The notes under the pieces: generated by a model
The model's database searches: none
Told to the model about the DNA's origin: nothing
What the model saw: the letters and a program-made list of their open reading frames with translations, nothing else
In this document: positions 1-64,000 of the stretch, one piece after another
Position numbering within the stretch: position 1 is the first letter of the stretch
Layout: every line of letters begins with the position of its first letter
Program-made: the position numbers and the translations under genes
Origin: Maribacter flavus
Lineage (GTDB): Bacteria > Bacteroidota > Bacteroidia > Flavobacteriales > Flavobacteriaceae
Length of the DNA stretch: 64,000 nt
NCBI RefSeq assembly: GCF_008386635.1
Contig: NZ_VUOE01000001.1
Location: forward strand, 558,001-622,000
Direction of reading: 5' to 3'

Positions 1-656
1 TTTCTAATCAAGAAAATAATCAACTCATCAAGATTCCCTTCCTCGATTTCATTTTCATAATTAAATAATTTTTTGAAATCATCATACACCCCCCCTATTT
101 TTCTTTTCGTTGTAAATTGATTCAATAGTATATATTCAAACTCGGACAAAGCAATCTCAAATACATTACTATTTAATTTATCATCAAAGGTTCCTGTTCT
201 CTCAAGCAAAAAGTAATATTCACTTTTTTTAGTTGCGACATTTTTTATAAACTCAAATGATTTCTTTCTATTTTCATGACAAACCCATTCCCAATTTGAA
301 ACAAAAATTTGCACTCTTGGGTTAATTCTGAAAAACAAATCTTTTAAATCTTTGAAATTCATATTAAGATAATTATCTCCCTTTCTAGCAAGCTCCTTTT
401 CTTCGTGAAAAATTCTTTCAATCTCATTTGATGTATTCCTTAATTTGAATTTAACCGTTTCAATTTGGAATATTTCATTTAGCAAATCCCGCTGAGTAAT
501 TTCAATTTGGGTTAAAAAATTCTTTACTTGCGAATTCAAAGTTCTTTGATTTTTATAAAATATCCGCCAAGATGGTTCAAAATTACCGTTTAATTTCGTG
601 CACAATGTTTCGTATATAGCTAAAGTTCTCTCGAAATGTATATTTTCGTTTTTCAT
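1..656 (-). CDS. Hypothetical protein, 3' end beyond window
   Basis: An open frame starts with ATG at 654-656 (MKNENIHFERTL...) and stays open to the left edge for 218 codons, so only the N-terminal part is visible. The sequence is rich in Lys, Glu, Asn and Phe, with long predicted helices and no signal peptide. The last visible stretch (about residues 165-218, ...FEIALSEFEYILLNQF...) looks like a winged-helix or RiPP-recognition-like fold, but that is only an impression. It lies 20 bp from the DUF6734 gene on the same strand, so the two are probably co-transcribed. I do not recognise the family. The neighbouring DUF6734 and LLM monooxygenase suggest a peptide-modification locus. Confidence 0.7.
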   Translation of the reverse strand, partial: MKNENIHFERTLAIYETLCTKLNGNFEPSWRIFYKNQRTLNSQVKNFLTQIEITQRDLLNEIFQIETVKFKLRNTSNEIERIFHEEKELARKGDNYLNMNFKDLKDLFFRINPRVQIFVSNWEWVCHENRKKSFEFIKNVATKKSEYYFLLERTGTFDDKLNSNVFEIALSEFEYILLNQFTTKRKIGGVYDDFKKLFNYENEIEEGNLDELIIFLIR

Positions 657-676
657 TGCTAAAGTGTCGAGGTGAT

Positions 677-1549
677 TCAAACTAATTCTATTATTCTTTT
701 ATGATATTCAGGATACTCCAAGATTAGTTGCAATTCCATCCGTCTACAATACTCAATACTTGACTTCATATGTGCTAGCAAATGAACATATTTAATAGGG
801 CCATATTTATTCAAAAAACTTACAAAATTAAGTTTAGTAATTTCATCAGTAGTAAACACATGATTAATTTTTAAATGCTTTTCTCTAGCCATGACGCTGA
901 AAAAATACTGCTCATAAATCAAAGCGAACCACGTACCATTCAAATCTCCATTAATAAGGTGTAGATTGGCATCAATAAAATCAAAGGCCTTTTTAGAATA
1001 TTCTTTAAAGAATTTAAAATTATTACCACCAATAATTCCTGCGCTAGACGTATTAAATTTCTTGTACCTTTTAAAATCATCCATAAGAAATTGTGGTAAT
1101 CTGAAATTCCTTTCTTTGATATGCTCCATAGCATTAAAATAGTGATATTCAGCATCATCTGCATGATGGGCAATTAACTCAGAATTTTCAACATTTGCCC
1201 CAATCTTTCCCCATATAAAGGCATCACCGTCTACATGAATGAATGGTTCTTCCTGAATACCGTATGAATACAACTTACCAATCGCCCATAGTTGAGGAGG
1301 ATAGTGGTTAAGGCTATCAAGCTCAACCCTTACATTGGAATAAGGTAATTTTAGTTTTTCGATTAAAATACTTTTACCTTCTATGTCAGTCACAAGTTCT
1401 ATTTTCCCATAATGCTTTTTAAAACTCAAACAACTTAGGGCCCAACTCATCAAATGGTATTTTGGATGTCTCCAGCCGCCATCAAATTTATCTAAATTAA
1501 TGTATTTATTTAGCGCAGGTTTTGACCAAAAACTATGGAGTATTTTCAT
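677..1549 (-). CDS. DUF6734 family protein (glycosyltransferase-like)
   Basis: A 290-aa soluble protein with no signal peptide. The pattern FWSKP near the N-terminus, GGWRHPKYHLMSWALSC, then PFIHVDGDAFIW (a DxD-like motif, HVDGD) and AGIIGGNNFKFFKEY matches the DUF6734 family of Bacteroidota as I remember it. The DxD and GGN layout is reminiscent of GT-A glycosyltransferases, but no activity is established. Such proteins are often seen in Bacteroidota lanthipeptide/RiPP neighbourhoods, which agrees with the LLM monooxygenase encoded divergently to the right. Codon use is strongly AT-rich, like the surrounding accessory DNA. Confidence 0.75.
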   Translation of the reverse strand: MKILHSFWSKPALNKYINLDKFDGGWRHPKYHLMSWALSCLSFKKHYGKIELVTDIEGKSILIEKLKLPYSNVRVELDSLNHYPPQLWAIGKLYSYGIQEEPFIHVDGDAFIWGKIGANVENSELIAHHADDAEYHYFNAMEHIKERNFRLPQFLMDDFKRYKKFNTSSAGIIGGNNFKFFKEYSKKAFDFIDANLHLINGDLNGTWFALIYEQYFFSVMAREKHLKINHVFTTDEITKLNFVSFLNKYGPIKYVHLLAHMKSSIEYCRRMELQLILEYPEYHKRIIELV

Positions 1550-1854
1550 AAAACATAAAATTTATGTATCCTTAAATTGTACTTATCTAGTTTAGCAGAG
1601 ATATACCCATGCTGTTTTTGTGTTACGGGTGTACTGTATTTAGATCTTCAGATGAAATTTTAAAATTGTTTCAATAAATAATCATTCATAAGAACACGTT
1701 CTTAAACGAGAATACATATAAATTTATAAGCATAAACCTCAATATTAATAAGTATTTTCTTAATAATTATACTTAAGTTTATTAAATAATAAATACTAGT
1801 TGAATTTTGCGAAAAAAGAATAATACAAATACTATTACTTGAAAGAAAATATTT
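1550..1854. other. Intergenic region between divergent genes
   Basis: 305 bp of very AT-rich sequence between the divergent DUF6734 and monooxygenase genes. It must contain promoters for both directions, but no convincing TAnnTTTG element with a matching -33 box could be picked out. A 22-codon ORF (1609-1677) with two cysteines is present but has no further support as a gene. No repeat, RNA gene or strong hairpin was seen. Confidence 0.5.
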
Positions 1855-2754
1855 ATGAAGCTTTCATCATTAGTTTTTGATATAGCTGGAAGCAACAATT
1901 TGTTGGATTTACTTGAGCTTGCAATTAAATGTGATCAATGCGGTTTTTCTAGATTATGGTTAGGAGAACATTATGGCAATATGGGATTCTGGAATAATCC
2001 CGAACCACTAATTCCAGTATTATTGGGAATAACTAAAAGAATAAATGTAGGTTGTGCCGGAATTTTAGTAAAATATCATTCACCTCTTAGAATTGCCTCA
2101 TCATTTAAACTAATAAATTCCATATATCCAGAAAGGGTAGATCTGGGATTTGCAGCTGGAAAAGTTCACAAGGAAGTTAGAACTTATTTATATAAATTTC
2201 CAGATAGTGAACTGGAAGTAAATGATTTCTTTAATGCAATAAATAAAATTTTAAGTTTTTATAAAGATGAAGAAGTTCACAATAAAAAACATGTTTACAT
2301 TCATCCGCAACATTTCCCCTCGCCAAATTTATGGCTTTTGACAACGGATTTCAATCGTTTGAATGATGCATTAGATTTAGGTGTAAATTTTTCAAAGTCA
2401 ATTTTTCATATAAATTCAAGTCAGGCATCAGAAAATCAATCCATAGAAAAATTTAAAAATAGTTTTATCGATAAATATTACCTAAAGCCTGAAATTAACC
2501 TGGCCTTTTCCGGAATTTTGACGAAGGACGATAAGGAAACAACGGAAATAAGAAGAAAAATAGATAAAGGGATGTTCTCAGGATTTCAGTGTAATATTGT
2601 TGCAACAGAAACTGAATTCTGTGATAAGATAAATTCATACCAAGAAAAATTTGGCATTAATGATTTTTCATTTTTGGATTTGAGTCCAAGGATTGAAAAA
2701 AGGATTGAAAATATTGAAATTCTCTCCGAAAATTTGAATATCAAAAATCATTAA
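1855..2754 (+). CDS. LLM-class flavin-dependent monooxygenase (luciferase-like)
   Basis: A 299-aa protein with the luciferase-like TIM-barrel signature: an N-terminal strand followed by a helix with CDQCGFSRLWLGEHYG (the family motif ...WLxEHH... with Tyr in place of the second His), then NVGCAGILVKYHSPLRIASSF and YPERVDLGFAAGK. These are typical of MsnO8-type LLM oxidoreductases, which use reduced flavin and O2. Its length is near the family norm. In Bacteroidota such enzymes occur in RiPP clusters, and the neighbouring DUF6734 gene fits that. The substrate cannot be told from the sequence. The IS256-family element begins 83 bp after its stop codon. Confidence 0.85.
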   Translation: MKLSSLVFDIAGSNNLLDLLELAIKCDQCGFSRLWLGEHYGNMGFWNNPEPLIPVLLGITKRINVGCAGILVKYHSPLRIASSFKLINSIYPERVDLGFAAGKVHKEVRTYLYKFPDSELEVNDFFNAINKILSFYKDEEVHNKKHVYIHPQHFPSPNLWLLTTDFNRLNDALDLGVNFSKSIFHINSSQASENQSIEKFKNSFIDKYYLKPEINLAFSGILTKDDKETTEIRRKIDKGMFSGFQCNIVATETEFCDKINSYQEKFGINDFSFLDLSPRIEKRIENIEILSENLNIKNH

Positions 2755-2840
2755 ACCAATTAATAGAATTAAAGTTTAATTAGGTTTACAAATTTTTCAA
2801 TTACAAATAAATAATCTAAGTTCTATTTAAAAAAAGAAGG

Positions 2841-2860
2841 ACTATCTCATAAAGTGTGTA
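2841..2860. repeat. Left terminal inverted repeat of the IS256-like element
   Basis: ACTATCTCATAAAGTGTGTA. It matches the reverse complement of 4151-4170 at 17 of 20 positions. The flanking 8-mer AAAAAAGA sits at 2830-2837. Confidence 0.85.
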
Positions 2861-2865
2861 AATAG

Positions 2866-2897
2866 AAAATTAGCGGGGGCATGCCCCCGCTAATTTT
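2866..2897. terminator. 32-bp perfect palindrome upstream of the transposase
   Basis: A perfect 32-bp palindrome (arms AAAATTAGCGGGGG and its complement around CATG) ending in a T-run, located between the left IR and the transposase ATG at 2925. It would form a very stable hairpin on either strand and should act as a factor-independent terminator. Many insertion sequences use such structures to stop transcription entering from outside, so it probably insulates the transposase from host promoters. Confidence 0.8.
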
Positions 2898-2924
2898 TTG
2901 TCTATTTTTAAATATTTGCACATT

Positions 2925-4122
2925 ATGAAGAAAGAAGAATTGTTCAACGACGATTTCCTGTAGCAGTTCAAATCGGGAGACGAGCTCAACGGTTTTCTCA
3001 AGGAACTCCAGAAACGAGGTATCGAGAAGATGCTGGAAGGGGAACTGGACGGCCATCTGGAATACGAAAGGCACCAGAGGTCCAAGGATGGCAACTCCCG
3101 TATCGGGCACTCCAAAAAGAAGGTGCGTACCTCTTTCGGGGAGTCCGAGATATCCGTCCCAAGGGACAAGGATGCCAGTTTCAACCCCATGGTCGTCCCC
3201 AAGCGGGGCAACATGGTGGACGGCATCGAAAATGTCATCTTATCGCTATATGCCAAGGGGATGAGCAACAGCGATATCGAGGAGCAGATACGCGAGGTCT
3301 ATAATTTTGACATTTCCACTTCCACCATATCAAGGACAACAGAAAAGGTGGCGGAGGACATTGTCGCCTGGCAGAACCGACCCTTGGAACCGGTCAATCT
3401 AATCGTGTGGATGGACGGTATCGTCTTCAAGGTCAGGGAATCCTCCAAGGTGATCAACAAGACCGTCTATGTGGCCATGGGCCTGCGCAGGGACGGAAAA
3501 AAGAAAGTGCTCGGCCTTTGGCTGGGAAAGAACGAATCGGCAGCCTTCTGGATGTCGGTGCTCACCGATATCAAGGCCCGTGGCACCGAGGACATCCTGA
3601 TCACCGCCACCGACAACCTGAACGGATTTACCGATACCATCAGGAACGTCTTCCCCGAGTCCAGAACCCAGATATGCGTGGTGCACCAGATACGCGATGC
3701 CTGCCGCTATGTGGTATGGAAGGACAAGAAGGCGTTCACCGCCGACATGAAGGGCATCTACAACGCACCCAACGAGAAGGCCGCAAGGGCCGCTCTGGAG
3801 GACTTCGCCCAAAAATGGAAAGGCAAGTACTCCTATGCCATAAGGAAGCTGGAGGGACAACTGGGACGAACTCACCGTGTTCTATGAGTTCCCCCTCGAG
3901 ATACGAAAGATCATCTACTCCACCAACCTTATCGAGAATCTGAACGGGAAGATCAGGAAGTACAACAAGAACAAGCTTTCCTTCCCCACCGACGATGCGG
4001 TGATGAAATCCGTATATTTGGCAACAAGGGAGGCCACCAAGAAATGGTCCATGCCCATCAGGAACTGGGGCATAATTTTAAAACAGTTCCTTACGATCTA
4101 TGAAAAAAGAGTAAGGCTCTAG
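2925..4122 (+). pseudogene. IS256-family (mutator) transposase, interrupted
   Basis: The reading frame starts at ATG 2925 (MKKEELFNDDFL), hits an in-frame TAG at 2961-2963 where family members have Lys or Gln, and resumes through LEGELDGHLEYERH, WMDGIVFKVR (first catalytic Asp) and TATDNLNGF (second Asp). It then shifts by one base around 3846 (an extra A in AGGAAGCTGG). The new frame restores [18 protein letters not shown] and [21 protein letters not shown], which holds the third acidic residue, and ends at IYEKRVRL. The two lesions split a protein of about 399 aa. Everything else is well conserved, so decay is recent. Confidence 0.92.
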
Positions 4123-4150
4123 TAAAGTCAAACCCCCGTTATTTTCAACT

Positions 4151-4170
4151 TACACACTTATTGGGATAGT
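4151..4170. repeat. Right terminal inverted repeat of the IS256-like element
   Basis: TACACACTTATTGGGATAGT. It is the complement of the left end with three mismatches. The second copy of the 8-mer AAAAAAGA follows at 4174-4181. Confidence 0.85.
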
Positions 4171-4177
4171 GTCAAAA

Positions 4178-4539
4178 AAGATTCTAATCCTAATTTTGTG
4201 GCCTACATTGCCACAAGAATTTAGAATCTTAAATGTTTCTTCAATAAATTAGTTCCTTGAGTATTTTGTTAATTATTCTTGTCCATAAAATGCCCATTAT
4301 ATTTCAATAATATTAAATTTATATATTCTTTGTAACACAATTACACCTTTTCTTGAAAGTGTGTTCTCTATTATCTTTTAGTAATCAAGTGATATCCATT
4401 TATTACGTTAAAGATTAGATGAGTTTTTACGAGACCTTTTAATAAGGAATATGCCCTCTTCGAAATAATTCTTCTAGCATTTCGATTTAATTTAATTTTG
4501 ACAATTAAGAGAAATTCAATTATAAAAAAGAAAGTAATA
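4178..4539. other. Intergenic region with a long hairpin
   Basis: Directly beside the right target duplication lies an interrupted inverted repeat: AAGATTCTAA (4179-4188) pairs with TTAGAATCTT (4221-4230), and an inner TTGTGGC pairs with GCCACAA around CTACATT. It may be the original terminator of the monooxygenase gene, now separated from it by the insertion sequence, or a remnant of another element. The rest, up to 4539, is AT-rich and I see no gene in it. Confidence 0.5.
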
Positions 4540-7062
4540 TCATTCTTGGTTACGTACTTCTATAACCTTATAATCGTACACAATCTCACCATCATCCGTT
4601 AACCCTAAAAATTCAAGGTAAAACTCATCGCTACGGTCATTAGTATAAAATTGAACTTTAACTTGACCCTCACTATCTATTTTGACATCAGGATTCCAAT
4701 AAATGGTAGGTCGATAATCTTTTAAGATATTATTAAATCCATCTAATCTAGAATAATCAGGCAGATAAAATTCTAGCTTATCATCGAACCCCATAATACG
4801 AGCATTGGTAATATTTGTGTTAGATTCGATATCTGTTTGTTTACTCCGTAAGGCCTTATCAGTGTAGATTGCAATTACCCCGCCTGAGGCTCTTGTTCCG
4901 TAAAGTGAAGCAGAGGAAAAACGTAATACATCAATAAATAAGACTTCAGAAGCTCGGAGAGAACCAAGTATTCCATTGACCGGTGTACCGTCAAGAAGGA
5001 TTAATGGTGAAGTTTTTAGATTTAAACTTCCCGGAGCTCCTCCATAGAGACTAATTCTTTGATTCGGGTAATTACCTGTAACCCTAAACCCTTTTCTTGC
5101 TAACAAATCCATTGCGCTCAAACCTTCCCATCCATTCACTGAATCTCTAAAAATTCTCGTATCTGGACGACCATAGGAAGTAAATGAGTTAATTTCCTCT
5201 TCAATCAATTCCGACTTTGTTTTCCTTTTCTCACTTACAATAACTTCATCTAGGTAAGTTATACCTTTCAGGTATTCCTCGAAATCTTTCTCTTTAACAA
5301 AAGGGATTATAGATTGATCGATTTCCTTGTTTATGGATCTAAATCTGTTATATTCATTATTGTTAACTTTGTCCTTGACTATGGGCCATTGCGGGTCTAT
5401 TTCTATATTATACTTATCATTTGACCTATTTCTTCTGTTGCTAACTATTTGTAAAATGGGCCTAATACTACCATTAAACAAATATGGTCCAAAACTAAAT
5501 CTTCCGTTTTCATCTATTTCTTGTCTTTCCTCAAAGGCCTCTGAGAGAATGTTAAGAGATATCATTGCTTTTTCATTTTGTATGCTCTTACTGATGTCCT
5601 TAACACCACCTTGTATCATTATGCCTTTTTCGGGTACAAACTCCAAACTAGATTTAGATGGATTCATAAATATATGTTCCGAAGAAAAGTTTCGTAACTT
5701 ACTGGTAAGCATTAGAGTTTCAAATAAAAATTTTGATTCTTCAGAATTCATGGCAAATAATTCACTAGCAAAATCTACATGACCATTTAAGTCTGAGTTT
5801 AACAAAAGCCAATTTTTGAAGTCAATTGATTTCTTTGAAACTGATGTGGATGTCACTCGCATTGAGTAGTCTCCTTTAAGTGGCTCTCCTAAACTATTTA
5901 GAATTGTAATAGTTACATCTAGTTTTTCCCTATTCCCGAAAATCTTGGAACTGGATTTTATCGATACTCTAGGATTGTTAGATGATTTTTCAACAAAAAC
6001 AAGACGCTCACACAAAGGAGATCCATCTGGGGAAAAAAGGATGAGTTCAGCTATTCCATCCTGTAATTCATCCTTCGAAAGTTTTACGGCATAGGATTTA
6101 TTACCCTTCCCTTTCTCTAGTCTTTCAAAAAATTTCTTTCCCCTTATATGACCAATTAAAATTGTACCTTCAAGAGTATTCGCATGGTCAGTCTGAACTT
6201 GTATCAAAAAATGATCATCTCGATTTTTAACACTTATGGTAAACCCATTATTTTTAGCACGGGGAATTTGAAATTTTTGCTGATATCCGTCAATCTCTGT
6301 GGAAACAAAGTAAGTTTTCAATGGCTTAGGCAAAAAGTATATAATGCCATAACCATATTCATTACTATTGAAATCAGTTATAAAATTGCCTTGAGAATCC
6401 TTAAGTTCACCCTCTGTACTAATTGGATTTCCTTTTTCGTCTGATATTTTAAAAGCTAAACCACTAGGGATTTTGTCAATTAAGCTACCACTTTCCGGAA
6501 AAAAATCAATCTTCAATCCATTAATATCTCCTCTCCTAGCACGATTTAATTGTTGTGTTTCAATTTTTCTAATTGAGTTATATGAATCATATTGACTCAA
6601 AGCTTCATATTTTCTAGATATGATAATTGCTTTTTGATAAAATAATCCTTTATTATCATTGAGCATGTACCTGGAATAGGTTCTCAATTTATAATGATCC
6701 TCGATTAAATCCCTTGGCAAATCGATATATCCATATGAACTTGTATCTTCAATGTAGAGCATTCGTTTTGCTACTATACTATCAAGAGAATTTAAGAGCT
6801 CAACATATGCGACCCTGCTTTTACTAGTCCTTTTGTGGGATATTCCATCCACTAAATATGCTTTATACCAAATTGTATCCCCTGGTTGATAAATTTCCTT
6901 ATCTGTATATAAATAGGTTTTCTCAGGACCTTCTAATTTGGAATAAGTATCCAATCTGTGCGTGATTATTTTCAATACCGAATCACCTTGACAAAGTGCG
7001 TGTATAGAAAACAATAAATATAGTAATATAAATCCTACTTTATTATAGGTTTTTAGCTTCAT
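4540..7062 (-). CDS. MG2-like / TonB-plug-domain surface protein
   Basis: An 840-aa exported protein. Residues 1-25 form a signal peptide ending ...HALCQ. Residues of about 45-140 (TYLYTDKEIYQPGDTIWYKAY) are an alpha-2-macroglobulin MG2-like domain. A long beta-rich middle follows. A TonB-receptor plug-like domain lies at roughly 645-760 (GLSAMDLLARKGFRV..., LILLDGTPV, ASLYGTRASGGVIAIYT). No 22-strand barrel follows, so it is not a transporter by itself. This architecture is common in Flavobacteriia near SusCD-like or sensor genes, but its role is unknown. It stands alone here between the insertion sequence and the recombination genes of E1. Confidence 0.75.
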   Translation of the reverse strand: MKLKTYNKVGFILLYLLFSIHALCQGDSVLKIITHRLDTYSKLEGPEKTYLYTDKEIYQPGDTIWYKAYLVDGISHKRTSKSRVAYVELLNSLDSIVAKRMLYIEDTSSYGYIDLPRDLIEDHYKLRTYSRYMLNDNKGLFYQKAIIISRKYEALSQYDSYNSIRKIETQQLNRARRGDINGLKIDFFPESGSLIDKIPSGLAFKISDEKGNPISTEGELKDSQGNFITDFNSNEYGYGIIYFLPKPLKTYFVSTEIDGYQQKFQIPRAKNNGFTISVKNRDDHFLIQVQTDHANTLEGTILIGHIRGKKFFERLEKGKGNKSYAVKLSKDELQDGIAELILFSPDGSPLCERLVFVEKSSNNPRVSIKSSSKIFGNREKLDVTITILNSLGEPLKGDYSMRVTSTSVSKKSIDFKNWLLLNSDLNGHVDFASELFAMNSEESKFLFETLMLTSKLRNFSSEHIFMNPSKSSLEFVPEKGIMIQGGVKDISKSIQNEKAMISLNILSEAFEERQEIDENGRFSFGPYLFNGSIRPILQIVSNRRNRSNDKYNIEIDPQWPIVKDKVNNNEYNRFRSINKEIDQSIIPFVKEKDFEEYLKGITYLDEVIVSEKRKTKSELIEEEINSFTSYGRPDTRIFRDSVNGWEGLSAMDLLARKGFRVTGNYPNQRISLYGGAPGSLNLKTSPLILLDGTPVNGILGSLRASEVLFIDVLRFSSASLYGTRASGGVIAIYTDKALRSKQTDIESNTNITNARIMGFDDKLEFYLPDYSRLDGFNNILKDYRPTIYWNPDVKIDSEGQVKVQFYTNDRSDEFYLEFLGLTDDGEIVYDYKVIEVRNQE

Positions 7063-7519
7063 ATTTCAGATATTTATCTTAAATATAACCAATTATTTTA
7101 AGACTTACTTTCCAAGTTAGATAATATCGTGCATCCCTATTTGTTTGAATTAATGATAAAAAAATAAGTGAATCAAGGCTGTAGATACTAGAAATAAATC
7201 TTAATCATTGAATAATAAGGAAATTTATCAACCAGGTGATACTTATCAAGTTACTTCGAAACAACCGTGATTTTCTGTAAGCAATAAATTAAATCATTAA
7301 ACATTTAGATATTTTAAAATCCAAATAGGGTTAGTATTCAAAAAAATCCTGTACATGATATTTATATATATATATATATAAATATTGTAGATACCCCTAA
7401 AATTAGGGTAAAATTTTATCCCTCAATTAACAATAAAACAAGATATCTTCAATAACGAATATTATACCTATTAGAATCAAAAAAATTTGCTTAAGAAGAA
7501 TGAGACTTCAATTACTAAA
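7063..7519. other. Intergenic AT-rich region
   Basis: 457 bp of AT-rich DNA with an alternating TA tract around 7361-7381 and a short interrupted repeat (ACCCCTAAAATTAGGGT, 7393-7409). It contains the promoter region of the MG2/plug gene and lies downstream of the excisionase-like gene. No ORF, RNA or attachment-site copy was found here. Confidence 0.4.
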
Positions 7520-7819
7520 TTAAAATCGAGACCTTCTGATAAAAGCATTTTTTCGAGCCAAGTCCAATAACTCTTTTTTAGAAAAGAAAATAGCCCTTCC
7601 AATTTGATAATAGGGCACAATTTTTTTCTTCTTCCAACTGATCAATGAGGTCACCGAGATGCCCAAGAATTTGGCCGCTTCCTGTTGGGTGAGCCTATCG
7701 TCCTCAGGATTGATAGAAGTCTCGTTTATTAATTCCGTTTTACGAAGTTCTTCCAAGACCATTTTTACGGTTCTTTTCAAATCCTCCTTCGTGTGCGTGT
7801 AGAAAAGTATATTTCCCAT
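7520..7819 (-). CDS. Excisionase-family HTH DNA-binding protein
   Basis: A 99-aa protein. The C-terminal half (LTQQEAAKFLGISVTSLISW then a basic stretch, YYQIGRAIFFSKKELLDLA) is the MerR-like helix-turn-helix of the excisionase/AlpA family, with the typical strand after the recognition helix. The N-terminal 40 residues are helical. It lies on the same strand as the E1 recombinase (9569-10804) and likely regulates or directs excision of E1. It ends in a basic tail (IRRSRF). Three TAGTGCA motifs lie just upstream. Confidence 0.85.
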   Translation of the reverse strand: MGNILFYTHTKEDLKRTVKMVLEELRKTELINETSINPEDDRLTQQEAAKFLGISVTSLISWKKKKIVPYYQIGRAIFFSKKELLDLARKNAFIRRSRF

Positions 7820-7887
7820 GTGTAGTGTATTTAAGCCGGGTGAAAAAGCCGGATACCTAAATTGGGAACAATTTGGAAAAACTGGGT

Positions 7888-7938
7888 TGCACTACAGGAA
7901 ATAGTGCATTAACCCTTTCAAACGTTCCATATAGTGCA
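7888..7938. promoter_or_regulatory. TAGTGCA repeats upstream of the E1 excisionase gene
   Basis: TGCACTA at 7888-7894 and TAGTGCA at 7902-7908 form a 7-bp inverted repeat with a 7-nt spacer. A further TAGTGCA lies at 7932-7938. They sit 69-119 bp upstream of the HTH gene's start and could be operator or excisionase-binding sites. This is inferred only from repetition and position. Confidence 0.4.
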
Positions 7939-7972
7939 ATAGTTGAGAGTAATGCAATTTTTGACGGTGCAC

Positions 7973-9451
7973 TTAACTGTCAATCCTTAGGATGGAACGA
8001 ACCCGTCTTCTAATGGTATCATCGGGGAATAGGTGGTGTTCATCATTTGGAATTCGTATCAGGGAACTGTAACTAAAGCCATCTTTGCCATTTTTTTCAT
8101 GTATATCCTCATCAAGGGTTCGGATAATCTGGGTCTTGTTGCTTACCAAATAGTCCTTATCGGATAGGTAAAGTAATAATTTCGCAAAGTTCTTGGCATG
8201 TTCCGAAGGTATAAAGGTCATCGGCTTGTACCCGTAGTTGTTTACTGTTCGCTTGGAATAATCCGTTTTCTCATCATACTCGAATGAAAAGGTACGATAT
8301 ATGAAACTCTCTAACGCCTTATTCCTCTCATCGTCGATTCTTAATTTGATATGTGCAAAAAATTCGATTAAAGCCTTTTTCAGTTTTAATTGCGAACCCT
8401 TTTTCGAAATTATGATTTGATTTTTAGAAGGCTTCTCTTCTTCTACTTTTACCTCCTTGTTCAAATCCGAGGTTTTGAGATTTATTAACCACTTTCGATA
8501 TTCATAAGAATTAACTAAAGGTGGTGATGACATTTTCAAAGTTTTCATAGCCGTTTCCTTATCCTCAACAAAATAGGCCTTACCCTTTGCATAGGAAACC
8601 ATATCTTGAAAATAACGCTCCTTTGTAATTTGTTGTAGCTCATCTAACAAATACAGTGCCCTAGCCTTCACAAGCGTAAAAAACCTTTTATCCTGAAGTG
8701 CGTCCAAGACCAGTCGTTTCCATTGTTCGAAACCAACTGTTAAAGGCAACAACATCGCTTCCCTTGCCATAAATGCCATCGGGAGAGAATGTTTCGGTTT
8801 AACCAAAAAAATCTTCTTTATTTTTTCCCCTTCCACATAAATAGACTCATTCAAAGTCAATTTTAATGAGTTCACCTCCCTTTCCACATTCATAAGAAGG
8901 TAATTGATGGCGTGACCATAGAATGGAGCCGAATTCTTATCGGGAAAGTCGTAGACAGGAAAGAAAAGCCGTTCCTCCAAGGACATTAAATGTAACAAGC
9001 GTTCATAATCCACTTCTGGTTCGATAAGGCATCCTTTAGCTTTGTAATAAAATAAGAACCGATTTACCGACTCCAAGGAGTATACCTCGTCTTTTAAATA
9101 CTTAATGGTTCCATAACCCATACGGAAGAATTTTATGCAATCCTTTCGAAATCTGTTCGGAAGAAACGGTCCTTCTAAAGGTTCATGGAAAACAGCAACC
9201 TCCCTAGGTTCTGTTGGGAGGTACTTTTTAGGTTTTAAGGCAGAAAAATCGAATAGAATATCCAAGTTGGCCAATAGGATATCGTCCTTGATATTCTCCA
9301 ATAACCATCCTAACAAATGATAGTACTGATATGGACTTAGATTTTTAATCTTTCTCCTAGTGAACTCCTTGAACTCTTTGGTCTGGAAATCACTAAAGAA
9401 AAAAAGAATAATCGAATCGAGGGATTCTTCTATATTTAAGTATTTGGCCAA
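7973..9451 (-). CDS. Hypothetical protein (E1 accessory)
   Basis: A 492-aa soluble protein of unknown family with no signal peptide or membrane segment. It is rich in aromatic and basic residues. It contains long helical stretches, a Lys/Glu-rich linker at about 330-350 (KVEEEKPSKNQII), and a basic C-terminal region (DDTIRRRVRSILRI). It lies between the excisionase-like protein and the recombinase and on the same strand, separated from the recombinase by 117 bp. This position is common for mobile-element accessory proteins in Bacteroidota. No nuclease, helicase or polymerase motif could be recognised. Confidence 0.7.
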   Translation of the reverse strand: MAKYLNIEESLDSIILFFFSDFQTKEFKEFTRRKIKNLSPYQYYHLLGWLLENIKDDILLANLDILFDFSALKPKKYLPTEPREVAVFHEPLEGPFLPNRFRKDCIKFFRMGYGTIKYLKDEVYSLESVNRFLFYYKAKGCLIEPEVDYERLLHLMSLEERLFFPVYDFPDKNSAPFYGHAINYLLMNVEREVNSLKLTLNESIYVEGEKIKKIFLVKPKHSLPMAFMAREAMLLPLTVGFEQWKRLVLDALQDKRFFTLVKARALYLLDELQQITKERYFQDMVSYAKGKAYFVEDKETAMKTLKMSSPPLVNSYEYRKWLINLKTSDLNKEVKVEEEKPSKNQIIISKKGSQLKLKKALIEFFAHIKLRIDDERNKALESFIYRTFSFEYDEKTDYSKRTVNNYGYKPMTFIPSEHAKNFAKLLLYLSDKDYLVSNKTQIIRTLDEDIHEKNGKDGFSYSSLIRIPNDEHHLFPDDTIRRRVRSILRIDS

Positions 9452-9568
9452 AAGCGATTCGTTTGAAAATAGTCTTATTCAAACGGGATTATTACAAAAA
9501 TCTTATATATATAATTGGAATAGAGCTAATTGACTGATTTTAAAATATATTTATTGAGAAAGACATAA

Positions 9569-10804
9569 CTAAATATTGTTCCACGCCTTGGACATTTCCT
9601 CCTGCTTAAGGTTTTCAGCTATTTTGACATAACGCCGAAACGTTTCCTCCTTTTTATGTCCAGTAATATTTCGTACTACCATCTCCTTCATACCTAAAAC
9701 CAGACTATTGGTCACAAACGTTTTTCGGGCTGTATGACTTGTTATAAGCTCATATTTTGGAACAGTCTTATCCAAACGTTTTGTACCCCGATACCGCGTT
9801 ATCGAAGTGGGGGCATCAATTCCTGCAAAACGGCAACATTCCTTGACATACGAATTGAATTTTTGAGAGGAGATTATGGGCAAAGGTTCCCAGATGGTAT
9901 CCTTGTACCTTCTTAAAATTTCCTTTGCATATTCATTTAATGGAATCCGATGATCTATGGTCCGGGTCTTTTGAATGTTAAGCTTAATCTCGTTCTCCAT
10001 GATGTTTGATGGCCTAAGGTTTTTTAAATCCGAAAATCTTAAGCCCGTAAAGCATCCAAAACAATAAACATCCCGAACCCTACGTAATTTTTCCTTTTCG
10101 AATTCGTAGTGGTAGAGTTTCATCAACTCCTCAAGAGTTAAATAAATTACTTCGATATCCTCTTCAGGAGCTTGAAATTTCAAAAAGTCCACATTTTCAT
10201 GGTAATCATTTTCCATGGCCCAGCGCATAAATGTCTTTAACGTTGTAATCAACCTTGAGAAATAATTGTTTTTTGTTTTCTTTTCTACAAAACAGAATTC
10301 CTGAAACTTGGCAAAGAATTCTTTATTGATGGTATCAAAGCGTAAGGCATATTTTTTCCGTTCGCTGAAATCCTTAAATACATTTAAAGCAGTTACATAG
10401 GATTTAATGGTTCTTTCTGCTTTGGTCAGTTTTCCAGAATCGATAAATTCATTAAAACAAAGCACAAAATCCTTGGATACGTTGACTACCATATCTGAAT
10501 CAAATCGAGCCAAAAAATCTACCTGGCTAGGAGCCATGTCATTTAGGTGGTAGAATCGAAAAATTTCTTTCGCTTTTTGTTCAAAACGCTCGATCTTATC
10601 ATTGTACTCCAAATGATAATTGTATGGTTCAGATTTATTGGGAGCTTTTATACGTTCATTTTTTTCATTCCAATGTTTTAAACTGGACTTGGCTCCTTCC
10701 ACTGTTCTTCTTATTCGAAATCCATCGAAGGTAATCACAGCCCTAACAGGCATTAAACCATGCCTATCAATCTTGTCCTTTCTTATCTCAAATGAAACTT
10801 GCAT
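9569..10804 (-). CDS. Tyrosine recombinase/integrase of element E1
   Basis: A 411-aa site-specific integrase. I start it at ATG 10804 (MQVSFEIRKDK...). The longer frame from 10843 would read through a 12-bp tandem repeat and has no extra domain support. The order is an N-terminal arm-binding domain, a SAM-like core-binding domain (about 105-200) and a catalytic domain with Arg256 (FTGLRFSDL), Lys279 (QKTRT), His357-x-x-Arg360 (SHTARKTF), His383 (GHKKEE) and the nucleophile Tyr392. All catalytic residues are present. Its 5' end faces the attachment site at 10,965, as expected for the integrase of an element ending there. Confidence 0.93.
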   Translation of the reverse strand: MQVSFEIRKDKIDRHGLMPVRAVITFDGFRIRRTVEGAKSSLKHWNEKNERIKAPNKSEPYNYHLEYNDKIERFEQKAKEIFRFYHLNDMAPSQVDFLARFDSDMVVNVSKDFVLCFNEFIDSGKLTKAERTIKSYVTALNVFKDFSERKKYALRFDTINKEFFAKFQEFCFVEKKTKNNYFSRLITTLKTFMRWAMENDYHENVDFLKFQAPEEDIEVIYLTLEELMKLYHYEFEKEKLRRVRDVYCFGCFTGLRFSDLKNLRPSNIMENEIKLNIQKTRTIDHRIPLNEYAKEILRRYKDTIWEPLPIISSQKFNSYVKECCRFAGIDAPTSITRYRGTKRLDKTVPKYELITSHTARKTFVTNSLVLGMKEMVVRNITGHKKEETFRRYVKIAENLKQEEMSKAWNNI

Positions 10805-10829
10805 ACTGTGTAAAGATATGAAACCTGAT

Positions 10830-10853
10830 AAAATAGGGGGCAAAATAGGGGGC
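10830..10853. repeat. Tandem 12-bp repeat near the E1 right end
   Basis: AAAATAGGGGGC is repeated exactly twice in tandem just upstream of the integrase start and about 110 bp inside the attachment sequence. Position and regularity suggest arm-type integrase or excisionase binding sites. Confidence 0.45.
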
Positions 10854-10964
10854 AGTATTTCTGTAAAAATTAAAAAAGTTTAATTTTATTGAACATCAAA
10901 AGCCCAATATACATCGATACTAAGGGGTATAAGTGCATAAAAGAAGGTTTAGGGTATATGGTAC

Positions 10965-11017
10965 TCCCGCCTCGAGTACAAAAACCCTTGTTAATCTTTT
11001 GATTTTCAAGGGTTTTT
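10965..11017 (+). repeat. Attachment-site repeat (E1/E2 junction), tRNA 3' end-like
   Basis: TCCCGCCTCGAGTACA followed by a terminator hairpin (AAACCCTTG ... CAAGGGTTTTT). The same 53-bp block recurs at 22,777-22,829 with four mismatches. The first part reads as the 3' strand of a TpsiC stem, an acceptor strand (CTCGAGT) and a discriminator A, typical of integration at a tRNA 3' end. The copy is flanked on its left by unrelated sequence, so it is not a complete tRNA. Confidence 0.8.
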
Positions 11018-11036
11018 TATTTTGTTGTTCAAAAAT

Positions 11037-11056
11037 TGTACGTATATCTGTACGTA
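11037..11056. repeat. TGTACGTA pair at the left end of E2
   Basis: TGTACGTA occurs at 11037-11044 and 11049-11056, a 12-bp period, 20 bp inside the left attachment repeat. A similar pair, TGTACGCAA, lies inside the right end (22,619-22,638). They are candidate arm-type integrase sites. Confidence 0.45.
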
Positions 11057-11083
11057 TGGATGAAATTAACAAGATTTAAACTT

Positions 11084-11305
11084 TTATTCCCCATCCATCA
11101 AAGGGTTCCAGTTCGCCTTTTTAAGGTCGGGTTTCAACTCCCTTAAAGCTTCGATAAGCCCCTCGTCGTTTTCATCCTCCGACCATCTAAAGACGGCCCG
11201 GAGAATATCCTCCATGTTGTCCCTGTAGATGTTGAAATGTGAGGTCGAGCCTCCCGAAATTCCCGAAGGCTTTTCCTTTGTCCTACTGATCCTGTATTTT
11301 TCCAT
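11084..11305 (-). CDS. Small hypothetical protein, paralog of the next gene
   Basis: A 73-aa acidic, tryptophan-containing protein. Residues from about 22 to 66 (HFNIYRDNMEDILRAVFRWS...) align with the neighbouring 86-aa protein (HFALDHDTLEDIAMAVYNWS...): both keep HF, D-x-[ML]-EDI, AV, WS-x-D, LI and PD. The two genes are therefore a tandem duplication. It is the leftmost gene of E2 and the last of a leftward small-gene operon. No known family is recognised. Small acidic proteins at the end of a repressor-controlled operon may be anti-restriction or host-takeover factors, but nothing in the sequence shows that. Confidence 0.65.
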   Translation of the reverse strand: MEKYRISRTKEKPSGISGGSTSHFNIYRDNMEDILRAVFRWSEDENDEGLIEALRELKPDLKKANWNPLMDGE

Positions 11306-11325
11306 TTATCGACCGATTAAAATAA

Positions 11326-11347
11326 GGCCCCTAAAAAATAAGGGGCC
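11326..11347 (-). terminator. Hairpin between two paralogous small genes
   Basis: GGCCCCT (11326-11332) and AGGGGCC (11341-11347) form a perfect 7-bp stem with an 8-nt loop. Read on the minus strand it is followed by TTATTTTAAT, so it may act as a partial terminator or attenuator between the 86-aa and 73-aa genes. Confidence 0.6.
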
Positions 11348-11357
11348 GTTGATGTTC

Positions 11358-11618
11358 CTAATATCCTGTAGCAATCTCGGATTCCGAACTGGATGTTTTA
11401 AGTTCGTGGGGCCGTCTATTGGCCCAGTCGATATCCGGTAATGTCCTTTCGAGTTCCTTGATGAGGTTGTCGTTGTCCGAGTCCTTCGACCAGTTATAGA
11501 CGGCCATCGCAATATCCTCCAATGTGTCGTGATCGAGCGCGAAATGCGTCTTGTTGCCGTTGAACTCCCCATGTCTTACCTCCTTTGATTTCCTGAAAAG
11601 ATGCTTTGTGTTTCCCAT
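11358..11618 (-). CDS. Small hypothetical protein, paralog of the previous gene
   Basis: An 86-aa protein with a basic N-terminus (GNTKHLFRKSKEVRHGEF) and an acidic core (LEDIAMAVYNWSKDSDNDNLI) that matches the adjacent 73-aa protein. It has no signal peptide, membrane segment or cysteine motif. The gene lies in the leftward operon that starts opposite the XRE repressor, 18 bp after the stop of the DUF2693-like gene, so it should be under repressor control. Function unknown. Confidence 0.65.
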   Translation of the reverse strand: MGNTKHLFRKSKEVRHGEFNGNKTHFALDHDTLEDIAMAVYNWSKDSDNDNLIKELERTLPDIDWANRRPHELKTSSSESEIATGY

Positions 11619-11636
11619 TGTATTTGTATTTAAAGA

Positions 11637-11942
11637 TTAATAGATCCTAATTAGATTACCGGCCCTGAAACTCCTGAAACCGTTGGCCTCTATATCGAAA
11701 TAGGCTACCGTCGATAGATTGCCCTTTCCGGTTCCCTTGATACCAAGTTCCCCTTTCAGCGTTCCCCATGCATATCTAAGACTGCCATCGGCTTTTTCGT
11801 AGGCGAACCTTACCTTATTTGATAACATGGCCTTTTTCAACCTATAACATTCCCATGCCTTTACCAAACAGATGGCGAAGGACTTTCCCGTTGACCTGGC
11901 GATCTCGTGCGCCCTTTTGAATACTTGGCTCCTGAATTTCAT
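11637..11942 (-). CDS. DUF2693-like SH3 beta-barrel protein
   Basis: A 101-aa protein. The second half (KVRFAYEKADGSLRYAWGTL, then YFDIEANGFRSFRAGNLIRIY) follows the pattern of DUF2693/SH3-barrel proteins that are common in Bacteroidota mobile elements: a V-x-F-x-Y-x-K-x-DGS-x-R-x-A-x-GTL strand pair and a final YFD...W/F-R-x-F. The N-terminal 45 residues are a basic helical region (AHEIARSTGKSFAICLVKAWECYRL). It lies 4 bp from the 79-aa gene upstream and is clearly in the same operon. Molecular role unknown. Confidence 0.7.
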   Translation of the reverse strand: MKFRSQVFKRAHEIARSTGKSFAICLVKAWECYRLKKAMLSNKVRFAYEKADGSLRYAWGTLKGELGIKGTGKGNLSTVAYFDIEANGFRSFRAGNLIRIY

Positions 11943-11946
11943 ATCG

Positions 11947-12186
11947 TTAAAATTTATCGTTTATGTAATCGGCAAACGCCCTCTTTGTAATTATGACCAC
12001 CGTTGAACCCTCGTTCGGGAAGTAGAAACATTTGTCGGCCCTCTCCTCGATTTCAAGAATGGCGTTACCAAGACCCCTCAAGGAATCGAACGTCCTTGCC
12101 TTTCCATCGATAACAAGTCTGGAGACCTTGCCCCTTAGCGTTCCGATATCGTTTCTTAGTTCCTTTTTCAGTTCTTTGATGTCCAT
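11947..12186 (-). CDS. Hypothetical protein, first gene of the repressor-opposed operon
   Basis: A 79-aa basic protein (MDIKELKKELRNDIGTLRGK...) with an amphipathic N-terminal helix and a C-terminal beta-rich part (TVVIITKRAFADYI). It begins 5 bp outside the operator array and is transcribed divergently from the XRE repressor, which is the place occupied by the first early gene in temperate phages and satellites. I recognise no family. It could be an antirepressor or Cro-like factor by position only. It has no clear HTH. Confidence 0.6.
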   Translation of the reverse strand: MDIKELKKELRNDIGTLRGKVSRLVIDGKARTFDSLRGLGNAILEIEERADKCFYFPNEGSTVVIITKRAFADYINDKF

Positions 12187-12191
12187 AATTA

Positions 12192-12291
12192 AATTATTAC
12201 ATTAATAATACTCTATAAATATAAGTATTACTTTAATATAATACAAGTTTTACTATAATTATTTTTACTTAAATTATAGTTTTACTTTAAT
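12192..12291. promoter_or_regulatory. Operator array: five copies of a 15-bp motif
   Basis: A 15-bp motif with consensus AAGTTTTACTTTAAT recurs at 12192-12206 (3 mismatches), 12223-12237, 12245-12259, 12260-12274 (3 mismatches) and 12277-12291, all in the same orientation. It fills the gap between the divergent XRE repressor and the leftward operon. The array overlaps the positions expected for both promoters, so it is the likely binding region of the repressor. Confidence 0.65.
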
Positions 12292-12295
12292 TTAC

Positions 12296-12303
12296 TACCT
12301 TTG
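12296..12303 (+). promoter_or_regulatory. Promoter -7 element of the XRE repressor
   Basis: TACCTTTG fits the Bacteroidota -7 consensus TAnnTTTG exactly and lies 16 bp before the repressor ATG, giving a very short leader. No clear -33 TTG is present. The last operator copy ends four bases upstream, which would allow autoregulation. Confidence 0.55.
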
Positions 12304-12319
12304 TATTAAATCTTAGATT

Positions 12320-12622
12320 ATGGAACTATTGAGATTAAAGGATATCATGGCCCAAAAAGGGGTGTCCGGTAAGGAACTGGCGAAATCCGTAGGGGTTACG
12401 CCCGTATCGATAAGTAATATAGTCCAGGGGAACAGCTTTCCAAAACCTGAATTGTTGTTGGCCATTGCCGACCGTCTCGATGTGGATGTAAGGGAACTGT
12501 TCAATCCTACCAAAAAGGGAAGCGTAGGGAACCTCAACGGCTTTGTTGAGCACAATGGGGAGATCCATAGAATAACATCCCTTGAGGATTTACGGGTTTT
12601 GATGGATAGGGTCGAAGGTTAA
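12320..12622 (+). CDS. XRE-family transcriptional repressor of E2
   Basis: A 100-aa protein with a classic Cro/CI-type helix-turn-helix at residues 5-60 (LKDIMAQKGVSGKELAKSVG, then VTPVSISNIVQGNSFPKPELL). A short C-terminal part (NGFVEHNGEIHRITSLEDLR) may serve in dimerisation or sensing. It is the only rightward gene in the left part of E2 and faces the leftward operon across the operator array. By position it is the master repressor keeping the element quiescent. Its last codons overlap the convergent 279-aa gene by 4 bp. Confidence 0.88.
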   Translation: MELLRLKDIMAQKGVSGKELAKSVGVTPVSISNIVQGNSFPKPELLLAIADRLDVDVRELFNPTKKGSVGNLNGFVEHNGEIHRITSLEDLRVLMDRVEG

Positions 12623-13458
12623 TCCTTTAAGTACTCGATGAACTTTATCGCTAGACCAGTAGGTCTGTTGTTTTTAAATTCGCCAGTATCGCTTATCCTT
12701 CCAGCGCTGGGATTGAAAATAAGGCCCATTGAAACTAATTCGGCTTCCATGAACTCTTTCATGTCTGGGTTAAAATTAAGTAGAATCGATTCCCTTTCAT
12801 TGAAAATATTCTGGACTCTTTGGTTGTTTTCCGAAACGGATTTACTGTTATTATCGAATTGAATATCAAAGTACATCTTTTCAATTTTAGGTAAATCCTG
12901 TTCACCTAATTTTTTAGCTTTTGCAAAAGCATCTTCCCTTTGGCTTGTATGCTTTTCCTTTTCGGTGTTCAATTCTCCAAGATTTTTAAATAACGTGTTA
13001 AGTTCCTTTTGTGATTCTACAAAATGACCTAACACCAAAACTTGACTATCCGTCAAGGACCCGGCCAAATTCAAAAACTTCTCAACATAATCGAACTCGG
13101 TCGGTTCTATTATTTGATTCTTGATAATATTCTTGAGCCTTTTAATCCTTTCCTCATTATTGTTTCTGGAAGCCTTGACCATTGCCAGTTCCACCAAGTC
13201 CCAAGTGGTTGTCTTGTCTATTTTGGAAAGGTCATAGCTATCGGTCAAAATTTTAAGGTCCCTTTCCAGAAGTTCAAAAAACTTGAATACCCTATCTTGT
13301 TTTACCTTGGATTGCATACTCAACATTTCAGTAAGGAAATTACCTAGTACCATACCCGAAAAAGGATCCCCGGTCAATGCCGTTGTAGCGGTACCACCGA
13401 ATATCGTTATGACCGTTGAAAATGCCTTTTTATAATTGTCCTTCTCCTCCTCTTTCAT
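12619..13458 (-). CDS. Hypothetical protein with Gly-rich hydrophobic N-terminus
   Basis: A 279-aa protein. Residues of about 13-45 (VITIFGGTATTALTGDPFSG...) are hydrophobic and glycine-rich and may insert in or lie on the membrane. Helical, Lys/Glu-rich sequence follows, including a likely coiled coil (about 145-180, ...LGELNTEKEKHTSQRED...). The start abuts the stop of the 78-aa gene, so the two are translationally coupled. No family is recognised. Together with the 78-aa partner it forms a two-gene cargo module, a position where satellites often carry phage-defence genes. That role is only a guess. Confidence 0.6.
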   Translation of the reverse strand: MKEEEKDNYKKAFSTVITIFGGTATTALTGDPFSGMVLGNFLTEMLSMQSKVKQDRVFKFFELLERDLKILTDSYDLSKIDKTTTWDLVELAMVKASRNNNEERIKRLKNIIKNQIIEPTEFDYVEKFLNLAGSLTDSQVLVLGHFVESQKELNTLFKNLGELNTEKEKHTSQREDAFAKAKKLGEQDLPKIEKMYFDIQFDNNSKSVSENNQRVQNIFNERESILLNFNPDMKEFMEAELVSMGLIFNPSAGRISDTGEFKNNRPTGLAIKFIEYLKD

Positions 13459-13695
13459 TCAAAACGATTTAGGAACGTTACTATATCTATCCAGTGAACC
13501 GCCCTCGACGAACGAACCTATTTCCAGAATTTTGTTCATTGGCGAATCGTACATCACTTCGACCCAGAAATAGGAAAGTGAATAAAGGGCATAGGTTATC
13601 CTACCATCCTTTACACTATCGACGAACTGACCATTTGTAAATACGGTATCGTATTTATCGTGATCGCTTAGAGAGTTGAATTCGTAGATTCCCAT
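13459..13695 (-). CDS. Small hypothetical protein coupled to the 279-aa gene
   Basis: A 78-aa protein rich in Tyr, Asp and Ser (MGIYEFNSLSDHDKYDTVF...). It looks like a compact beta fold, with ITYALYSLSYFWVEVMYD as a probable strand pair. There is no signal peptide or membrane segment. The stop codon directly touches the start of the 279-aa gene, so the pair is one operon. The size and coupling are like those of a toxin-antitoxin or immunity partner, but no motif supports a specific function. Confidence 0.55.
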   Translation of the reverse strand: MGIYEFNSLSDHDKYDTVFTNGQFVDSVKDGRITYALYSLSYFWVEVMYDSPMNKILEIGSFVEGGSLDRYSNVPKSF

Positions 13696-13851
13696 AGATT
13701 TTCTTCCTTAAGTGGCTTATGCCCCTGTACCAAAATGTACACCCTTTAATTAATCAAGTAATATAAGATTTCATCCCTATTTACCGGAAATTGACTCGTT
13801 CTAAATTAAGGGAATTTATGTTAAACTATCGACCCGAAATGATTGGCTTTT

Positions 13852-13859
13852 TAAATTTG
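13852..13859 (+). promoter_or_regulatory. Candidate promoter -7 element
   Basis: TAAATTTG matches TAnnTTTG and lies 32 bp before the ATG of the rightward 101-aa gene. No -33 TTG is visible at the usual distance, so the call is tentative. Confidence 0.35.
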
Positions 13860-13891
13860 GATAATTTCCAATTAATCGGATATTTTCCAAA

Positions 13892-14197
13892 ATGCGATCA
13901 GAGAAATACGACCTTACAAAAGAGGAACTTGATAAATGGATAAAGGACGCCTGTTTAAAGGCCATAGGTTATTTGAAGGTCGAGAACTATGGGGGCAAAT
14001 ACGCACTAGTGGAAAAGGGAATCTATACCGTGGTCGACCGGGGCCATGAGGTCGAACATAAGAAATCAAGGGAAGCGATTTACTCCATCTTTTCAAGGTT
14101 GATAAACCGATACCTCAACTTTGAGAGAAACGGTTACTCCTACCATTACAACAAAGGTTCATGGAGAAGGTGCAAGCTAAACACGGTAACGAAATGA
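13892..14197 (+). CDS. Hypothetical protein (E2 cargo, rightward)
   Basis: A 101-aa basic protein (MRSEKYDLTKEELDKWIKDA...) with a helical N-terminal half, a central beta stretch (YALVEKGIYTVVDRGHEVEH) and an aromatic, basic end (NRYLNFERNGYSYHYNKGSW). It has no signal or membrane segment. Apart from the repressor it is the only rightward gene in E2, with a possible promoter of its own, and is therefore likely expressed in the integrated state, as is typical of cargo. The family is unknown to me. Confidence 0.6.
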   Translation: MRSEKYDLTKEELDKWIKDACLKAIGYLKVENYGGKYALVEKGIYTVVDRGHEVEHKKSREAIYSIFSRLINRYLNFERNGYSYHYNKGSWRRCKLNTVTK

Positions 14198-14220
14198 TTA
14201 TTTAGAACGTTTTTAAATAA

Positions 14221-15075
14221 CTAAACCCCCATTGGAAGTCCCTCGTACACGTCCAACATCAGTTCACATTTTTGGATTTCGTTTCGAAGGCTGTCTATTT
14301 GGATTTGAAGTTCCTTTGTTCCTTCATTTGCCGGAGCAACTGATTGAACGGTTTGCGCATCGTTTTTAAAGTAATGTCCTACCACAACGAAAAGACCTAT
14401 CAAAAACGAAAAGCAAGTCAAGTAAAATAGCACATTCGAAGCCGAGTAGAAAAACCACATCCTCTTGGGTTTATTGACCTTTTTATTTATTTCTACCCCT
14501 TTGTCACCTAAAATGCCCCTTAAGGTTTCTTTGAATACCTCGGTTTCCATTGCCAATCGGCTAAGTTTTATCTCATCGTATTTTTCGACCAGTCTTGTAC
14601 GAATCTGCTCTTTATCGGTTTCCCAATTTAACCCCACAAAATCGGATTCATCTGCGATGTGCCCAAAATCTTCCATTAGGTATCGGATTACCTCTTCCAA
14701 AGTGGTATTGTTCGGGTCTACATCTCTGGAGTATACAATATCATCCGGTAAATTATACCCTAGAACATGACTATCAAAGGTCATAAGCACATCCAATTGA
14801 TATTGGGCGAACAACGATAACGATATTCTGTAAAGTAGGCCGAAAAGGACGGTAGCGGCACCAAAAAACACTACATAGGCGGATATACTTTCAACAAATG
14901 GATTTGATTCTGATATGGCCCCAATTATTAAGGTAATTGCGGTTATGGAAAAACCCACGAGCCAGACTATTATCCTATCCCATTTTTCATTCTGTTCGTT
15001 ATAATTCTTAAGATTTTCCTTTACGCTTTTATTGGAACTGGTCAATAAAAACTTTTGAAAGTTGAGGTCGGACAT
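14221..15075 (-). CDS. Three-TM membrane protein with C-terminal coiled coil
   Basis: A 284-aa inner-membrane protein. TM helices lie at about 35-54 and 66-83, a soluble domain at about 90-205, a third TM at 214-234, and a C-terminal coiled coil at about 253-276 (ELQIQIDSLRNEIQ). The first two TMs form a hairpin. No pore, transporter or enzyme motif was recognised. It lies 22 bp after the lipoprotein gene and is probably co-transcribed with it. Membrane proteins with coiled-coil sensors are frequent among abortive-infection effectors and superinfection-exclusion proteins, so a defence role is possible but unproven. Confidence 0.65.
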   Translation of the reverse strand: MSDLNFQKFLLTSSNKSVKENLKNYNEQNEKWDRIIVWLVGFSITAITLIIGAISESNPFVESISAYVVFFGAATVLFGLLYRISLSLFAQYQLDVLMTFDSHVLGYNLPDDIVYSRDVDPNNTTLEEVIRYLMEDFGHIADESDFVGLNWETDKEQIRTRLVEKYDEIKLSRLAMETEVFKETLRGILGDKGVEINKKVNKPKRMWFFYSASNVLFYLTCFSFLIGLFVVVGHYFKNDAQTVQSVAPANEGTKELQIQIDSLRNEIQKCELMLDVYEGLPMGV

Positions 15076-15097
15076 TTACCTATATTTTAAATGATTG

Positions 15098-15343
15098 CTA
15101 ATCCCTATCACACCCTTCCTTTACTGATCTGGCCTGTAATTGTTCGGCCGATTTGTTCTCTATAACTGGTAATGAGGTGGAGCGGTCAATCTGCAGCCCC
15201 GTCTCATCACATAATTGGATAAAGTGTAGGTTTGAAATCCCAGGGCTTTCCGTTCCCGCCTTTACTTGTGTACATCCACAATCATCGTCATTTGAACAGG
15301 ATAGTAATAATACAAAGACGGCCAAAAACATTAGATTTCTCAT
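15098..15343 (-). CDS. Small lipoprotein
   Basis: An 81-aa protein with a lipoprotein signal peptide (MRNLMFLAVFVLLLSC) and lipidated Cys16. Residues after the cysteine (SNDDDCG) resemble the Asp-rich surface-export signals of flavobacterial lipoproteins, so it may face the outside. The mature part is short, contains a second Cys pair (CGC), and matches no known family. It is encoded just ahead of the three-TM protein. A mobile element exporting a surface lipoprotein together with a membrane protein suggests superinfection exclusion, which is inference. Confidence 0.65.
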   Translation of the reverse strand: MRNLMFLAVFVLLLSCSNDDDCGCTQVKAGTESPGISNLHFIQLCDETGLQIDRSTSLPVIENKSAEQLQARSVKEGCDRD

Positions 15344-15478
15344 GTTCTACAAATATAATTTAAGGGGAAGTTCTGAAAGATATGTCTTAATGCCTTAGAA
15401 TCCAATACTCGGCTTGTGTTTCGCTCAAAAATGGACATAAGGTCAATATTACCTAACGGGTTTAGGCCCGATACTATA

Positions 15479-15492
15479 TTCCAAAATTGGAA
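15479..15492. repeat. TTCCAAAATTGGAA site, copy 1
   Basis: A 14-bp inverted repeat (TTCCAA-AA-TTGGAA) upstream of the lipoprotein gene. Identical copies lie at 16,705-16,718 and 21,647-21,660. It may be a regulator-binding site common to E2 transcription units. Confidence 0.4.
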
Positions 15493-15543
15493 CATAGTAC
15501 ATATCAAAAACAAACGCGGGTAATGACTTCGGATAAACCTTGG

Positions 15544-16089
15544 TTAATGTGATCTGGTTATTCTTGACTCTACAACTAGGTAATTGTCCTGCACGTTCAA
15601 TTGCCGTATTGAAAAATGGTATTTCCTATGTGTATAAAATTGGTTCGGCCTGTTATCCTTTCCAAAGTAGGGTTCTGCAAAAAAGGTCTGTTCATAAAAC
15701 CCGGCCAAAACCTTATTTGAATACTCCAGCCCCTCCAATTGGGCAACGTTGTCCGGTACATTGACTTCCATATCAAAAGAGGTTCCTTCGTATGGATGTT
15801 CAAACCTAACTATCTGCTCATTGATTGGTACTAACGTTGTCCATGGATAAACGGGTTCCGTATTGTCCGACCTGATTATGAAGTTTCGGGAAGTACGCCC
15901 TTTAGGGGTATACAAACGGTAAACCCCGATTCTAATGGATATTGGGAAATGTTTGTCTTCGGTTGCCATCTTTGGAAGACCCCCCCAACTGGACGTTATC
16001 CGTATTCCGATTCTTCCATTTATTAATCCACCTTGGGGCGTTGTCTCAAAGCCTGCACCGCCACCGCCAAGATTTATTTCTTCTGCCAT
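15544..16089 (-). CDS. Hypothetical beta-rich protein
   Basis: A 181-aa protein with a Gly-rich N-terminus (MAEEINLGGGGAGFETTPQG). A largely beta-strand body follows (RIGIRITSSWGG, FPISIRIGVYRLYTP). There is no signal peptide. It is the third gene of the cluster that begins with the small-terminase-like protein, with 5 bp to the gene before it. By position it could be a late gene of the element, such as a morphogenesis or packaging accessory protein, but no homology supports this. I do not recognise it. Confidence 0.6.
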   Translation of the reverse strand: MAEEINLGGGGAGFETTPQGGLINGRIGIRITSSWGGLPKMATEDKHFPISIRIGVYRLYTPKGRTSRNFIIRSDNTEPVYPWTTLVPINEQIVRFEHPYEGTSFDMEVNVPDNVAQLEGLEYSNKVLAGFYEQTFFAEPYFGKDNRPNQFYTHRKYHFSIRQLNVQDNYLVVESRITRSH

Positions 16090-16094
16090 GATAT

Positions 16095-16385
16095 TTATTT
16101 TATTGGTTCGCTGAAATCCTGAAATTGAACATGGATCAGGAATGAGACCAGGTCATAGTTTTTCTCGACCTCCATTACCTCATCGACATTATAAATGTTC
16201 CTTTCCCCTTCCTTTTTTATGGGGTCTATAAACAAAGCGAATTTCCTTTCCGTCTCCGCATCGGGGAAATAACCCTCATTGGAGCCAAATTCGCTATTGA
16301 ACATCCCTACCGAAAACTTATTGGTAAGGTTCTTTGTCAACATTAGGAACTCAAGTTCCATTGCACGCCTAGTCGAAGTATCCAT
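16095..16385 (-). CDS. Hypothetical protein overlapping the TerS-like gene
   Basis: A 96-aa protein with a helical N-terminus (MDTSTRRAMELEFLMLTKNL) and an acidic, mixed C-terminal half (NVDEVMEVEKNYDLVSFLIH). Its start lies within the end of the 101-aa small-terminase-like gene, a 17-bp overlap in a different frame, so it is translationally coupled to that gene. No family is recognised. Its context suggests a partner of the TerS-like protein or of the 181-aa protein. Confidence 0.6.
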   Translation of the reverse strand: MDTSTRRAMELEFLMLTKNLTNKFSVGMFNSEFGSNEGYFPDAETERKFALFIDPIKKEGERNIYNVDEVMEVEKNYDLVSFLIHVQFQDFSEPIK

Positions 16386-16674
16386 CCGCTTCCAGTTTTG
16401 ATTTTAGTTCCCTTATCCTGATCAATCTCTCCTCTTGTGTCATGTTCATGGTGTCGTCGACCATTTCGGTCCGGTTGAGTTTTGGAAGGGCGTACTCCAT
16501 GAGTTTGATAAAGGTATCGACCCTGTCCTTTGGGTGTAAAGAGGAAATATCCTCTAAAACCTGATCCCATCTATCCTCCAGAAGTTGGTTTACCTTGTCC
16601 CTTAAAAGGGCCGTGTTCCTGTTCGGTGTCCCTTTTGTCCTTCCACCGTATTTTTTTCCCGTGGTATTTGCCAT
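16369..16674 (-). CDS. Small-terminase-like / DUF5681-like protein
   Basis: A 101-aa protein. The N-terminus (KKYGGRTKGTPNRNTALLRDK) carries the GGR-x-KGTPN motif seen in phage-borne DUF5681-type and small-terminase-like proteins of Bacteroidota. It is followed by a helix (VNQLLEDRWDQVLEDI) and a segment HPKDRVDTFIKLMEYALPKL, all typical of that phage family as I recall it. It would bind DNA through the basic N-terminus. It is the first gene after the origin, with a TTCCAAAATTGGAA site 31 bp upstream. A terminase small subunit without large subunit or capsid genes is a hallmark of phage satellites, but the assignment is tentative. Confidence 0.6.
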   Translation of the reverse strand: MANTTGKKYGGRTKGTPNRNTALLRDKVNQLLEDRWDQVLEDISSLHPKDRVDTFIKLMEYALPKLNRTEMVDDTMNMTQEERLIRIRELKSKLEADGYFD

Positions 16675-17036
16675 AACTATTTCAAACTATTTTAGTTTTC
16701 TTCCTTCCAAAATTGGAAGAAACCTTGATTTTTCCATTTTTCATTACGGTCGGTTGTAATGCATTACGACCGATATGACAACCTATTTTAGGTCTAAACC
16801 CCCGTTACTACTGGGTTCATGACATCCATTACGACCGTTTTGTATATTCTTACTACTTATTATTAAAAAATGTTTTTTTACTACTATATTTTTTATTTTT
16901 TACGTGTACGTACAATAGGATTAGGTTGTAATGGATGTCATCAGACCAATAAACACGGGGCTTAACACGGATTTAGAGGTTGTAATGAGGTCGTAATGGA
17001 TGTCATCAGACCAATAAACACGGGGCTTTGAGGTTG
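16675..17036. other. Putative replication origin with iterons
   Basis: 362 bp without a gene, directly after the replicase. The 10-mer GGTYGTAATG occurs six times: forward at 16752, 16924, 16978 and 16989, reverse at 16762-16771 and 16827-16836. The pair at 16752-16771 is head-to-head. Truncated copies (GGTTGTCAT) lie at 16775-16783 (reverse) and 17032-17040. A 36-bp exact direct repeat occupies 16928-16963 and 16993-17028. About 16840-16915 is a very AT-rich stretch suited to unwinding. Iterons, an AT-rich stretch and an adjacent replicase are the features of a replication origin. A TTCCAAAATTGGAA site sits at 16705-16718. Confidence 0.7.
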
Positions 17037-19436
17037 TCATTCCTCTACCCATTTCCTTTTATCCGACCTATATTTATACTCCAGTTGGTTCTTTTCGATA
17101 TAATCGTTCATCAATCTTTTGACGTTGTTCTTATGGAACCACCCCTCGAACCTGAATCGATTACCTATGTCCTTATACTGGTTTAAAAAATCACTTACAG
17201 AGAATCCTTCATAATTGTCCTTTATATTATTGAATATCCGTTCGAATTCATCCAGAAAAGCATCGTTGTTGAAATTGGCCCGGAAATTGTCCTCCGTCTT
17301 ATCATATTCCATTGGCCGTAAACCATGGATAAAATATTCCTTCACACACCTGAAAATGAAAGAATAAAACCTATCCCACTCCTTTTTGTCCCAATCAATG
17401 AACAACTTTCTACCGAATACTTTCTTTGGTGTGTTTTCCAGATTGAAATAATCCGAGAACTGCCACTCATAAAAACGTCTATTGGTAGAACTGGCATCGG
17501 AATCATACCTGACCGACCAATTTGTTGTTATTATGAATTTTGGGGTTCTCTCCTTGGATATGGAGACCGCGTTAACGCCCTTTAACTGACAAGTAATGTC
17601 CCCTGTTATGTTCGTATAAATGGAATCATAGGGAAAATTAGGGGGAACATCGTCTATCACATAAATTCTATGGCTTTCGTTGAGTTCTGCAAATACATGC
17701 CTGTATTTTGGGTCGAACTCATCACCCCCTTTTATCATGGATTTTTGGACATAACCGAAAGCACCTGCAAGTATGCTTTTCCCCCTCCCACCGTTCCGGC
17801 TTTCGTCGTTGGCTCCCTTATCGCTGAATATCTGGGCAATTGAATCTGACGGGTCCTTAAACCCGTGTACACAATATCCGATCATTGTTCGCCACTTGGA
17901 AAAACTGGTCGTATCGTTGCCTTTTAAGTTTGTGAAGGAATCAATCCCTGTTGAAACCATCATTACGAATTTTTCGAAATCGCCTACCTCATCGGTATAT
18001 TCGAATTCGTGCGATTGGGTATGGTGTGGAGGGAAAAAACCATTTACATCCTTATATTCCTTCCTCTTTATACCGTCCTTCGAACGCTCCATAAAAAAGA
18101 ACCCATTATTAAAAGCTAGCCCGAAGCTATCCTCATCGTCCTGATAGTATTCCAAAGGAATGGGCTTCATAAGGATCAACCCCCCAGGAATAACGTTTCT
18201 GTTATCCTTGGCAAGTCTATTCTGTATATCGGTATCGTCAAACTCGCAGATATCGGCCTTTAACATTGGAACGATGTCCGTTTTGTGGTTCACGGGGTCG
18301 ATTATCTTGTTGTCCCCCTTGAATATCGTAATGGTGTCGTTACCTTTAATTGAGGCCCTAATAAAATCCTCTTGCAAAAACCAGTCGTGATAAAGTTTTT
18401 CCGAGGTTACCAAAGCCCCTTCGGAATCATAGTGATAGAAGTTCTTTTTGGTGTTGACGATTTCCGGTTTTATACATTCCTTGACCGTGAACTCTACATC
18501 GCATATTTTCAATTCAGAACATTCGACATTTTCCTTAACGAAAATCCCATCGTGTAACCTTACATAGTTCTGTAATCCATTTGCCTCGACGAATTTATTT
18601 ATGGCCTCCTCCTCATATTTTACGATATCATTGAACATACCTCCTTTCTGAAAGAACCTTTTTTCAGTAACTACCTCATCGATTCTATCCTTATAGATTG
18701 GCCTTAAGACATCCCTTACATAATCTATCGTTACATCTTCGTTTTCAGAATGAAGGTTTAGGGTCCTTAGGAATTTATCCTTATCTATTAAGGAATAGAC
18801 ATCTTCCTTCCTTTTTAAACCAAGTTCATTGTCGATAAAAGTCGGGTACGCCCTTTTTATATCGTACTCCTTGACCTTGAACGGGAGTTCGCCTCTTAGG
18901 ACTCCGGGTAGATTGGCCAATGGGTTGTACTCCCTATGGTTTTTTGACTTGACCTTGAAAAGAACATCGAATTCCGGCCTATACAATCCTTCCAGCTTGA
19001 GCATCATAAATAGTACATACCTTTCATAGGATGATTTATTAAAGGTGTGCTCCCCATCCTTATCGAATTCCCTGTAATATTTATGAAGCTTCTTAATATC
19101 GTGCCTAAAGAACTTTTCCGGGAGGGTTTTTCCGTTCTGATAACTTGAGACGTATTTAAAATAATCGTTCCTGTCCAAAGGATTTGATCCTATGAAACCT
19201 ACATACTGGATCATGACATCGTCGATTCTCTTTCTTAATCCCTTGCTCCTCTTGATTGCATCCGAAAGATTGAAGTCCCTTTTCTTTGAATTCACCTCTG
19301 ACAATATCCTTTCGGTAAAGCCTACCTTCCAGTTATCGACCAAGTCCCGCCAATTTTCAGGGGTGCCAAAGTCGTTAAAAACCTTATAAGCCTCCTCAAG
19401 GTGTACATCCGATATTTTTCTTACTGATTGGCCCAT
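17037..19436 (-). CDS. Replicase: polymerase-like domain fused to SF3 helicase
   Basis: A 799-aa protein. The C-terminal half is a superfamily-3 helicase: Walker A NGGRGKS (548-554), Walker B IYVIDDV (591-597), motif C FIITTNW (634-640) and an arginine finger in TNRRFYEW (about 653). The N-terminal half has YDIKRAYPTF (191-200, like polymerase motif A with Asp192) and RLHDGIFV (293-300, like motif C of family A polymerases with His295-Asp296). This pairing resembles the TV-Pol primase-polymerases fused to SF3 helicases in mobile elements and Sputnik-like viruses. It probably initiates and drives replication from the adjacent origin. The helicase is certain and the polymerase assignment is inference. 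Confidence 0.85.
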   Translation of the reverse strand: MGQSVRKISDVHLEEAYKVFNDFGTPENWRDLVDNWKVGFTERILSEVNSKKRDFNLSDAIKRSKGLRKRIDDVMIQYVGFIGSNPLDRNDYFKYVSSYQNGKTLPEKFFRHDIKKLHKYYREFDKDGEHTFNKSSYERYVLFMMLKLEGLYRPEFDVLFKVKSKNHREYNPLANLPGVLRGELPFKVKEYDIKRAYPTFIDNELGLKRKEDVYSLIDKDKFLRTLNLHSENEDVTIDYVRDVLRPIYKDRIDEVVTEKRFFQKGGMFNDIVKYEEEAINKFVEANGLQNYVRLHDGIFVKENVECSELKICDVEFTVKECIKPEIVNTKKNFYHYDSEGALVTSEKLYHDWFLQEDFIRASIKGNDTITIFKGDNKIIDPVNHKTDIVPMLKADICEFDDTDIQNRLAKDNRNVIPGGLILMKPIPLEYYQDDEDSFGLAFNNGFFFMERSKDGIKRKEYKDVNGFFPPHHTQSHEFEYTDEVGDFEKFVMMVSTGIDSFTNLKGNDTTSFSKWRTMIGYCVHGFKDPSDSIAQIFSDKGANDESRNGGRGKSILAGAFGYVQKSMIKGGDEFDPKYRHVFAELNESHRIYVIDDVPPNFPYDSIYTNITGDITCQLKGVNAVSISKERTPKFIITTNWSVRYDSDASSTNRRFYEWQFSDYFNLENTPKKVFGRKLFIDWDKKEWDRFYSFIFRCVKEYFIHGLRPMEYDKTEDNFRANFNNDAFLDEFERIFNNIKDNYEGFSVSDFLNQYKDIGNRFRFEGWFHKNNVKRLMNDYIEKNQLEYKYRSDKRKWVEE

Positions 19437-19669
19437 CTGTACATCCTTTTTAATCCTTCCTTGGGGCCATGCCCTTTTAACTTCAAAATCTCGTCTACCA
19501 GTTCACTAAGCATTTTTTTATCGTTGAACACATCGACCGGAATTACAACATCGGCAAGGAACTTGTTACCAAGCTTCATCTTTACGAAAACATGGATACC
19601 CGATATAGTGAACAGCGGTTTTACCGTTACCTTTCTTGTGCCTGGGTATTCGTTTAGGTCTACTTTCAT
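19421..19669 (-). CDS. Hypothetical protein between regulator and replicase
   Basis: An 82-aa protein starting at MKVDLNEYPGTRKVTV. I choose ATG 19669 because it overlaps the stop of the upstream gene (ATGA), while the longer frame to 19741 would overlap that gene by 76 bp. It is a mixed alpha/beta protein with a basic tail (GLKRMYRWANQ). Its end overlaps the replicase start by 16 bp, so the three genes form one tightly coupled operon. Function is unknown. Position suggests a replication accessory factor. Confidence 0.6.
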   Translation of the reverse strand: MKVDLNEYPGTRKVTVKPLFTISGIHVFVKMKLGNKFLADVVIPVDVFNDKKMLSELVDEILKLKGHGPKEGLKRMYRWANQ

Positions 19670-20064
19670 TTTTTCAGGGATTTTATGAGTTCGACGTCCG
19701 ATGTAAGAAACTGTACTCCTGTACTCCCGGTTGTGGGGCATTTACCTAGATAGGCCACGGCCAATTCACCCGATTTTTCCAGTTGTCTTTTGATTTGGCA
19801 AACATATTTCTGCTTTACCCCGGTAAGCTTCTCTATTGTCGCTGCGGTTGTGGGTTCCGTTGAGGTAGCCTGTAAAACCCTTCTAATGGCATCCTGTCTG
19901 AAGATTTCCTTATACGATGGAAAACCAAAGCTTTGCGCTATCGTTTTGTGTTCCTTTACGTTAGGATGGAATTTAAGACTATCGAGGTAGGAAATTAATT
20001 TTTGTTTGCTATCTTTAACCCTGTTACCGTCTAAAGCATTAGGGTTGTTACTATTGTCCTCCAT
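19666..20064 (-). CDS. Winged-helix-like protein (E2 replication operon)
   Basis: A 132-aa protein. The C-terminal half (TTAATIEKLTGVKQKYVCQI, then KRQLEKSGELAVAY) looks like a winged helix-turn-helix, with the final strands LGKCPTTGSTGVQFLTS as the wing. The N-terminal part is hydrophilic. It starts 4 bp after the AlpA-like gene and overlaps the next gene by an ATGA, so it belongs to the same operon. It may be a regulator or a DNA-binding replication factor. The exact family is not recognised. Confidence 0.6.
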   Translation of the reverse strand: MEDNSNNPNALDGNRVKDSKQKLISYLDSLKFHPNVKEHKTIAQSFGFPSYKEIFRQDAIRRVLQATSTEPTTAATIEKLTGVKQKYVCQIKRQLEKSGELAVAYLGKCPTTGSTGVQFLTSDVELIKSLKK

Positions 20065-20068
20065 TAGT

Positions 20069-20350
20069 TCAACCCTTTTTTAATTCAACCATTGCATCCT
20101 CAACCTCCGACCTTTTATAGTAGACCCTACCCCCTATTTGATGAGCGGTCAAGATTGATTTTTTTGTCCAGTTGTGAACAGTTGACAAATCGATTTGAAG
20201 CATTTCGGCCACTTGAGATCTTGTCAAAAATTGTGTGGGTTCCTTGGGCTGGAAATTCTTTTTCAATTCCTGAATCTGGTTTCTTACACCTTCAAGGATT
20301 GACTTCTGTAGCTGTTCAGGTGTTACCTGAATGAATTGGATTTGTTGCAT
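20069..20350 (-). CDS. AlpA/excisionase-like HTH protein of E2
   Basis: A 93-aa protein. A MerR-like helix-turn-helix at about 40-88 (FLTRSQVAEMLQIDLSTVHN, then WTKKSILTAHQIGGRVYYKR, SEVEDAM) marks it as the excisionase/AlpA family. The N-terminal 35 residues are a helix, possibly for oligomerisation. It sits 81 bp downstream of the RteC-like gene and heads the replication operon. AlpA proteins of phage satellites activate integrase and excision, so it is a good candidate for the factor linking induction, excision and replication. Confidence 0.85.
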   Translation of the reverse strand: MQQIQFIQVTPEQLQKSILEGVRNQIQELKKNFQPKEPTQFLTRSQVAEMLQIDLSTVHNWTKKSILTAHQIGGRVYYKRSEVEDAMVELKKG

Positions 20351-20431
20351 AATTGAACATTATTACAGGATTAATAATGCTCAAATTTCAATAGGATTAA
20401 ACCCCTTGAAAGGATACTTACCAGTAAGTTA

Positions 20432-21172
20432 CTAGCGATTTTTTTCTGAAGTAGAGGCAATGTACTCCTTAAGAGACTTCCTTAAATCATCTATAAATTT
20501 TGTCTCGTTTTCGGAAATTCTATTTTTAAATCCTGATATAGTTTTATCTTGATTTAACTCCAAACCGAATATATTTTCAAAAACCTTAAAAATTTCCTTC
20601 TGCTGTCCCTTAAGATTTCCATTTTCAATCAAGGCCTTAACCAATTCAATCAAGTTGCTTTTGTCCCCGTGCCAGTCCAAAAGCTGGCTGGTCTGTCCCG
20701 ATCCGTTTGAGTTATAAGTAAATTTAGGAAGACCATATTTGTCTTCCGATTCTTTTATTTCATACCCTAATTGCTTGGCTTTTTCAAACAAGAATGAATA
20801 AGTTCTTTTCCTTGAAAACCTTATTTTCTTTCCTATTTCATCATAACGTCCGGGGTAAAAATCCGGTAAAATAGCGAATTGGTACATTTCGTCTATAATA
20901 AAATCGACTTCCAAAGAATCAGGAAACTTTTTATTGTATTCTTGGGCCCTTGTGTTGTAATGAGACCTATAAACTTCAAAAGGACAACCGTTAAAAACTT
21001 CCTTTTTATTAATGAGTTCCTGATATTCCGCTTCGAATATATTTTTCAATTCCAAACCGTTCTCCTCCTCCCACACAATCTTTTCAATTTCAATCTGCTC
21101 TTTATCACTATGTGAATCCCATTTAAGATGTTCAGGGAAATACATAAAAACCATAGTCTTTTCAAATGCCAT
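20432..21172 (-). CDS. RteC-like protein
   Basis: A 246-aa protein. The last 60 residues (KGQQKEIFKVFENIFGLELN, ISENETKFIDDLRKSL) show the pattern of the C-terminal domain of RteC-family proteins of Bacteroidota mobile elements: F-x-x-I/F-K-x-R followed by TKF-[IL]-D-x-L-x-x-x-L. The N-terminal 150 residues are unlike the classic RteC and contain a Tyr/Phe-rich stretch (FAILPDFYPGRYDEIGKKI). RteC regulates excision of CTnDOT. Here the gene lies 12 bp after the integrase and 81 bp before the AlpA-like gene, so a similar control function is likely. Confidence 0.65.
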   Translation of the reverse strand: MAFEKTMVFMYFPEHLKWDSHSDKEQIEIEKIVWEEENGLELKNIFEAEYQELINKKEVFNGCPFEVYRSHYNTRAQEYNKKFPDSLEVDFIIDEMYQFAILPDFYPGRYDEIGKKIRFSRKRTYSFLFEKAKQLGYEIKESEDKYGLPKFTYNSNGSGQTSQLLDWHGDKSNLIELVKALIENGNLKGQQKEIFKVFENIFGLELNQDKTISGFKNRISENETKFIDDLRKSLKEYIASTSEKNR

Positions 21173-21184
21173 ATCTAGTGTTAT

Positions 21185-22561
21185 TTAATTAGCAATATTT
21201 TCCTTAACTACTTCCAAATTCCCAGACCTTTCCTTTCTAAGTTTCTGCAAATCGTAAAAATCCTTTATTTGCCTTGCATAGTCAAGAGAGTTTTTTCCTA
21301 TGTACTGCAAAAGCATTTTTTCCGTTGAGTGTTGGGTTATCTGCATTATCAAAGGTGTCGGCAATATACCATAGAGATTTGTAGCAAAGGAACGTCTACA
21401 GACATGACTGGACATGAGTTCATACTTTGGGAACGTTCCTGAAATCTTCCTTTTGACGCCTTTTGCGATATATTCGCCTTTATCGTTTCTAGGTATCTCG
21501 ACCCCATCCTTATCCAACATGGTTATCTTGCTACCTTTGACCCTTTCATCTATTCCCGCCCTTCTACATAGTTCCTTGATATACTTGTTGAGGTTTTGGA
21601 TTGCGATGGGTTCCGGTAGACCGTCCTTTAATATTGCCTCGGTTTCTTCCAAAATTGGAATAGTTACTTGTTTTCCTGTCTTTTGTTGTTGGATCTCGAT
21701 TACCTTAAGGCCGTCCCTTTCAATGAAATTGTCCTTTGAAATATTCAGTAAATCCCCTCCACGCTGTCCGATATTGCACCCAAAAAGCAGCCATTTACGG
21801 GCATTTTCCAAATATGGGGGCAACAACTTTAAAAACTTAATCGCATTGATTTCTTGATTGTCCAAATATAGGATTTGATTGTTGCCGGGCTTACCTCCCT
21901 TTACCTTGGATAATTGGGTATTGACTTCCAGCCCATCGGTTAGGGCATCCCTACAAACTGTTTTTAGATCATCGATTTTTTTACGAGCATAACTTTCTGA
22001 ATAATTGGACTTATTTATCATCCAATCAAGAAAAGCCTTACCAAAGGAAACATTCACGTCCTTTACTCGATAGGGACTTTTGTTCCCCTGGTAGGTTCTG
22101 ATAATCTTAAGAAGGTTTTTATAGGAGTTGATACGGCTTTTTGAAAGACCCAGCCCCTTTTTACCGTTCTCCCTTATGTTGGCCGTATCGATTAAATATT
22201 GAATACAGTCGGTCAATTTATCGCTACGGACCTCATCTTCGGTATTTGGGTTGTCGTATTCAAAAACTTTAGTTTTTAACCAGTCCTTATCTTCCCGGCT
22301 AGGTTTTTCCTTTTTGTAGAAGCTTAGGACATAATTTTCTATTCCGGCAAGTTTTCCATGTACTTCTGAAATTTCGTTTTTGTCATGCCCCGAAAGGTTC
22401 CGTTTCTTATGTCTGGTAACCTTCCAGAATTCCTTTGACACTTCGATTTCGGTCTTGGCCTCTAACTGGAATTTTTCTCCATTATCATCTTTGTCCTGTA
22501 GCCTAATGGTCAATGGTGCCGATTGCTTGCTAGATCGATACAAAAAATAGATTGTTGCCAT
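21185..22561 (-). CDS. Tyrosine recombinase/integrase of element E2
   Basis: A 458-aa integrase with the complete catalytic set: Arg267 (IGQRGGDLL), Lys294 (QQKTGK), His386-x-x-Arg389 (SHVCRRSF), His411 (TQHSTEK) and nucleophile Tyr420. The N-terminal part is an arm-binding domain and residues of about 115-215 form the SAM-like core-binding domain. It differs clearly from the E1 integrase in sequence, yet both lie in the same orientation beside the same attachment sequence. A TTCCAAAATTGGAA copy lies inside its coding region (21,647-21,660). The start at 22,561 is the only Met near the conserved N-terminus. Confidence 0.95.
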   Translation of the reverse strand: MATIYFLYRSSKQSAPLTIRLQDKDDNGEKFQLEAKTEIEVSKEFWKVTRHKKRNLSGHDKNEISEVHGKLAGIENYVLSFYKKEKPSREDKDWLKTKVFEYDNPNTEDEVRSDKLTDCIQYLIDTANIRENGKKGLGLSKSRINSYKNLLKIIRTYQGNKSPYRVKDVNVSFGKAFLDWMINKSNYSESYARKKIDDLKTVCRDALTDGLEVNTQLSKVKGGKPGNNQILYLDNQEINAIKFLKLLPPYLENARKWLLFGCNIGQRGGDLLNISKDNFIERDGLKVIEIQQQKTGKQVTIPILEETEAILKDGLPEPIAIQNLNKYIKELCRRAGIDERVKGSKITMLDKDGVEIPRNDKGEYIAKGVKRKISGTFPKYELMSSHVCRRSFATNLYGILPTPLIMQITQHSTEKMLLQYIGKNSLDYARQIKDFYDLQKLRKERSGNLEVVKENIAN

Positions 22562-22618
22562 AAGAAGTTATTACCTGTCTTTCAAATTTAACAAAAATCA
22601 ATGGTGGAAAATCAAAAT

Positions 22619-22638
22619 TGTACGCAATTTGTACGCAA
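22619..22638. repeat. TGTACGCAA pair at the right end of E2
   Basis: TGTACGCAA at 22619-22627 and 22630-22638, an 11-bp period, between the integrase start and the right attachment repeat. They mirror the TGTACGTA pair inside the left end and may be arm-type integrase sites. Confidence 0.45.
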
Positions 22639-22776
22639 GTTATCAACTTATTTAAAGTTTATTCAATTACAATAAACAAGATAAAAAATACCTAAGTAGT
22701 TGTATCTATTGAAACTAAAACAGGAAAGACCCTTTTTCCTAGCATTTGTCAAAATATAAAAATGGAAGTATTCAAG

Positions 22777-22829
22777 TCCCGCCTCGAGTACAGAAACCCT
22801 TGTTAATCAACTGATTTTCAAGGGTTTTT
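22777..22829 (+). repeat. Right attachment-site repeat of E2, tRNA 3' end-like
   Basis: The second copy of the 53-bp block, with four differences from the copy at 10,965. Just before it the sequence reads TTCAAG, so together TTCAAGTCCC looks like a TpsiC loop and stem. The acceptor-like CTCGAGT, an A and a terminator hairpin (AAACCCTTG...CAAGGGTTTTT) follow. The tail resembles flavobacterial tRNA-Leu genes, but this cannot be assigned without the 5' part. The remaining sequence up to 23,002 is AT-rich and holds the promoter region of the next gene. Confidence 0.75.
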
Positions 22830-23002
22830 AAATTATTATGATTTCGATTTATATAAGCAGTTTCCAAAGCCTCTTATAAAAAAATAGGGATTTTATTTTT
22901 TTAGAAAATCATTCGAATACCAGCAAAAATTAAGTCTTGCCCATTAAACCTTTTCCTATTTTAGGCCTCTAAAATTAGAGACACTAAATAACCAATATTA
23001 TT

Positions 23003-23512
23003 ATGAGTAGAAAATCAGAGAACACCTTTAGGGAATTTCACCGCTATCTAGGCTTTTTCCTTGCTGGTATAATGGCCGTTTATGCCATTAGCGGTATTGT
23101 GCTGACCTTTCGTAACACAGATTTCCTAAAAAAGGAGGTAACAATTACAAAAACCGTCCCTGCAGGCCTCAATGAGGAAAAACTTGGGGAGGAACTTAAA
23201 ATGCGCTTCTTCAAGGTCGATAAGACCGAAGGCGATATTGTCTATTTTGGCAATGGCACCTATAACAAGGCTACGGGCGATGTAACCTATACGGAAAAAC
23301 GTCAGCCCATCGTCATCGAAAAAATGAACAAACTGCATAAGATGCACCAAGGGAATCCCTTATTTTGGCTAGCAATCTTATTTGGGGTAGGTTTGCTGTT
23401 TTTTTCGGTATCCGCCTTTTTTATGATCAATCCAAAAGCGCCCATTTATAAAAAGGGTATCTATTTTGCCGTTGCTGGATTTTTATTGACGGTAGTCCTT
23501 TTGATGGTGTAA
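23003..23512 (+). CDS. PepSY-associated membrane protein
   Basis: A 169-aa inner-membrane protein. An N-terminal HRYLGFFLAGIMAVYAISGI is the typical first TM segment of PepSY-associated TM proteins. A periplasmic loop of about 80 residues follows with MNKLHKMHQGN, a PepSY-type His-rich segment. Two more TMs come at about 117-140 and 147-168. Such proteins are often linked to siderophore or iron reduction, but this is a short stand-alone form. It is the first chromosomal gene to the right of E2 and ends at a strong bidirectional terminator. Confidence 0.8.
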   Translation: MSRKSENTFREFHRYLGFFLAGIMAVYAISGIVLTFRNTDFLKKEVTITKTVPAGLNEEKLGEELKMRFFKVDKTEGDIVYFGNGTYNKATGDVTYTEKRQPIVIEKMNKLHKMHQGNPLFWLAILFGVGLLFFSVSAFFMINPKAPIYKKGIYFAVAGFLLTVVLLMV

Positions 23513-23533
23513 TCCATTAGCAACCTTAAAAAA

Positions 23534-23563
23534 AACCCGGGCAATTGTCCGGGTTCTTTTTTT
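23534..23563. terminator. Bidirectional rho-independent terminator
   Basis: AACCCGG and CCGGGTT form a stem around GCAATTGT, with an A-run before and a T-run after. It lies between the convergent PepSY-like and GH3 genes and can serve both. Confidence 0.9.
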
Positions 23564-23585
23564 GGTCAATTGGTTATTTGAATTT

Positions 23586-25901
23586 TTATTTATACTTCGA
23601 AACACGCTCGTCGGTAATGAGCCCATTCCAATTTAGTCCGAAGGCGAAATCATATACATTTCCAGCAGCATCCGTGTACGGCACCATATCCCTTGGTACA
23701 TCCTCAAATTGGGTTTCTACCGTGGCCATATCTGCCGGCATTTGAAAAGGCAGCAATGCCGATGGTTCGGCTTCTCCTGATATGATTTCCAAAAGTGCCT
23801 GATCCTGCACCCCAAAGCCCACTAAAATGGCATCGGACTGTTTTTCGATTTCCGAGAAGACCATGGGGTTGGTAGTATGTACCACCGTTAGCACCGGTTT
23901 GCCTTTCATGAGCGATTTTGTTCTCACTACCAATTCGGCATCGGACTTATTTGCTGTGGAAACCGATTTGTTTCGGTAGCTTCTATTCGTAAAATCTTCC
24001 AACGGGTCACCGCCTGCGATACTTTCCGCCCGAGCTTCGGTCGCCGTATAATCGCCGTATTGCAGACTTATCGGGAAGTACCCGTTACCACCCTTTTCAA
24101 CATCGGCCTTATCATACCCTATTCCAGAAGAGGGACTTTCTATAAAAACCAATGCGATATCCGCAGCGTTTGGATCATCGGTCACCTCAAAATATTTTTT
24201 GACCAAATCCATGTTCACCGGATAGTCGTTGGTGGCCGGACTTTCCATACCCAAAAAATTTCGGCTTGCCGCCACGTAGCGCTTAGGCACATATACTTTC
24301 TGCTTTTCCTTCAAGGGAAGCACATTGTTCATATTTTTCAAAAGGACAATGGATTGGAGCTGTGCTTCGAATCCGGCTTTCATAAATGCCGGTTGACCTA
24401 CCACTTTTTTCGTTTCCGCCGGTGCCACATACGGATTCTCAAAGACACCTACCCTAAAGATGTTCCTCAAAAGGCGTACTGCGGATTCCTCCATTCGTGC
24501 CCGCATTTTTTCCTCCCCATGCTCCTTTGTACCCATTTCATATGCATCCAAAATAGGTTGGGCGTTATTGTTGCCGCCAAACTGGTCCACACCGGCCATC
24601 AAGGCTTTGTAGTGAAGTTCAGCTTCGGATAGGTTTTCCAGTCCCCAAGGTTTTCCATCGATGAAATTGTCCATAACGGTATGCTCATGGGTCACGCTCC
24701 AATCCGTACAGACCACCCCATCAAATCCATATTTTCCACGTAGTAAATCCTTTATTATGTATTCATTGTAACCGTTCCCTACATTTTCCCCATTCTTGGC
24801 ATCCTGGTTCCAGGAAATGGTATAATAGGGCATAACCGCAGAGGCCATTTTAGTACCGCCATCTAGTTTAAAGGCACCTTCTAAAAAGGGGGTCATGTGC
24901 TCATGGAAATTATTACCTGGATATACCGCATACTTTCCTGCACCGTAGTGGGCATCACGACCCGCTTCACCTGAACCACCGCCAGGCCAATGTTTGACCA
25001 TGGCATTGACACTTTCAAAACCCCAACCACCGTCTTGGGACGATTGAAATCCGTCCGTATAGGCGCGTGCCATATCGGCCGCCAATTTTGAGCTTTCGCC
25101 AAAAGTGCCATTAAAGCGTGCCCATCTGGGCTCCGTGGCAATATCGATTTGTGGCGACAATGCTGTCGTAATTCCCAAGGCCCTGTATTCCTTGGACGCT
25201 ATTTCACCAAATTTCCTCACCAAATCTGGGTTAAAACTTGCTGCCATGCCCAAGGAGCTGGGCCACATGGAAATATCCCCGCCCGAAGCGGCATCGTATT
25301 CCATACGGGCCACCGTGCCGTGTCGCGGATCTGAGCTATTATTGGCCGGTATGCCCAAGCCAACACCCTCACAAAAAGCCTGTAATTTATTGTTCCATTG
25401 GGCGGCAATCTCGGGGGACTGTACCGTGGTTATAAGCACATGACGTAAATTATCGGTTTCAAGGAACTTTTTCTGCTGATCTGTTAAGTCCGAGGGATCC
25501 GTTTTTCCCTCGGTAAAGGGTTCTCCATTATAGGTACCTGAGAAATACCCATTCGGCCTTGCTGGAATCGATTGATGACCCGAGTACAACATAAGTCCAG
25601 CAATTTGTTCAACGCTCATTTTCCTGGCCAGATCCAATGCCCTTTCATCCACCGTCTGACGCCAGTCCTCATAGGAATCCAATTCCCCGTTCCTGTTTAG
25701 GTCCTTGAATGCAAAACCTTCAACTGTCAATAGTTTTATTCCAGATTCCGGCTGATAGCCCAAGGTAGCGCCCCCTGTATTTTTAATCAGGGAATAGCTG
25801 TCCACTACTTCCTCCGTAAACTTGGGAGCCGTTTCACAGCTGGCGATTACCAGTGCAAGACTGCAAAGAAACAAAGGCGATACTTTATGAAATATTTGCA
25901 T
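23586..25901 (-). CDS. Glycoside hydrolase family 3 lipoprotein
   Basis: A 771-aa lipoprotein (signal with LVIASC, lipidated Cys22). An EF-hand-like DLNRNGELDSYEDW (68-81) is followed by the GH3 (beta/alpha)8 domain with KHWPGGGS (303-310) and the nucleophile Asp400 in GFDGVVCTDWS. The C-terminal alpha/beta sandwich carries ILVGFG. GH3 enzymes release terminal beta-linked sugars (glucose, xylose and others). The exact specificity cannot be read. It is the last gene of a leftward operon that also codes for a carboxylesterase, an FAD oxidase and an isomerase-like protein, pointing to breakdown of a decorated glycoside at the cell envelope. Confidence 0.92.
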   Translation of the reverse strand: MQIFHKVSPLFLCSLALVIASCETAPKFTEEVVDSYSLIKNTGGATLGYQPESGIKLLTVEGFAFKDLNRNGELDSYEDWRQTVDERALDLARKMSVEQIAGLMLYSGHQSIPARPNGYFSGTYNGEPFTEGKTDPSDLTDQQKKFLETDNLRHVLITTVQSPEIAAQWNNKLQAFCEGVGLGIPANNSSDPRHGTVARMEYDAASGGDISMWPSSLGMAASFNPDLVRKFGEIASKEYRALGITTALSPQIDIATEPRWARFNGTFGESSKLAADMARAYTDGFQSSQDGGWGFESVNAMVKHWPGGGSGEAGRDAHYGAGKYAVYPGNNFHEHMTPFLEGAFKLDGGTKMASAVMPYYTISWNQDAKNGENVGNGYNEYIIKDLLRGKYGFDGVVCTDWSVTHEHTVMDNFIDGKPWGLENLSEAELHYKALMAGVDQFGGNNNAQPILDAYEMGTKEHGEEKMRARMEESAVRLLRNIFRVGVFENPYVAPAETKKVVGQPAFMKAGFEAQLQSIVLLKNMNNVLPLKEKQKVYVPKRYVAASRNFLGMESPATNDYPVNMDLVKKYFEVTDDPNAADIALVFIESPSSGIGYDKADVEKGGNGYFPISLQYGDYTATEARAESIAGGDPLEDFTNRSYRNKSVSTANKSDAELVVRTKSLMKGKPVLTVVHTTNPMVFSEIEKQSDAILVGFGVQDQALLEIISGEAEPSALLPFQMPADMATVETQFEDVPRDMVPYTDAAGNVYDFAFGLNWNGLITDERVSKYK

Positions 25902-25921
25902 ACTTTATATTTTGAGTGTGG

Positions 25922-27532
25922 TTAAAGGCTTGATGTCAACTCAAAAAGTTCCTTATCCAATTGGGGCTTCACCTCGCAGCTGACATCAAAGTGCATGGTT
26001 GCCGTATTCTCTTCTGTGTAGGCAGGCCATTCCGGTAAATTATCCGTGTTGGGGTTTCCTGTCGTGGCGAAATTAATCCACGCCTGGCTCATCTTATCGG
26101 CCAAGGCATGTGCCTCTGCACCACCACCGGTCATTTGATTTGCCTTGTCCACCGTATTAAAAACAAAGGGTAGTTCCATACAGTGTAGTGATTTGTATTT
26201 GCCGTCAAAAACCGGAGACTGCCATGTGAACAAATACATATATACGGGGGCTCCTCCTTCTAAGCTCGATTTTCTATTCGCCTGAGCAACTGCCCCAGGA
26301 CGGAACATCGTATCCACGTCCAATAGGTCCTTAGGGTCCGTGTCATTTGGATAGGCCTTTTTAACCGCAGCGATGTATTCATCGGCCTTATCCTTGTAGG
26401 TGTCCTTGATATGTTTTATAATTTCGGATTCAGAAGCGTTCAAAAACCGCATATTGGCGAATGGTGCAAATTCGTTCTTAACAGTTCCTATCATTAAAGG
26501 AATGTTCTTGGACATTTCAAAAGCTTCGTTTGAATTAACTTGAAAAGGAAGGTCCTCTCCATCCCTGCTGGGCCCCCAGTTCAGTCCAAAACCTATGACC
26601 GGCTTTCCGGAATCCTTCATTTTTCGGGCGACATTTTGTAATGCTTTGGCACTGGCATCGGCCAATACTTGGAACGGTATCTTTTGAATACTATCGATGT
26701 TGGAGGCATCCAATCCCAAAATAGAAATGGTTTCCGCCGCTATGGCCTGCGTATCTTCCTTCTCCAATATACCGCTTCTCATGGCCCCGCTCTGGTTGAT
26801 GGCCTTATGAAAAAGTCCTTTTGCCTTGGGCATGGCCATCAAGGTATTCACCTTGGCCCCACCCCCGGACTGACCGAATATGGTTACATTGTTGGGGTCG
26901 CCACCAAAATTCCCGATGTTCGCCTTTACCCATTCCAGGGCCATGACCATATCCAATATACTGTTGTTGGCGGAGTGCTTGTACTTTTCTCCATAGGCCG
27001 ATAAATCCAAAAAGCCCAATACATTCAAACGGTGATTGATGGAAACCACGACCACATCCCCTTTTTTACTGAGGTTCTCCCCGTCATAGGAAGGGAGTTC
27101 ATGACTTGAACCCGCCGTAAAACCACCGCCGTGAATCCAAAACATAACGGGCCTTTTTTTGCTATCCGAAATACTTGGGGTCCAAACGTTCAAACTGAGG
27201 CAATCTTCGTTGGTATAGCCCCAATCATGATCGAACACAAACTCCGATTCGTCCTGAACCGAAGTGGTAGGCGTCATCAAAGGAGCCACAGGACCGTACA
27301 TGGTGGAACTGCGTACGCCTTCCCAGGCTTCGGGCTTTACGGATGCTTCAAAACGTTCCGCCTTGGCATAGGGAATTCCCTTATAGGTAAAAATTCCATT
27401 TTGGATATATCCGCGAACCTTGCCGCTTTCCGTATTCGTAACGGCTACATCCTTACCCGTGGTCACTTCTTGGGCCATTGTGGCCAAAGTAGTCATTGCC
27501 AGAAACAACGCATTTAGTACTAATTTTTTCAT
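25922..27532 (-). CDS. Secreted type-B carboxylesterase
   Basis: A 536-aa protein with a signal peptide (…TLATMAQ). An alpha/beta-hydrolase of the carboxylesterase type-B family: oxyanion motif WIHGGGF (132-138), nucleophile Ser222 in GQSGGG, an EDCLSLNVW segment before it, and a likely catalytic His in LHCMELPFVF. It should hydrolyse ester groups, perhaps acyl or aryl decorations on a glycoside, in the periplasm. It lies 20 bp upstream of the GH3 gene and 52 bp downstream of the FAD oxidase, in the same operon. A second esterase of the same family is encoded at 32.3 kb. Confidence 0.9.
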   Translation of the reverse strand: MKKLVLNALFLAMTTLATMAQEVTTGKDVAVTNTESGKVRGYIQNGIFTYKGIPYAKAERFEASVKPEAWEGVRSSTMYGPVAPLMTPTTSVQDESEFVFDHDWGYTNEDCLSLNVWTPSISDSKKRPVMFWIHGGGFTAGSSHELPSYDGENLSKKGDVVVVSINHRLNVLGFLDLSAYGEKYKHSANNSILDMVMALEWVKANIGNFGGDPNNVTIFGQSGGGAKVNTLMAMPKAKGLFHKAINQSGAMRSGILEKEDTQAIAAETISILGLDASNIDSIQKIPFQVLADASAKALQNVARKMKDSGKPVIGFGLNWGPSRDGEDLPFQVNSNEAFEMSKNIPLMIGTVKNEFAPFANMRFLNASESEIIKHIKDTYKDKADEYIAAVKKAYPNDTDPKDLLDVDTMFRPGAVAQANRKSSLEGGAPVYMYLFTWQSPVFDGKYKSLHCMELPFVFNTVDKANQMTGGGAEAHALADKMSQAWINFATTGNPNTDNLPEWPAYTEENTATMHFDVSCEVKPQLDKELFELTSSL

Positions 27533-27584
27533 TTTTTTCGTGTTTGAATGAACTTGGTATTCATAGAAAATCCTAGTAGGACCA

Positions 27585-28952
27585 CTAGGAATAAATGTTC
27601 GTGTTTAAATAATCATTTTTGAATTTCCCTTCTGGGTCATGTTGCTTGACCAATGCCAGAAAGTCGTTGAATTTGCTATACCTACTGGCTAATTTTTCCC
27701 GTGATATGGTAAAGAGTTTGCCCCAGTGTGGTTTGTAATTAAATGGCTCCAGTTCTGCCTCAATCATTTTAATAAGCGCCCCAACTTCTTCAGGGTTTTG
27801 TTTCCATGTGAAATGGATGGCCACACAATCCTGCTGATAACAAGGGCTCATCCAATAATCATCTGCCGCTATCGTACGTATTTCGGTAATCATTAATTGC
27901 GGAGAAATAAGGTCCCTCTTTTTTTCCAAGGTCAAAATCGCATCCAATGCCTGCTCCGTGGGTACAAAAAATTCCGATTGCAATTCCTCTCCGCTACTGG
28001 GCGTAAAGCCCATTTTAAAGTGGGGCAAGCGTTCGTACCAAGGTCCGGGAACTCCCATTTGGCCAGTACAGTTTTCTGCGGACAATTCCGTAATGGGGTG
28101 AAGGTTTCTAGTGGCGGCCTTTGCACCAAAATAAGTGTCGCCCAAATCCTTTACTTCTTCATCCGCTCTTCTCTTGACCCAAACCTGACTTATTTTTTGG
28201 TCTTGCCAATCTGTAAAAAGACTCACACTATATCCCCCCGATAAAATTTCCTGAAAATTATCCTGAAGGGATTCCAAGGGTAAATCCTGAAAAACGTCCT
28301 GGCGCACCTCAAAAGTTTCCTGGATATCCAAGGTCATTTTGGTAATGATGCCCAAAGCACCCAAATTTACGATGGCACCATCAAAAGCTTCATCTCCCCT
28401 TTTTAACACTACAATTTCTCCATTACCGTTTACCAATTCAATGACAGCGACACCTGTGGCAAGATTTCCATTTTTTACACCTGAACCATGGGTAGCCGTA
28501 GCGCAGGCACCAGCCACCGAAATATGGGGCAAGGAAGCTAAATTATGGAGGGCATATCCCTTTTCATGCAGTTGGGGGGCAAAATCCCCATACTTAGTCC
28601 CAGCACCTACGGTAACGGTCCTATTTTCCTCGTCCAGTCCCAAGACCCCTTTGAGGTTTTCTGTAGAAATTTGGTTCATGGGGCTGTCCGCGATGTTGTT
28701 GAAACAATGTTTGGACCCCAAGGCTTTTTGAGCGCCCAATTCCTTCACTAGTTTTTGAACTTCCTCAGCCGTTTTTGGAACATGAAGATTTTCCGCTTTA
28801 TAGGTATAGTTCCCGGCCCAGTTTTTACGAATAGGTTCCAAAGGCAAATCTTCGGACATTTTGGCCTTTTCCATTTTGCAAGAGGCCAAAGGATTAATAG
28901 CGGTAACCGCGGCAAAAGCCGCGGTGGTTTTGATGAATGTTTTACGTTTCAT
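27585..28952 (-). CDS. GLO/AldO-type FAD-dependent oxidase
   Basis: A 455-aa protein. The N-terminal signal (MKRKTFIKTTAAFAAVTAI...ASC) suggests export, possibly as a lipoprotein. The vanillyl-alcohol-oxidase-type FAD domain follows, with ALGSKHCF, whose His82 matches the residue covalently bound to FAD in alditol oxidase. TVGAGTKYGDF and SVAGACATATHGSG are also present. The C-terminus (FNDFLALVKQHDPEGKFKNDYL) is typical of gulonolactone/alditol oxidases. It would oxidise a sugar, sugar alcohol or lactone. Its position between the isomerase-like and esterase genes suggests oxidation of a released sugar. Confidence 0.88.
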   Translation of the reverse strand: MKRKTFIKTTAAFAAVTAINPLASCKMEKAKMSEDLPLEPIRKNWAGNYTYKAENLHVPKTAEEVQKLVKELGAQKALGSKHCFNNIADSPMNQISTENLKGVLGLDEENRTVTVGAGTKYGDFAPQLHEKGYALHNLASLPHISVAGACATATHGSGVKNGNLATGVAVIELVNGNGEIVVLKRGDEAFDGAIVNLGALGIITKMTLDIQETFEVRQDVFQDLPLESLQDNFQEILSGGYSVSLFTDWQDQKISQVWVKRRADEEVKDLGDTYFGAKAATRNLHPITELSAENCTGQMGVPGPWYERLPHFKMGFTPSSGEELQSEFFVPTEQALDAILTLEKKRDLISPQLMITEIRTIAADDYWMSPCYQQDCVAIHFTWKQNPEEVGALIKMIEAELEPFNYKPHWGKLFTISREKLASRYSKFNDFLALVKQHDPEGKFKNDYLNTNIYS

Positions 28953-28961
28953 GTTCGGTGT

Positions 28962-29885
28962 TTATTCAAATCCAAACTTCTTCAAGCCCTCATGGCTGAT
29001 TTTAATGGCTTCCAGCGGTTTAAGTCCGTCAAAGGTCATATCCTGCTCTACCATATAATACTCCATACCGGACAGCTCCTTTTTCGCTAAAATCCTACCG
29101 AAATCAATGGTTCCCTCACCTACGGGCGCAAATCTGCCCTGGTCGTCCATATCCTTCACGTGCCATAATTTGAATCTGCCCGGATATTTCTCAAAATACG
29201 CTACAGGGTCTGCACCTGCTTTGGTCACCCAATACAGGTCCATTTGGAAGTTTACAAATTCCGGGTTACAGTTTTCCAAGAGATAGTCTATCATAACCAC
29301 ATCGTCATATCCTTTTTTGAACTCGAAATCATGGTTGTGATACAACAGTTTAAGGCCTGCGGCATTTGCCTTTTCCCCAAGGGTGTCCAAAATATCGGCC
29401 AATTCTTGGGCCGTACCTTTCATGCCCATGGTCCTATCTTCCATATTGAAAGTAAACATTCCCATTGGGGGAACGGGCACCACAAAGTATTCAAAACCGG
29501 CCGCCTTGACATCGGCCATCATCTGATCTGCATTCTCCAAGGTAACAGAACCTTGATGTGTACTTACCGGGGTCAAACCTACTTCTACCAAATAAGCCTT
29601 GAAATCCGCTGGGGACATATCGTAAAATTTTCCATCGGCATAACTTGCTGCCTCGATATTTTTATAGCCGGCATCGGCCACCGCCTTGAGGGTGGTTTTG
29701 GCATCGGTCCCCATGTCTTCCCGAACGGTATAAAGGGCCAATCCACCAAAATCAGTCTCTTCCTCCACTACAGTCGCTGGAGTCTCCGTTGCCTCACTTG
29801 CCTTATCGGCTTTTTCCTTACAGGAAAAGACCAACCCAGCCGCAACCAATACAAATACATTTAAGATTATTTTTTTCATGTTCAT
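28962..29885 (-). CDS. Sugar phosphate isomerase/epimerase-like lipoprotein
   Basis: A 307-aa protein with a lipoprotein signal (LVFSC, Cys22). It has a xylose-isomerase-like TIM barrel: GLALYTVREDM, YKNIEAASYADGKFY, LKLLYHNHDFEF (metal-binding His/Glu), FQMDLYWVTKAG and LWHVKDMD. Such exported members of Bacteroidota often work on oxidised (keto-) sugars or glycosides, but the substrate is not known. It lies 9 bp upstream of the FAD oxidase gene and 40 bp after the Nudix regulator. The combination of an oxidase and an isomerase-like lyase would fit a keto-sugar route, which is inference. Confidence 0.87.
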   Translation of the reverse strand: MNMKKIILNVFVLVAAGLVFSCKEKADKASEATETPATVVEEETDFGGLALYTVREDMGTDAKTTLKAVADAGYKNIEAASYADGKFYDMSPADFKAYLVEVGLTPVSTHQGSVTLENADQMMADVKAAGFEYFVVPVPPMGMFTFNMEDRTMGMKGTAQELADILDTLGEKANAAGLKLLYHNHDFEFKKGYDDVVMIDYLLENCNPEFVNFQMDLYWVTKAGADPVAYFEKYPGRFKLWHVKDMDDQGRFAPVGEGTIDFGRILAKKELSGMEYYMVEQDMTFDGLKPLEAIKISHEGLKKFGFE

Positions 29886-29925
29886 GTTGTTACTAATTAT
29901 CGATTTATGTTTAAACTCAAAATGC

Positions 29926-30627
29926 TTATTTGAAACTGTATAAGTAAGGTGCCTTATGCGCCTTTCCTTGAAACAGTTTTTCGTGCCTTACCAGTATTTC
30001 CATGGACAGCATTTTTCGTTGAAAAGTGGTACGACGTATTTTTTCGCCCAAAATGGCCTCGTATACCTCCTGCAATTGCCGCATGGTGAACTTTTGGGGC
30101 AGCAGGTTGGTACCAACGATTTTTCGATCCAGATTAACGCGTAGGACTTCAAGCGCCTTATCCACCATCTTCTTGTGATCCATCATCAGGGGAGGCAGTT
30201 CGTCAATGGAATACCAGTTGATACTATCCGAAAGTTCATCGGGCCTTAGACTCACCTCCTCATAATTGATCAAGGCGTAATAGCCTATGGAAAGAAATCT
30301 GCCCAACATCCATTGGTGTTGCTCCAAATCCAGGTTGTTTTCGGTAAGGATCTTTTCCATGATCTTTGGGTCCGACCTTTCCAAACTTCCAAAGGTGTAA
30401 AACTGCTCCAAGTAAATATCCTGTAATCCCGTACGCTGACTGACGCCGTTTTTTACGGCATCGTCCAGACTTTGGTCCATTTTGACAAATCCCCCCGGCA
30501 ATGCAAAATAGCCGGTATTGTGGTATTCCAACACAAGGATTTTCAGCTGGCTACCATTAAACCCGAATATGACGGAATCATATGACACATTCTGAATATA
30601 ATCCCGCTTTTCTTTTGAACTACTCAA
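29926..30627 (-). CDS. Nudix-type transcriptional regulator (NrtR/AraR-like)
   Basis: A 233-aa protein. The N-terminal Nudix fold (YFALPGGFVKMDQSLDDAVK) lacks the catalytic REXXEE of the Nudix box, reading NGVSQRTG instead, so it should bind a ligand rather than hydrolyse it. The C-terminal winged helix (KFTMRQLQEVYEAILGEKIR, RTTFQRKML) is the DNA-binding domain of the NrtR/AraR family. In Bacteroides, AraR-type members control sugar catabolism. It heads the leftward operon, and a 19-bp dyad that recurs before the second esterase lies in its promoter region, which makes it the likely local regulator. Confidence 0.9.
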   Translation of the reverse strand: MSSSKEKRDYIQNVSYDSVIFGFNGSQLKILVLEYHNTGYFALPGGFVKMDQSLDDAVKNGVSQRTGLQDIYLEQFYTFGSLERSDPKIMEKILTENNLDLEQHQWMLGRFLSIGYYALINYEEVSLRPDELSDSINWYSIDELPPLMMDHKKMVDKALEVLRVNLDRKIVGTNLLPQKFTMRQLQEVYEAILGEKIRRTTFQRKMLSMEILVRHEKLFQGKAHKAPYLYSFK

Positions 30628-30688
30628 ATTCAGTACTTTTAAAATCCCAAAGTATCAAATAACGAACAAAATGGACAGAAAACAAAGC

Positions 30689-30713
30689 ATTATTGTAACA
30701 AAATGAGACAATA
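30689..30713. promoter_or_regulatory. Candidate operator of the Nudix regulator, copy 1
   Basis: The core TTGTAACAAAATGAGACAA (30693-30711) is an imperfect dyad, extended by flanking AAAGC/GCTTT. It lies between the divergent regulator gene and the alpha-hydroxy-acid oxidase gene. The 25-bp surrounding block matches 32305-32329 at 21 positions. Confidence 0.6.
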
Positions 30714-30815
30714 GCTTTGCTTTTTAACAAAAGAAAAATCAATTTCCCTAAATAATCAATAGAAAAGAACATGGTTTTAAAAAAACACCTAACTTTTGTT
30801 TTCAAATAAAAAGCC

Positions 30816-31964
30816 ATGGCGAAAAATTTTGATTCCAATTATCCCTCGGTAGACGATTTAAGAAACAAGGCAAAATCCAGAATTCCACGATTTGCCTTTG
30901 AGTATTTGGACGGAGGTTGCAACGAAGATGTAAGTTTGGCGAGGAATACAAATGATATTCGCAAGGTACAGCTTGAACCCAGGTACCTACAGAATTATGG
31001 TACCAGTTCCACAATGACCAAAGTACTTGGAATGGAATTTGATGCTCCATTTGGAATTGCTCCAGTAGGACTACAAGGTCTCATGTGGCCCAATTCACCA
31101 GCTATTCTTGCAAAAGCCGCCTATAAACACAACATTCCTTTTATTCTGAGTACAGTAACCACCATGGATATTGAAAAAGCCAGTGAACTGACAGAAGGAA
31201 ATGCTTGGTTTCAATTATATAATCCTGTAGATGATGCCATTAGAGATGATATTATCAATCGGGCCCAAGCTGCCGGTTGCCCGGTTTTAGTGCTACTGTG
31301 CGATGTCCCTACCTTTGGGTTCAGGCCCCGTGATTTTAAGAACGGGCTGGCACTGCCCCCAAAAATGTCCGTAGCCAACATCCTTCAGATTTTGGGCAAG
31401 CCTACATGGGCCTTCAATACCTTAAAGTATGGCCAACCCACGTTTGAAAATTTGAAGCCCTATACACCGGAGGGCCTTAACTTGAAACAGTTGGGGGCCT
31501 TTATGGACAAGACCTTTTCCGGCAGGCTCAATGCAGAAAAAATAAAACCCATACGGGACAAATGGAAGGGCAAATTGGTTTTGAAAGGTGTGGCCTCCGA
31601 GCGGGATACCAAAGATGCCATTAAAATGGGATTCGATGGGATTATACTCTCCAATCATGGTGGCAGGCAACTGGATGCCGCACAATCCACCATTGGCACC
31701 CTACAGGACGTTGCCGACAAATATGGTAACCAAATAGAAATTATGCTGGATAGCGGCCTACGTTCAGGACCCGATATCGCACGTGTCATGGCCAGTGGGG
31801 CCAAGTTTACCTTTATGGGCCGTTCCTTTATGTACGGCGTAGGTGCACTGGGTGCAAAAGGGGGTGACCATACCATAGGCATGCTCAAGACCCAATTTCA
31901 ACAGGTGATGGACCAACTCTGCTGCGAAAGTGTCGCAGACTTACCTAAGCACCTTATTACCTAG
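30816..31964 (+). CDS. FMN-dependent alpha-hydroxy-acid oxidase/dehydrogenase
   Basis: A 382-aa cytosolic protein of the lactate/glycolate oxidase family, near the usual length. Visible family features are DLRNKAKSRIPRFAFEYLDGG, WFQLYNP, Lys257 in LVLKG, catalytic His281 with Arg284 in LSNHGGRQLD, and the FMN-phosphate part LDSGLRSGPDIARVMASGA. It oxidises a 2-hydroxy acid to the 2-keto acid, and lactate or a sugar-derived hydroxy acid are both possible. It is transcribed away from the Nudix regulator with the candidate operator between them, so it is probably in the same regulon. Confidence 0.92.
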   Translation: MAKNFDSNYPSVDDLRNKAKSRIPRFAFEYLDGGCNEDVSLARNTNDIRKVQLEPRYLQNYGTSSTMTKVLGMEFDAPFGIAPVGLQGLMWPNSPAILAKAAYKHNIPFILSTVTTMDIEKASELTEGNAWFQLYNPVDDAIRDDIINRAQAAGCPVLVLLCDVPTFGFRPRDFKNGLALPPKMSVANILQILGKPTWAFNTLKYGQPTFENLKPYTPEGLNLKQLGAFMDKTFSGRLNAEKIKPIRDKWKGKLVLKGVASERDTKDAIKMGFDGIILSNHGGRQLDAAQSTIGTLQDVADKYGNQIEIMLDSGLRSGPDIARVMASGAKFTFMGRSFMYGVGALGAKGGDHTIGMLKTQFQQVMDQLCCESVADLPKHLIT

Positions 31965-32304
31965 TGCTTTTGGGTAATTGTAATAGGTTTTGATAAAAAA
32001 TGCTCTCCCATCTTAACCTTTTAAGTTGATTTTTTTCATTTTGAAAAAAAAGTAAAATAACCCAGAAAACCATTTGTTATTAAAGATTTCAAACGTGTTT
32101 GTAAAGAAAATGATTACAAATCGTAACTAAAAAGTAATACGTATTTCTATTGTTTTATTAACTATTCAGACCACAAAGGTTTTAAATACCTTTGGGGTCT
32201 CAGTATCTTTCTTTTAGGATATTGGTAGTGTATTTCGCAAGTATTACGAAGTACTATTAACCATTATTTTTCAGGATATTAGGATATTCTCAAATAAACG
32301 ATGT
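31965..32304. other. Intergenic region before the second esterase
   Basis: It contains a weak hairpin (CAAAGGT 32174-32180, ACCTTTG 32188-32194) followed by a T-rich stretch, perhaps the terminator of the oxidase gene. The same bases include TACCTTTG, which could instead serve as a -7 promoter element. Further on it is AT-rich. No gene or RNA is recognised. Confidence 0.45.
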
Positions 32305-32329
32305 ATTATTGTATCATATTGAGACAATG
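32305..32329. promoter_or_regulatory. Candidate operator of the Nudix regulator, copy 2
   Basis: The core TTGTATCATATTGAGACAA (32309-32327) has half-sites TTGTATCA and TGAGACAA that match as an inverted repeat at 7 of 8 positions. It lies 16 bp before the esterase ATG, where binding would block transcription or early elongation. Confidence 0.6.
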
Positions 32330-32343
32330 GAAAAATTAAAATC

Positions 32344-33978
32344 ATGAAAAAATATATCCTGCCACTTTTCGTGTTGTTCGCATCTATAAATTTACTTATG
32401 GCCCAAGAAACAAACTCCTTTCCGGTTCAAGTATCGATAGAAAACGGAATCATCGAAGGAAATTATGATACCCATTCCGGAATTCAGCGCTATTTTGGTA
32501 TCCCATTCGCCCAGCCTCCTGTTGGAGACCTGCGATGGAAAGCGCCCCAACCTGTTAAAAACTGGGAAGGCGTTAAGGAAACAAAAGCTTTTGGCCCAAG
32601 GCCGATGCAGACCATGGTCTTTGGGGATATGAAATCCCGTTCCAACGGGGTAAGCGAGGATTGTCTCTACCTAAACGTATGGACGCCTGCAAAAAGAGAT
32701 ACCAAAAACCTTCCGGTTTTGGTCTATTTTTTCGGCGGTGGCAACGTGGCAGGTGATGCTTCCGAACCCCGTTATGACGGGGAAAGCATGGCCAAAAAAG
32801 GAATTGTTGTGGTTACTACCAATTACCGACTCAATATTTTTGGTTTTCTTGCCCATCCGGAACTTAGTGCGGAAGCCAACTACAAGGCCTCTGGCAACTA
32901 TGGCCTTTTAGATCAACATGCAGCCCTAAAATGGGTACAAAAAAACATAGCCGCTTTTGGTGGAGACCCAAATCACGTAACAATTGCAGGGGAATCTGCT
33001 GGATCCATAGGCGTAAGCCAACAAATGGCCTCTCCCCTATCCAAAGGGTTGATTGCCGGTGCCATTGGCGAAAGCGGAGCAGGAATACATCCCACCATGG
33101 CACCCGTTTCTTTGGAAGAGGCGGAAAAAATCGGTTTGGAGTTTGCAGAAAAAATAGGCTATCCAACATTGGCGGAATTACGGAGTTTGAGTACCCGCGA
33201 AGTGTACGAACTTTATAATGAATCCCAAAGATTTGGCTTTCCAGCGGTGCTTGACGGGTATTTTCTTCCTAAAACGCTCCCAGAAATCTTTGAAAATGAG
33301 GAACAAGCCATGGTTCCCCTACTATTGGGATGGAACTCAGCGGAAATTCCTGGAATGGCATTTACACAAGGGCCATACACTGTAGAAAACTATACCAACA
33401 AAGTAAAGGAGGCCTATCCAAAAGACGTTAAAAAGGTAATGGAACTTTATCCTGCCGGTTCGGAGAAAGAAATAGAACTATCCGCCACGGCATTGGCCTC
33501 CGATCGTTTTATTTCCTACAGTACCTGGAAATGGTTCGATTTACACCGAAAAAATAGCGACCAGCCGGTATATCGCTATCTCTATAGCAAACTTAGGCCA
33601 CCATTAGTGGACAATACCAGAGCCAGTGGTTTGGCAGGCGGTACCGTAGAAAGAGGTGAGGATGTCCCCCCGGCACCAAAACCAGTGGGTGCACCCCATG
33701 CCTGTGAAATTGAGTATTGTATGGGGAACTTGTATTTGGTGGATGACTATGCCTGGACAGCTGATGATTTTAAGGTTTCCGCCGATATGCAGAATTACTT
33801 TGCAAACTTTATAAAAACAGGCAACCCCAATGGCGAAGGTTTACCGCAATGGGACGCGGCCACTGGAAAGGACGATACCCCACCGGTAATGGTCATAGAT
33901 ACAGAGAGTAAGTTGATCAACGCTAAAACTGATGCTCGTTATGAATTTCTCGATCAAGAGTATAGTAATAAAAATTAG
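32344..33978 (+). CDS. Secreted type-B carboxylesterase, second copy
   Basis: A 544-aa protein with a signal peptide (…SINLLMAQ) and a type-B carboxylesterase fold: YFGIPFAQPPVGDLRWKAP, SEDCLYLNVWTP and nucleophile Ser218 in AGESAGS. The likely catalytic His lies in GAPHACEIEYCMG. The oxyanion segment reads YFFGGGN rather than HGGGF, so the usual first His is Phe. It is only a distant relative of the esterase at 25.9 kb. The shared operator-like dyad just upstream suggests co-regulation with the glycosidase operon. Confidence 0.9.
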   Translation: MKKYILPLFVLFASINLLMAQETNSFPVQVSIENGIIEGNYDTHSGIQRYFGIPFAQPPVGDLRWKAPQPVKNWEGVKETKAFGPRPMQTMVFGDMKSRSNGVSEDCLYLNVWTPAKRDTKNLPVLVYFFGGGNVAGDASEPRYDGESMAKKGIVVVTTNYRLNIFGFLAHPELSAEANYKASGNYGLLDQHAALKWVQKNIAAFGGDPNHVTIAGESAGSIGVSQQMASPLSKGLIAGAIGESGAGIHPTMAPVSLEEAEKIGLEFAEKIGYPTLAELRSLSTREVYELYNESQRFGFPAVLDGYFLPKTLPEIFENEEQAMVPLLLGWNSAEIPGMAFTQGPYTVENYTNKVKEAYPKDVKKVMELYPAGSEKEIELSATALASDRFISYSTWKWFDLHRKNSDQPVYRYLYSKLRPPLVDNTRASGLAGGTVERGEDVPPAPKPVGAPHACEIEYCMGNLYLVDDYAWTADDFKVSADMQNYFANFIKTGNPNGEGLPQWDAATGKDDTPPVMVIDTESKLINAKTDARYEFLDQEYSNKN

Positions 33979-34197
33979 AAATCTTTGGACCTTTTATAAT
34001 GTTTAGATTAATAAAACTATAGTACTTAACGTAGTTCCCTTTGACAATCTTTAAGGTGGCGTTATCACTTTCGCCCTCTTGATTTTGACATTTCAGCATT
34101 TACTGCTATTGTATCGAGGGAATTTCGTAATTCTATAACCAAAAGGAGTTGGCTTCAAAAGAATACCTATTTTTGATAGTACCAATATTTCTTTACA

Positions 34198-34857
34198 TTG
34201 ATAAGGCATCTATATTCAGGTATAAGGAAAAGATTTTTACCCATTCTAATCTTTTTTGCGGGCATTATACTTTTATCCTTGATAGTCTGTAATATCCTGA
34301 TCAATTCCTTTGCGGAGGGAAAAACGTATTCCAATCTTACGTCCATTCCTAAAAATAAAGTAGGAATAATTTTAGGTACTGCCAAGAACATCAAAGGGGG
34401 TGGTTCCAATCCATATTATGAATACCGACTGAATGCAATCGTTTCCCTCTTTAAAGCCAAGAAAATTGAATTTATTTTGGTAAGTGGGGATAACGGCAGT
34501 ATTTACTACAATGAGCCTACTACCATAAAAAATGACCTAGTATCATCTGGTGTCCCAGCCGATAAAATTTTCCTGGACTATGCAGGTTTTCGCACTCTGG
34601 ATTCCATGGTACGGGCCAAGGAGGTTTTTGGACTAGATGATGTTACTGTAGTCTCACAAAAATTTCATAATGAACGGGCTATATACATAGCCCACAAAAA
34701 TGAGTTGAACGCCATAGGATTCAATGCCGAGGACATCTCTTTGGAATCCGGTTTAAAAGTACAATTAAGGGAGTACTTTGCCCGTGTAAAGGTCTTTATA
34801 GATTTGGCCCTTAACACCCGACCTAAATTTTCAGGGGATAAAATTAAAATCGAATGA
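34198..34857 (+). CDS. SanA-like DUF218 membrane protein
   Basis: A 219-aa protein with one N-terminal TM helix (about 13-33, PILIFFAGIILLSLIVCNIL) and a periplasmic DUF218 domain: GIILGTAKNIKGGGSNPYYEYRL, FILVSGDNG, DYAGFRTLDSMVRAKEVFG and VVSQKFHNERA. These are the marks of the SanA/YdcF family linked to envelope integrity and vancomycin exclusion. The start is TTG at 34,198: an in-frame stop lies 21 bp upstream and no ATG precedes the TM segment. It lies 39 bp before the Nramp-like gene. Confidence 0.85.
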   Translation: MIRHLYSGIRKRFLPILIFFAGIILLSLIVCNILINSFAEGKTYSNLTSIPKNKVGIILGTAKNIKGGGSNPYYEYRLNAIVSLFKAKKIEFILVSGDNGSIYYNEPTTIKNDLVSSGVPADKIFLDYAGFRTLDSMVRAKEVFGLDDVTVVSQKFHNERAIYIAHKNELNAIGFNAEDISLESGLKVQLREYFARVKVFIDLALNTRPKFSGDKIKIE

Positions 34858-34896
34858 TTACATTCGTTTTAAAATAATTTTGGGTTCTTTTCATTC

Positions 34897-36147
34897 ATGG
34901 GGACATTTCGAATTTTGATCAAGAATCTTGGGCCAGGCTTACTTTTTGCCAGCATGGCGATAGGCACATCACATTTGGTACTTTCCACAAAGGCAGGTGC
35001 ACAATATGGTTGGATTATGATCATCCCTATCGTTTTGGCCAATGTACTCAAATATCCCTTTTTTGAATTTGGCGTTCGTTATACGAGCATAACCAACAAA
35101 ACCCTTATTGAAGGGTATTTGAACCGAGGCAAAGGCTATCTATGGTTTTATGCTTTTATCACACTCTTTTCCACGTTTACCATTTTGGCGGCCCTTTACA
35201 CAGTAACTGCCGGACTCTTTATAAATCTTTTTAAGATGCAAGGTATTTCCATAAGTATGGTGGCCCTAGGTCTCTTTGTGTTTATAAGTACTATACTAAT
35301 TGTTGGGAAATACAAATTTTTGGAAATAAGCCTGAAATTTGTGGTCAGCATCCTTTTTGTGGCACTTATCGTAACTACGGCCCTTGTCCTTTTTAATGGG
35401 AAGACCACTGCAATCGTTGGTTTTGAACCCACACCTATTTTTAACGAGGTGGGTATCCTTTTTTTGATAGGTCTTATGGGGTGGATGCCTACCACTGTAG
35501 AGGCGTCCAGTTGGGTAAGTCTTTGGAGTATTGAAAAATGGAAGACCCAGGACAAGCCAAGCCTAAGGGAGTCCCTTCAAGAATTTAATCTTGGCTATTT
35601 TTTCACAGGCCTGCTCGCCATTTTCTTTATGCTCATCGGTTGGTTTACCCTGTATGGTACCAATACCGTATTAAGTGACAATTCGGTACAGTTTGCGGAC
35701 CAAGTAGTACAACTGTTCACTACGCATATAGGCCCTTGGGCCTATATTTTCATTGCCGTATCCGCATTTGCTACCATGTTCAGTACGTGTATGACGGCCC
35801 ATGATGCCGTCAGCCGTGTTAGTTTGGACATATTGGACTTGTTGCTTCCTAAACAAACCACTAGGCAAACCAAACTGAATTTTGCGGTAACAGTACTTGT
35901 ATTAGCCGTTGTAAATTATATTGTGATTTCGGTTTTTTCAGCAAACATGGGGAATTTGGTGGCGCTGGCCACATTTGTATCCTTTGTGGTGGCACCCATC
36001 ATTGGCTATATGAACTTGAAAAACGTAATGAGCGCCGATATCGACCCACGCTTTAGACCTGGTAGTGCCCTTCGTCTCCTAACCTATTTGGGCATTCTAT
36101 TTCTTTCGCTTTTTTCCCTTTACTACTTCTGGATCGTGATTTTTTAA
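34897..36147 (+). CDS. Nramp-related transporter, divergent
   Basis: A 416-aa inner-membrane protein with about 11 TM helices and the Nramp fold. The first helix reads GPGLLFASMAIGTSHLVLST where metal-transporting Nramps have DPGN, and the sixth-helix region reads GWMPTTVEASSW where they have an Ala/Cys-x-x-Met-Pro-His pattern. The canonical metal ligands therefore appear to be lost, although the overall family (annotated as divalent metal transporters) is clear. The transported ion cannot be predicted from Mn/Fe Nramps. Confidence 0.82.
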   Translation: MGTFRILIKNLGPGLLFASMAIGTSHLVLSTKAGAQYGWIMIIPIVLANVLKYPFFEFGVRYTSITNKTLIEGYLNRGKGYLWFYAFITLFSTFTILAALYTVTAGLFINLFKMQGISISMVALGLFVFISTILIVGKYKFLEISLKFVVSILFVALIVTTALVLFNGKTTAIVGFEPTPIFNEVGILFLIGLMGWMPTTVEASSWVSLWSIEKWKTQDKPSLRESLQEFNLGYFFTGLLAIFFMLIGWFTLYGTNTVLSDNSVQFADQVVQLFTTHIGPWAYIFIAVSAFATMFSTCMTAHDAVSRVSLDILDLLLPKQTTRQTKLNFAVTVLVLAVVNYIVISVFSANMGNLVALATFVSFVVAPIIGYMNLKNVMSADIDPRFRPGSALRLLTYLGILFLSLFSLYYFWIVIF

Positions 36148-36243
36148 AACCACCTGGACCCTTTTAAATAGGAGTGTTTTGGGACGATTTGCGATTGATC
36201 CTTGATTTTTAGACCTTTGCACCTGACAAATGCAAAAGAAATC

Positions 36244-36435
36244 ATGAAGCTTATTTCCATTAGAAGAAGAACAAAAAAAGAAAGAAGGTACACGCAAAAG
36301 ATGGGCGTTCTTTACACCGATGTGACCTACATTAAAAAATACGCCATAGGCATTCCCTTTAAGACACTCCGAAAATACAGAGGTACCTACTACGGTAAAA
36401 TAAAGGATTGTGACGATTGCGTATTGGCGAACTAA
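36244..36435 (+). CDS. Small basic hypothetical protein
   Basis: A 63-aa protein beginning MKLISIRRRTKKERR. I prefer this ATG because the upstream Met gives an unlikely extension and leaves less room for a leader after the Nramp gene. It is very basic at the N-terminus, aromatic in the middle (YTDVTYIKKYAIGIPFKTLR) and ends DCDDCVLAN with a Cys pair. It ends 3 bp before the stop of the convergent OmpA-type gene. No known family. It could be a small conserved flavobacterial protein, or fail to be a gene. Confidence 0.45.
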   Translation: MKLISIRRRTKKERRYTQKMGVLYTDVTYIKKYAIGIPFKTLRKYRGTYYGKIKDCDDCVLAN

Positions 36436-36438
36436 GCC

Positions 36439-38367
36439 CTAATTACTTACTACCTCGATCAAAGTCCGTTCGTTCTGTTTGTGAAGGAAGTCCAAGCAAT
36501 ACACCCCATTGGTACAGTTGTTCTTGATGTTTTCCTCACCATATCCTATGGATTCCAAAATGGTTTCGGAAGGGACGCCCTTGCTTACCAAATAATAACG
36601 AACGACATCCGATCTTTCCTGTGACAACTTTTGGTTGGTGGCATTACTGCCCCTACTGTCCGTATGGGTCTCTATGCGTAACTTAATATCGGGAAAGTTT
36701 TGTACCGCTTCCACTACCTTGTCCAGCTCCATGGTAATTTCGGGGGTCAAGGTGCTATTGCCTTTGGGGAAATAAAACTTTTTAAGTCGTACGACCTTTT
36801 TACCTTCAGTCTCCTCCACCAGGTCTTCCAATTGAAGTAAGCTTATGCTATATGGGCTTTTTTGGATTTCTTCCAATTGCTTACCAGAATAGGATTTTGA
36901 ATATGCGGAAAACTCCCCTTTTCCAGATTGTACCGTGATTTCATCCTGCCAAGGTATTTCTACTGTAAAATCGCCATTTTCTGCACTATACAATTCCTTT
37001 AAGACATTCCCTTCATTGTCCAATAGTTTGATCTGTGCCTTGCCGATTCCTTGGTTGGAGGAAGCGTCCACCACAGTTCCTCGGAGAGCAAACGTCTTAA
37101 GTCCGGGCATAGCATCCATGCGAAAGGCATAGATATCGTCACCACCCTTTCCGCCGGGTCTATTGGAGGCCAAATACCCCATATACGTATCGTTTTCCTG
37201 TTTGATGATGAACCCAAAATCGTCTTCCTTGGAATTGATGCCCTCACCCAGATTTACGGGTATGCCGTATACATCCCGACTTTGGATTCTGGATTTATAG
37301 ACATCCATACCCCCCAGGCCATAAAAAACATCGGAAGAAAAATAAAGACTGCCGTCAAAAATGAAAGGCGCGATTTCGTTCCCAGGAGAATTGACCCGGG
37401 GACCCAGATTCACAGGTGCCGACATTACCTGGCCGTTGTTCGTGGATACGTAATAGAGATCTGTACCTCCATAACTATCATCAAAATTCGCGGCAAAATA
37501 GAGTCGGTCCGTTGCATCATCAAAAAAAGGATAATAGAATGATGTACTTAGGTTCTTTAGCAAAAACCTGAACTGCCCAGAGTTATAGGACATCCCCATC
37601 GCGAGTGAATTTTTCCCGTTTTCATCATAGGTCAACTCTCCTTCTTCAGCATTGGACAAAATATAAAAGAGTCTTTCGTTTTCCTCGGAATAAAAAGGTG
37701 TGGATTTATGGAACTTGGAATCGGGCACTTGATCGAACAACTGTACAACTCCTGTTTTACCGGTATCGCTTATGGCAACTTCATAAATATCCAAATAAGA
37801 TTCTCCAGACGGCACGTACACGCCTTTTGACTTTAAAGGCCTGCTACTGCTGAACAAAAGCTTGTTTTTGTAAAAGGCGGGTGAAAAATCGGTCTGTGGA
37901 GAATTGATAGGCAGGTTGACAAGGTCTACGGTATTGGCATTATTGGCACCCATTTCCAGTATTTGAAAATTGAACTCCGCATTTTCCATCAATTCATTGG
38001 ATAACACCGGGGATTTTGAGCGCAGGAAGGTCTGTACGCGCTCCTTGTTGGAAGTTTTTGACAAGCTTTGCAATAATTGGTTGAATTGAAGCACGGTCAT
38101 TATGGAGTCCTTTTTATTGACTTCCTGATAGATTTCCGATGCATTTTTATAATTCCCAACCTTAAAATAGGAATCGGCCAAATTCAACAATTGCGAATTG
38201 CTCAAGGAACCTTTTTGTTGTTCTTTTTGGTATTCTGTTATCGCCTTTTGATATTGATATCCGTAGAAATAATTATCGCCCTTGGAATTTTTGCCCTGCG
38301 AAAATAATAAGCTGGGAAGGGCAATGAATAACAAGAAAATATATGTTGTAACCTTCATATTCTTCAT
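36439..38367 (-). CDS. OmpA-family protein with TPR and PD40 repeats
   Basis: A 642-aa protein (start at ATG 38,367 just after the PorP/SprF stop; ATG 38,358 is an alternative). After a signal peptide (…LPSLLFSQ) come TPR-like helices (about 25-130), a PD40/WD40-like beta-propeller (about 150-420, e.g. KLLFSSSRPLKSKGVY, LYFSSDVFYGLGGMDVYKS), a carboxypeptidase-like regulatory domain and a C-terminal OmpA peptidoglycan-binding domain (FPKGNSTL, THTDSRGSNATNQKLSQERS). This architecture accompanies PorP/SprF proteins and likely anchors a type IX secretion or adhesin assembly to the cell wall. Confidence 0.9.
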   Translation of the reverse strand: MKNMKVTTYIFLLFIALPSLLFSQGKNSKGDNYFYGYQYQKAITEYQKEQQKGSLSNSQLLNLADSYFKVGNYKNASEIYQEVNKKDSIMTVLQFNQLLQSLSKTSNKERVQTFLRSKSPVLSNELMENAEFNFQILEMGANNANTVDLVNLPINSPQTDFSPAFYKNKLLFSSSRPLKSKGVYVPSGESYLDIYEVAISDTGKTGVVQLFDQVPDSKFHKSTPFYSEENERLFYILSNAEEGELTYDENGKNSLAMGMSYNSGQFRFLLKNLSTSFYYPFFDDATDRLYFAANFDDSYGGTDLYYVSTNNGQVMSAPVNLGPRVNSPGNEIAPFIFDGSLYFSSDVFYGLGGMDVYKSRIQSRDVYGIPVNLGEGINSKEDDFGFIIKQENDTYMGYLASNRPGGKGGDDIYAFRMDAMPGLKTFALRGTVVDASSNQGIGKAQIKLLDNEGNVLKELYSAENGDFTVEIPWQDEITVQSGKGEFSAYSKSYSGKQLEEIQKSPYSISLLQLEDLVEETEGKKVVRLKKFYFPKGNSTLTPEITMELDKVVEAVQNFPDIKLRIETHTDSRGSNATNQKLSQERSDVVRYYLVSKGVPSETILESIGYGEENIKNNCTNGVYCLDFLHKQNERTLIEVVSN

Positions 38368-38368
38368 A

Positions 38369-39355
38369 TTAGAAAAATCTTGGAGAATCAATTTGTTTGG
38401 GTTTACCCTTGGCACCTTTCGATTCCTTATCGGCGGAGCCACCAGAACCTCTTCCCAGATAGAACTTAAGTATGACCTCGTGGGAACCGCTGTTGAACTC
38501 CCCCAACGGATTGGTATTGTAATCGTACGAATATCCAATAAATGTACCATTGGAAATTTGGAAGCCTGCCAAGCCACTGAATGCATTGTCCAACCGATAC
38601 GAAGCGCCCACGGTGAGTACATCACTTATTAGGAAATTAGTGGATAAATTAATATTCACCGGAGCTCCGGACAAGGTATTGACCAAAAATGCCGGTTTAA
38701 ACTTGAGTCCATCCGAAAGGTCAAAAACATAGCCCCCAATAAAGTTGAACTGTAGCTTGTCCTCTACGATGGAGGCCACGTCATCATTATAAATGCCCTC
38801 CGTTAGAAAATTGGGTACCGATGCTCCCAGATACCATTGATCTGCATACATGAACAGACCGGCCCCTATAGTGGGATAAAATCTGGTTATTTGCTCCTGA
38901 TTTAAAGGTTCACCGGGGTTTTCAAAGGTTCCTTTGGAAAAATCGACATTCAGAAAAGAGCCGCCCGCATCCATTCCAAAAGACAATTTTGTCTCGTCTG
39001 ATAGATTTACCTGATAGGAATAGGATAGGTCCGCATAGGTCTGGGTAACAGGTCCGATCTGATCATTGACCACATTGAATCCCAGCCCCATCGTTTCGTT
39101 GCTCAAGGGAAGGTTCGTACCAATCCTAATCGTTCGAGGTGCTCCGGGAATATCGATCCATTGTGCGCGGTACAAGGCAGCGATTTCCGGTGTTTCAACG
39201 GTCCCCACGTATGCCGGATTGAAACTCCCAATATTATACATATACTGGGTGTACTGCGGTTCCTTTTGACCGAAAACCGTATTTGAAACGAGAAATACAC
39301 CTAGGACGAACCCAAGGATACTACCGAATGTTGATCTGTTCTTTAGGTATTCCAT
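38369..39355 (-). CDS. PorP/SprF-family type IX secretion membrane protein
   Basis: A 328-aa outer-membrane beta-barrel protein with a signal peptide (…SNTVFGQ). It starts with QKEPQYTQYMYNIGSFNPAYVGT, the signature of PorP/SprF, and continues with repeated amphipathic strands (GLGFNVVNDQIGPVTQTYAD, YWYLGASVP-like YLGASVPNF). SprF proteins are needed for the surface localisation of a partner adhesin with a type-B C-terminal domain. Here the partner is encoded 6 bp upstream on the same strand, so adhesin, SprF-like and OmpA-like genes form one operon. Confidence 0.92.
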   Translation of the reverse strand: MEYLKNRSTFGSILGFVLGVFLVSNTVFGQKEPQYTQYMYNIGSFNPAYVGTVETPEIAALYRAQWIDIPGAPRTIRIGTNLPLSNETMGLGFNVVNDQIGPVTQTYADLSYSYQVNLSDETKLSFGMDAGGSFLNVDFSKGTFENPGEPLNQEQITRFYPTIGAGLFMYADQWYLGASVPNFLTEGIYNDDVASIVEDKLQFNFIGGYVFDLSDGLKFKPAFLVNTLSGAPVNINLSTNFLISDVLTVGASYRLDNAFSGLAGFQISNGTFIGYSYDYNTNPLGEFNSGSHEVILKFYLGRGSGGSADKESKGAKGKPKQIDSPRFF

Positions 39356-39361
39356 TGCAAT

Positions 39362-42300
39362 CTATCTAATTAATTGGATCCAACCTTTGTCCGTCTTACT
39401 TTCCATGGGACCAAGGGCATCCAACAAAGTATATTCCAGTACGTAGAAATATGTCCCCTTGGGCACTTCCTTGCCCTTAAAAGTTCCGTCCCATACATCC
39501 GCAACGGATTGGCTTCCATTTTGTACTGTATCCGCCCCCTCAAAAACCGTATTTCCATACCTGTCCACAATCGAAATGGCATATTGGATTCCCACCAGGT
39601 TGTTGTCTGCATCCTCTAGGTTTAGTCGTAAAACATCGTTGGTTCCATCTCCATTGGGTGAAAACTGATTGAATAGGAAACCGGGGTCAGCGGATGTCCG
39701 TTCGTTTATGGTAATTTCTATCGTACTTTGATTGTTGGTCGCATCCTTACTGTCCCTGGGCGACGAACGGTCAATGATGGCCGTATTCCTGAAACTTCCC
39801 ACAGCGGTAACCCTACCCGTAATTTGCAGCTCGACAGCATTTTCCTCACCGGCCAGTAATGAAGGTATTGTCCAAATACCAGTTTCTTCAGCATATACAC
39901 CGATGCTTGCACTACTAAATTCATATTCAAAAAGGGACTCTTTCCCTACCTCGATACTATCGCGTACTATGATATTTTCAATGGCTTCCGCAAAGTCCGA
40001 TGCATTGGTAAGATTGGTTACCTTGATGGTGAACGTAATCTGTTCTCCCACCAAAGGTGTTTCATTGTTCACTGACTTTTCTATGTCCAAATCTATGCCT
40101 TCGTATACTTGTGTTTCTATTGAAAGGATTCCCTTATCATTTTCAGGATTATCATCCAATGGCGTTGAAGTAATTAATTCCGCCATATTCGTGTAGCTTC
40201 CATCCTCCAGCACTATCGCTTTAATATCCAAAGTGGCTGTTCCCAATGCCGGTAAATTGACCATTGTCCATGTCCATGATTCGTCAAGTGGGCTATATTC
40301 TCCTAAAGACGTTGTATGGGACACATAGTCAAATCCCGTACCGGTCAAATCATCAACTATGATGACCTCATCCACTGGTTTATCTGTTAGGTTCCTTACC
40401 GTTATGGTAAACGTAATTTCTTCTCCCGGAGCTACATTTTCACGATCGGCTACTTTGGTAATTTCCAAATCAACTGGGCAGTCCGGGCTAGAATTATCGG
40501 GAATACATGGATTATCGTTGGCAGGATCCTGCTGATCATTGACACCATCACCATCAGAATCCAAGATATTGGAATCCAAGGCATCGATAATACCATCTCC
40601 GTCCTCATCCAAAGGATTTTGAATATCGGGACCAACTTCCTCCCCGTCCAAGATTCCATCCCCATCAGTATCTGGGTTATTTGGATCTAAATCAAGTGCA
40701 AATTCCTCACCTGTTAACAATCCGTCGTTATCATCGTCCACATTACAGTCGCTTACGGTAATTACCACATCTACGGAGATATCGGTACAAGGTGCCGTGG
40801 CCACATTGGTGGTATAGGTAAAGGTATAGGGGCCATTGGGAACGCCTTCAAAATCCACTTCGTTATCAGCATTTATGACCAAGGTATTTCCGTTTGCCGT
40901 CCATGTTCCAGCACTTGCACCTACCAATCTACTGTCCAAATCAACGACCGTATTACCAAAGGCGGCAACACTACAGGCGCCTCCATTCGCAACAATGGTA
41001 CCCGTAGTAGGCTCATTACCTATGGTAGCAACCACCTCAACCCTTTCGGAAACGCATCCGTTGGAAACGGCTTCTACATAAAAACTGGTTGTCGATGAAA
41101 TATTGGGGGTAGTGAAATTTTCACCGGCCCCAATAGGTGTAACCGCAGTTGGAGAAGTGTACCAGCTTAGGGAAGCTCCTCCACTGGCCTCAGCCGAAAG
41201 CTCTACTGTTCCGGGTCCACAAGCCTCACCATTGTTTGTTTGAATTATTTGAGGAATGATATTCAAGGTAAGTTGTACCTCAATCGTACCACTGGCACAG
41301 TCATCGGCAAAATTATTGGGCGTACCGTTATCGTCTAGGAAAAATCCAAAATAAGAACCTTCTAAAGTAGGATTGTCAACCTCGGCCGGTAATAAATAGG
41401 CATTCTCGTTTAACGGGTCATTACTGGTACTCCATACTAACCTTGTGGAACCTACCCGTCCGGCAGGGGGCGTTGTGCTTGTATAATCATCCAAACTAGA
41501 AATCGTTGTATTCTGAAAAATGGGTGTGGGTCCTGAGGTTGATTCCACGCCACAAAACGTTGTTTCCAAGCTTGTATCCAGTTCTGGTGCCGCCACACAA
41601 TTATCATCGTCATTGATGGTTCCTATGGCCGTACCCCCATTTGTTAACTGAACTCCATTGGTAGGTGAACCCAATTGAACCGTAAAGGTTTCACTATCCT
41701 CCAATAGTTGATCATCTACTAAGGTCACTGTAATCGTTTCTACTTCACCGGCCGTACCTGTAAAGGACAAATTACCGTCTGAGGCCGTGTAATCAACGCC
41801 ACCCCCTGTTGCCGTACCATCAGAAATAGTATAAGAAACAGTGGTCCCCCCAGCTACCGCAATATCCAGTACAACCTCAAAAACCATCTCTCCTGAAGCG
41901 ACATTCTCATTGGCCGTAACATCAGAAATGGTTAAGGTGGCTTGATCATTGTCAGCAATGTTTACCGTTGCAGATCTTGTCCCCGCCGTTCCCAAATCGT
42001 AATCCGGGGAACTATCGGTCAAAGTTAAAATTACGGTTTCGGTACCTTCCTGTATTTGATCATCTATTGGTGTTATGGAAACTGTTCTAAATTGTTGTCC
42101 GTTAGGTATGCTTACGCTAGCACCTATATTGGCATAATCCGTTCCATTAGTTGCCGTTCCCGTAATATTGTAGGTAACGACAATAGGTCCGCCGGTAGTA
42201 TTCGGCGACCCCAAGTCTATGGTGAAAAGTCCGGTTGCCGTGGCAGGAGTGTTTTCTGCAGCAGTGGCATCCGTTGCAGTAATGGTTGCCGTGAAAATAT

Positions 42301-43825
42301 CATCGTCCAATATGGTTACGATAGCCGAATTAGGGGCGCCTATGGCATAGGCCGATGAACTGACCGTACCCAAATTGAGTACTACCGTTTCATCGCCTTC
42401 CACTGCAGTATCATTTATTGGGGTTATATTAATATCTATGGAATCATCGTTGTTTCCAAAGACAGCCGTACCGGCCCCACTTTCATTGAAATCCTGCCCC
42501 GGCCCAGAAGCTGTTGCCGTTCCACTAAATGAGTATGTTACAGTGATATCACTTCCTGTGGTATTGGGTTGGCTAAGGTTTATCTGGAATCTTCCTCTAT
42601 TACCCCCACCTCCACCTTCTTCGTTCGTGGTCTCTCTACCAGGTTCTGTCACCACTGTAACTTGTCCCACATCGTCATTTAGAATGGTGCCTATTGCGGT
42701 ATCAGAATCATCAATCAAAGGGTCCGACGCTGTTAATGAGACTATAAAAGTTTCATCTGCTTCCAAAATATTATCGTTTAAAGACGAAACGTTGAATTGT
42801 CTAGTTTCACCAGCTGTACCATTAAAATTTAACGTCTGCTGAACATTATTATAGTCCTCGGGCGCAACTAAAGGAGGAGCTCCACCTTGAGCGGTTCCTC
42901 CTCCAAAATTCACATTCACAGAAAAAGGATTTGCCACAGCGTTATTCAAAGTAACCGTAAACTGCATGGACAGACCTTCGGTTTGAGAAACATCTTCAAT
43001 GGTCAATGTGGCCGTATCGTCATCCTCATTAGTAACCGTTAATTGTGCCACATCTGCTCCACTTAAAGCATCATAATTGGGATCTGGAGAAGTTACGTTA
43101 CCGGTATTTATCGTTGTGGTAATGTCTCCGTCCGCAATTGCATCATCCAATCCGGTTATAGTCAAATCGACGCCAGTGTTCCATTGTGCTGGCGGAATGA
43201 CCACACTCGCTGGCCCAGAGTTCTCGGTCGCATCATAATTATTTATGGGTATGGTAACACTTGCAGTTGGTTGGCTTGTTAGTGTGAATGTAAAAGTTGC
43301 AGTGCCACCAGCTTCTGTGGTAGTTCCGATAGTAGGAGTAACATTTACACCGGCAACATCATCGTCAGCAATGTTGATCGTTGCGCTGCCCGTTCCAATA
43401 GTAGTGCCTGAAGGTACAGTTGTAATATTCACTATTACATTCTCAGTAACCTCAACAAAAAAATCGTCCAGAACTTCCAAATCAACAATGGCAAATCCGG
43501 TTCCAAAAATACCGGTTGTTATTGCTACTTGAGCGGGGATTGGATTAAAATCAGCTCCAGATGTCGCAGTACTTGCTCCGTCTAGACCCAACCCAATAAT
43601 ATAATTATTACCAATTCCGCCTCCAGTTACACTTACAGTAAACTGTCCATCTACAGGACCATCTTCATCGGCATTGGGTTGCGATGCCGATATGGAAACC
43701 GTTTGTCCGTACACATCCCCACCCATAAAACCTAAAGTGAAGAAGAGTACCATAAAAAAGACCCAATTATGAAAGGAAAGTTTTGGGACTTTGCGTAAAG
43801 TGCGGAGGTTATTATTCAAATTCAT
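39362..43825 (-). CDS. Giant surface adhesin with Calx-beta repeats and gliding-type CTD
   Basis: A 1,487-aa secreted protein. The signal peptide (…GGDVYGQ) is followed by at least six Calx-beta domains (about 45-745; each ends in DDD or NDDD such as INIADDDVAG, TILDDDIF), an Ig-like segment (about 880-960), a calcium-binding thrombospondin-type-3 run (about 1,045-1,125, DTDGDGILDGEE), DUF11 repeats (about 1,130-1,380, DLEITKVADRENVAPGEEIT), and a C-terminal gliding-motility-type domain (about 1,395-1,487, FNQFSPNGDGTNDVL, WDGTFKGKEVPKGTYFYVLE). It should be secreted by the type IX system and displayed through the SprF-like protein. It probably mediates adhesion or gliding in a calcium-dependent way. 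Confidence 0.93.
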   Translation of the reverse strand: MNLNNNLRTLRKVPKLSFHNWVFFMVLFFTLGFMGGDVYGQTVSISASQPNADEDGPVDGQFTVSVTGGGIGNNYIIGLGLDGASTATSGADFNPIPAQVAITTGIFGTGFAIVDLEVLDDFFVEVTENVIVNITTVPSGTTIGTGSATINIADDDVAGVNVTPTIGTTTEAGGTATFTFTLTSQPTASVTIPINNYDATENSGPASVVIPPAQWNTGVDLTITGLDDAIADGDITTTINTGNVTSPDPNYDALSGADVAQLTVTNEDDDTATLTIEDVSQTEGLSMQFTVTLNNAVANPFSVNVNFGGGTAQGGAPPLVAPEDYNNVQQTLNFNGTAGETRQFNVSSLNDNILEADETFIVSLTASDPLIDDSDTAIGTILNDDVGQVTVVTEPGRETTNEEGGGGGNRGRFQINLSQPNTTGSDITVTYSFSGTATASGPGQDFNESGAGTAVFGNNDDSIDINITPINDTAVEGDETVVLNLGTVSSSAYAIGAPNSAIVTILDDDIFTATITATDATAAENTPATATGLFTIDLGSPNTTGGPIVVTYNITGTATNGTDYANIGASVSIPNGQQFRTVSITPIDDQIQEGTETVILTLTDSSPDYDLGTAGTRSATVNIADNDQATLTISDVTANENVASGEMVFEVVLDIAVAGGTTVSYTISDGTATGGGVDYTASDGNLSFTGTAGEVETITVTLVDDQLLEDSETFTVQLGSPTNGVQLTNGGTAIGTINDDDNCVAAPELDTSLETTFCGVESTSGPTPIFQNTTISSLDDYTSTTPPAGRVGSTRLVWSTSNDPLNENAYLLPAEVDNPTLEGSYFGFFLDDNGTPNNFADDCASGTIEVQLTLNIIPQIIQTNNGEACGPGTVELSAEASGGASLSWYTSPTAVTPIGAGENFTTPNISSTTSFYVEAVSNGCVSERVEVVATIGNEPTTGTIVANGGACSVAAFGNTVVDLDSRLVGASAGTWTANGNTLVINADNEVDFEGVPNGPYTFTYTTNVATAPCTDISVDVVITVSDCNVDDDNDGLLTGEEFALDLDPNNPDTDGDGILDGEEVGPDIQNPLDEDGDGIIDALDSNILDSDGDGVNDQQDPANDNPCIPDNSSPDCPVDLEITKVADRENVAPGEEITFTITVRNLTDKPVDEVIIVDDLTGTGFDYVSHTTSLGEYSPLDESWTWTMVNLPALGTATLDIKAIVLEDGSYTNMAELITSTPLDDNPENDKGILSIETQVYEGIDLDIEKSVNNETPLVGEQITFTIKVTNLTNASDFAEAIENIIVRDSIEVGKESLFEYEFSSASIGVYAEETGIWTIPSLLAGEENAVELQITGRVTAVGSFRNTAIIDRSSPRDSKDATNNQSTIEITINERTSADPGFLFNQFSPNGDGTNDVLRLNLEDADNNLVGIQYAISIVDRYGNTVFEGADTVQNGSQSVADVWDGTFKGKEVPKGTYFYVLEYTLLDALGPMESKTDKGWIQLIR

Positions 43826-43978
43826 AGCGTTACTTATAAAACATTGGACAGTGTTCCAAAAATGCCCAATACGACAAAAACAGAAGCCAATAATACCAAA
43901 AAATTGCTCCTAAACCCTTAATTAACAGATTAAAAAGCTATTTTCTTGATAAACTACCTTTTTTATGGTGTACGCGTT

Positions 43979-44863
43979 CTAATCCAACTCTGGGGATAGG
44001 GTCTCTGCGGAACCATCTATCTTCTTGACCAATCCCTGAAGTACTTTTCCCGGTCCGATTTCCGTGAAGATCGTTGCACCATCGACAATCATCTGTTGCA
44101 CACTTTGGGTCCACTTTACGGGAGCCGTCAGTTGGGAAATCAGGTTTTTCTTGATTTCATCAGCATCGTTTACCGCAGTGGTCGTTACATTCTGATAGAT
44201 AGGGCAACTTGGAGCGGCAAAATTGGTTTCTTCTATGGCGCTTGCCAACTCTTCCCTGGCAGGTTCCATCAATGGTGAATGAAAAGCTCCGCCCACGGGC
44301 AGGACAAGGGCCCTTCTGGCACCAGCCTCCTTCAATTTTTCACAAGCGCGGTTCACAGCTTCCACTTCCCCTGAAATAACCAATTGCCCTGGGCAGTTGT
44401 AATTCGCAGCGACCACGATTCCCGGTGTTTCCGTGCAGATTTTTTCAACGGTCGCATCGTCCAATCCCAACACGGCGGCCATTGTACTGGGCTGTATCTC
44501 ACAGGCCCGTTGCATGGCCAAAGCCCGCTTGGATACCAATTGAAGCCCGTCCTCAAAAGTAAGGGTGCCGTTGGCCACTAAGGCACTGAATTCCCCAAGG
44601 GAGTGCCCCGCAACCATATCGGGCTTAAAGATGTTGCCCATCACCTTGCTTAAAATAACGGAATGCAGAAAAATGGCAGGCTGTGTGATCTTGGTTTCCT
44701 TCAAGCCTTCAGCAGTTCCATGGAACATGGTTTCGGTAATTGGAAAACCAAGTATTTCATTGGCGGTATGGAACATTTCCTTGGCAACGGGATATTTTTC
44801 GTATAAGTCCAATCCCATACCTACAAACTGCGCTCCCTGTCCGGGAAAAATGTAAGCGTTCAT
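43979..44863 (-). CDS. fabD: Malonyl-CoA:ACP transacylase
   Basis: A 294-aa cytosolic enzyme of fatty-acid synthesis that loads malonyl groups on acyl carrier protein. Seen: AYIFPGQGAQFVGMG at the N-terminus, nucleophile Ser88 in AGHSLGEFSALVA, MQRACE (Arg that binds the malonyl carboxylate), the catalytic His in GGAFHSPLM and GPGKVLQGLVKKI near the end. Length is normal. It is transcribed alone. The next gene on the same strand (gamma-CA-like) starts after a gap. The assignment is secure. Confidence 0.96.
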   Translation of the reverse strand: MNAYIFPGQGAQFVGMGLDLYEKYPVAKEMFHTANEILGFPITETMFHGTAEGLKETKITQPAIFLHSVILSKVMGNIFKPDMVAGHSLGEFSALVANGTLTFEDGLQLVSKRALAMQRACEIQPSTMAAVLGLDDATVEKICTETPGIVVAANYNCPGQLVISGEVEAVNRACEKLKEAGARRALVLPVGGAFHSPLMEPAREELASAIEETNFAAPSCPIYQNVTTTAVNDADEIKKNLISQLTAPVKWTQSVQQMIVDGATIFTEIGPGKVLQGLVKKIDGSAETLSPELD

Positions 44864-44931
44864 CGTTTTAAATTTAGGTTGGGCAAAAGTAAGGATAATC
44901 GTCGAAAGGTACCTTCAGTTGGTCAATCAAG

Positions 44932-45447
44932 TCAATTATTTTCCTTAAACCAACCGGAGTACAGTATGTAGGCTTCAGCGATTCTATTGATTTCCCCGGC
45001 GCTCAACTCCGGACTAATATCCTTGATTTTCTTTGCGGGCATCCCAGCAAAAACACTACCGGATGGCACATGTGTCCCCTTCGTCACCACGGCACCCGCA
45101 GCAATGATACTGTTACTCTCCACCACACAATCGTCCATCACGATGCTTCCCATCCCGATCAGCACATTATCCTTGATAGTACAGCCATGTACAATGGCGT
45201 TATGCCCAATGGAAACATTGTTTCCGATAGTTGTTGGCGATTTTTGATAGGTACAATGAATGACCGCTCCATCCTGCACATTTACCTTATCCCCGATTTT
45301 TATAAAATGTACATCTCCCCGTATAACGGCATTGAACCAAACGCTGCATTGATTTCCCATGGTGACATCGCCCACGATCGTCGCGTTTTCGGCAATAAAA
45401 CAATCCTCTCCTATTTCTGGGTGTTTTCCATTAACCTCTTTGATCAT
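44932..45447 (-). CDS. Gamma-class carbonic anhydrase-like protein
   Basis: A 171-aa left-handed beta-helix (hexapeptide repeat) protein: NATIVGDVTMGNQCSVWFNAVIRGDV. Histidines in AVIHCTY and SIGHNAIVHGC match the zinc ligands of the gamma carbonic anhydrase/YrdA-PaaY family. VFAGMPAKKIKDIS in the C-terminus is typical. It works as a trimer. Carbonic anhydrase activity is established for some members only. It is encoded just after the response regulator gene (16 bp) on the same strand and may be in that operon. Confidence 0.9.
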   Translation of the reverse strand: MIKEVNGKHPEIGEDCFIAENATIVGDVTMGNQCSVWFNAVIRGDVHFIKIGDKVNVQDGAVIHCTYQKSPTTIGNNVSIGHNAIVHGCTIKDNVLIGMGSIVMDDCVVESNSIIAAGAVVTKGTHVPSGSVFAGMPAKKIKDISPELSAGEINRIAEAYILYSGWFKENN

Positions 45448-45462
45448 AGTCTTCTTTTTATT

Positions 45463-46194
45463 TTAGTCAAAATAGGACAATAAATCCTTTTTTTTGGAGG
45501 CTGAGACCAATAATTCCTTTCCATTTGACAATACCACGCTACCGCCCTTTCCCTTCTTATATTTCACCACTTCAGTCACATTGACCAAATAGGATTTGTG
45601 GATTCTTGCAAAATGGAATTCGACCAAGGCATCCTCAAAATATTTGAGTGTTTTGCTCACCAAGATCTTTTTAGTTTCCAAATAGATTTCCGTGTAGTTA
45701 TCATCGGCCTTACAATATAGGATTTCTTCCACATTGAGTACCTGAAAACCATCCTGTTGGGGAAGTGTCAGTTTTCCTTGGATACTTTTAGCATTTGTAT
45801 TCAACACCTTTTCCTGCAAACGATTTTCCTTGGTTTTTACTTCCTGTACATAGTCCACCGCCTTGACCAGCTCATCAATATTTATAGGCTTGGTAAGGTA
45901 GTAGGCCGCATGGTGGTTTAAGGCATCCTTGGCATAATGGTCATAGGCTGTCACGAATACGGTCTCAAAACTGCGGTCCGGAACTTGGTCCAAAAGGTCA
46001 AAGGCATTGCCAAAGGGCATTTCTACATCCAAAAAGACCAGGTCCAAATCATTGTTTTTGATCAGTTCCAAACCTTCCTTTATGGAGGCCGCCATGCCCA
46101 CAAGGTTGACATCCGGACAATATTTATGTATATAATTGCCAAGGATCTCCCTGCTATTGGCCTCGTCCTCTACTAAAATTGCGTTTAAGGTCAT
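45463..46194 (-). CDS. LytTR-family response regulator
   Basis: A 243-aa response regulator. The receiver domain (1-120) has the acidic pair in VEDEA and the phosphoacceptor Asp56 in LVFLDVEMP. The C-terminal LytTR DNA-binding domain (about 140-243) shows VLNVEEILYCKADDNYTEIY and FARIHKSYLVNV. It overlaps the histidine kinase gene by 4 bp (stop and start overlapping), so the pair is made together. The target genes are unknown. LytTR systems in Bacteroidota often respond to envelope or nutrient signals. Confidence 0.95.
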   Translation of the reverse strand: MTLNAILVEDEANSREILGNYIHKYCPDVNLVGMAASIKEGLELIKNNDLDLVFLDVEMPFGNAFDLLDQVPDRSFETVFVTAYDHYAKDALNHHAAYYLTKPINIDELVKAVDYVQEVKTKENRLQEKVLNTNAKSIQGKLTLPQQDGFQVLNVEEILYCKADDNYTEIYLETKKILVSKTLKYFEDALVEFHFARIHKSYLVNVTEVVKYKKGKGGSVVLSNGKELLVSASKKKDLLSYFD

Positions 46195-48392
46195 TTGTCT
46201 TTCTTTAAGGTAAACAGTACTTGGGTACCCTCACCGTTCGTTTTTAAATTGGAAATGGAAACCGACACCTTATCGCCGTACATATCGTTCAAAATGGCGA
46301 TTCGTTGTTTTATATTTCCCATTCCCGTGGATTTCTGCTTCCGTTGGTTGACAGTTTTAAGTTCGGCTGATTTTGTCCTGCCAATACCATCATCGGACAC
46401 CAATATTTCCAGTTCATCTTCATTTTTTGCCTGGACCTTCACTTCCAATCGGCCCTTTTCTTCCTTATACCTGAGTCCGTGCCAAATCGCATTTTCTATA
46501 TACGGCTGGAGTAACATGGGCGGAATCTGAAACGTGGAAACATCCAGGTTTTCATCGACTTGAAGTACATAATCGAATTTATCCGGAAAGCGTGAATGTT
46601 CCAATTTTATATACAGTTCCAAAAGTTCCAACTCCTTGGTCAAGGGTATAAAATCCTCCTCTGAATTTTCCAGCACGGACCGCATCAGTCTTGAGAAATC
46701 GCTCAAGTATCTGTTTGCACTTCGCTCATCGCTCTTGGAAATATAATTGTTGACAGAATTAAGTGCGTTGAAAATAAAATGCGGATTCATCTGGGACCGT
46801 AAGGATTTCAAGGCCAGTAGATTGTTGGCTAACTTTTGTTGTTGGTTGCTCCTGTAAAAAAAGAACGCCGCCAAGCCGGTAAGCAATAATCCGAATATCA
46901 GGGAATAAATAATGTATCGTTGCCGCTTGTAACTTTCCTCGGCCAATTCCTGTTCCGTCAAGGCCAATTCATATTTACTTTGTGACAGTTCCCGCTCCTG
47001 TTCCAAGCCGATAATCCTACTCTGGGTAATGGCAATTTCCCTATTGAACCGGGCCGCCCTGGAAATTTCCTGTTCCTTCCGTATGTACAAGGTATCCACA
47101 AGGGCCACATAGTCCTGATAGGTTTCTAGGGCCCTGTTGTACTCGCCTTTGAATTCATATACTTCGGATAGTTTCCTCGTGGCATCTTTTTGCACGACTA
47201 GGTCGTTATCCGAATCCGCCTGAACGATACTCTTCTGTAGATAGGGTATCGCCTCCTCGTATTTGTCCTGCGCGATGTAGGCGTTCGCAATCTTATAATT
47301 GATGCGCTGGCTTGTGATGGTATCGCCCAGATTCATTGTTCCATCTGCTTCAGAAATGTTCAGCTTGCCCAAGGCCTCCAAACTATTCTTTCTGATGGCT
47401 ATTTCCTCTTTATACTCGTTCCTTTTGTTGTAGAAATCAGCCACTTTTTCACGCTCCTGCAGTACCCTCTTTGGGGCCAATTTGCTGGCCAGTTCTACGG
47501 AATTGCCATAATAGACCTCGGCCTCCATTACCTTATTATCCTGCGCATAGGCATCCGCGATTTTGGAATTTAGATCGGTCATCTTGGGGGTAATCTGGTT
47601 CTGGGAGGCCACCTTTAAACCTTCGTTGTAATAGTCTACCGCCAATGGAGTATCGCCGGTTCCTTTCTTGATATCCCCAAAGATCTCATAGAGTTCAACT
47701 CGTTGGTAGGGCACCATATTCTTGAGTCTCTCAAGCGATTTCAACACATTTTCGGCCGCATCAAATTGATCCGTGATTTCATAGGTCCTGGCCAACATTA
47801 AGGATGTTGCTATGGTTTTATTGGCCTTTAAGGCGTCCTCAAAATTATCGATGGCCAAATCATATTGTTTGTGATGTAAATAGATTTCCCCCAATTTGGT
47901 CAGGGATTTTGCCAGTTGGTCCTTATCGCCATCGGTACCCAAAACCTCCAAGCTTTGGGCCACAAAATCGATGCTTCTGGCAATATCCGTTTTCTTATAG
48001 TATTCCGCGGAATCCAAAAAAGCCTGGTTGCTCAGGACCCTATTTCTGGACATTGAGGACCTACTTAGGGTATCATCCTTTTTACTTTCTTCAACCACCT
48101 GTAGTTTGATATCATCCCTGCTGGTCACTTGATGCCTAACAGTCTCAAAACTGGGGTGTTCCAAAATCAACCGCTCACCAATGGAAACGGAAATCCTGAA
48201 TTCTCCCAGACCATTCGAATACGTAAACTGCCCGGAGCTTGTGGATACGGATACGCCCTGAATGGGTTTATTGGATTTTTGGGATTCCACCAAGCCCTTG
48301 AGTACAAATTTTGGAGTTCCGTTGTTTTGGGCCAAGCCCAAAGCGCTCACGAAAAGAAATGGAATGATTATATGTAAAAGGGATGCCCGCAT
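46191..48392 (-). CDS. LytS-type sensor histidine kinase with TPR sensor
   Basis: A 733-aa protein: signal peptide (1-21), carboxypeptidase-like regulatory beta-domain (about 28-95), TPR repeats (about 130-430), a coiled coil (about 440-490), one TM helix (493-513), then the HisKA_7TM/LytS-type kinase with SQMNPHFIFNALNSVNNYIS (phosphoacceptor His538) and an HATPase domain (PPMLLQPYIENAIWHG, ILVSDDGIG). The large periplasmic TPR part probably senses a protein or peptide. The partner regulator is encoded directly downstream with a 4-bp overlap. Confidence 0.93.
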   Translation of the reverse strand: MRASLLHIIIPFLFVSALGLAQNNGTPKFVLKGLVESQKSNKPIQGVSVSTSSGQFTYSNGLGEFRISVSIGERLILEHPSFETVRHQVTSRDDIKLQVVEESKKDDTLSRSSMSRNRVLSNQAFLDSAEYYKKTDIARSIDFVAQSLEVLGTDGDKDQLAKSLTKLGEIYLHHKQYDLAIDNFEDALKANKTIATSLMLARTYEITDQFDAAENVLKSLERLKNMVPYQRVELYEIFGDIKKGTGDTPLAVDYYNEGLKVASQNQITPKMTDLNSKIADAYAQDNKVMEAEVYYGNSVELASKLAPKRVLQEREKVADFYNKRNEYKEEIAIRKNSLEALGKLNISEADGTMNLGDTITSQRINYKIANAYIAQDKYEEAIPYLQKSIVQADSDNDLVVQKDATRKLSEVYEFKGEYNRALETYQDYVALVDTLYIRKEQEISRAARFNREIAITQSRIIGLEQERELSQSKYELALTEQELAEESYKRQRYIIYSLIFGLLLTGLAAFFFYRSNQQQKLANNLLALKSLRSQMNPHFIFNALNSVNNYISKSDERSANRYLSDFSRLMRSVLENSEEDFIPLTKELELLELYIKLEHSRFPDKFDYVLQVDENLDVSTFQIPPMLLQPYIENAIWHGLRYKEEKGRLEVKVQAKNEDELEILVSDDGIGRTKSAELKTVNQRKQKSTGMGNIKQRIAILNDMYGDKVSVSISNLKTNGEGTQVLFTLKKDK

Positions 48393-48699
48393 CTATTTTT
48401 TTTCTGATCACATGACTGTAAACTTAGATGATTCCTAGCACACTAAAAAATGTGGATTTTAGGTAATTACCTGGATTTCCACCCTACTTTCCCACGTTAC
48501 TAAAAGAAAGGTTTGGTTACCTCATCCAAAAGGCACGTTCCCTAAAAACGGTTATGTATCCAAAAAGTTTCATTCTAGGTTTACAGTGTAATCAAATCAA
48601 TAAAACGATGAAACCCTCATCAAGGGATTTGATATAGTGAGTAATTCCTCTACAAAAGGAACTATTTAAAAATCAAGCTTTTAATTTAATTCAAAACGT
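48393..48699. other. Intergenic region between kinase and VWA lipoprotein genes
   Basis: 307 bp between divergent genes, so promoters of both must lie here. At 48,610-48,637 a 28-bp block (GAAACCCTCATCAAGGGATT at its start) is shared, with four mismatches, with the leader of the Nfu gene (51,064-51,091). A short CCCT...AGGG hairpin lies within it. No RNA gene is recognised. Confidence 0.5.
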
Positions 48700-49875
48700 A
48701 TGAAAAAATATCAAAAAATAATGACCCTAGGTTTTACGGTACTATCCATGGCGGTAAGCTATGGATGTAAAAACGAACCAAAAAAGGAAAAACAAATCCT
48801 GTTGGCGAAAAGGGTCGAACCTTCCAATAAATCAAATAAACGGACTGTTAAAATTGCCCTGTTATTGGATACCAGTAACAGTATGGACGGATTGATAAAT
48901 CAGGCGAAATCCCAATTATGGGACATCGTCAACGAATTCACAAGGGCTAAGTGCGGAAATGAAACCAGACCGGAACTTGAAATCGCTTTGTACCAATATG
49001 GCAATGACGCGCTTTCCTATAGGGAAGGTTACATACAGCAAGTTCTGAATTTTAGCAGTGACCTGGACGAGATATCAGAAAAACTATTTTCATTGACCAC
49101 CAATGGAGGAGAGGAGTATTGCGGCGAGGTAATCCAAACCTCCTTGAAACAATTGGAATGGGGCAAAGATCCAGATAACTTGAGAATGATATTCATTGCT
49201 GGCAACGAACCTTTCACCCAAGGAAGGCTTCACTACAAGGATGCCCTAACCAATGCCAAAGAACATGATGTTATCGTAAACACCATATTCTGTGGAAACT
49301 ACGAACTGGGCATTGAAACGCAATGGAAAAAAGGAGCCCAACTGACAGGTGGTGAATATATGGCCATAGACCATAATAGGGAAGTGGTACATATCAACAC
49401 ACCGTATGACGACATCATCATCAAATTGAATTCAAGGTTGAACAAAACGTACATTTCATACGGTGCCAGGGCGAGCGAATATGAGGAAAACCAAGCCTCA
49501 CAGGATGAAAATGCCATGAGTGTGGGATACGGTGTGGCTATCAAACGAGCCGTTAGCAAAAGCTCCCGACTTTACAATAATAAATCATGGGATTTGGTGG
49601 ATGCATCGGCCGATGCAGATTTTGAATTAAAGGAAATGGACCGAAAAAGCTTGCCCGAGGAACTAAAAGGAAAATCGGATGAAGAAATTATATCCTACGT
49701 TGAAGAAAAACGCAAGGAAAGGGAACGTATACAGGCCGAAATTGCGGAACTAAATAGTAAAAGGGAACGTTATATCCGCGAAAATCAAAAGGAAAACACC
49801 CAAGGGGAACTGGAAAGTGCTATGCTCAAGGCTATCAAGAAACAAGCGGCCCAAAAGAACTACACATGGGATTAG
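48700..49875 (+). CDS. VWA-domain lipoprotein
   Basis: A 391-aa protein with a signal sequence ending at a lipobox-like VSYGC (Cys23) and a von Willebrand factor A domain (about 50-230) with an intact MIDAS motif: Asp57-x-Ser59-x-Ser61 (DTSNSMDG), plus SYGARASEYE further on. The last quarter is a charged, probably coiled-coil region (EEKRKERERIQAEIAELNSK). VWA domains bind partners through a metal ion. It likely acts at the cell envelope. No partner gene is encoded next to it. The upstream leader shares a 28-bp block with the Nfu gene. Confidence 0.85.
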   Translation: MKKYQKIMTLGFTVLSMAVSYGCKNEPKKEKQILLAKRVEPSNKSNKRTVKIALLLDTSNSMDGLINQAKSQLWDIVNEFTRAKCGNETRPELEIALYQYGNDALSYREGYIQQVLNFSSDLDEISEKLFSLTTNGGEEYCGEVIQTSLKQLEWGKDPDNLRMIFIAGNEPFTQGRLHYKDALTNAKEHDVIVNTIFCGNYELGIETQWKKGAQLTGGEYMAIDHNREVVHINTPYDDIIIKLNSRLNKTYISYGARASEYEENQASQDENAMSVGYGVAIKRAVSKSSRLYNNKSWDLVDASADADFELKEMDRKSLPEELKGKSDEEIISYVEEKRKERERIQAEIAELNSKRERYIRENQKENTQGELESAMLKAIKKQAAQKNYTWD

Positions 49876-49929
49876 CTTAAACGAAAATCGGATTTATTCG
49901 GGTCTTTTACGAAGGTAAAAGGCCCTTTT

Positions 49930-50958
49930 TTAATTCGCGGCGGGACAGTAACAATCGTACCTTTTTTCGGGCTTGCAAAAATCGAAACCTAAGGTTATCT
50001 GGTGAAAGCCCCCATTATCAAAACGTATATCGCCCATCTGGTACGAGTAATTATAGGAGATCATAAATTTATTGAAATTTGCCCCCACGATTGGCGTAAT
50101 CAATTGAAGGCGTTGCTCCCCAAAACTGGTTGCCGTTTGAAACTGTGCACCATCAAAACTCCTTCTGTAGGAAACACCGCCCCAAATCCGACCAAAATCA
50201 ACATCCTTGTAAAGCTTCGCATTAATGTCCACGGTCTTTTCCTTGGTGAAATCCGTCAATTGAAAAAGCACGGAGGGTTCAAATTGCCATTCGCTTCTGC
50301 CAAATACATATCCAGCCGAAATGAGATATCTCCTAAGATTATCCACCCTGGGAACCGTTAAATTATCCGGGTCATCAGCTCGATTTATCCTATATAAGTT
50401 TCGCCTCGAAGAAAGTGCATTCAAGACGGCAAAATGCGTATAAAACTCCTGATAGGCATAGGACATTCCAAAATCCACATTGAAATAGGTCTCATTGAGC
50501 TTAATCCCTGAAATAGCAGGATCAAATGCTACGGAACGAAATTCCGTTTCATCCAAACTACTTTGAAGCACCGTTCCACTCAAACCAAAGGAAAGCTGGT
50601 TCAAGACCCGCACATCGTCACCACCCATGCGCAAATGATGGGCGTAGGTTCCTTTGAATCCAGTTTGGGAATGGTAGCCATTGGCATCGTTAAAAATGAT
50701 GGCCCCTAAACCGCTGGGGGAGTCTCCCAACCTAAAGTGCCCGTTTAAGGTCTGTAAGTTTGGGGCATCATCCACATCAAACCATTGCTGTCTCGCCGTA
50801 GCCCTGATTTGGCCGCATTCCGTAAAACCCGCCATGGATGGAAATACCAGATAATAATTATCCGCCAAATAATCAAAATATACGGGAATCCCTTCTTGAC
50901 CATTGGATTTTAATCCAAATAATAGGAAGGAGAACAACAGGAACAATTTACATCTCAT
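49930..50958 (-). CDS. PorP/SprF-family protein, orphan
   Basis: A 342-aa outer-membrane protein. I start it at ATG 50,958 (MRCKLFLLFS...), which opens a good signal peptide (…LKSNGQ). The ORF to 50,991 would add 11 residues before it. The body shows PorP/SprF features: PVYFDYLADNYYLVFPSMAG (cf. NPAY/YNP in the family), then alternating amphipathic strands, FNDANGYHSQTGFKGTYAHH and a final FDFCKPEKRY. Unlike the copy at 38.4 kb it has no adhesin or OmpA gene beside it, so its secretion partner must be encoded elsewhere. Confidence 0.85.
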   Translation of the reverse strand: MRCKLFLLFSFLLFGLKSNGQEGIPVYFDYLADNYYLVFPSMAGFTECGQIRATARQQWFDVDDAPNLQTLNGHFRLGDSPSGLGAIIFNDANGYHSQTGFKGTYAHHLRMGGDDVRVLNQLSFGLSGTVLQSSLDETEFRSVAFDPAISGIKLNETYFNVDFGMSYAYQEFYTHFAVLNALSSRRNLYRINRADDPDNLTVPRVDNLRRYLISAGYVFGRSEWQFEPSVLFQLTDFTKEKTVDINAKLYKDVDFGRIWGGVSYRRSFDGAQFQTATSFGEQRLQLITPIVGANFNKFMISYNYSYQMGDIRFDNGGFHQITLGFDFCKPEKRYDCYCPAAN

Positions 50959-51063
50959 GTCAAGAATTTGGGGTAAAAGTGTAAATGACACTAAATATAA
51001 TGGTTAACGGTACAAACAGTACATTATTATGTAGGTATAAACTTAGAATTCCTTCGTATTTTT

Positions 51064-51091
51064 GAAACCCGCATCGAGGGATTTGGTATGG
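51064..51091 (+). repeat. 28-bp leader block shared with the VWA gene
   Basis: It matches 48,610-48,637 at 24 of 28 positions and lies 82 bp before the Nfu start codon, a position comparable to that of the other copy (62 bp before its gene). A CCC...GGG inverted repeat is inside. It may be a shared regulatory element or promoter region. Confidence 0.4.
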
Positions 51092-51173
51092 TTAGCTAAA
51101 TACTATAACAAAAGGTAATTACTAATTATCAGATTATTGACATCCATTTAAACGTATTATAAAATTGGAACAC

Positions 51174-52082
51174 ATGAAAGAGTACAATATAACGGTCGTA
51201 AAAACCAAGAATCCTGCCATATTGAAGTTTGAATCCAACCACATGTTGGTCAAACGGCAAAACTATGAATTCAAAAATATAGACGAGGCCAAAAATTCCC
51301 CATTGGCACAACAACTTTTTTACCTACCCTTTATCAAAACGGTATACATTTCAGGGAATTTCGTTGGTATGGAACGGTACGATATTGTCGAATGGGAGGA
51401 TGTTAAGGACGAAGTGGCACAGCAGTTAGTGGAATACCTAAATGCCGGGGAGCCCGTGGTCATTGAAGCCGAAACCGACAAGCCCATCGCCGTGACCGTA
51501 TACGCTGAGGTTACCCCAAACCCCGCCACCATGAAATTTGTAGCCAGTAAAAAAATCGTAGGGTCCATGTTCGAGTTCAAGAATATAGATGAAGCTAAAC
51601 ACTCCCCTTTGGCCACACAGTTGTTTCAATTTCCATTTGTAAAACAAGTTTTTATCGATGACAACTATGTATCCGTGACCAAATACGAAGTTGCCGAATG
51701 GGACGATATAACAATAGAGCTAAGGGAACTTATTAGAAACTTTATAGCGGAAGGCAGGGATATTGTAACCACAAATGCTGAACCCATACAAGGAAACCAA
51801 GCAGCGGACCCCACCCAGAATATCATCCAAGATGAATTGGACGATACCTCTTTGGAAATCATCGATATTTTGGAGGAATATGTAAAGCCCGCGGTGGCGA
51901 GTGACGGTGGGAATATTCTGTTCAAGTCCTATGAGCCCAACAGCCGAACAGTAAACGTTATTTTACAAGGAGCCTGCAGCGGTTGCCCATCCTCGACCTA
52001 TACCCTGAAAAACGGCATCGAGACCATGTTGAAAAACATGATGGGCGATAGGGTCAACGAGGTTGTCGCCTTGAACGGGTAA
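51174..52082 (+). CDS. Nfu-type iron-sulfur scaffold with duplicated N-domain
   Basis: A 302-aa protein starting at ATG 51,174 (MKEYNITVVK); the TTG nine bases upstream is less likely. There are two tandem Nfu N-terminal domains (about 4-90 and 102-190; both contain EFKNIDEAK-x-SPLA-x-QLF), a linker, and a C-terminal NifU domain (about 215-302) with the CxxC pair Cys268/Cys271 (GACSGCPSS). It carries Fe-S clusters to client proteins. The duplicated N-domain is common in Bacteroidota. Dodecin follows on the same strand. Confidence 0.94.
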   Translation: MKEYNITVVKTKNPAILKFESNHMLVKRQNYEFKNIDEAKNSPLAQQLFYLPFIKTVYISGNFVGMERYDIVEWEDVKDEVAQQLVEYLNAGEPVVIEAETDKPIAVTVYAEVTPNPATMKFVASKKIVGSMFEFKNIDEAKHSPLATQLFQFPFVKQVFIDDNYVSVTKYEVAEWDDITIELRELIRNFIAEGRDIVTTNAEPIQGNQAADPTQNIIQDELDDTSLEIIDILEEYVKPAVASDGGNILFKSYEPNSRTVNVILQGACSGCPSSTYTLKNGIETMLKNMMGDRVNEVVALNG

Positions 52083-52152
52083 ATAATGCCCGTATTAGTC
52101 GTATTTCCAACTTAGATTCCGTAACTTCAAGGAGATCTAAAAAACACTAATT

Positions 52153-52353
52153 ATGGCAGTTTTAAAAGTTATAGAAGTATTGGCTAATTCCGATAAAAGT
52201 TGGGAAGACGCCGCAAAAAATGCAGTGGCCCAAGCCTCAAAATCGGTTAAGAACATTCGTTCGGTATATATTAACGAACAAAGTGCAACCGTAGAGGATG
52301 GAAAAATGGTAACCTACAGGGTAAATGTAAAGATCACCTTTGAGGTGCAATAA
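52153..52353 (+). CDS. Dodecin-family flavin-binding protein
   Basis: A 66-aa protein that is the typical length and sequence for dodecin (KVIEVLANSDKSWEDAAKNA, then VAQASKSVKNIRSVYINEQS). Twelve copies form a hollow shell that stores flavin. The Trp in KSWEDA is the ring that stacks on the flavin. It starts 70 bp after the Nfu gene on the same strand and may share its transcript. Confidence 0.93.
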   Translation: MAVLKVIEVLANSDKSWEDAAKNAVAQASKSVKNIRSVYINEQSATVEDGKMVTYRVNVKITFEVQ

Positions 52354-52379
52354 GTTTTTTGCATTTGACCAATATTGAA

Positions 52380-52509
52380 GAGGCTGTTTAAAAAGTAGTT
52401 CTGAATGTCATATTGAGGGTGTCGAATTATTATAACATACTGATAATAAAAAATCGGTTTCGATGCCCAACCTGATAACTATCCCAAATAAGACATTTTA
52501 GACAGCCTC
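52380..52509. repeat. MITE-like element with terminal inverted repeats
   Basis: 130 bp with ends GAGGCTGTTTAAAA (52380-52393) and TTTTAGACAGCCTC (52496-52509), matching at 13 of 14 positions as an inverted repeat. Inside, TGTCATATTGAGGGTGTCGA (52407-52426) resembles a repeat motif scattered in flavobacterial genomes. There is no coding capacity. It follows dodecin directly and is followed by a T-run, so it can also act as a terminator. The remaining gap to 52,715 holds no other recognisable gene. Confidence 0.7.
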
Positions 52510-52715
52510 TTTTTGTTTATAATTGACAATCATCGAATCTCTGTGAATAAAAAGACTGTTCAAAATTTCCACTTTCAGAATTGCATTTGACTCAAAAAGA
52601 ACAACCTTTGACTCGTCTGGTTTAAAACCAACCGCCTTAACATTAGTTTAATGAAATAATTTTGATTGGACTGTTCCAAATTTTTAAGTTGTCGCCAAAA
52701 CTATTTAAAACAACT

Positions 52716-53540
52716 ATGGAACAATTCACCAACTATCAAGAACATCTGGATAATGCTATAAAATGGTTCTGGGACGCACTCCCCAATTTGATTGCCGCCA
52801 TCATTCTCTTGTTTGTAGGAATCTATGCGATACGATTTACGAACAAAATGGTCCGCAAATTCTTTGCTAAAAAAGATTATGACCCTTCATTGGAATCCTT
52901 TATTCAAAGTCTAATATCCATTGCCCTAAAGATTCTACTTTTTGTAGTGATTATCACCCAACTCGGTGTGCAATCCTCATCTTTGGTCGCCATCATTGGT
53001 GCTGCCGGTTTGGCCATTGGTCTTGCACTACAAGGGTCCCTTGCCAATTTTGCAGGTGGAGTACTTATCTTGTTGTTCAAGCCCTTTAAAGTGGGGGACT
53101 TTATTTCCGCACAAGGAGTTGATGGCACGGTGAAGGAGATATCGATTTTTACTACCAAGCTAAAGACTTTTGGAAACCAGGTTGCAATTGTGCCAAACGG
53201 TCAATTATCGAACAACAACATCATAAATTATAATGCCGAGGACACCCGAAGGGACAAAATAGACGTAGGTATTGGTTATGGTTCCAACATCAAAAAAGCC
53301 AAGGATATACTTTTGGCAATTTGTATAGAAACCGATACGATTTTAAAAGATCCCGCACCTGAAGTATACGTTGGGGAACTAGCTGATAGTTCTGTCAATT
53401 TAACACTCCGTTTCTGGGCCAATAATGACGTTTTCTGGAAGGCACATTTCCATGTGATGGAAGAAATAAAACACCGGTTCGATGCGGAAGGTATAGAAAT
53501 TCCATTTCCACAAAGGGTTGTTCACGGAACCTCTTCATAA
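52716..53540 (+). CDS. Small-conductance mechanosensitive channel (MscS)
   Basis: A 274-aa inner-membrane protein. I start it at ATG 52,716 (MEQFTNYQEH...), because the longer frame from 52,662 has no supporting leader. TM helices are at about 27-47 and 67-87, and the pore-lining third helix at about 90-115 (IGAAGLAIGLALQGSLANFA, with the Gly/Ala pattern of MscS TM3). The beta-domain (GDFISAQGVDGTVKEI, VAIVPNGQLSNNNIIN) and C-terminal alpha/beta part complete it. It opens under membrane tension and releases solutes after osmotic downshock. Confidence 0.94.
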   Translation: MEQFTNYQEHLDNAIKWFWDALPNLIAAIILLFVGIYAIRFTNKMVRKFFAKKDYDPSLESFIQSLISIALKILLFVVIITQLGVQSSSLVAIIGAAGLAIGLALQGSLANFAGGVLILLFKPFKVGDFISAQGVDGTVKEISIFTTKLKTFGNQVAIVPNGQLSNNNIINYNAEDTRRDKIDVGIGYGSNIKKAKDILLAICIETDTILKDPAPEVYVGELADSSVNLTLRFWANNDVFWKAHFHVMEEIKHRFDAEGIEIPFPQRVVHGTSS

Positions 53541-53621
53541 ACCATCTAAATCTATTTTAAGGAATTTTAGAAACAGGACAAAAAGTTGATACTTGAAAAA
53601 TAATTAACTATCTTTCTTAAA

Positions 53622-54305
53622 ATGAATAAGTTATATTTTTTATTTATGTTTTTTTTGTCCTTAGGATATGGACAGGTGATTGGTAATGGTGATGGTATTA
53701 CTACTGATGTTCAAGTGGGTATTGTTTACAGGGAAGTACCTATTGAAGGTAGCGCCTACATAAATGATATATATAAAAACGGAAAAATTTACATTAACGG
53801 CGTTGTGAGATCAGAGGCCTTAATGCGATTCGATGCGGTAAACGAGGCAATTGAAATTCTAAATGAAAATGGTAAGCCAAGAAAACTTTTTCGACAAAAT
53901 AATATAAAGGTCACCTTTGATAATTTGATATATGAAGTAGATGAATATATGGAAGGTGAGAAAACGAAAATGGCCTATTTCAATCCTTTGAACAGTGGTG
54001 ACGTCAAACTTTTATTTAGGCCAAAAAAGGTATTTTTACAAGCTGAAAACCCTGATAACGGCTACGATAGTTTCTCCCCACCTAAATACAAGGATGTTTC
54101 TTCTTACTACCTTAAATTCGGGAATAATCCGGCAGAATACATCAATCTTTCCAAAAGAGCTATAATAAAGGCGCTAGGGCAATACGAAAAAACTTTGAAA
54201 GATTATATTTCGACACAGGAACTAAATCTTAGAAATCAAAAGGATGCCATTCAATTGATTCAATTTTTCAATACCCTTAAAAGTGATTTAAAACCAGAAC
54301 TTTAA
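53622..54305 (+). CDS. Secreted hypothetical protein
   Basis: A 227-aa protein with a signal peptide (…FFLSLGYGQ). The mature part is mixed alpha/beta with repeated Asn-Gly turns (INDIYKNGKIYINGVVRSEA, NEAIEILNENGKPRKLF), a pattern I have seen in flavobacterial proteins of unknown role. No lipobox or catalytic motif. It is a single gene with a short gap to the convergent tsaB. Function unknown. Confidence 0.7.
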   Translation: MNKLYFLFMFFLSLGYGQVIGNGDGITTDVQVGIVYREVPIEGSAYINDIYKNGKIYINGVVRSEALMRFDAVNEAIEILNENGKPRKLFRQNNIKVTFDNLIYEVDEYMEGEKTKMAYFNPLNSGDVKLLFRPKKVFLQAENPDNGYDSFSPPKYKDVSSYYLKFGNNPAEYINLSKRAIIKALGQYEKTLKDYISTQELNLRNQKDAIQLIQFFNTLKSDLKPEL

Positions 54306-54316
54306 AACGGTATTTT

Positions 54317-54994
54317 TTATTGTTTTTTAGTCGATGTTGTCAAAAAATCCTTTAAATAATAGGGTTCAAAATACGCAACGTCCTCAAATTCAAATTTCTT
54401 ATACTTTTCATAAGTTAGTTTTGCCATTTCCTTAGCTGATGGAACAGCATCCATATAAAATTCGGCATTGACATTGGGTAGTGTTTGCTTTATTTTTTCA
54501 GCACCGGAACCAATAAAATGGATTTTACTTTTTGAAAGATAGTCTTGGAAGGATTCCAAATCTACAATTTCAGCCTGTGTGTTCCTTATTTGGTTCAAAT
54601 CCGCATCGAATACTGCTGAATAGACTTCCATTCTTCTGGCATCCAAAACCGAGACGATAGAATCCCCCTTGGTTACATCCAGTTGGCCAGCCAAGCTTTT
54701 TAAGGTTGCAATGGAAATCAGGGGAATATCAAGGGCAAAACAAAGCCCCTTGGCCGCTGAAACACCAATTCTAAGGCCTGTATAGGAACCAGGACCCATA
54801 CTCACGGCAACGGCATCCAAATCACTCATTTCGTACCCGGACTCATCCATGCTTTCTTTAATGAAAACATGTAATTGTTCCGCATGGGAGTAACTTGGTG
54901 TGTTGTTTTCCTTTATGGAAACCATTTCACCGTTTAAGGACAAACACACGGAACAGTTGGTAGTAGCCGTTTCCAAGTTTAAAATCAATGCCAT
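54317..54994 (-). CDS. tsaB: tRNA threonylcarbamoyladenosine synthesis protein TsaB
   Basis: A 225-aa cytosolic protein. I start it at ATG 54,994 (MALILNLETATTNCSVCLS), since the ORF to 55,018 adds residues lying against the terminator. Seen: NLETATTNCSVCL at the start, the SYSHAEQLHVFIKESM helix, AVSMGPGSYTGLRIGVSAAKGLCFAL, and VLDARRMEVYSAVF. These define the YgjD/ASKHA-fold partner TsaB, which binds TsaD to make t6A at position 37 of ANN-decoding tRNAs. Length is normal. Confidence 0.95.
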   Translation of the reverse strand: MALILNLETATTNCSVCLSLNGEMVSIKENNTPSYSHAEQLHVFIKESMDESGYEMSDLDAVAVSMGPGSYTGLRIGVSAAKGLCFALDIPLISIATLKSLAGQLDVTKGDSIVSVLDARRMEVYSAVFDADLNQIRNTQAEIVDLESFQDYLSKSKIHFIGSGAEKIKQTLPNVNAEFYMDAVPSAKEMAKLTYEKYKKFEFEDVAYFEPYYLKDFLTTSTKKQ

Positions 54995-55020
54995 TTGCCA
55001 AAGGTAGATAATAACCATAA

Positions 55021-55053
55021 AAAAACCTGCAATTCAATATTACAGGTTTTTTT
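55021..55053 (-). terminator. Terminator of the efflux operon
   Basis: AAAAACCTG and CAGGTTTTTTT form a 9-bp stem around CAATTCAATATTA. It lies after the TolC-like stop codon, just before the tsaB start. Confidence 0.85.
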
Positions 55054-55069
55054 ATGATGGGTCAGTCTA

Positions 55070-56437
55070 CTAGTTCAAGACAACTGGGAGCCCAAAATAA
55101 AATTCCAATATCTTAATCCTGAAAATATAGTCATATTTGGTCCGTATAACATCGGCTTCGGCATTGTCCACGCGGGCCTGCGCCTGACTATAATCGAAGG
55201 AATTCATAAGACCTACTTCAAAACGCTCCTTGGCGTATTCAAAGGCCAATCTTCTTGCCTCTAGGGTTTTCTCAGCAGCCTCATATGCCTTTGCGGAAGT
55301 TTTCACCGCAACGTAGGCTTGGTTAACCGTATTTTCAAGATCTAACTTATCCTGTTCAAATTGCAACTTTGCACGCTCCACATCTATTTTCGCCCTATCA
55401 ATATTATTCCTAGTGCTAAATCCATTGAAAATAGGAACGCTCAGCTGTACACCGTAGGAAACGCCATCGAATATCCACAACTGATCCGTGAAGTTGGGCG
55501 TAAAGAATTCGGGTGGAGATCCAGGTGGAAGACCGGCAACGGGTAATTGAGCAACATCTGAATATCTAGTTCCATAATTGGCAAATGCGTCTATAGTGGG
55601 CAATAAAGCACCTTTCCGAATTTGAAGGTCTTTTTCAGCTACTTCTACATTTGCTTTGGAGAATTTAATATCATTCCTAAATTCCAAGGCTTTTGCAAAG
55701 ATAGTACTTGGGGAATTCGATAATATTTGCGAGGGAGGCACCTCATACGATTCATCGGCCGTATCAAAATTTTCGTAATCAGTAATCTGCATCAACTGGG
55801 CCAAAGCAATTTTTGATATCAAAACCTGTCCTTCTGCATTTACAATTTGTTGCTGCTGATTGGCTGCAGTGGCCTCAATATCCAAGAGATCTCCCATTGG
55901 TACTACGCCAGATTCCACCAATTCCTTGGTTCGTTTTAAATCCTGTTCCGTAACCGCATATTGGGCCTGGGCTACCTTAAGACTTTCTTTGTTCGAAATT
56001 ACCTGCAAGTAGTTATTTGCAACATTTAATCGAATGTCGTCCTTTAAATCTTCCAATCGATACTGATTGGCAATGGTATTCAATTTAGATCTGTTCATTT
56101 GATGCACATCGCGCATACCATTAAATAGATTTACACCTGTGGTGATACCGGCATTTACGTTATTTTGAGTGCTATTCGTTGGTAAGTTGGTTGTTGGATT
56201 AATAGAGAAACCAGTGTTACTTGAAAAAGAGGTATTGGCATTTAGGTTTGGCAGAAAATTTCCAAAAGCATCCTTTTCATTGATTTTCGCATTCTCCAGA
56301 TCCAGTTCAAACTGCTCAACGGATAAGTTATTTTCCACTGCATAGGTGACACATTCCTCCAAGGTCCATTTTTTGTTTTGAGCCATGGAAGTACCTGCTA
56401 CCAAAAGCAGTAGTAGTGTGGTTATCGTATACTTCAT
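55070..56437 (-). CDS. TolC-family outer-membrane efflux protein
   Basis: A 455-aa outer-membrane channel protein with a signal peptide (…AGTSMAQ). It has the duplicated coiled-coil architecture of TolC: KWTLEECVTYAVENNLSVEQFELD at the start, then two long helical-hairpin regions (e.g. RLEDLKDDIRLNVANNYLQV, AKIDVERAKLQFEQDKLDLE). It is the last gene of the leftward export operon, after two adaptors, four permeases and one ATPase, and provides the exit duct through the outer membrane. The substrate is unknown. Confidence 0.93.
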   Translation of the reverse strand: MKYTITTLLLLLVAGTSMAQNKKWTLEECVTYAVENNLSVEQFELDLENAKINEKDAFGNFLPNLNANTSFSSNTGFSINPTTNLPTNSTQNNVNAGITTGVNLFNGMRDVHQMNRSKLNTIANQYRLEDLKDDIRLNVANNYLQVISNKESLKVAQAQYAVTEQDLKRTKELVESGVVPMGDLLDIEATAANQQQQIVNAEGQVLISKIALAQLMQITDYENFDTADESYEVPPSQILSNSPSTIFAKALEFRNDIKFSKANVEVAEKDLQIRKGALLPTIDAFANYGTRYSDVAQLPVAGLPPGSPPEFFTPNFTDQLWIFDGVSYGVQLSVPIFNGFSTRNNIDRAKIDVERAKLQFEQDKLDLENTVNQAYVAVKTSAKAYEAAEKTLEARRLAFEYAKERFEVGLMNSFDYSQAQARVDNAEADVIRTKYDYIFRIKILEFYFGLPVVLN

Positions 56438-56466
56438 TTTTTGATTTTTATTTTGATTGATGATGA

Positions 56467-57603
56467 TTATTCTGTTTCTGTTTCTTCCTCACCTTTCTTG
56501 ATAGGCTCTGTTTTGTTCCAGTGTTTTACTTTGTCATCCTTTGTCAATCCGGATATCACCTCCACATTCACCCCATCTGAAATACCGGTTTCTATATCCC
56601 TTCGCTCAAATTTTTGCTCTTCGGCGGAGCCTACCGCTACCTCTACGTAAGGTTTATCGGTTTCCTTGTCAAATTGTAAAACCGCCTCTGGAATTACCAA
56701 AATACTATCCTTTTTCTCCAGTACGATGGAAGCATTGGCACTGTACCCTGCACGGATAAAGACATCGTCTTTCTCCTCTACATCGCCTTCTATCTTAAAC
56801 TGTACGGCACCTGTCTCCTCAACACCCTTTGGTGCTATAAACTTCAATTTAGCATCCAACTCAACATCCTCCACGGCTCCCAAACTTATCTTCAAAGGTG
56901 TCCCAACTTGCAACTTTCCAACTTCTCCTTCATCTACCTTTCCTTCAAAAATCATCTTGCCCAGATCTGCAATCGATGCAATGGTTGTTCCATCGTTAAA
57001 ATTGTTACTTTGGATAACCTGATCTCCTTCTTCCACGGGAATTTCCAAAATAGTACCGTCCACGGTAGCCCTAATATTGGTATTGGCGGTGGATGATCCA
57101 CCTGCAGAACCACGAAGGATTATCTGGTAATCGTTTTGCGCATTTTCAAGTTCCAGTTTTGCCTGGTCATAAGTCAACTGGATGTTCTGGAAATCCTGTG
57201 CGGAAACCACACCTTTATCGAACAAGGTCTTGTTTCTGTTAAAATCGAGTTCTGCGTTGCCCAAAGCAACCTTCGCATTGTTTACCCGTCCACGTGCTTG
57301 GAACAAGGCTTGTTCGTTAGGAACGACCTTTATCAAGGCAATCAAATCGCCAGCCTTTACCTTGGCCCCTTCTTCCAGGTATATTTTCTCGATAATCCCT
57401 GATATTTGTGGTTTTATTTCAATTTCCTCTTCCGGAACAACCTTTCCGGTAGCCACTGTCTTTTTCTCAATACTGGAAATAAAAGGTTGACTGGTATCAT
57501 AGGTAATGGCAGATTTGCTGTTCGATTTAATAAAGAACACCGCGGCCCAAAGTGCTCCCAGCACCAAAACTCCTATTAAAATATATTTTACGATTTTGTT
57601 CAT
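56467..57603 (-). CDS. Periplasmic adaptor (MacA/HlyD family)
   Basis: A 378-aa membrane-anchored adaptor. An N-terminal TM (about 5-25) is followed by the barrel-sandwich hybrid domain (SGIIEKIYLEEGAKVKAGDL), an alpha-helical hairpin (ARGRVNNAKVALGNAELDFN), and beta-barrel and membrane-proximal parts (GEVGKLQVGTPLKISL, VEVISGLTKDD). It bridges the inner-membrane permease and the TolC-like channel. It is closely similar in design to the second adaptor (60,916-62,031), so a duplication is likely. Confidence 0.93.
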   Translation of the reverse strand: MNKIVKYILIGVLVLGALWAAVFFIKSNSKSAITYDTSQPFISSIEKKTVATGKVVPEEEIEIKPQISGIIEKIYLEEGAKVKAGDLIALIKVVPNEQALFQARGRVNNAKVALGNAELDFNRNKTLFDKGVVSAQDFQNIQLTYDQAKLELENAQNDYQIILRGSAGGSSTANTNIRATVDGTILEIPVEEGDQVIQSNNFNDGTTIASIADLGKMIFEGKVDEGEVGKLQVGTPLKISLGAVEDVELDAKLKFIAPKGVEETGAVQFKIEGDVEEKDDVFIRAGYSANASIVLEKKDSILVIPEAVLQFDKETDKPYVEVAVGSAEEQKFERRDIETGISDGVNVEVISGLTKDDKVKHWNKTEPIKKGEEETETE

Positions 57604-57628
57604 TTTTAAGTGTTTATTTAAATGGTTG

Positions 57629-58891
57629 TTATTCTTCTCTTAATGCATCTATTGGTTTTATACTTACTGCTCGTTGCGCCGGTATCAATCCGATCAGGGT
57701 TCCAAGGATCACCATAATCAAAAGTGCCCCAAGCACATAAGGAATTGGTACTGTTGGATTTGTATATGGAAAATCCAAATCCTTGGTAAGATTGTTTATG
57801 ATGGACAATACACCTGCGCCCAGTATGATTCCCATAATTCCGGCTATCATAGTTAGAAAAACGGATTCCAGAATAATCTGGTTTCTGACTTCGGCAGGCG
57901 TCGCGCCCAAGGCACGCCTCACCCCCAATTCCTTGGTCCGCTCTTTTACGGATATCAATAATATATTTCCGATACCGATAACACCCGCAAGAATCGTTGC
58001 CAAACCAACAACCAAGCTCAAAAAGGTCATGCCCTTGGCAAACCCGGACACCCTTGCAAAGGCTTCACCCAAATTAAAGGAACCAAAGGCCCTTTCATCC
58101 TCTGGATTTACCCGATGGATATTTCTAAGCAAGGCCTTAACATCCTTCTCCACTTGAACCACATCCACATCATCGTAGGCCGCTATACAGAAATAATCCA
58201 CATTTTCCCCGGTATTGTAAAGTTTTCTGAAGGTTGTAAAAGGAATAAAAATCGCAGCATCGCTATCAAAGCTTACGCCTTGTGAAAGTTTATGTATCCC
58301 TACAACCTGAAAATACACGTCCCCGATTCTTATGTACTGACCAATGGGCTCCTCATCCTTATCAAAAAGCTCCTGTACATTTCTTTCCCCTATTACACAG
58401 ACCTTTCTGGCCTGGGCGATGTCCTCGTCATTGATAAACCTACCACCATCAAAAATCTGTTTGGTGGCAATTTTGGTATAGATAGGATAGTCGCCATTTA
58501 CCGGATACGTTCCCGATTTTTGACCTCTGACCGTAAATACGGGTTCCGTTCCAAAATTGCCCAAATTGATCCTGGGTGCTATATAATTGATTTCCGGTAT
58601 TCTATTTTCCAACATGGCCGCGTCACCCAATTTCAATTGCATGGGCCTGCCTGTTTTAAATCCTTCGTAGGGCATACTTGTATTCTGTCCCCATACGAAC
58701 ATACTGTTCATGGAAACACTTTCAAATACCTTTTCAAAACCATTGTCCATTCCTTTGGCGGCTCCTGACAAGGCTATATAGATAAATATGCCCCATAGAA
58801 CCCCAATAATGGTAATGATGGTCCTGGTCTTGTTCTTACTGATAGAACCGAATATCTCTTGCCACGTATTTCTGTCGAAAATAAACTTCAT
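57629..58891 (-). CDS. MacB-type ABC transporter permease (1)
   Basis: A 420-aa permease of the FtsX/MacB type: an N-terminal TM (about 18-38, ITIIGVLWGIFIYIALSG), a large periplasmic MacB-core domain (about 45-265), then three TM helices (about 280-310, 335-360, 380-405) with the conserved cytosolic loop SVKERTKELGVRRALGATPAEVRNQI. It lacks a fused ATPase, so it depends on the separate ATP-binding protein encoded upstream. It lies 25 bp after the first adaptor gene. Confidence 0.92.
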   Translation of the reverse strand: MKFIFDRNTWQEIFGSISKNKTRTIITIIGVLWGIFIYIALSGAAKGMDNGFEKVFESVSMNSMFVWGQNTSMPYEGFKTGRPMQLKLGDAAMLENRIPEINYIAPRINLGNFGTEPVFTVRGQKSGTYPVNGDYPIYTKIATKQIFDGGRFINDEDIAQARKVCVIGERNVQELFDKDEEPIGQYIRIGDVYFQVVGIHKLSQGVSFDSDAAIFIPFTTFRKLYNTGENVDYFCIAAYDDVDVVQVEKDVKALLRNIHRVNPEDERAFGSFNLGEAFARVSGFAKGMTFLSLVVGLATILAGVIGIGNILLISVKERTKELGVRRALGATPAEVRNQIILESVFLTMIAGIMGIILGAGVLSIINNLTKDLDFPYTNPTVPIPYVLGALLIMVILGTLIGLIPAQRAVSIKPIDALREE

Positions 58892-58892
58892 A

Positions 58893-60122
58893 TTATTCGT
58901 CCCTTAGTGCCACAATTGGTTTTATTCTTGCCGCCCTTCTAGCGGGTATATATCCGGCCAAACCTCCAAAGAAAATCAGGACAATGGTCGAAAATATCGC
59001 GGTTCCCATATTAATGAATGGATTTGTAATGAAATAATCCTCCAGGGTATCCCCCAAGGAACTTAACATGGCCACCCCTACAATCATCCCGAAAATACCC
59101 GAAATGGTAGTAATGAAAACCGACTCCAAAAGTATAGTACTTATAACGGATCTAGGGGTTGCGCCCAAGGCCTTACGAATACCTATTTCCTTGGTGCGTT
59201 CCTTGACCACAAACACCATAATGTTACTGATTCCAATTATCCCGGCAATGATAGTCCCAAATGCCACAAATGCAACGATGATTTGCAATACCCCGGCAAA
59301 TTGTTGGTTCTGCTTCAACTGATCCGCAACATTTCTGATAAAGAAACCTCTTTCATCGTTTGGGTCAATGAATTTTTTCTCCCTCAAAAAGTCGCCTAAC
59401 TTTCGCTCAAAAGTCATGGCCCCGGCATATCCTATTTCGGTTTTGAAGCCAATCACGATTTGGTCTACCTTATCTGTATTTTTTTCTATCAATTGTCTTG
59501 TAGTATAAGGTATGTATATCCTTCGTTCCTCATCGTCCCCAGCTTCATCCTGAAAAACCCCTATTACCTTAAAGGCACTCCCCGTAATATCAATATATTT
59601 TCCTAGCGCATTTTCATTTTTGAACAAATCTTGCTCCACCAACCTTCCTATCACTGCGTATTTGGCCTTTTCCTCTATGTCCACTCGATTGAGGTACCTA
59701 CCTTTCATTATGACGGTCTTTTCCGCAAACTGGTAAGCATCACTCACACCCCGGGTCGTGTAATTGTTCGATTCGTTTTTATATTTTACCATACCGCTAC
59801 GATCCACCCTGGGTGAAATATATTCCAAAAACAGCGGGAAAGACTCCTCAATATCGGCTAAATCGGTATTATCGAACTCTATTTGCCTGTTGGATTTATA
59901 TCCTTTGTAGGGTTTTGAAGTTCTACCCGGAAACACAAAAAATGTGTTCGTGGCATCATCCTCAAAAAATTCGTTGAAGGTGTTAATAAGTCCGTTTCCA
60001 AAACCATAAAGAACAACGAATATCAAGATACCCAAGGCCACAGTAAACCCGGAAAGGAAGGTCCTTAACTTGTTTTTCTGTATGGTCTCGAATATTTCCT
60101 TCCAGTTGTCCCTACTAAACAT
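58893..60122 (-). CDS. MacB-type ABC transporter permease (2)
   Basis: A 409-aa permease of the same type as its neighbours: an N-terminal TM (about 20-40), a periplasmic domain, and three TM helices in the C-terminal half with VKERTKEIGIRKALGATPRS. It starts 8 bp inside the end of the ATPase gene and ends one base before the next permease, so translation is coupled. It probably forms a heterodimer with one of the other permeases. Confidence 0.92.
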   Translation of the reverse strand: MFSRDNWKEIFETIQKNKLRTFLSGFTVALGILIFVVLYGFGNGLINTFNEFFEDDATNTFFVFPGRTSKPYKGYKSNRQIEFDNTDLADIEESFPLFLEYISPRVDRSGMVKYKNESNNYTTRGVSDAYQFAEKTVIMKGRYLNRVDIEEKAKYAVIGRLVEQDLFKNENALGKYIDITGSAFKVIGVFQDEAGDDEERRIYIPYTTRQLIEKNTDKVDQIVIGFKTEIGYAGAMTFERKLGDFLREKKFIDPNDERGFFIRNVADQLKQNQQFAGVLQIIVAFVAFGTIIAGIIGISNIMVFVVKERTKEIGIRKALGATPRSVISTILLESVFITTISGIFGMIVGVAMLSSLGDTLEDYFITNPFINMGTAIFSTIVLIFFGGLAGYIPARRAARIKPIVALRDE

Positions 60123-60816
60123 ATTGTTCGGCCCTTACCTGTTCCACCTTTTTATCCTCTACGATGACACCGTCCTTTAGATGCACGATTCGTTTGCACA
60201 TATGGGCGATATCCTCCTCATGGGTCACCACCAAAATGGTATTGCCCTGATCGTTGATTTTCTGGATAAGGTCCATTACTTCATAAGAAGTTTTACTATC
60301 CAAAGCTCCTGTGGGCTCATCCGCCAAAAGCACCTTTGGTTCCGCGGCCATGGCCCTGGCAATGGCCACGCGCTGTTTCTGTCCACCAGAAAGCTCGCTT
60401 GGCAAGTGCGTCGCCCATTGTTTAAGGCCTACTTGTTCCAGATATTTCAATGCTTTCTCCTGACGTTCCTTCCTTCCTACCCTTTGGTAATACAGGGGTA
60501 GGGCCACATTCTCCGCAGCGCTTTTGTAGTTTATCAAGTTGAAGGACTGAAAGATAAACCCCAAGAACTTGTTTCTGTATTGGGCCGCTTTCGTCTCGTT
60601 CAAATTTTTGATGGGCACACCATCAAGGGTGTAGGTACCCTCGTCCAACTCGTCCAACATCCCAAGGATATTTAACAAGGTGGATTTTCCCGAACCCGAC
60701 GATCCCATAATGGCGACCAATTCTCCTTCTTCGACTGAAAAATTGATTCCTTTGAGTACGTGCAGGGAGTTTTTGCCCATTTTATAGGACTTATGAAGAT
60801 TTTTAATTTCAATCAT
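60115..60816 (-). CDS. ABC transporter ATP-binding protein (MacB/LolD type)
   Basis: A 233-aa ATPase. Walker A GSSGSGKST (38-46), Q-loop Gln90, signature LSGGQKQR (142-149), Walker B VLLADEPTG with Glu167, and the H-loop His in VVTHEEDIA. These are all intact. It is the only ATPase in the cluster and so must energise the several permeases around it. It overlaps the second permease gene by 8 bp. Confidence 0.95.
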   Translation of the reverse strand: MIEIKNLHKSYKMGKNSLHVLKGINFSVEEGELVAIMGSSGSGKSTLLNILGMLDELDEGTYTLDGVPIKNLNETKAAQYRNKFLGFIFQSFNLINYKSAAENVALPLYYQRVGRKERQEKALKYLEQVGLKQWATHLPSELSGGQKQRVAIARAMAAEPKVLLADEPTGALDSKTSYEVMDLIQKINDQGNTILVVTHEEDIAHMCKRIVHLKDGVIVEDKKVEQVRAEQYV

Positions 60817-60915
60817 GTTGGTTTTGGTTTTAGACCTTTAATCTAGTAAGATCTACTGGTTAGACTTACGTTCGCTGATTTTGTTACAGGAAAAAATAAA
60901 ATATCTCCCCATTAT

Positions 60916-62031
60916 TTAGTTTTGTGCCAGTTCATCCTTTTCTATTTCGTTCCAGACCTTGATTTTGGCATCCTCGGTGATACCGGACTTCACCTCCACG
61001 TAAATACCGTCACTGATCCCCAATTCAATATCCCTTCGTTCAAACTGTTGTTCACCCGTAGCAATTTCTACAAAAGGATTCTTGGTCTTATTATCAAACT
61101 GGACCAAGGCCTCCTTGATCGCCAAAACACTATCTGCCCTGGCCAAAATAATAGAGGCGTTTGCGCTTAGACCCGCTCTTATAAAGGTAGTATCCTGCTT
61201 GTTCAAGGTGCCTTTAATTTCAAATTGGATGGCCCCGTTCTCCTCCTTGCCTTTTGGTGCTATGTAATCCAAAACAGCATCGAACACTTGGTTTTCAATA
61301 GCGCCCACCGTAATTTCCAAGGGAAGGTCTTCTTTAATCTTTCCTACTTCGGATTCATCGACCTTTCCTTCAAAAATCATTTTCTCCACATCGGCAATCG
61401 CGGCAATCGTGGTTCCTTCGTTAAAATTGTTGCTCTCAATGACCTGATTCCCTTTCTCAACGGGTACGTCCAACACCATTCCCGTAACGGTAGACCGAAT
61501 TAAGGTATTTGCCTCGTTCCCATATCCGCTGGCGGTACCCGTTTTGATGATGTCCAGCCGTTTCATGGCCGCATTGTAGGTTTGTTTAGCCTGGTCATGT
61601 GCCACCTCCGCACGTTCCAAGTCGGTTTTAGAAACTACGCCTTTTTCGAACAATGTTCGTTGTCTGTCCAGATTTCTTCGCTGATCGTCCAAGTCTATTT
61701 TTGCCCTATCGATGGCATCGCGGGCGTCGTTTACCGCACTTAAATTGGGCACTACCTTTATTTTGGCCAACAAATCGCCTGTCTTAACATAATCGCCACC
61801 TTCCACATATACTTCCTCGATTACGCCGGAGATATTTGGTTTTATAAGTACTTCTTCCAAAGGAAGTATACTCCCTGTGGCCATCGTTTTCCTAACGATC
61901 GTTTGCTTGGAAGGGGTATCCGTTTCATATACCACAGGATCTTCTGAATTCTTTTGATAAAGGTAGTACATGGCACCACCAAACAATACCACGATTAAAG
62001 CAAGTATACTAATTGTGACCGATTTCTTCAT
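60916..62031 (-). CDS. Periplasmic adaptor (MacA/HlyD family), second copy
   Basis: A 371-aa adaptor. N-terminal TM (about 5-25), the barrel-sandwich domain (SGVIEEVYVEGGDYVKTGDL), a long helical hairpin (about 95-150, DDQRRNLDRQRTLFEKGVVS), and the C-terminal beta parts (LGISDGIYVEVKSGITEDAK). It is a clear paralog of the adaptor at 56.5 kb: both contain DTPSKQTIV/DTSQPFI after the TM and FNEGTTIA/FNDGTTIA. The cluster has two sets of adaptor and permease genes around one ATPase. Confidence 0.93.
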   Translation of the reverse strand: MKKSVTISILALIVVLFGGAMYYLYQKNSEDPVVYETDTPSKQTIVRKTMATGSILPLEEVLIKPNISGVIEEVYVEGGDYVKTGDLLAKIKVVPNLSAVNDARDAIDRAKIDLDDQRRNLDRQRTLFEKGVVSKTDLERAEVAHDQAKQTYNAAMKRLDIIKTGTASGYGNEANTLIRSTVTGMVLDVPVEKGNQVIESNNFNEGTTIAAIADVEKMIFEGKVDESEVGKIKEDLPLEITVGAIENQVFDAVLDYIAPKGKEENGAIQFEIKGTLNKQDTTFIRAGLSANASIILARADSVLAIKEALVQFDNKTKNPFVEIATGEQQFERRDIELGISDGIYVEVKSGITEDAKIKVWNEIEKDELAQN

Positions 62032-62051
62032 TTTGATTGGTTTTGTATTAT

Positions 62052-62138
62052 TTATGATTGATGATTACAGGAAAGCCTGATTATTACAAATAGAATAACC
62101 GCTAAAATTCCTAAAATCAGTTTTAACTTTTTGTTCAT
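62052..62138 (-). CDS. Putative 28-aa membrane peptide
   Basis: A tiny frame between the second adaptor and the third permease genes encodes MNKKLKLILGILAVILFVII, followed by eight residues (RLSCNHQS). It has a basic start and one clear TM helix, the usual look of a small membrane protein. It is 5 bp from the next permease stop and 20 bp before the adaptor start. It is too short for certainty. It might regulate the transporter, or be a chance ORF. Confidence 0.4.
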   Translation of the reverse strand: MNKKLKLILGILAVILFVIIRLSCNHQS

Positions 62139-62143
62139 TTTAA

Positions 62144-63400
62144 TTATTCCGTCCTTAATGCTTCTATGGGCCTTACCTTAATGGCACTATTGGCCGGTAA
62201 AAAACCCGCCAACAATCCTGATACTACCAAAATCAATAAGGCACTTACCACCACGCCTAAACTAACACTTGGGTTTAAGAACATATCCACAGGGCCCACG
62301 GAGTCCAACAAAATATTTATGCCATAAATACTGAGCGCCCCAAAAATAATCCCTATCATTCCTGACATAATGGTCAAAAAGACCGATTCCATCAGTATTT
62401 GCAAACGTATGGACCATGGATTCTCCCCTAAAGCGCGTCTAATTCCAATTTCCTTGGTCCGTTCCTTGATGACGATCAACATAATGTTACTGACCCCGAT
62501 AATTCCCGATATCAATACCAAAATTCCAACGAAATACGCCACAAACCTCAGGGCACCGAACAAACTCTGCACCCGATTGAACTGTTCGTACAGATCAAAA
62601 AAACCAATGGCCCGTTCATCTTTGGGATGTACCTTTCGACTTTGTTTTACGGTATTCACGATTTTCTCGGTGAGATTACTGATAGAGCTACCGTCTTTGG
62701 CCGTTATGGCCATCCAGCCCACGTTATCCGCACGGTTGAATGCTTGGGAAAAAGTTGTAAATGGCATAAAAATCTGGCGTTCACTGTTCTCGCCTCCCCC
62801 GTTGCTCGTTTTTTCCTTGTAGGTGCCAACGACCATAAAATTGATGCCACTGATTTTAAGATAGGTACCCAGCACTTCTTCATCCTCCTCATAAAGTTCA
62901 TCCCGAATACGATTTCCTATAACCACGACCTTTCTTTTTTCCTTAATGTCATTATGGTTAAAGAAACGCCCGTGGGCAACGTACATGGGATTTTGCTCGA
63001 TAATTTCTGGGTAATCACCAAAGACCCGATACCTCCCGGTCTCCGTTCCCCGTACTACATTATCTCCTTCCTCTAGACGTATGCTGTTTCGCGGGGATAT
63101 AATGCGTAGTTCCGGAATGTTTTGACGGAGCAGTTCTACATCGCTCAGTTTAAAATTGAATGTGCGCCCTTCAGGTAGCCCGGCATAGGCCATGGAAGTC
63201 GTTTCGGTCCACATGAACATGGTGTTGGTGGCCACTCCGTTGAAGTCCTGCCGTATACCATTCTCCAGTCCTTTCCCGGCCGCCAATAATATAATGAGGA
63301 TAAAGATACCCCAGCCCACACCAAAAGCCGTAGCAATGGTGCGTACCACATTACTGGACATTACCTCCAGAATTTCGTTCCAACGATCTTTATTGAACAT
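62144..63400 (-). CDS. MacB-type ABC transporter permease (3)
   Basis: A 418-aa permease with the N-terminal TM (about 20-40, VGWGIFILIILLAAG), a periplasmic MacB-core domain and three C-terminal TM helices. The cytosolic loop is VIKERTKEIGIRRALGENPW. It is very similar to permeases 1, 2 and 4. It precedes the small peptide and the second adaptor, and starts 38 bp after permease 4. Confidence 0.92.
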   Translation of the reverse strand: MFNKDRWNEILEVMSSNVVRTIATAFGVGWGIFILIILLAAGKGLENGIRQDFNGVATNTMFMWTETTSMAYAGLPEGRTFNFKLSDVELLRQNIPELRIISPRNSIRLEEGDNVVRGTETGRYRVFGDYPEIIEQNPMYVAHGRFFNHNDIKEKRKVVVIGNRIRDELYEEDEEVLGTYLKISGINFMVVGTYKEKTSNGGGENSERQIFMPFTTFSQAFNRADNVGWMAITAKDGSSISNLTEKIVNTVKQSRKVHPKDERAIGFFDLYEQFNRVQSLFGALRFVAYFVGILVLISGIIGVSNIMLIVIKERTKEIGIRRALGENPWSIRLQILMESVFLTIMSGMIGIIFGALSIYGINILLDSVGPVDMFLNPSVSLGVVVSALLILVVSGLLAGFLPANSAIKVRPIEALRTE

Positions 63401-63438
63401 AAATTCCCTGAATATTATTTAATTGATTTCCCATCATC

Positions 63439-64000
63439 CTAATCATCCCGTAATGCTTCGATTACCTGTACGTTCACCGCCTTCCATGCCGGAAAGAAAC
63501 CCGCGATTGCCCCGGCAAATATTAATAGGATCACTGTAGATAATGCCACATTAAAGTCCACGGAAGGATTCATAACATAATCCACCTCAATGTTTGGCCC
63601 AACAAATTCCAACAAAGCCATGCTAAAAATAAGACCAGTACATCCTGCCACGGCAGTAACAAATATGGCCTCGTGCATGATCATCCCAACAATGGACCAG
63701 GGTTTGGCACCCAGTGCCTTCCGAATCCCAATTTCGCGGGTGCGTTCCTTAACCACGATTAACATAATATTGCTTACGCTGACCACACCTGCGATTAATG
63801 TCAAAAACCCTACGGCCCAAAAGAAGAGCTCAATGGCCCTTCCCAAGGTATAGAATCGTTTGGCCTCCTGTATGGGATTGTATAGCCGTATGGCGCGTTC
63901 ATCTTCAGGGGCCACACCGTGGTACAATTTTAGATATTCCAATAACTTGGTCGTAAAGGTATCGTTCATGGCAACGGTCTCTTCAAAAGAATCCATTTCC
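63439..64000 (-). CDS. MacB-type ABC transporter permease (4), 5' end beyond window
   Basis: Only the last 187 or so residues are seen: the end of the periplasmic domain (VAPEDERAIRLYNPIQEAKR) and the three C-terminal TM helices with VVKERTREIGIRKALGAKPW. The frame stays open through the right edge (GAA before the Met at 63,996), so the Met is internal and the gene begins outside the window. It is the most upstream visible gene of the export operon. Confidence 0.9.
   Translation of the reverse strand, partial: EMDSFEETVAMNDTFTTKLLEYLKLYHGVAPEDERAIRLYNPIQEAKRFYTLGRAIELFFWAVGFLTLIAGVVSVSNIMLIVVKERTREIGIRKALGAKPWSIVGMIMHEAIFVTAVAGCTGLIFSMALLEFVGPNIEVDYVMNPSVDFNVALSTVILLIFAGAIAGFFPAWKAVNVQVIEALRDD

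Follow-up and report, generated by a model that had tools for sequence, protein, structure and literature searches.

The element that we call E2 occupies 11.8 kb of the window, by which we mean the whole stretch of 64,000 nucleotides analysed here, and its insertion target is the tRNA-Leu(TAA) gene of a flavobacterium, Maribacter flavus. Its features are as follows.

10965..11017, no strand: left attachment repeat at the E1/E2 junction, with 16 nt of the tRNA-Leu(TAA) 3' end and the terminator
11637..11942, minus: WYL_2 protein, 101 aa (PF10902 1.2e-19; 66% homologue in L066)
11947..12186, minus: ORF, 79 aa (L066 relative, 38% over 52 aa)
12197..12291, no strand: candidate operators in an array ahead of the XRE gene, each resembling TTACTWTAAT
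12320..12622, plus: XRE repressor, 100 aa (HTH_3 2.8e-10; 63% homologue in L066)
12619..13458, minus: cargo ORF, 279 aa, no assigned function
13459..13695, minus: cargo ORF, 78 aa (62% in L066, 28% in L068)
13892..14197, plus: cargo ORF, 101 aa (L068 relative, 38% over 93 aa)
14221..15075, minus: membrane protein-like cargo, 284 aa (by eye; PADLOC PycTM 0.021, not significant)
15544..16089, minus: cargo ORF, 181 aa, unrelated to ORFs at the same place in relatives
16095..16385, minus: 96-aa ORF after TerS, no family matched
16369..16674, minus: terminase small subunit (TerS), 101 aa, viral relatives adjoining TerL
16752..17028, no strand: predicted replication origin, GGTYGTAATG iterons round an AT-rich core
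17037..19436, minus: replicase, 799 aa, N-terminal family-A/TV-Pol-like polymerase motifs and C-terminal D5/SF3 helicase
19666..20064, minus: winged-helix-like regulator, 132 aa (fold named by eye)
20069..20350, minus: AlpA/excisionase-like HTH_17 protein, 93 aa (PF12728 1.6e-10; phrog_66 excisionase/regulator 7.3e-10)
20432..21172, minus: RteC-like protein, 246 aa (PF09357 6.8e-11)
21185..22561, minus: tyrosine integrase, 458 aa (PF13102 5.7e-9, PF00589 4.8e-7; phrog_216 6.5e-21)
22777..22829, no strand: right attachment repeat, from repeat comparison

Insertion site and gene content

A preliminary description, made from the letters of the window, had named an integrase, an RteC-like protein, an AlpA-like HTH and an XRE repressor, and the profile matches listed above confirm all four. 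Its 53-bp direct repeats, starting at 10965 and 22777, also hold, with 49 of 53 positions identical; a repeat search finds a 58-nt pair at 90%. The 53-bp sequence consists of the final 16 nt of the tRNA-Leu(TAA) gene and its terminator. Because a third copy of the repeat, together with the tRNA gene itself, lies upstream (at C1:532722, outside the window and 36 kb from E2), E2 comes second in a tandem with another island, E1. PICIs (phage-inducible chromosomal islands) are expected at sites that prophages never use; the attachment site of E2 is shared by E1 and, in G034, by repeats 85 kb apart, the occupants being untyped; the empty site that the preliminary description proposed to look for is seen, by sequence, at the tRNA-Leu gene of the congener G009.

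The 132-aa regulator keeps its place in several relatives (blastp identity 29–34% in L066, L068, L071, L072 and L073). The RteC slot holds ORFs that differ strongly among relatives, 16–23% identical where compared, and the RteC family was matched by just one of 65 proteins from eight elements, that of E2. Upstream of the XRE gene, TTACTWTAAT with at most one mismatch has six matches, two of them overlapping, a number reached by none of 500 shuffles with a motif picked post hoc; of the claimed repressor and operator array, the former is upheld and the latter is a candidate. PADLOC and NCBIfam searches gave no cargo function for E2, returning weak or generic matches only. The 96- and 181-aa ORFs were considered as members of the families that follow TerS elsewhere and rejected, as comparison revealed no relationship.

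Replicase and origin

The fusion of a polymerase-like domain to an SF3 helicase, as claimed earlier, is supported by fold for its helicase half: the C-terminal part matches D5-type helicases, and the fold matches include the SaPI5 primase-helicase. The polymerase half is family-A/TV-Pol-like by its motifs, its best PDB matches being of Pol I type and non-significant (E at least 0.085). The TV-Pol-type motif residues, two palm Asp and the RxxxK of the fingers, are found as D192 and D296 (both 11/11), R260 (10/11) and K264 (9/11).

The claimed iteron origin is confirmed as a predicted origin. GGTYGTAATG occurs six times in the window, with 0.27 copies expected, and all six fall within 16752–16998, three at 16752–16836 and three at 16924–16998, round a core of 82% AT at 16837–16923. 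In PICIs, the origin lies 3' of the rep gene and has an AT-rich region between two sets of iterons (PMC6092414), and E2 has this layout. Among the replicase relatives introduced below, repeated 9-mers 3' of rep exceed shuffles in L065, L068 and L070–L073 (0 or 1 of 200); no excess over shuffles was found in L066, L067, L069 and L074.

A terminase small subunit

The claim of a TerS-like protein is borne out, and the placing of the 101-aa product in the phage terminase small subunit family is well supported by sequence comparison. Relatives were found in 32 viral contigs, in 31 of which TerL directly adjoins the relative (as a full ORF in 27; by tblastn in L115, L121, L125 and L144). These 31 are not independent and come mostly from one phage group: of the 27 full TerL ORFs, 23 have a length of 388 aa and group together. 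Since the phage genes related to it adjoin TerL, we consider the identity of the E2 protein confirmed; support comes also from phage MW202710 and from the G198 element. Phage BF1-TP2 carries a DUF5681-type relative with no TerL annotated alongside. TerS recurs in chromosomal elements with int and AlpA, nine including E2 (the others being L092, L094, L095, L097, L100, L101, L102 and L153/L154), and eight of the nine show no TerL; the exception is L094, in whose 12 kb neither capsid nor portal was seen by eye. Across elements, TerS is found 3' of several different replication genes.

Conjugation, structural and helper genes

The absence of structural and conjugation genes from E2 agrees with our profile searches, which recognised no relaxase, TerL, capsid, portal, tail, secretion or lytic gene (two of the searches listing 25 of 30 and 25 of 44 families). 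A set of 65 proteins drawn from eight elements gave, among the matches listed, none to a relaxase or a type IV secretion family (25 of 30 families; Pfam E <= 1e-3). These results bear on a rival idea, in which E2, as an integrative mobilizable element or an integrating plasmid, is mobilised by an ICE or conjugative plasmid acting on an oriT that E2 carries in cis. RteC, known from Bacteroides conjugative transposons, suggests it, and in G012 the TerS element has as neighbours another integrase, a NikA-like gene and a relaxase gene (PF03432 4.1e-22); that relaxase sits beyond the separate integrase, however, the listed matches of the 65 proteins include no relaxase or secretion family, and TerS is not known to have a role in conjugation. 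We regard this idea as unlikely. NBU-type integrative mobilizable elements of Bacteroides combine a tyrosine recombinase, rte-type regulation and a mobilization protein; E2 is like them in the first two and unlike them in that no mobilization protein was recognised in it. The NBU mobilization protein is named in a title cited by PMC11389934.

In the host genome, neither PF03237 nor a TerL profile found a TerL, and so no helper was found. The sole phrog_2 match, which suggested a TerL, was rejected, the protein being PhoH (PF02562 2e-92).

Related elements

The replicase family is present in 10 further loci, in compact elements from different genera with replicase identities of 42–53%; gene order is the same and open frames are kept, the smallest of these elements measuring 5.8 and 6.1 kb. 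Most are located at tRNA genes for Arg, Leu or Cys and have repeats, of 14 nt in L067 and L070 and of 13 nt at the tRNA end in L073; L068, L069 and L074 have no accepted repeat pair, with matches of only 12–13 nt. Two scans of viral contigs found no replicase relatives. Among the replicase-family elements, the TerS profile recognises TerS in E2 only, and in a search of nine carrier genomes only F. xanthum was positive, in another element. At or close to the position of TerS, Kriegella (125 aa), F. xanthum (81 aa) and an uncultured Flavobacteriaceae (240 aa) have ORFs that gave no phage match and are for that reason TerS candidates by place only.

A complete element in an Arenibacter relative carries a gene for a 742-aa virion protein, which in phages comes after the tape-measure gene and whose phage homologue is annotated as found by MS/MS; the G170 element has a virion protein of 624 aa, and the Arenibacter protein had no relative in viral contigs. 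From gene order we infer that both belong to the tail region, an assignment weakened by PHROGs, which files them under head and packaging. The preliminary description had named conjugation, relaxase and structural genes in complete relatives as evidence against its reading: no relaxase was among the matches listed for the 65 proteins, and one virion gene was found, in Arenibacter.

That gene, like TerS and the D5-type replicase, which are phage genes, is what one might expect of a prophage in decay, in which the integrase, TerS and the replication genes survived while TerL and the genes for head and tail were lost. Decay does not, however, predict TerS beside several different replication genes, and the same compact order with open frames recurs across genera in replicases only 42–53% identical, even in the smallest elements; with one virion gene and no recognised capsid, portal or TerL, a satellite fits better than a prophage, and we think a degenerate prophage quite improbable. 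E2 might otherwise belong to the TV-Pol mobile elements described by Iyer, Abhiman and Aravind (2008, PMC2579912), who proposed them to be replicative transposons; it would then replicate and spread without phage particles and carry TerS as a passenger. The replicase motifs, two Asp and RxxxK, agree with the TV-Pol-D5 fusions described in that paper, as do the D5-like helicase and the adjoining phage-type integrase, and TerS went unrecognised in eight of the nine carrier genomes. On the other hand, TerS recurs 3' of different replication genes, the virion gene in a relative indicates phage particles, and E2 differs from TV-Pol elements in its TerS, AlpA-like gene, iteron origin and tRNA attachment sites; we give this explanation very little credence.

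Discussion

As E2 combines its own insertion and replication genes with a phage DNA-packaging gene, it is probably a phage parasite, and we consider it likely that the Flavobacteriaceae have in E2 a phage satellite organised like a PICI. The satellite reading, already proposed in the preliminary description, is supported by the TerL neighbours of TerS relatives, the compact recurring elements, the empty site in the congener and the virion protein in a relative. PICIs, including SaPIs, are compact islands of some 15 kb; E2, at 11.8 kb, resembles them in size and likewise has int at one end, direct repeats at a specific site and no recognised structural genes, and it has TerS, present in some PICIs, 3' of the rep gene and origin (PMC6092414). 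Its HTH_17 protein (phrog_66) stands for the AlpA/MerR or Stl-type regulator of PICIs and resembles the AlpA-like regulator of the Gram-negative ones (PMC6092414); the replicase also matches the SaPI5 primase-helicase in fold. E2 is unlike PICIs in that its XRE repressor lies at the far end and not, as Stl does, beside int, in a polymerase domain that looks family-A/TV-Pol rather than primase, in its RteC-like gene and in its host phylum.

As such a satellite, E2 would be kept silent by the XRE repressor until an infecting or induced tailed phage sets off AlpA-dependent excision. The replicase would then fire from the iterons 3' of its own gene, and the satellite TerS could pair with the helper's TerL and so direct the packaging of satellite DNA in the helper's virions. 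Once transferred to a new cell, E2 would be inserted by its integrase in the same tRNA gene. The cargo genes probably act in competition with phages or are of use to the host. More tentatively, and with considerable doubt, the Flavobacteriaceae may harbour a modular superfamily of PICI-like satellites with swapped rep and TerS types, some of which bring one virion protein that refits the stolen particle and maybe alters the cells reached.

PICIs have been reported in Gram-positive cocci and in Gammaproteobacteria (PMC6092414), and a review lists satellites from Cyanobacteria and Actinobacteria as well (PMC11389934); for the flavobacterial group, we found no phage satellite described in the literature. 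A Bacteroidota branch, if true, would place TerS hijack in another major phylum and provide a mobility mechanism for unexplained tRNA islands of flavobacteria; a tie to phage defence would follow, given that a relative of E2 carries type I restriction and Abi_2. The carriers of the replicase family include named strains (F. xanthum, F. taihuense, F. plurextorum and Arenibacter catalasegens), which makes the satellite idea testable; F. xanthum DSM 3661 has two elements of this kind.

The 10K genomic island of Riemerella anatipestifer, a flavobacterial relative, is like E2 in its size of 10 kb, its 53-bp repeats at a tRNA gene and its tyrosine integrase, and unlike it in using a tRNA-Arg site (PMC6764341). 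Mitomycin C or UV was reported to give no plaques, and the excised circle of the island was detected by PCR (PMC6764341).

Gene content and attachment site

E2, the 11.8-kb island at the tRNA-Leu(TAA) gene, probably works like a phage-inducible chromosomal island (PICI). This is a likeness of working, and membership of the PICI family is left apart from it, among other reasons because E2 departs from that family in regulator layout and polymerase type. From the integrase side, the genes run integrase, RteC-like protein, HTH_17/AlpA-like protein, winged-helix-like protein, 799-aa replicase, iterons and terminase small subunit (TerS); then come two ORFs without assigned function, several cargo ORFs, an XRE gene on the opposite strand, a WYL_2 protein and small ORFs. 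Family scans of the E2 proteins recognised no conjugation, capsid, portal or large terminase (TerL) families, in agreement with the preliminary description, in which structural and conjugation genes were said to be absent.

The two direct repeats that the same description placed around E2 were confirmed by repeat comparison. Their core, TCCCGCCTCGAGTACA, corresponds to the 3' end of the tRNA-Leu(TAA) gene and is followed by a terminator-like hairpin; the gene carrying a repeat copy lies outside the window, at C1:532722. Altogether, three copies (pairwise identities 50/53, 50/53 and 49/53) mark the borders of two units, E2, measuring 11,812 bp between the starts of its two repeats, and to its left E1, of about 36 kb, which has an integrase of its own (window 9569-10843). 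The G+C content is 39% in E2 vs 43% to its right. A congener (G009) has the empty site: the flanks join at a single repeat copy behind tRNA-Leu(TAA), with 187 bp separating the matched stretches. The site in G030 is nearly empty and has a second, diverged core 169 bp further on. Another relative, G034, has two copies of the repeat 85 kb apart (C62:15567 and C62:100383), and within the genus the tRNA-Leu site may be a hot spot for islands. E1 (C1:532722-568965), at the same site, has its right end in window 1-10964 and appears to carry a peptide-natural-product cluster; its ORFs, named by eye, include a C39-type ABC exporter (C1:549557), HlyD-like and LanB/LanC-like proteins and a GG-leader-like 66-aa peptide (557665).

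Replicase and predicted origin

The replicase found no match up to E 1 among the sequences of solved structures. Its structure model (pLDDT 78.6, pTM 0.51) matched the folds of poxvirus D5/E5 helicase-primases, ASFV PrimPol, the SaPI5 primase-helicase (7ola, 4.2e-7), NrS-1 and further phage and virophage replicases; the TM-scores are low and the alignments long, and we therefore read the common part as a predicted D5/SF3 helicase. In the N-terminal part (pLDDT 88.1), the residues conserved in the family (D192 11/11, R260 10/11, K264 9/11, H295-D296 11/11) are in line with the TV-Pol signature of two aspartates and RxxxK, as described in an excerpt of PMC2579912; the best PDB matches are of Pol I type, none significant (best E 0.085). 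Of the proposed polymerase-like/SF3 helicase fusion, the helicase is supported by fold and the polymerase part suggested by motifs. The iterons of the proposed origin are confirmed: GGTYGTAATG occurs six times in the 64 kb, against 0.27 expected, all within 16752-16998, with an 87-bp stretch of 82% AT between two sets of three copies. This layout agrees with the one given for PICI origins in PMC6092414, where a pair of iteron sets encloses an AT-rich region.

Elements with related replicases

Full-length replicase relatives occur in 5 of 397 Flavobacteriaceae genomes, E2's own among them, and a search of genome contigs gave 10 loci, four of them common to both scans; two of the loci, L069 and L074, look alike on inspection by eye. 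The preliminary description proposed to look for E2's gene order elsewhere; among these replicase relatives, integrase, AlpA/HTH_17-like ORF and replicase come in the same order in all 11 elements, E2 included, with the integrases of L065 and L068 called by Pfam and some HTH ORFs by place only.

Elements with related replicases: length between repeats and attachment site
L065: 7.6 kb, tRNA-Arg
L066 (Arenibacter): 16.0 kb, tRNA-Arg
L067 (Mariniflexile): 13.9 kb, 14-nt repeat, no tRNA found
L070: 6.5 kb, tRNA-Leu, 14 nt
L071: 6.1 kb, tRNA-Arg
L072: 10.5 kb, tRNA-Leu
L073: 5.8 kb, tRNA-Cys, 13 nt

E2 and the Arenibacter element share XRE (63%), WYL_2 (66%), orf78 (62%) and orf79 (38% over 52 aa). 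Relaxase, conjugation or structural genes in relatives had been named as evidence against a satellite. The family scan covered 65 of the 82 ORFs of eight elements (all but 8 integrases, 8 replicases and one 60-aa ORF), with three E2 ORFs in an alternative frame and L066 covered to the locus end, 0.2 kb short of the repeat. No relaxase or secretion family is among the 25 listed of 30 Pfam families; the matches include type I restriction and Abi_2, which on our reading belong to the Mariniflexile element. One structural family did appear, phrog_15220, the only one among the 25 listed of 44 PHROGs families.

This family, 'virion structural protein' of the PHROGs class head and packaging, is matched by L066:13278-15506 (7.5e-94). 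The protein matches 28 phage records, with Polaribacter, Cellulophaga, Leeuwenhoekiella and Tenacibaculum phages among the 15 matches listed. Its homologue follows the tape-measure gene in phages phi19:1 and Nekkels_1, an order from which it may be a tail-region protein; the phi19:1 record notes detection by MS/MS. G170 encodes, next to TerS, a protein of 624 aa with matches to phrog_33803 (unknown, 1.6e-113), phrog_23570 (virion structural, 1e-12) and, below that domain's cut-off, a phage-tail Pfam domain.

Terminase and helper

The first clue to TerS was a match to phage MW202710, at an E of only 1e-3, whose relative overlaps an annotated TerL; around a second, the DUF5681 protein of phage BF1-TP2, the annotation shows no TerL up to 6 kb away. 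Two TerS alignments, scanned against viral contigs, found 2 and 30 loci. The next ORF is TerL by blastp to a known TerL in 27 of these 32, of which 23 are alike at 388 aa each, which brings the number of independent cases down to about three or four; in L115, L121, L125 and L144 the adjoining TerL was recognised by tblastn. With relatives adjoining TerL in 31 of 32 loci, the TerS-like protein is borne out. Only L116 (IMGVR_UViG_3300034171_000242) lacks a TerL match in the next gene by either search. The 11.4 kb examined of this 14.4-kb contig encode a head-morphogenesis protein, a tape measure protein of 1332 aa and two TerS paralogues, one of them 60% to E2, alongside AlpA-like and wHTH-like genes; no TerL was found there, and the contig is possibly a satellite with structural genes.

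Neither PF03237 (control search positive in 6 of 14 genomes) nor the TerL profile A7 found a TerL in E2's own genome. Any helper phage would have to arrive from elsewhere, or has been lost. A phrog_2 match (6.8e-6) was rejected as TerL, being PhoH by Pfam. No paper on a Bacteroidota PICI-like satellite was among the matches listed in literature searches on satellites and polymerases; bioRxiv lay outside the search, and such a paper may exist. The main texts of PMC6092414 and PMC10111431 contain neither 'Bacteroid' nor 'Flavobact'.

TerS matches occur in 16 of 296 relative genomes, E2's counted, and 13 of the other 15 were inspected (all but G187 and G249). Seven of the 13 loci lie within elements with integrase and AlpA (L092, L094, L095, L097, L100, L101, L102); L093, L096, L098 and L099 are near contig ends, L104 showed neither integrase nor TerL, and L103 had no ORF match. 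With E2 and a second F. xanthum element (L153/L154), such elements number nine, and one, L094, has TerL (blastp against 11 TerLs at 1e-4; E2 by family scans, the L154 part by eye). This compact element (G198:C1:30197-42208) encodes an AAA ATPase, WYL_2 (PF10902, 3.7e-20), TerS and TerL (phrog_2, 4.5e-30), and no capsid or portal was seen by eye in its 12 kb.

The replication genes beside TerS differ, with D5_N/DUF5906 in L092, AAA_25 in L094 and others in the remaining five. The two F. xanthum elements have 67-aa and 176-aa ORFs in common (by eye), between which one carries TerS and the other an 81-aa HTH-like ORF unrelated to it; we infer a packaging slot that accommodates TerS proteins of different types, with the 81-aa ORF a TerS candidate by place only. 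In L092 (G012:C44:26106-38615), the neighbour of the TerS element is another integrase, accompanied by a relaxase (PF03432, 4.1e-22) and a NikA-like gene, possibly a tandem of a satellite and a mobilizable element.
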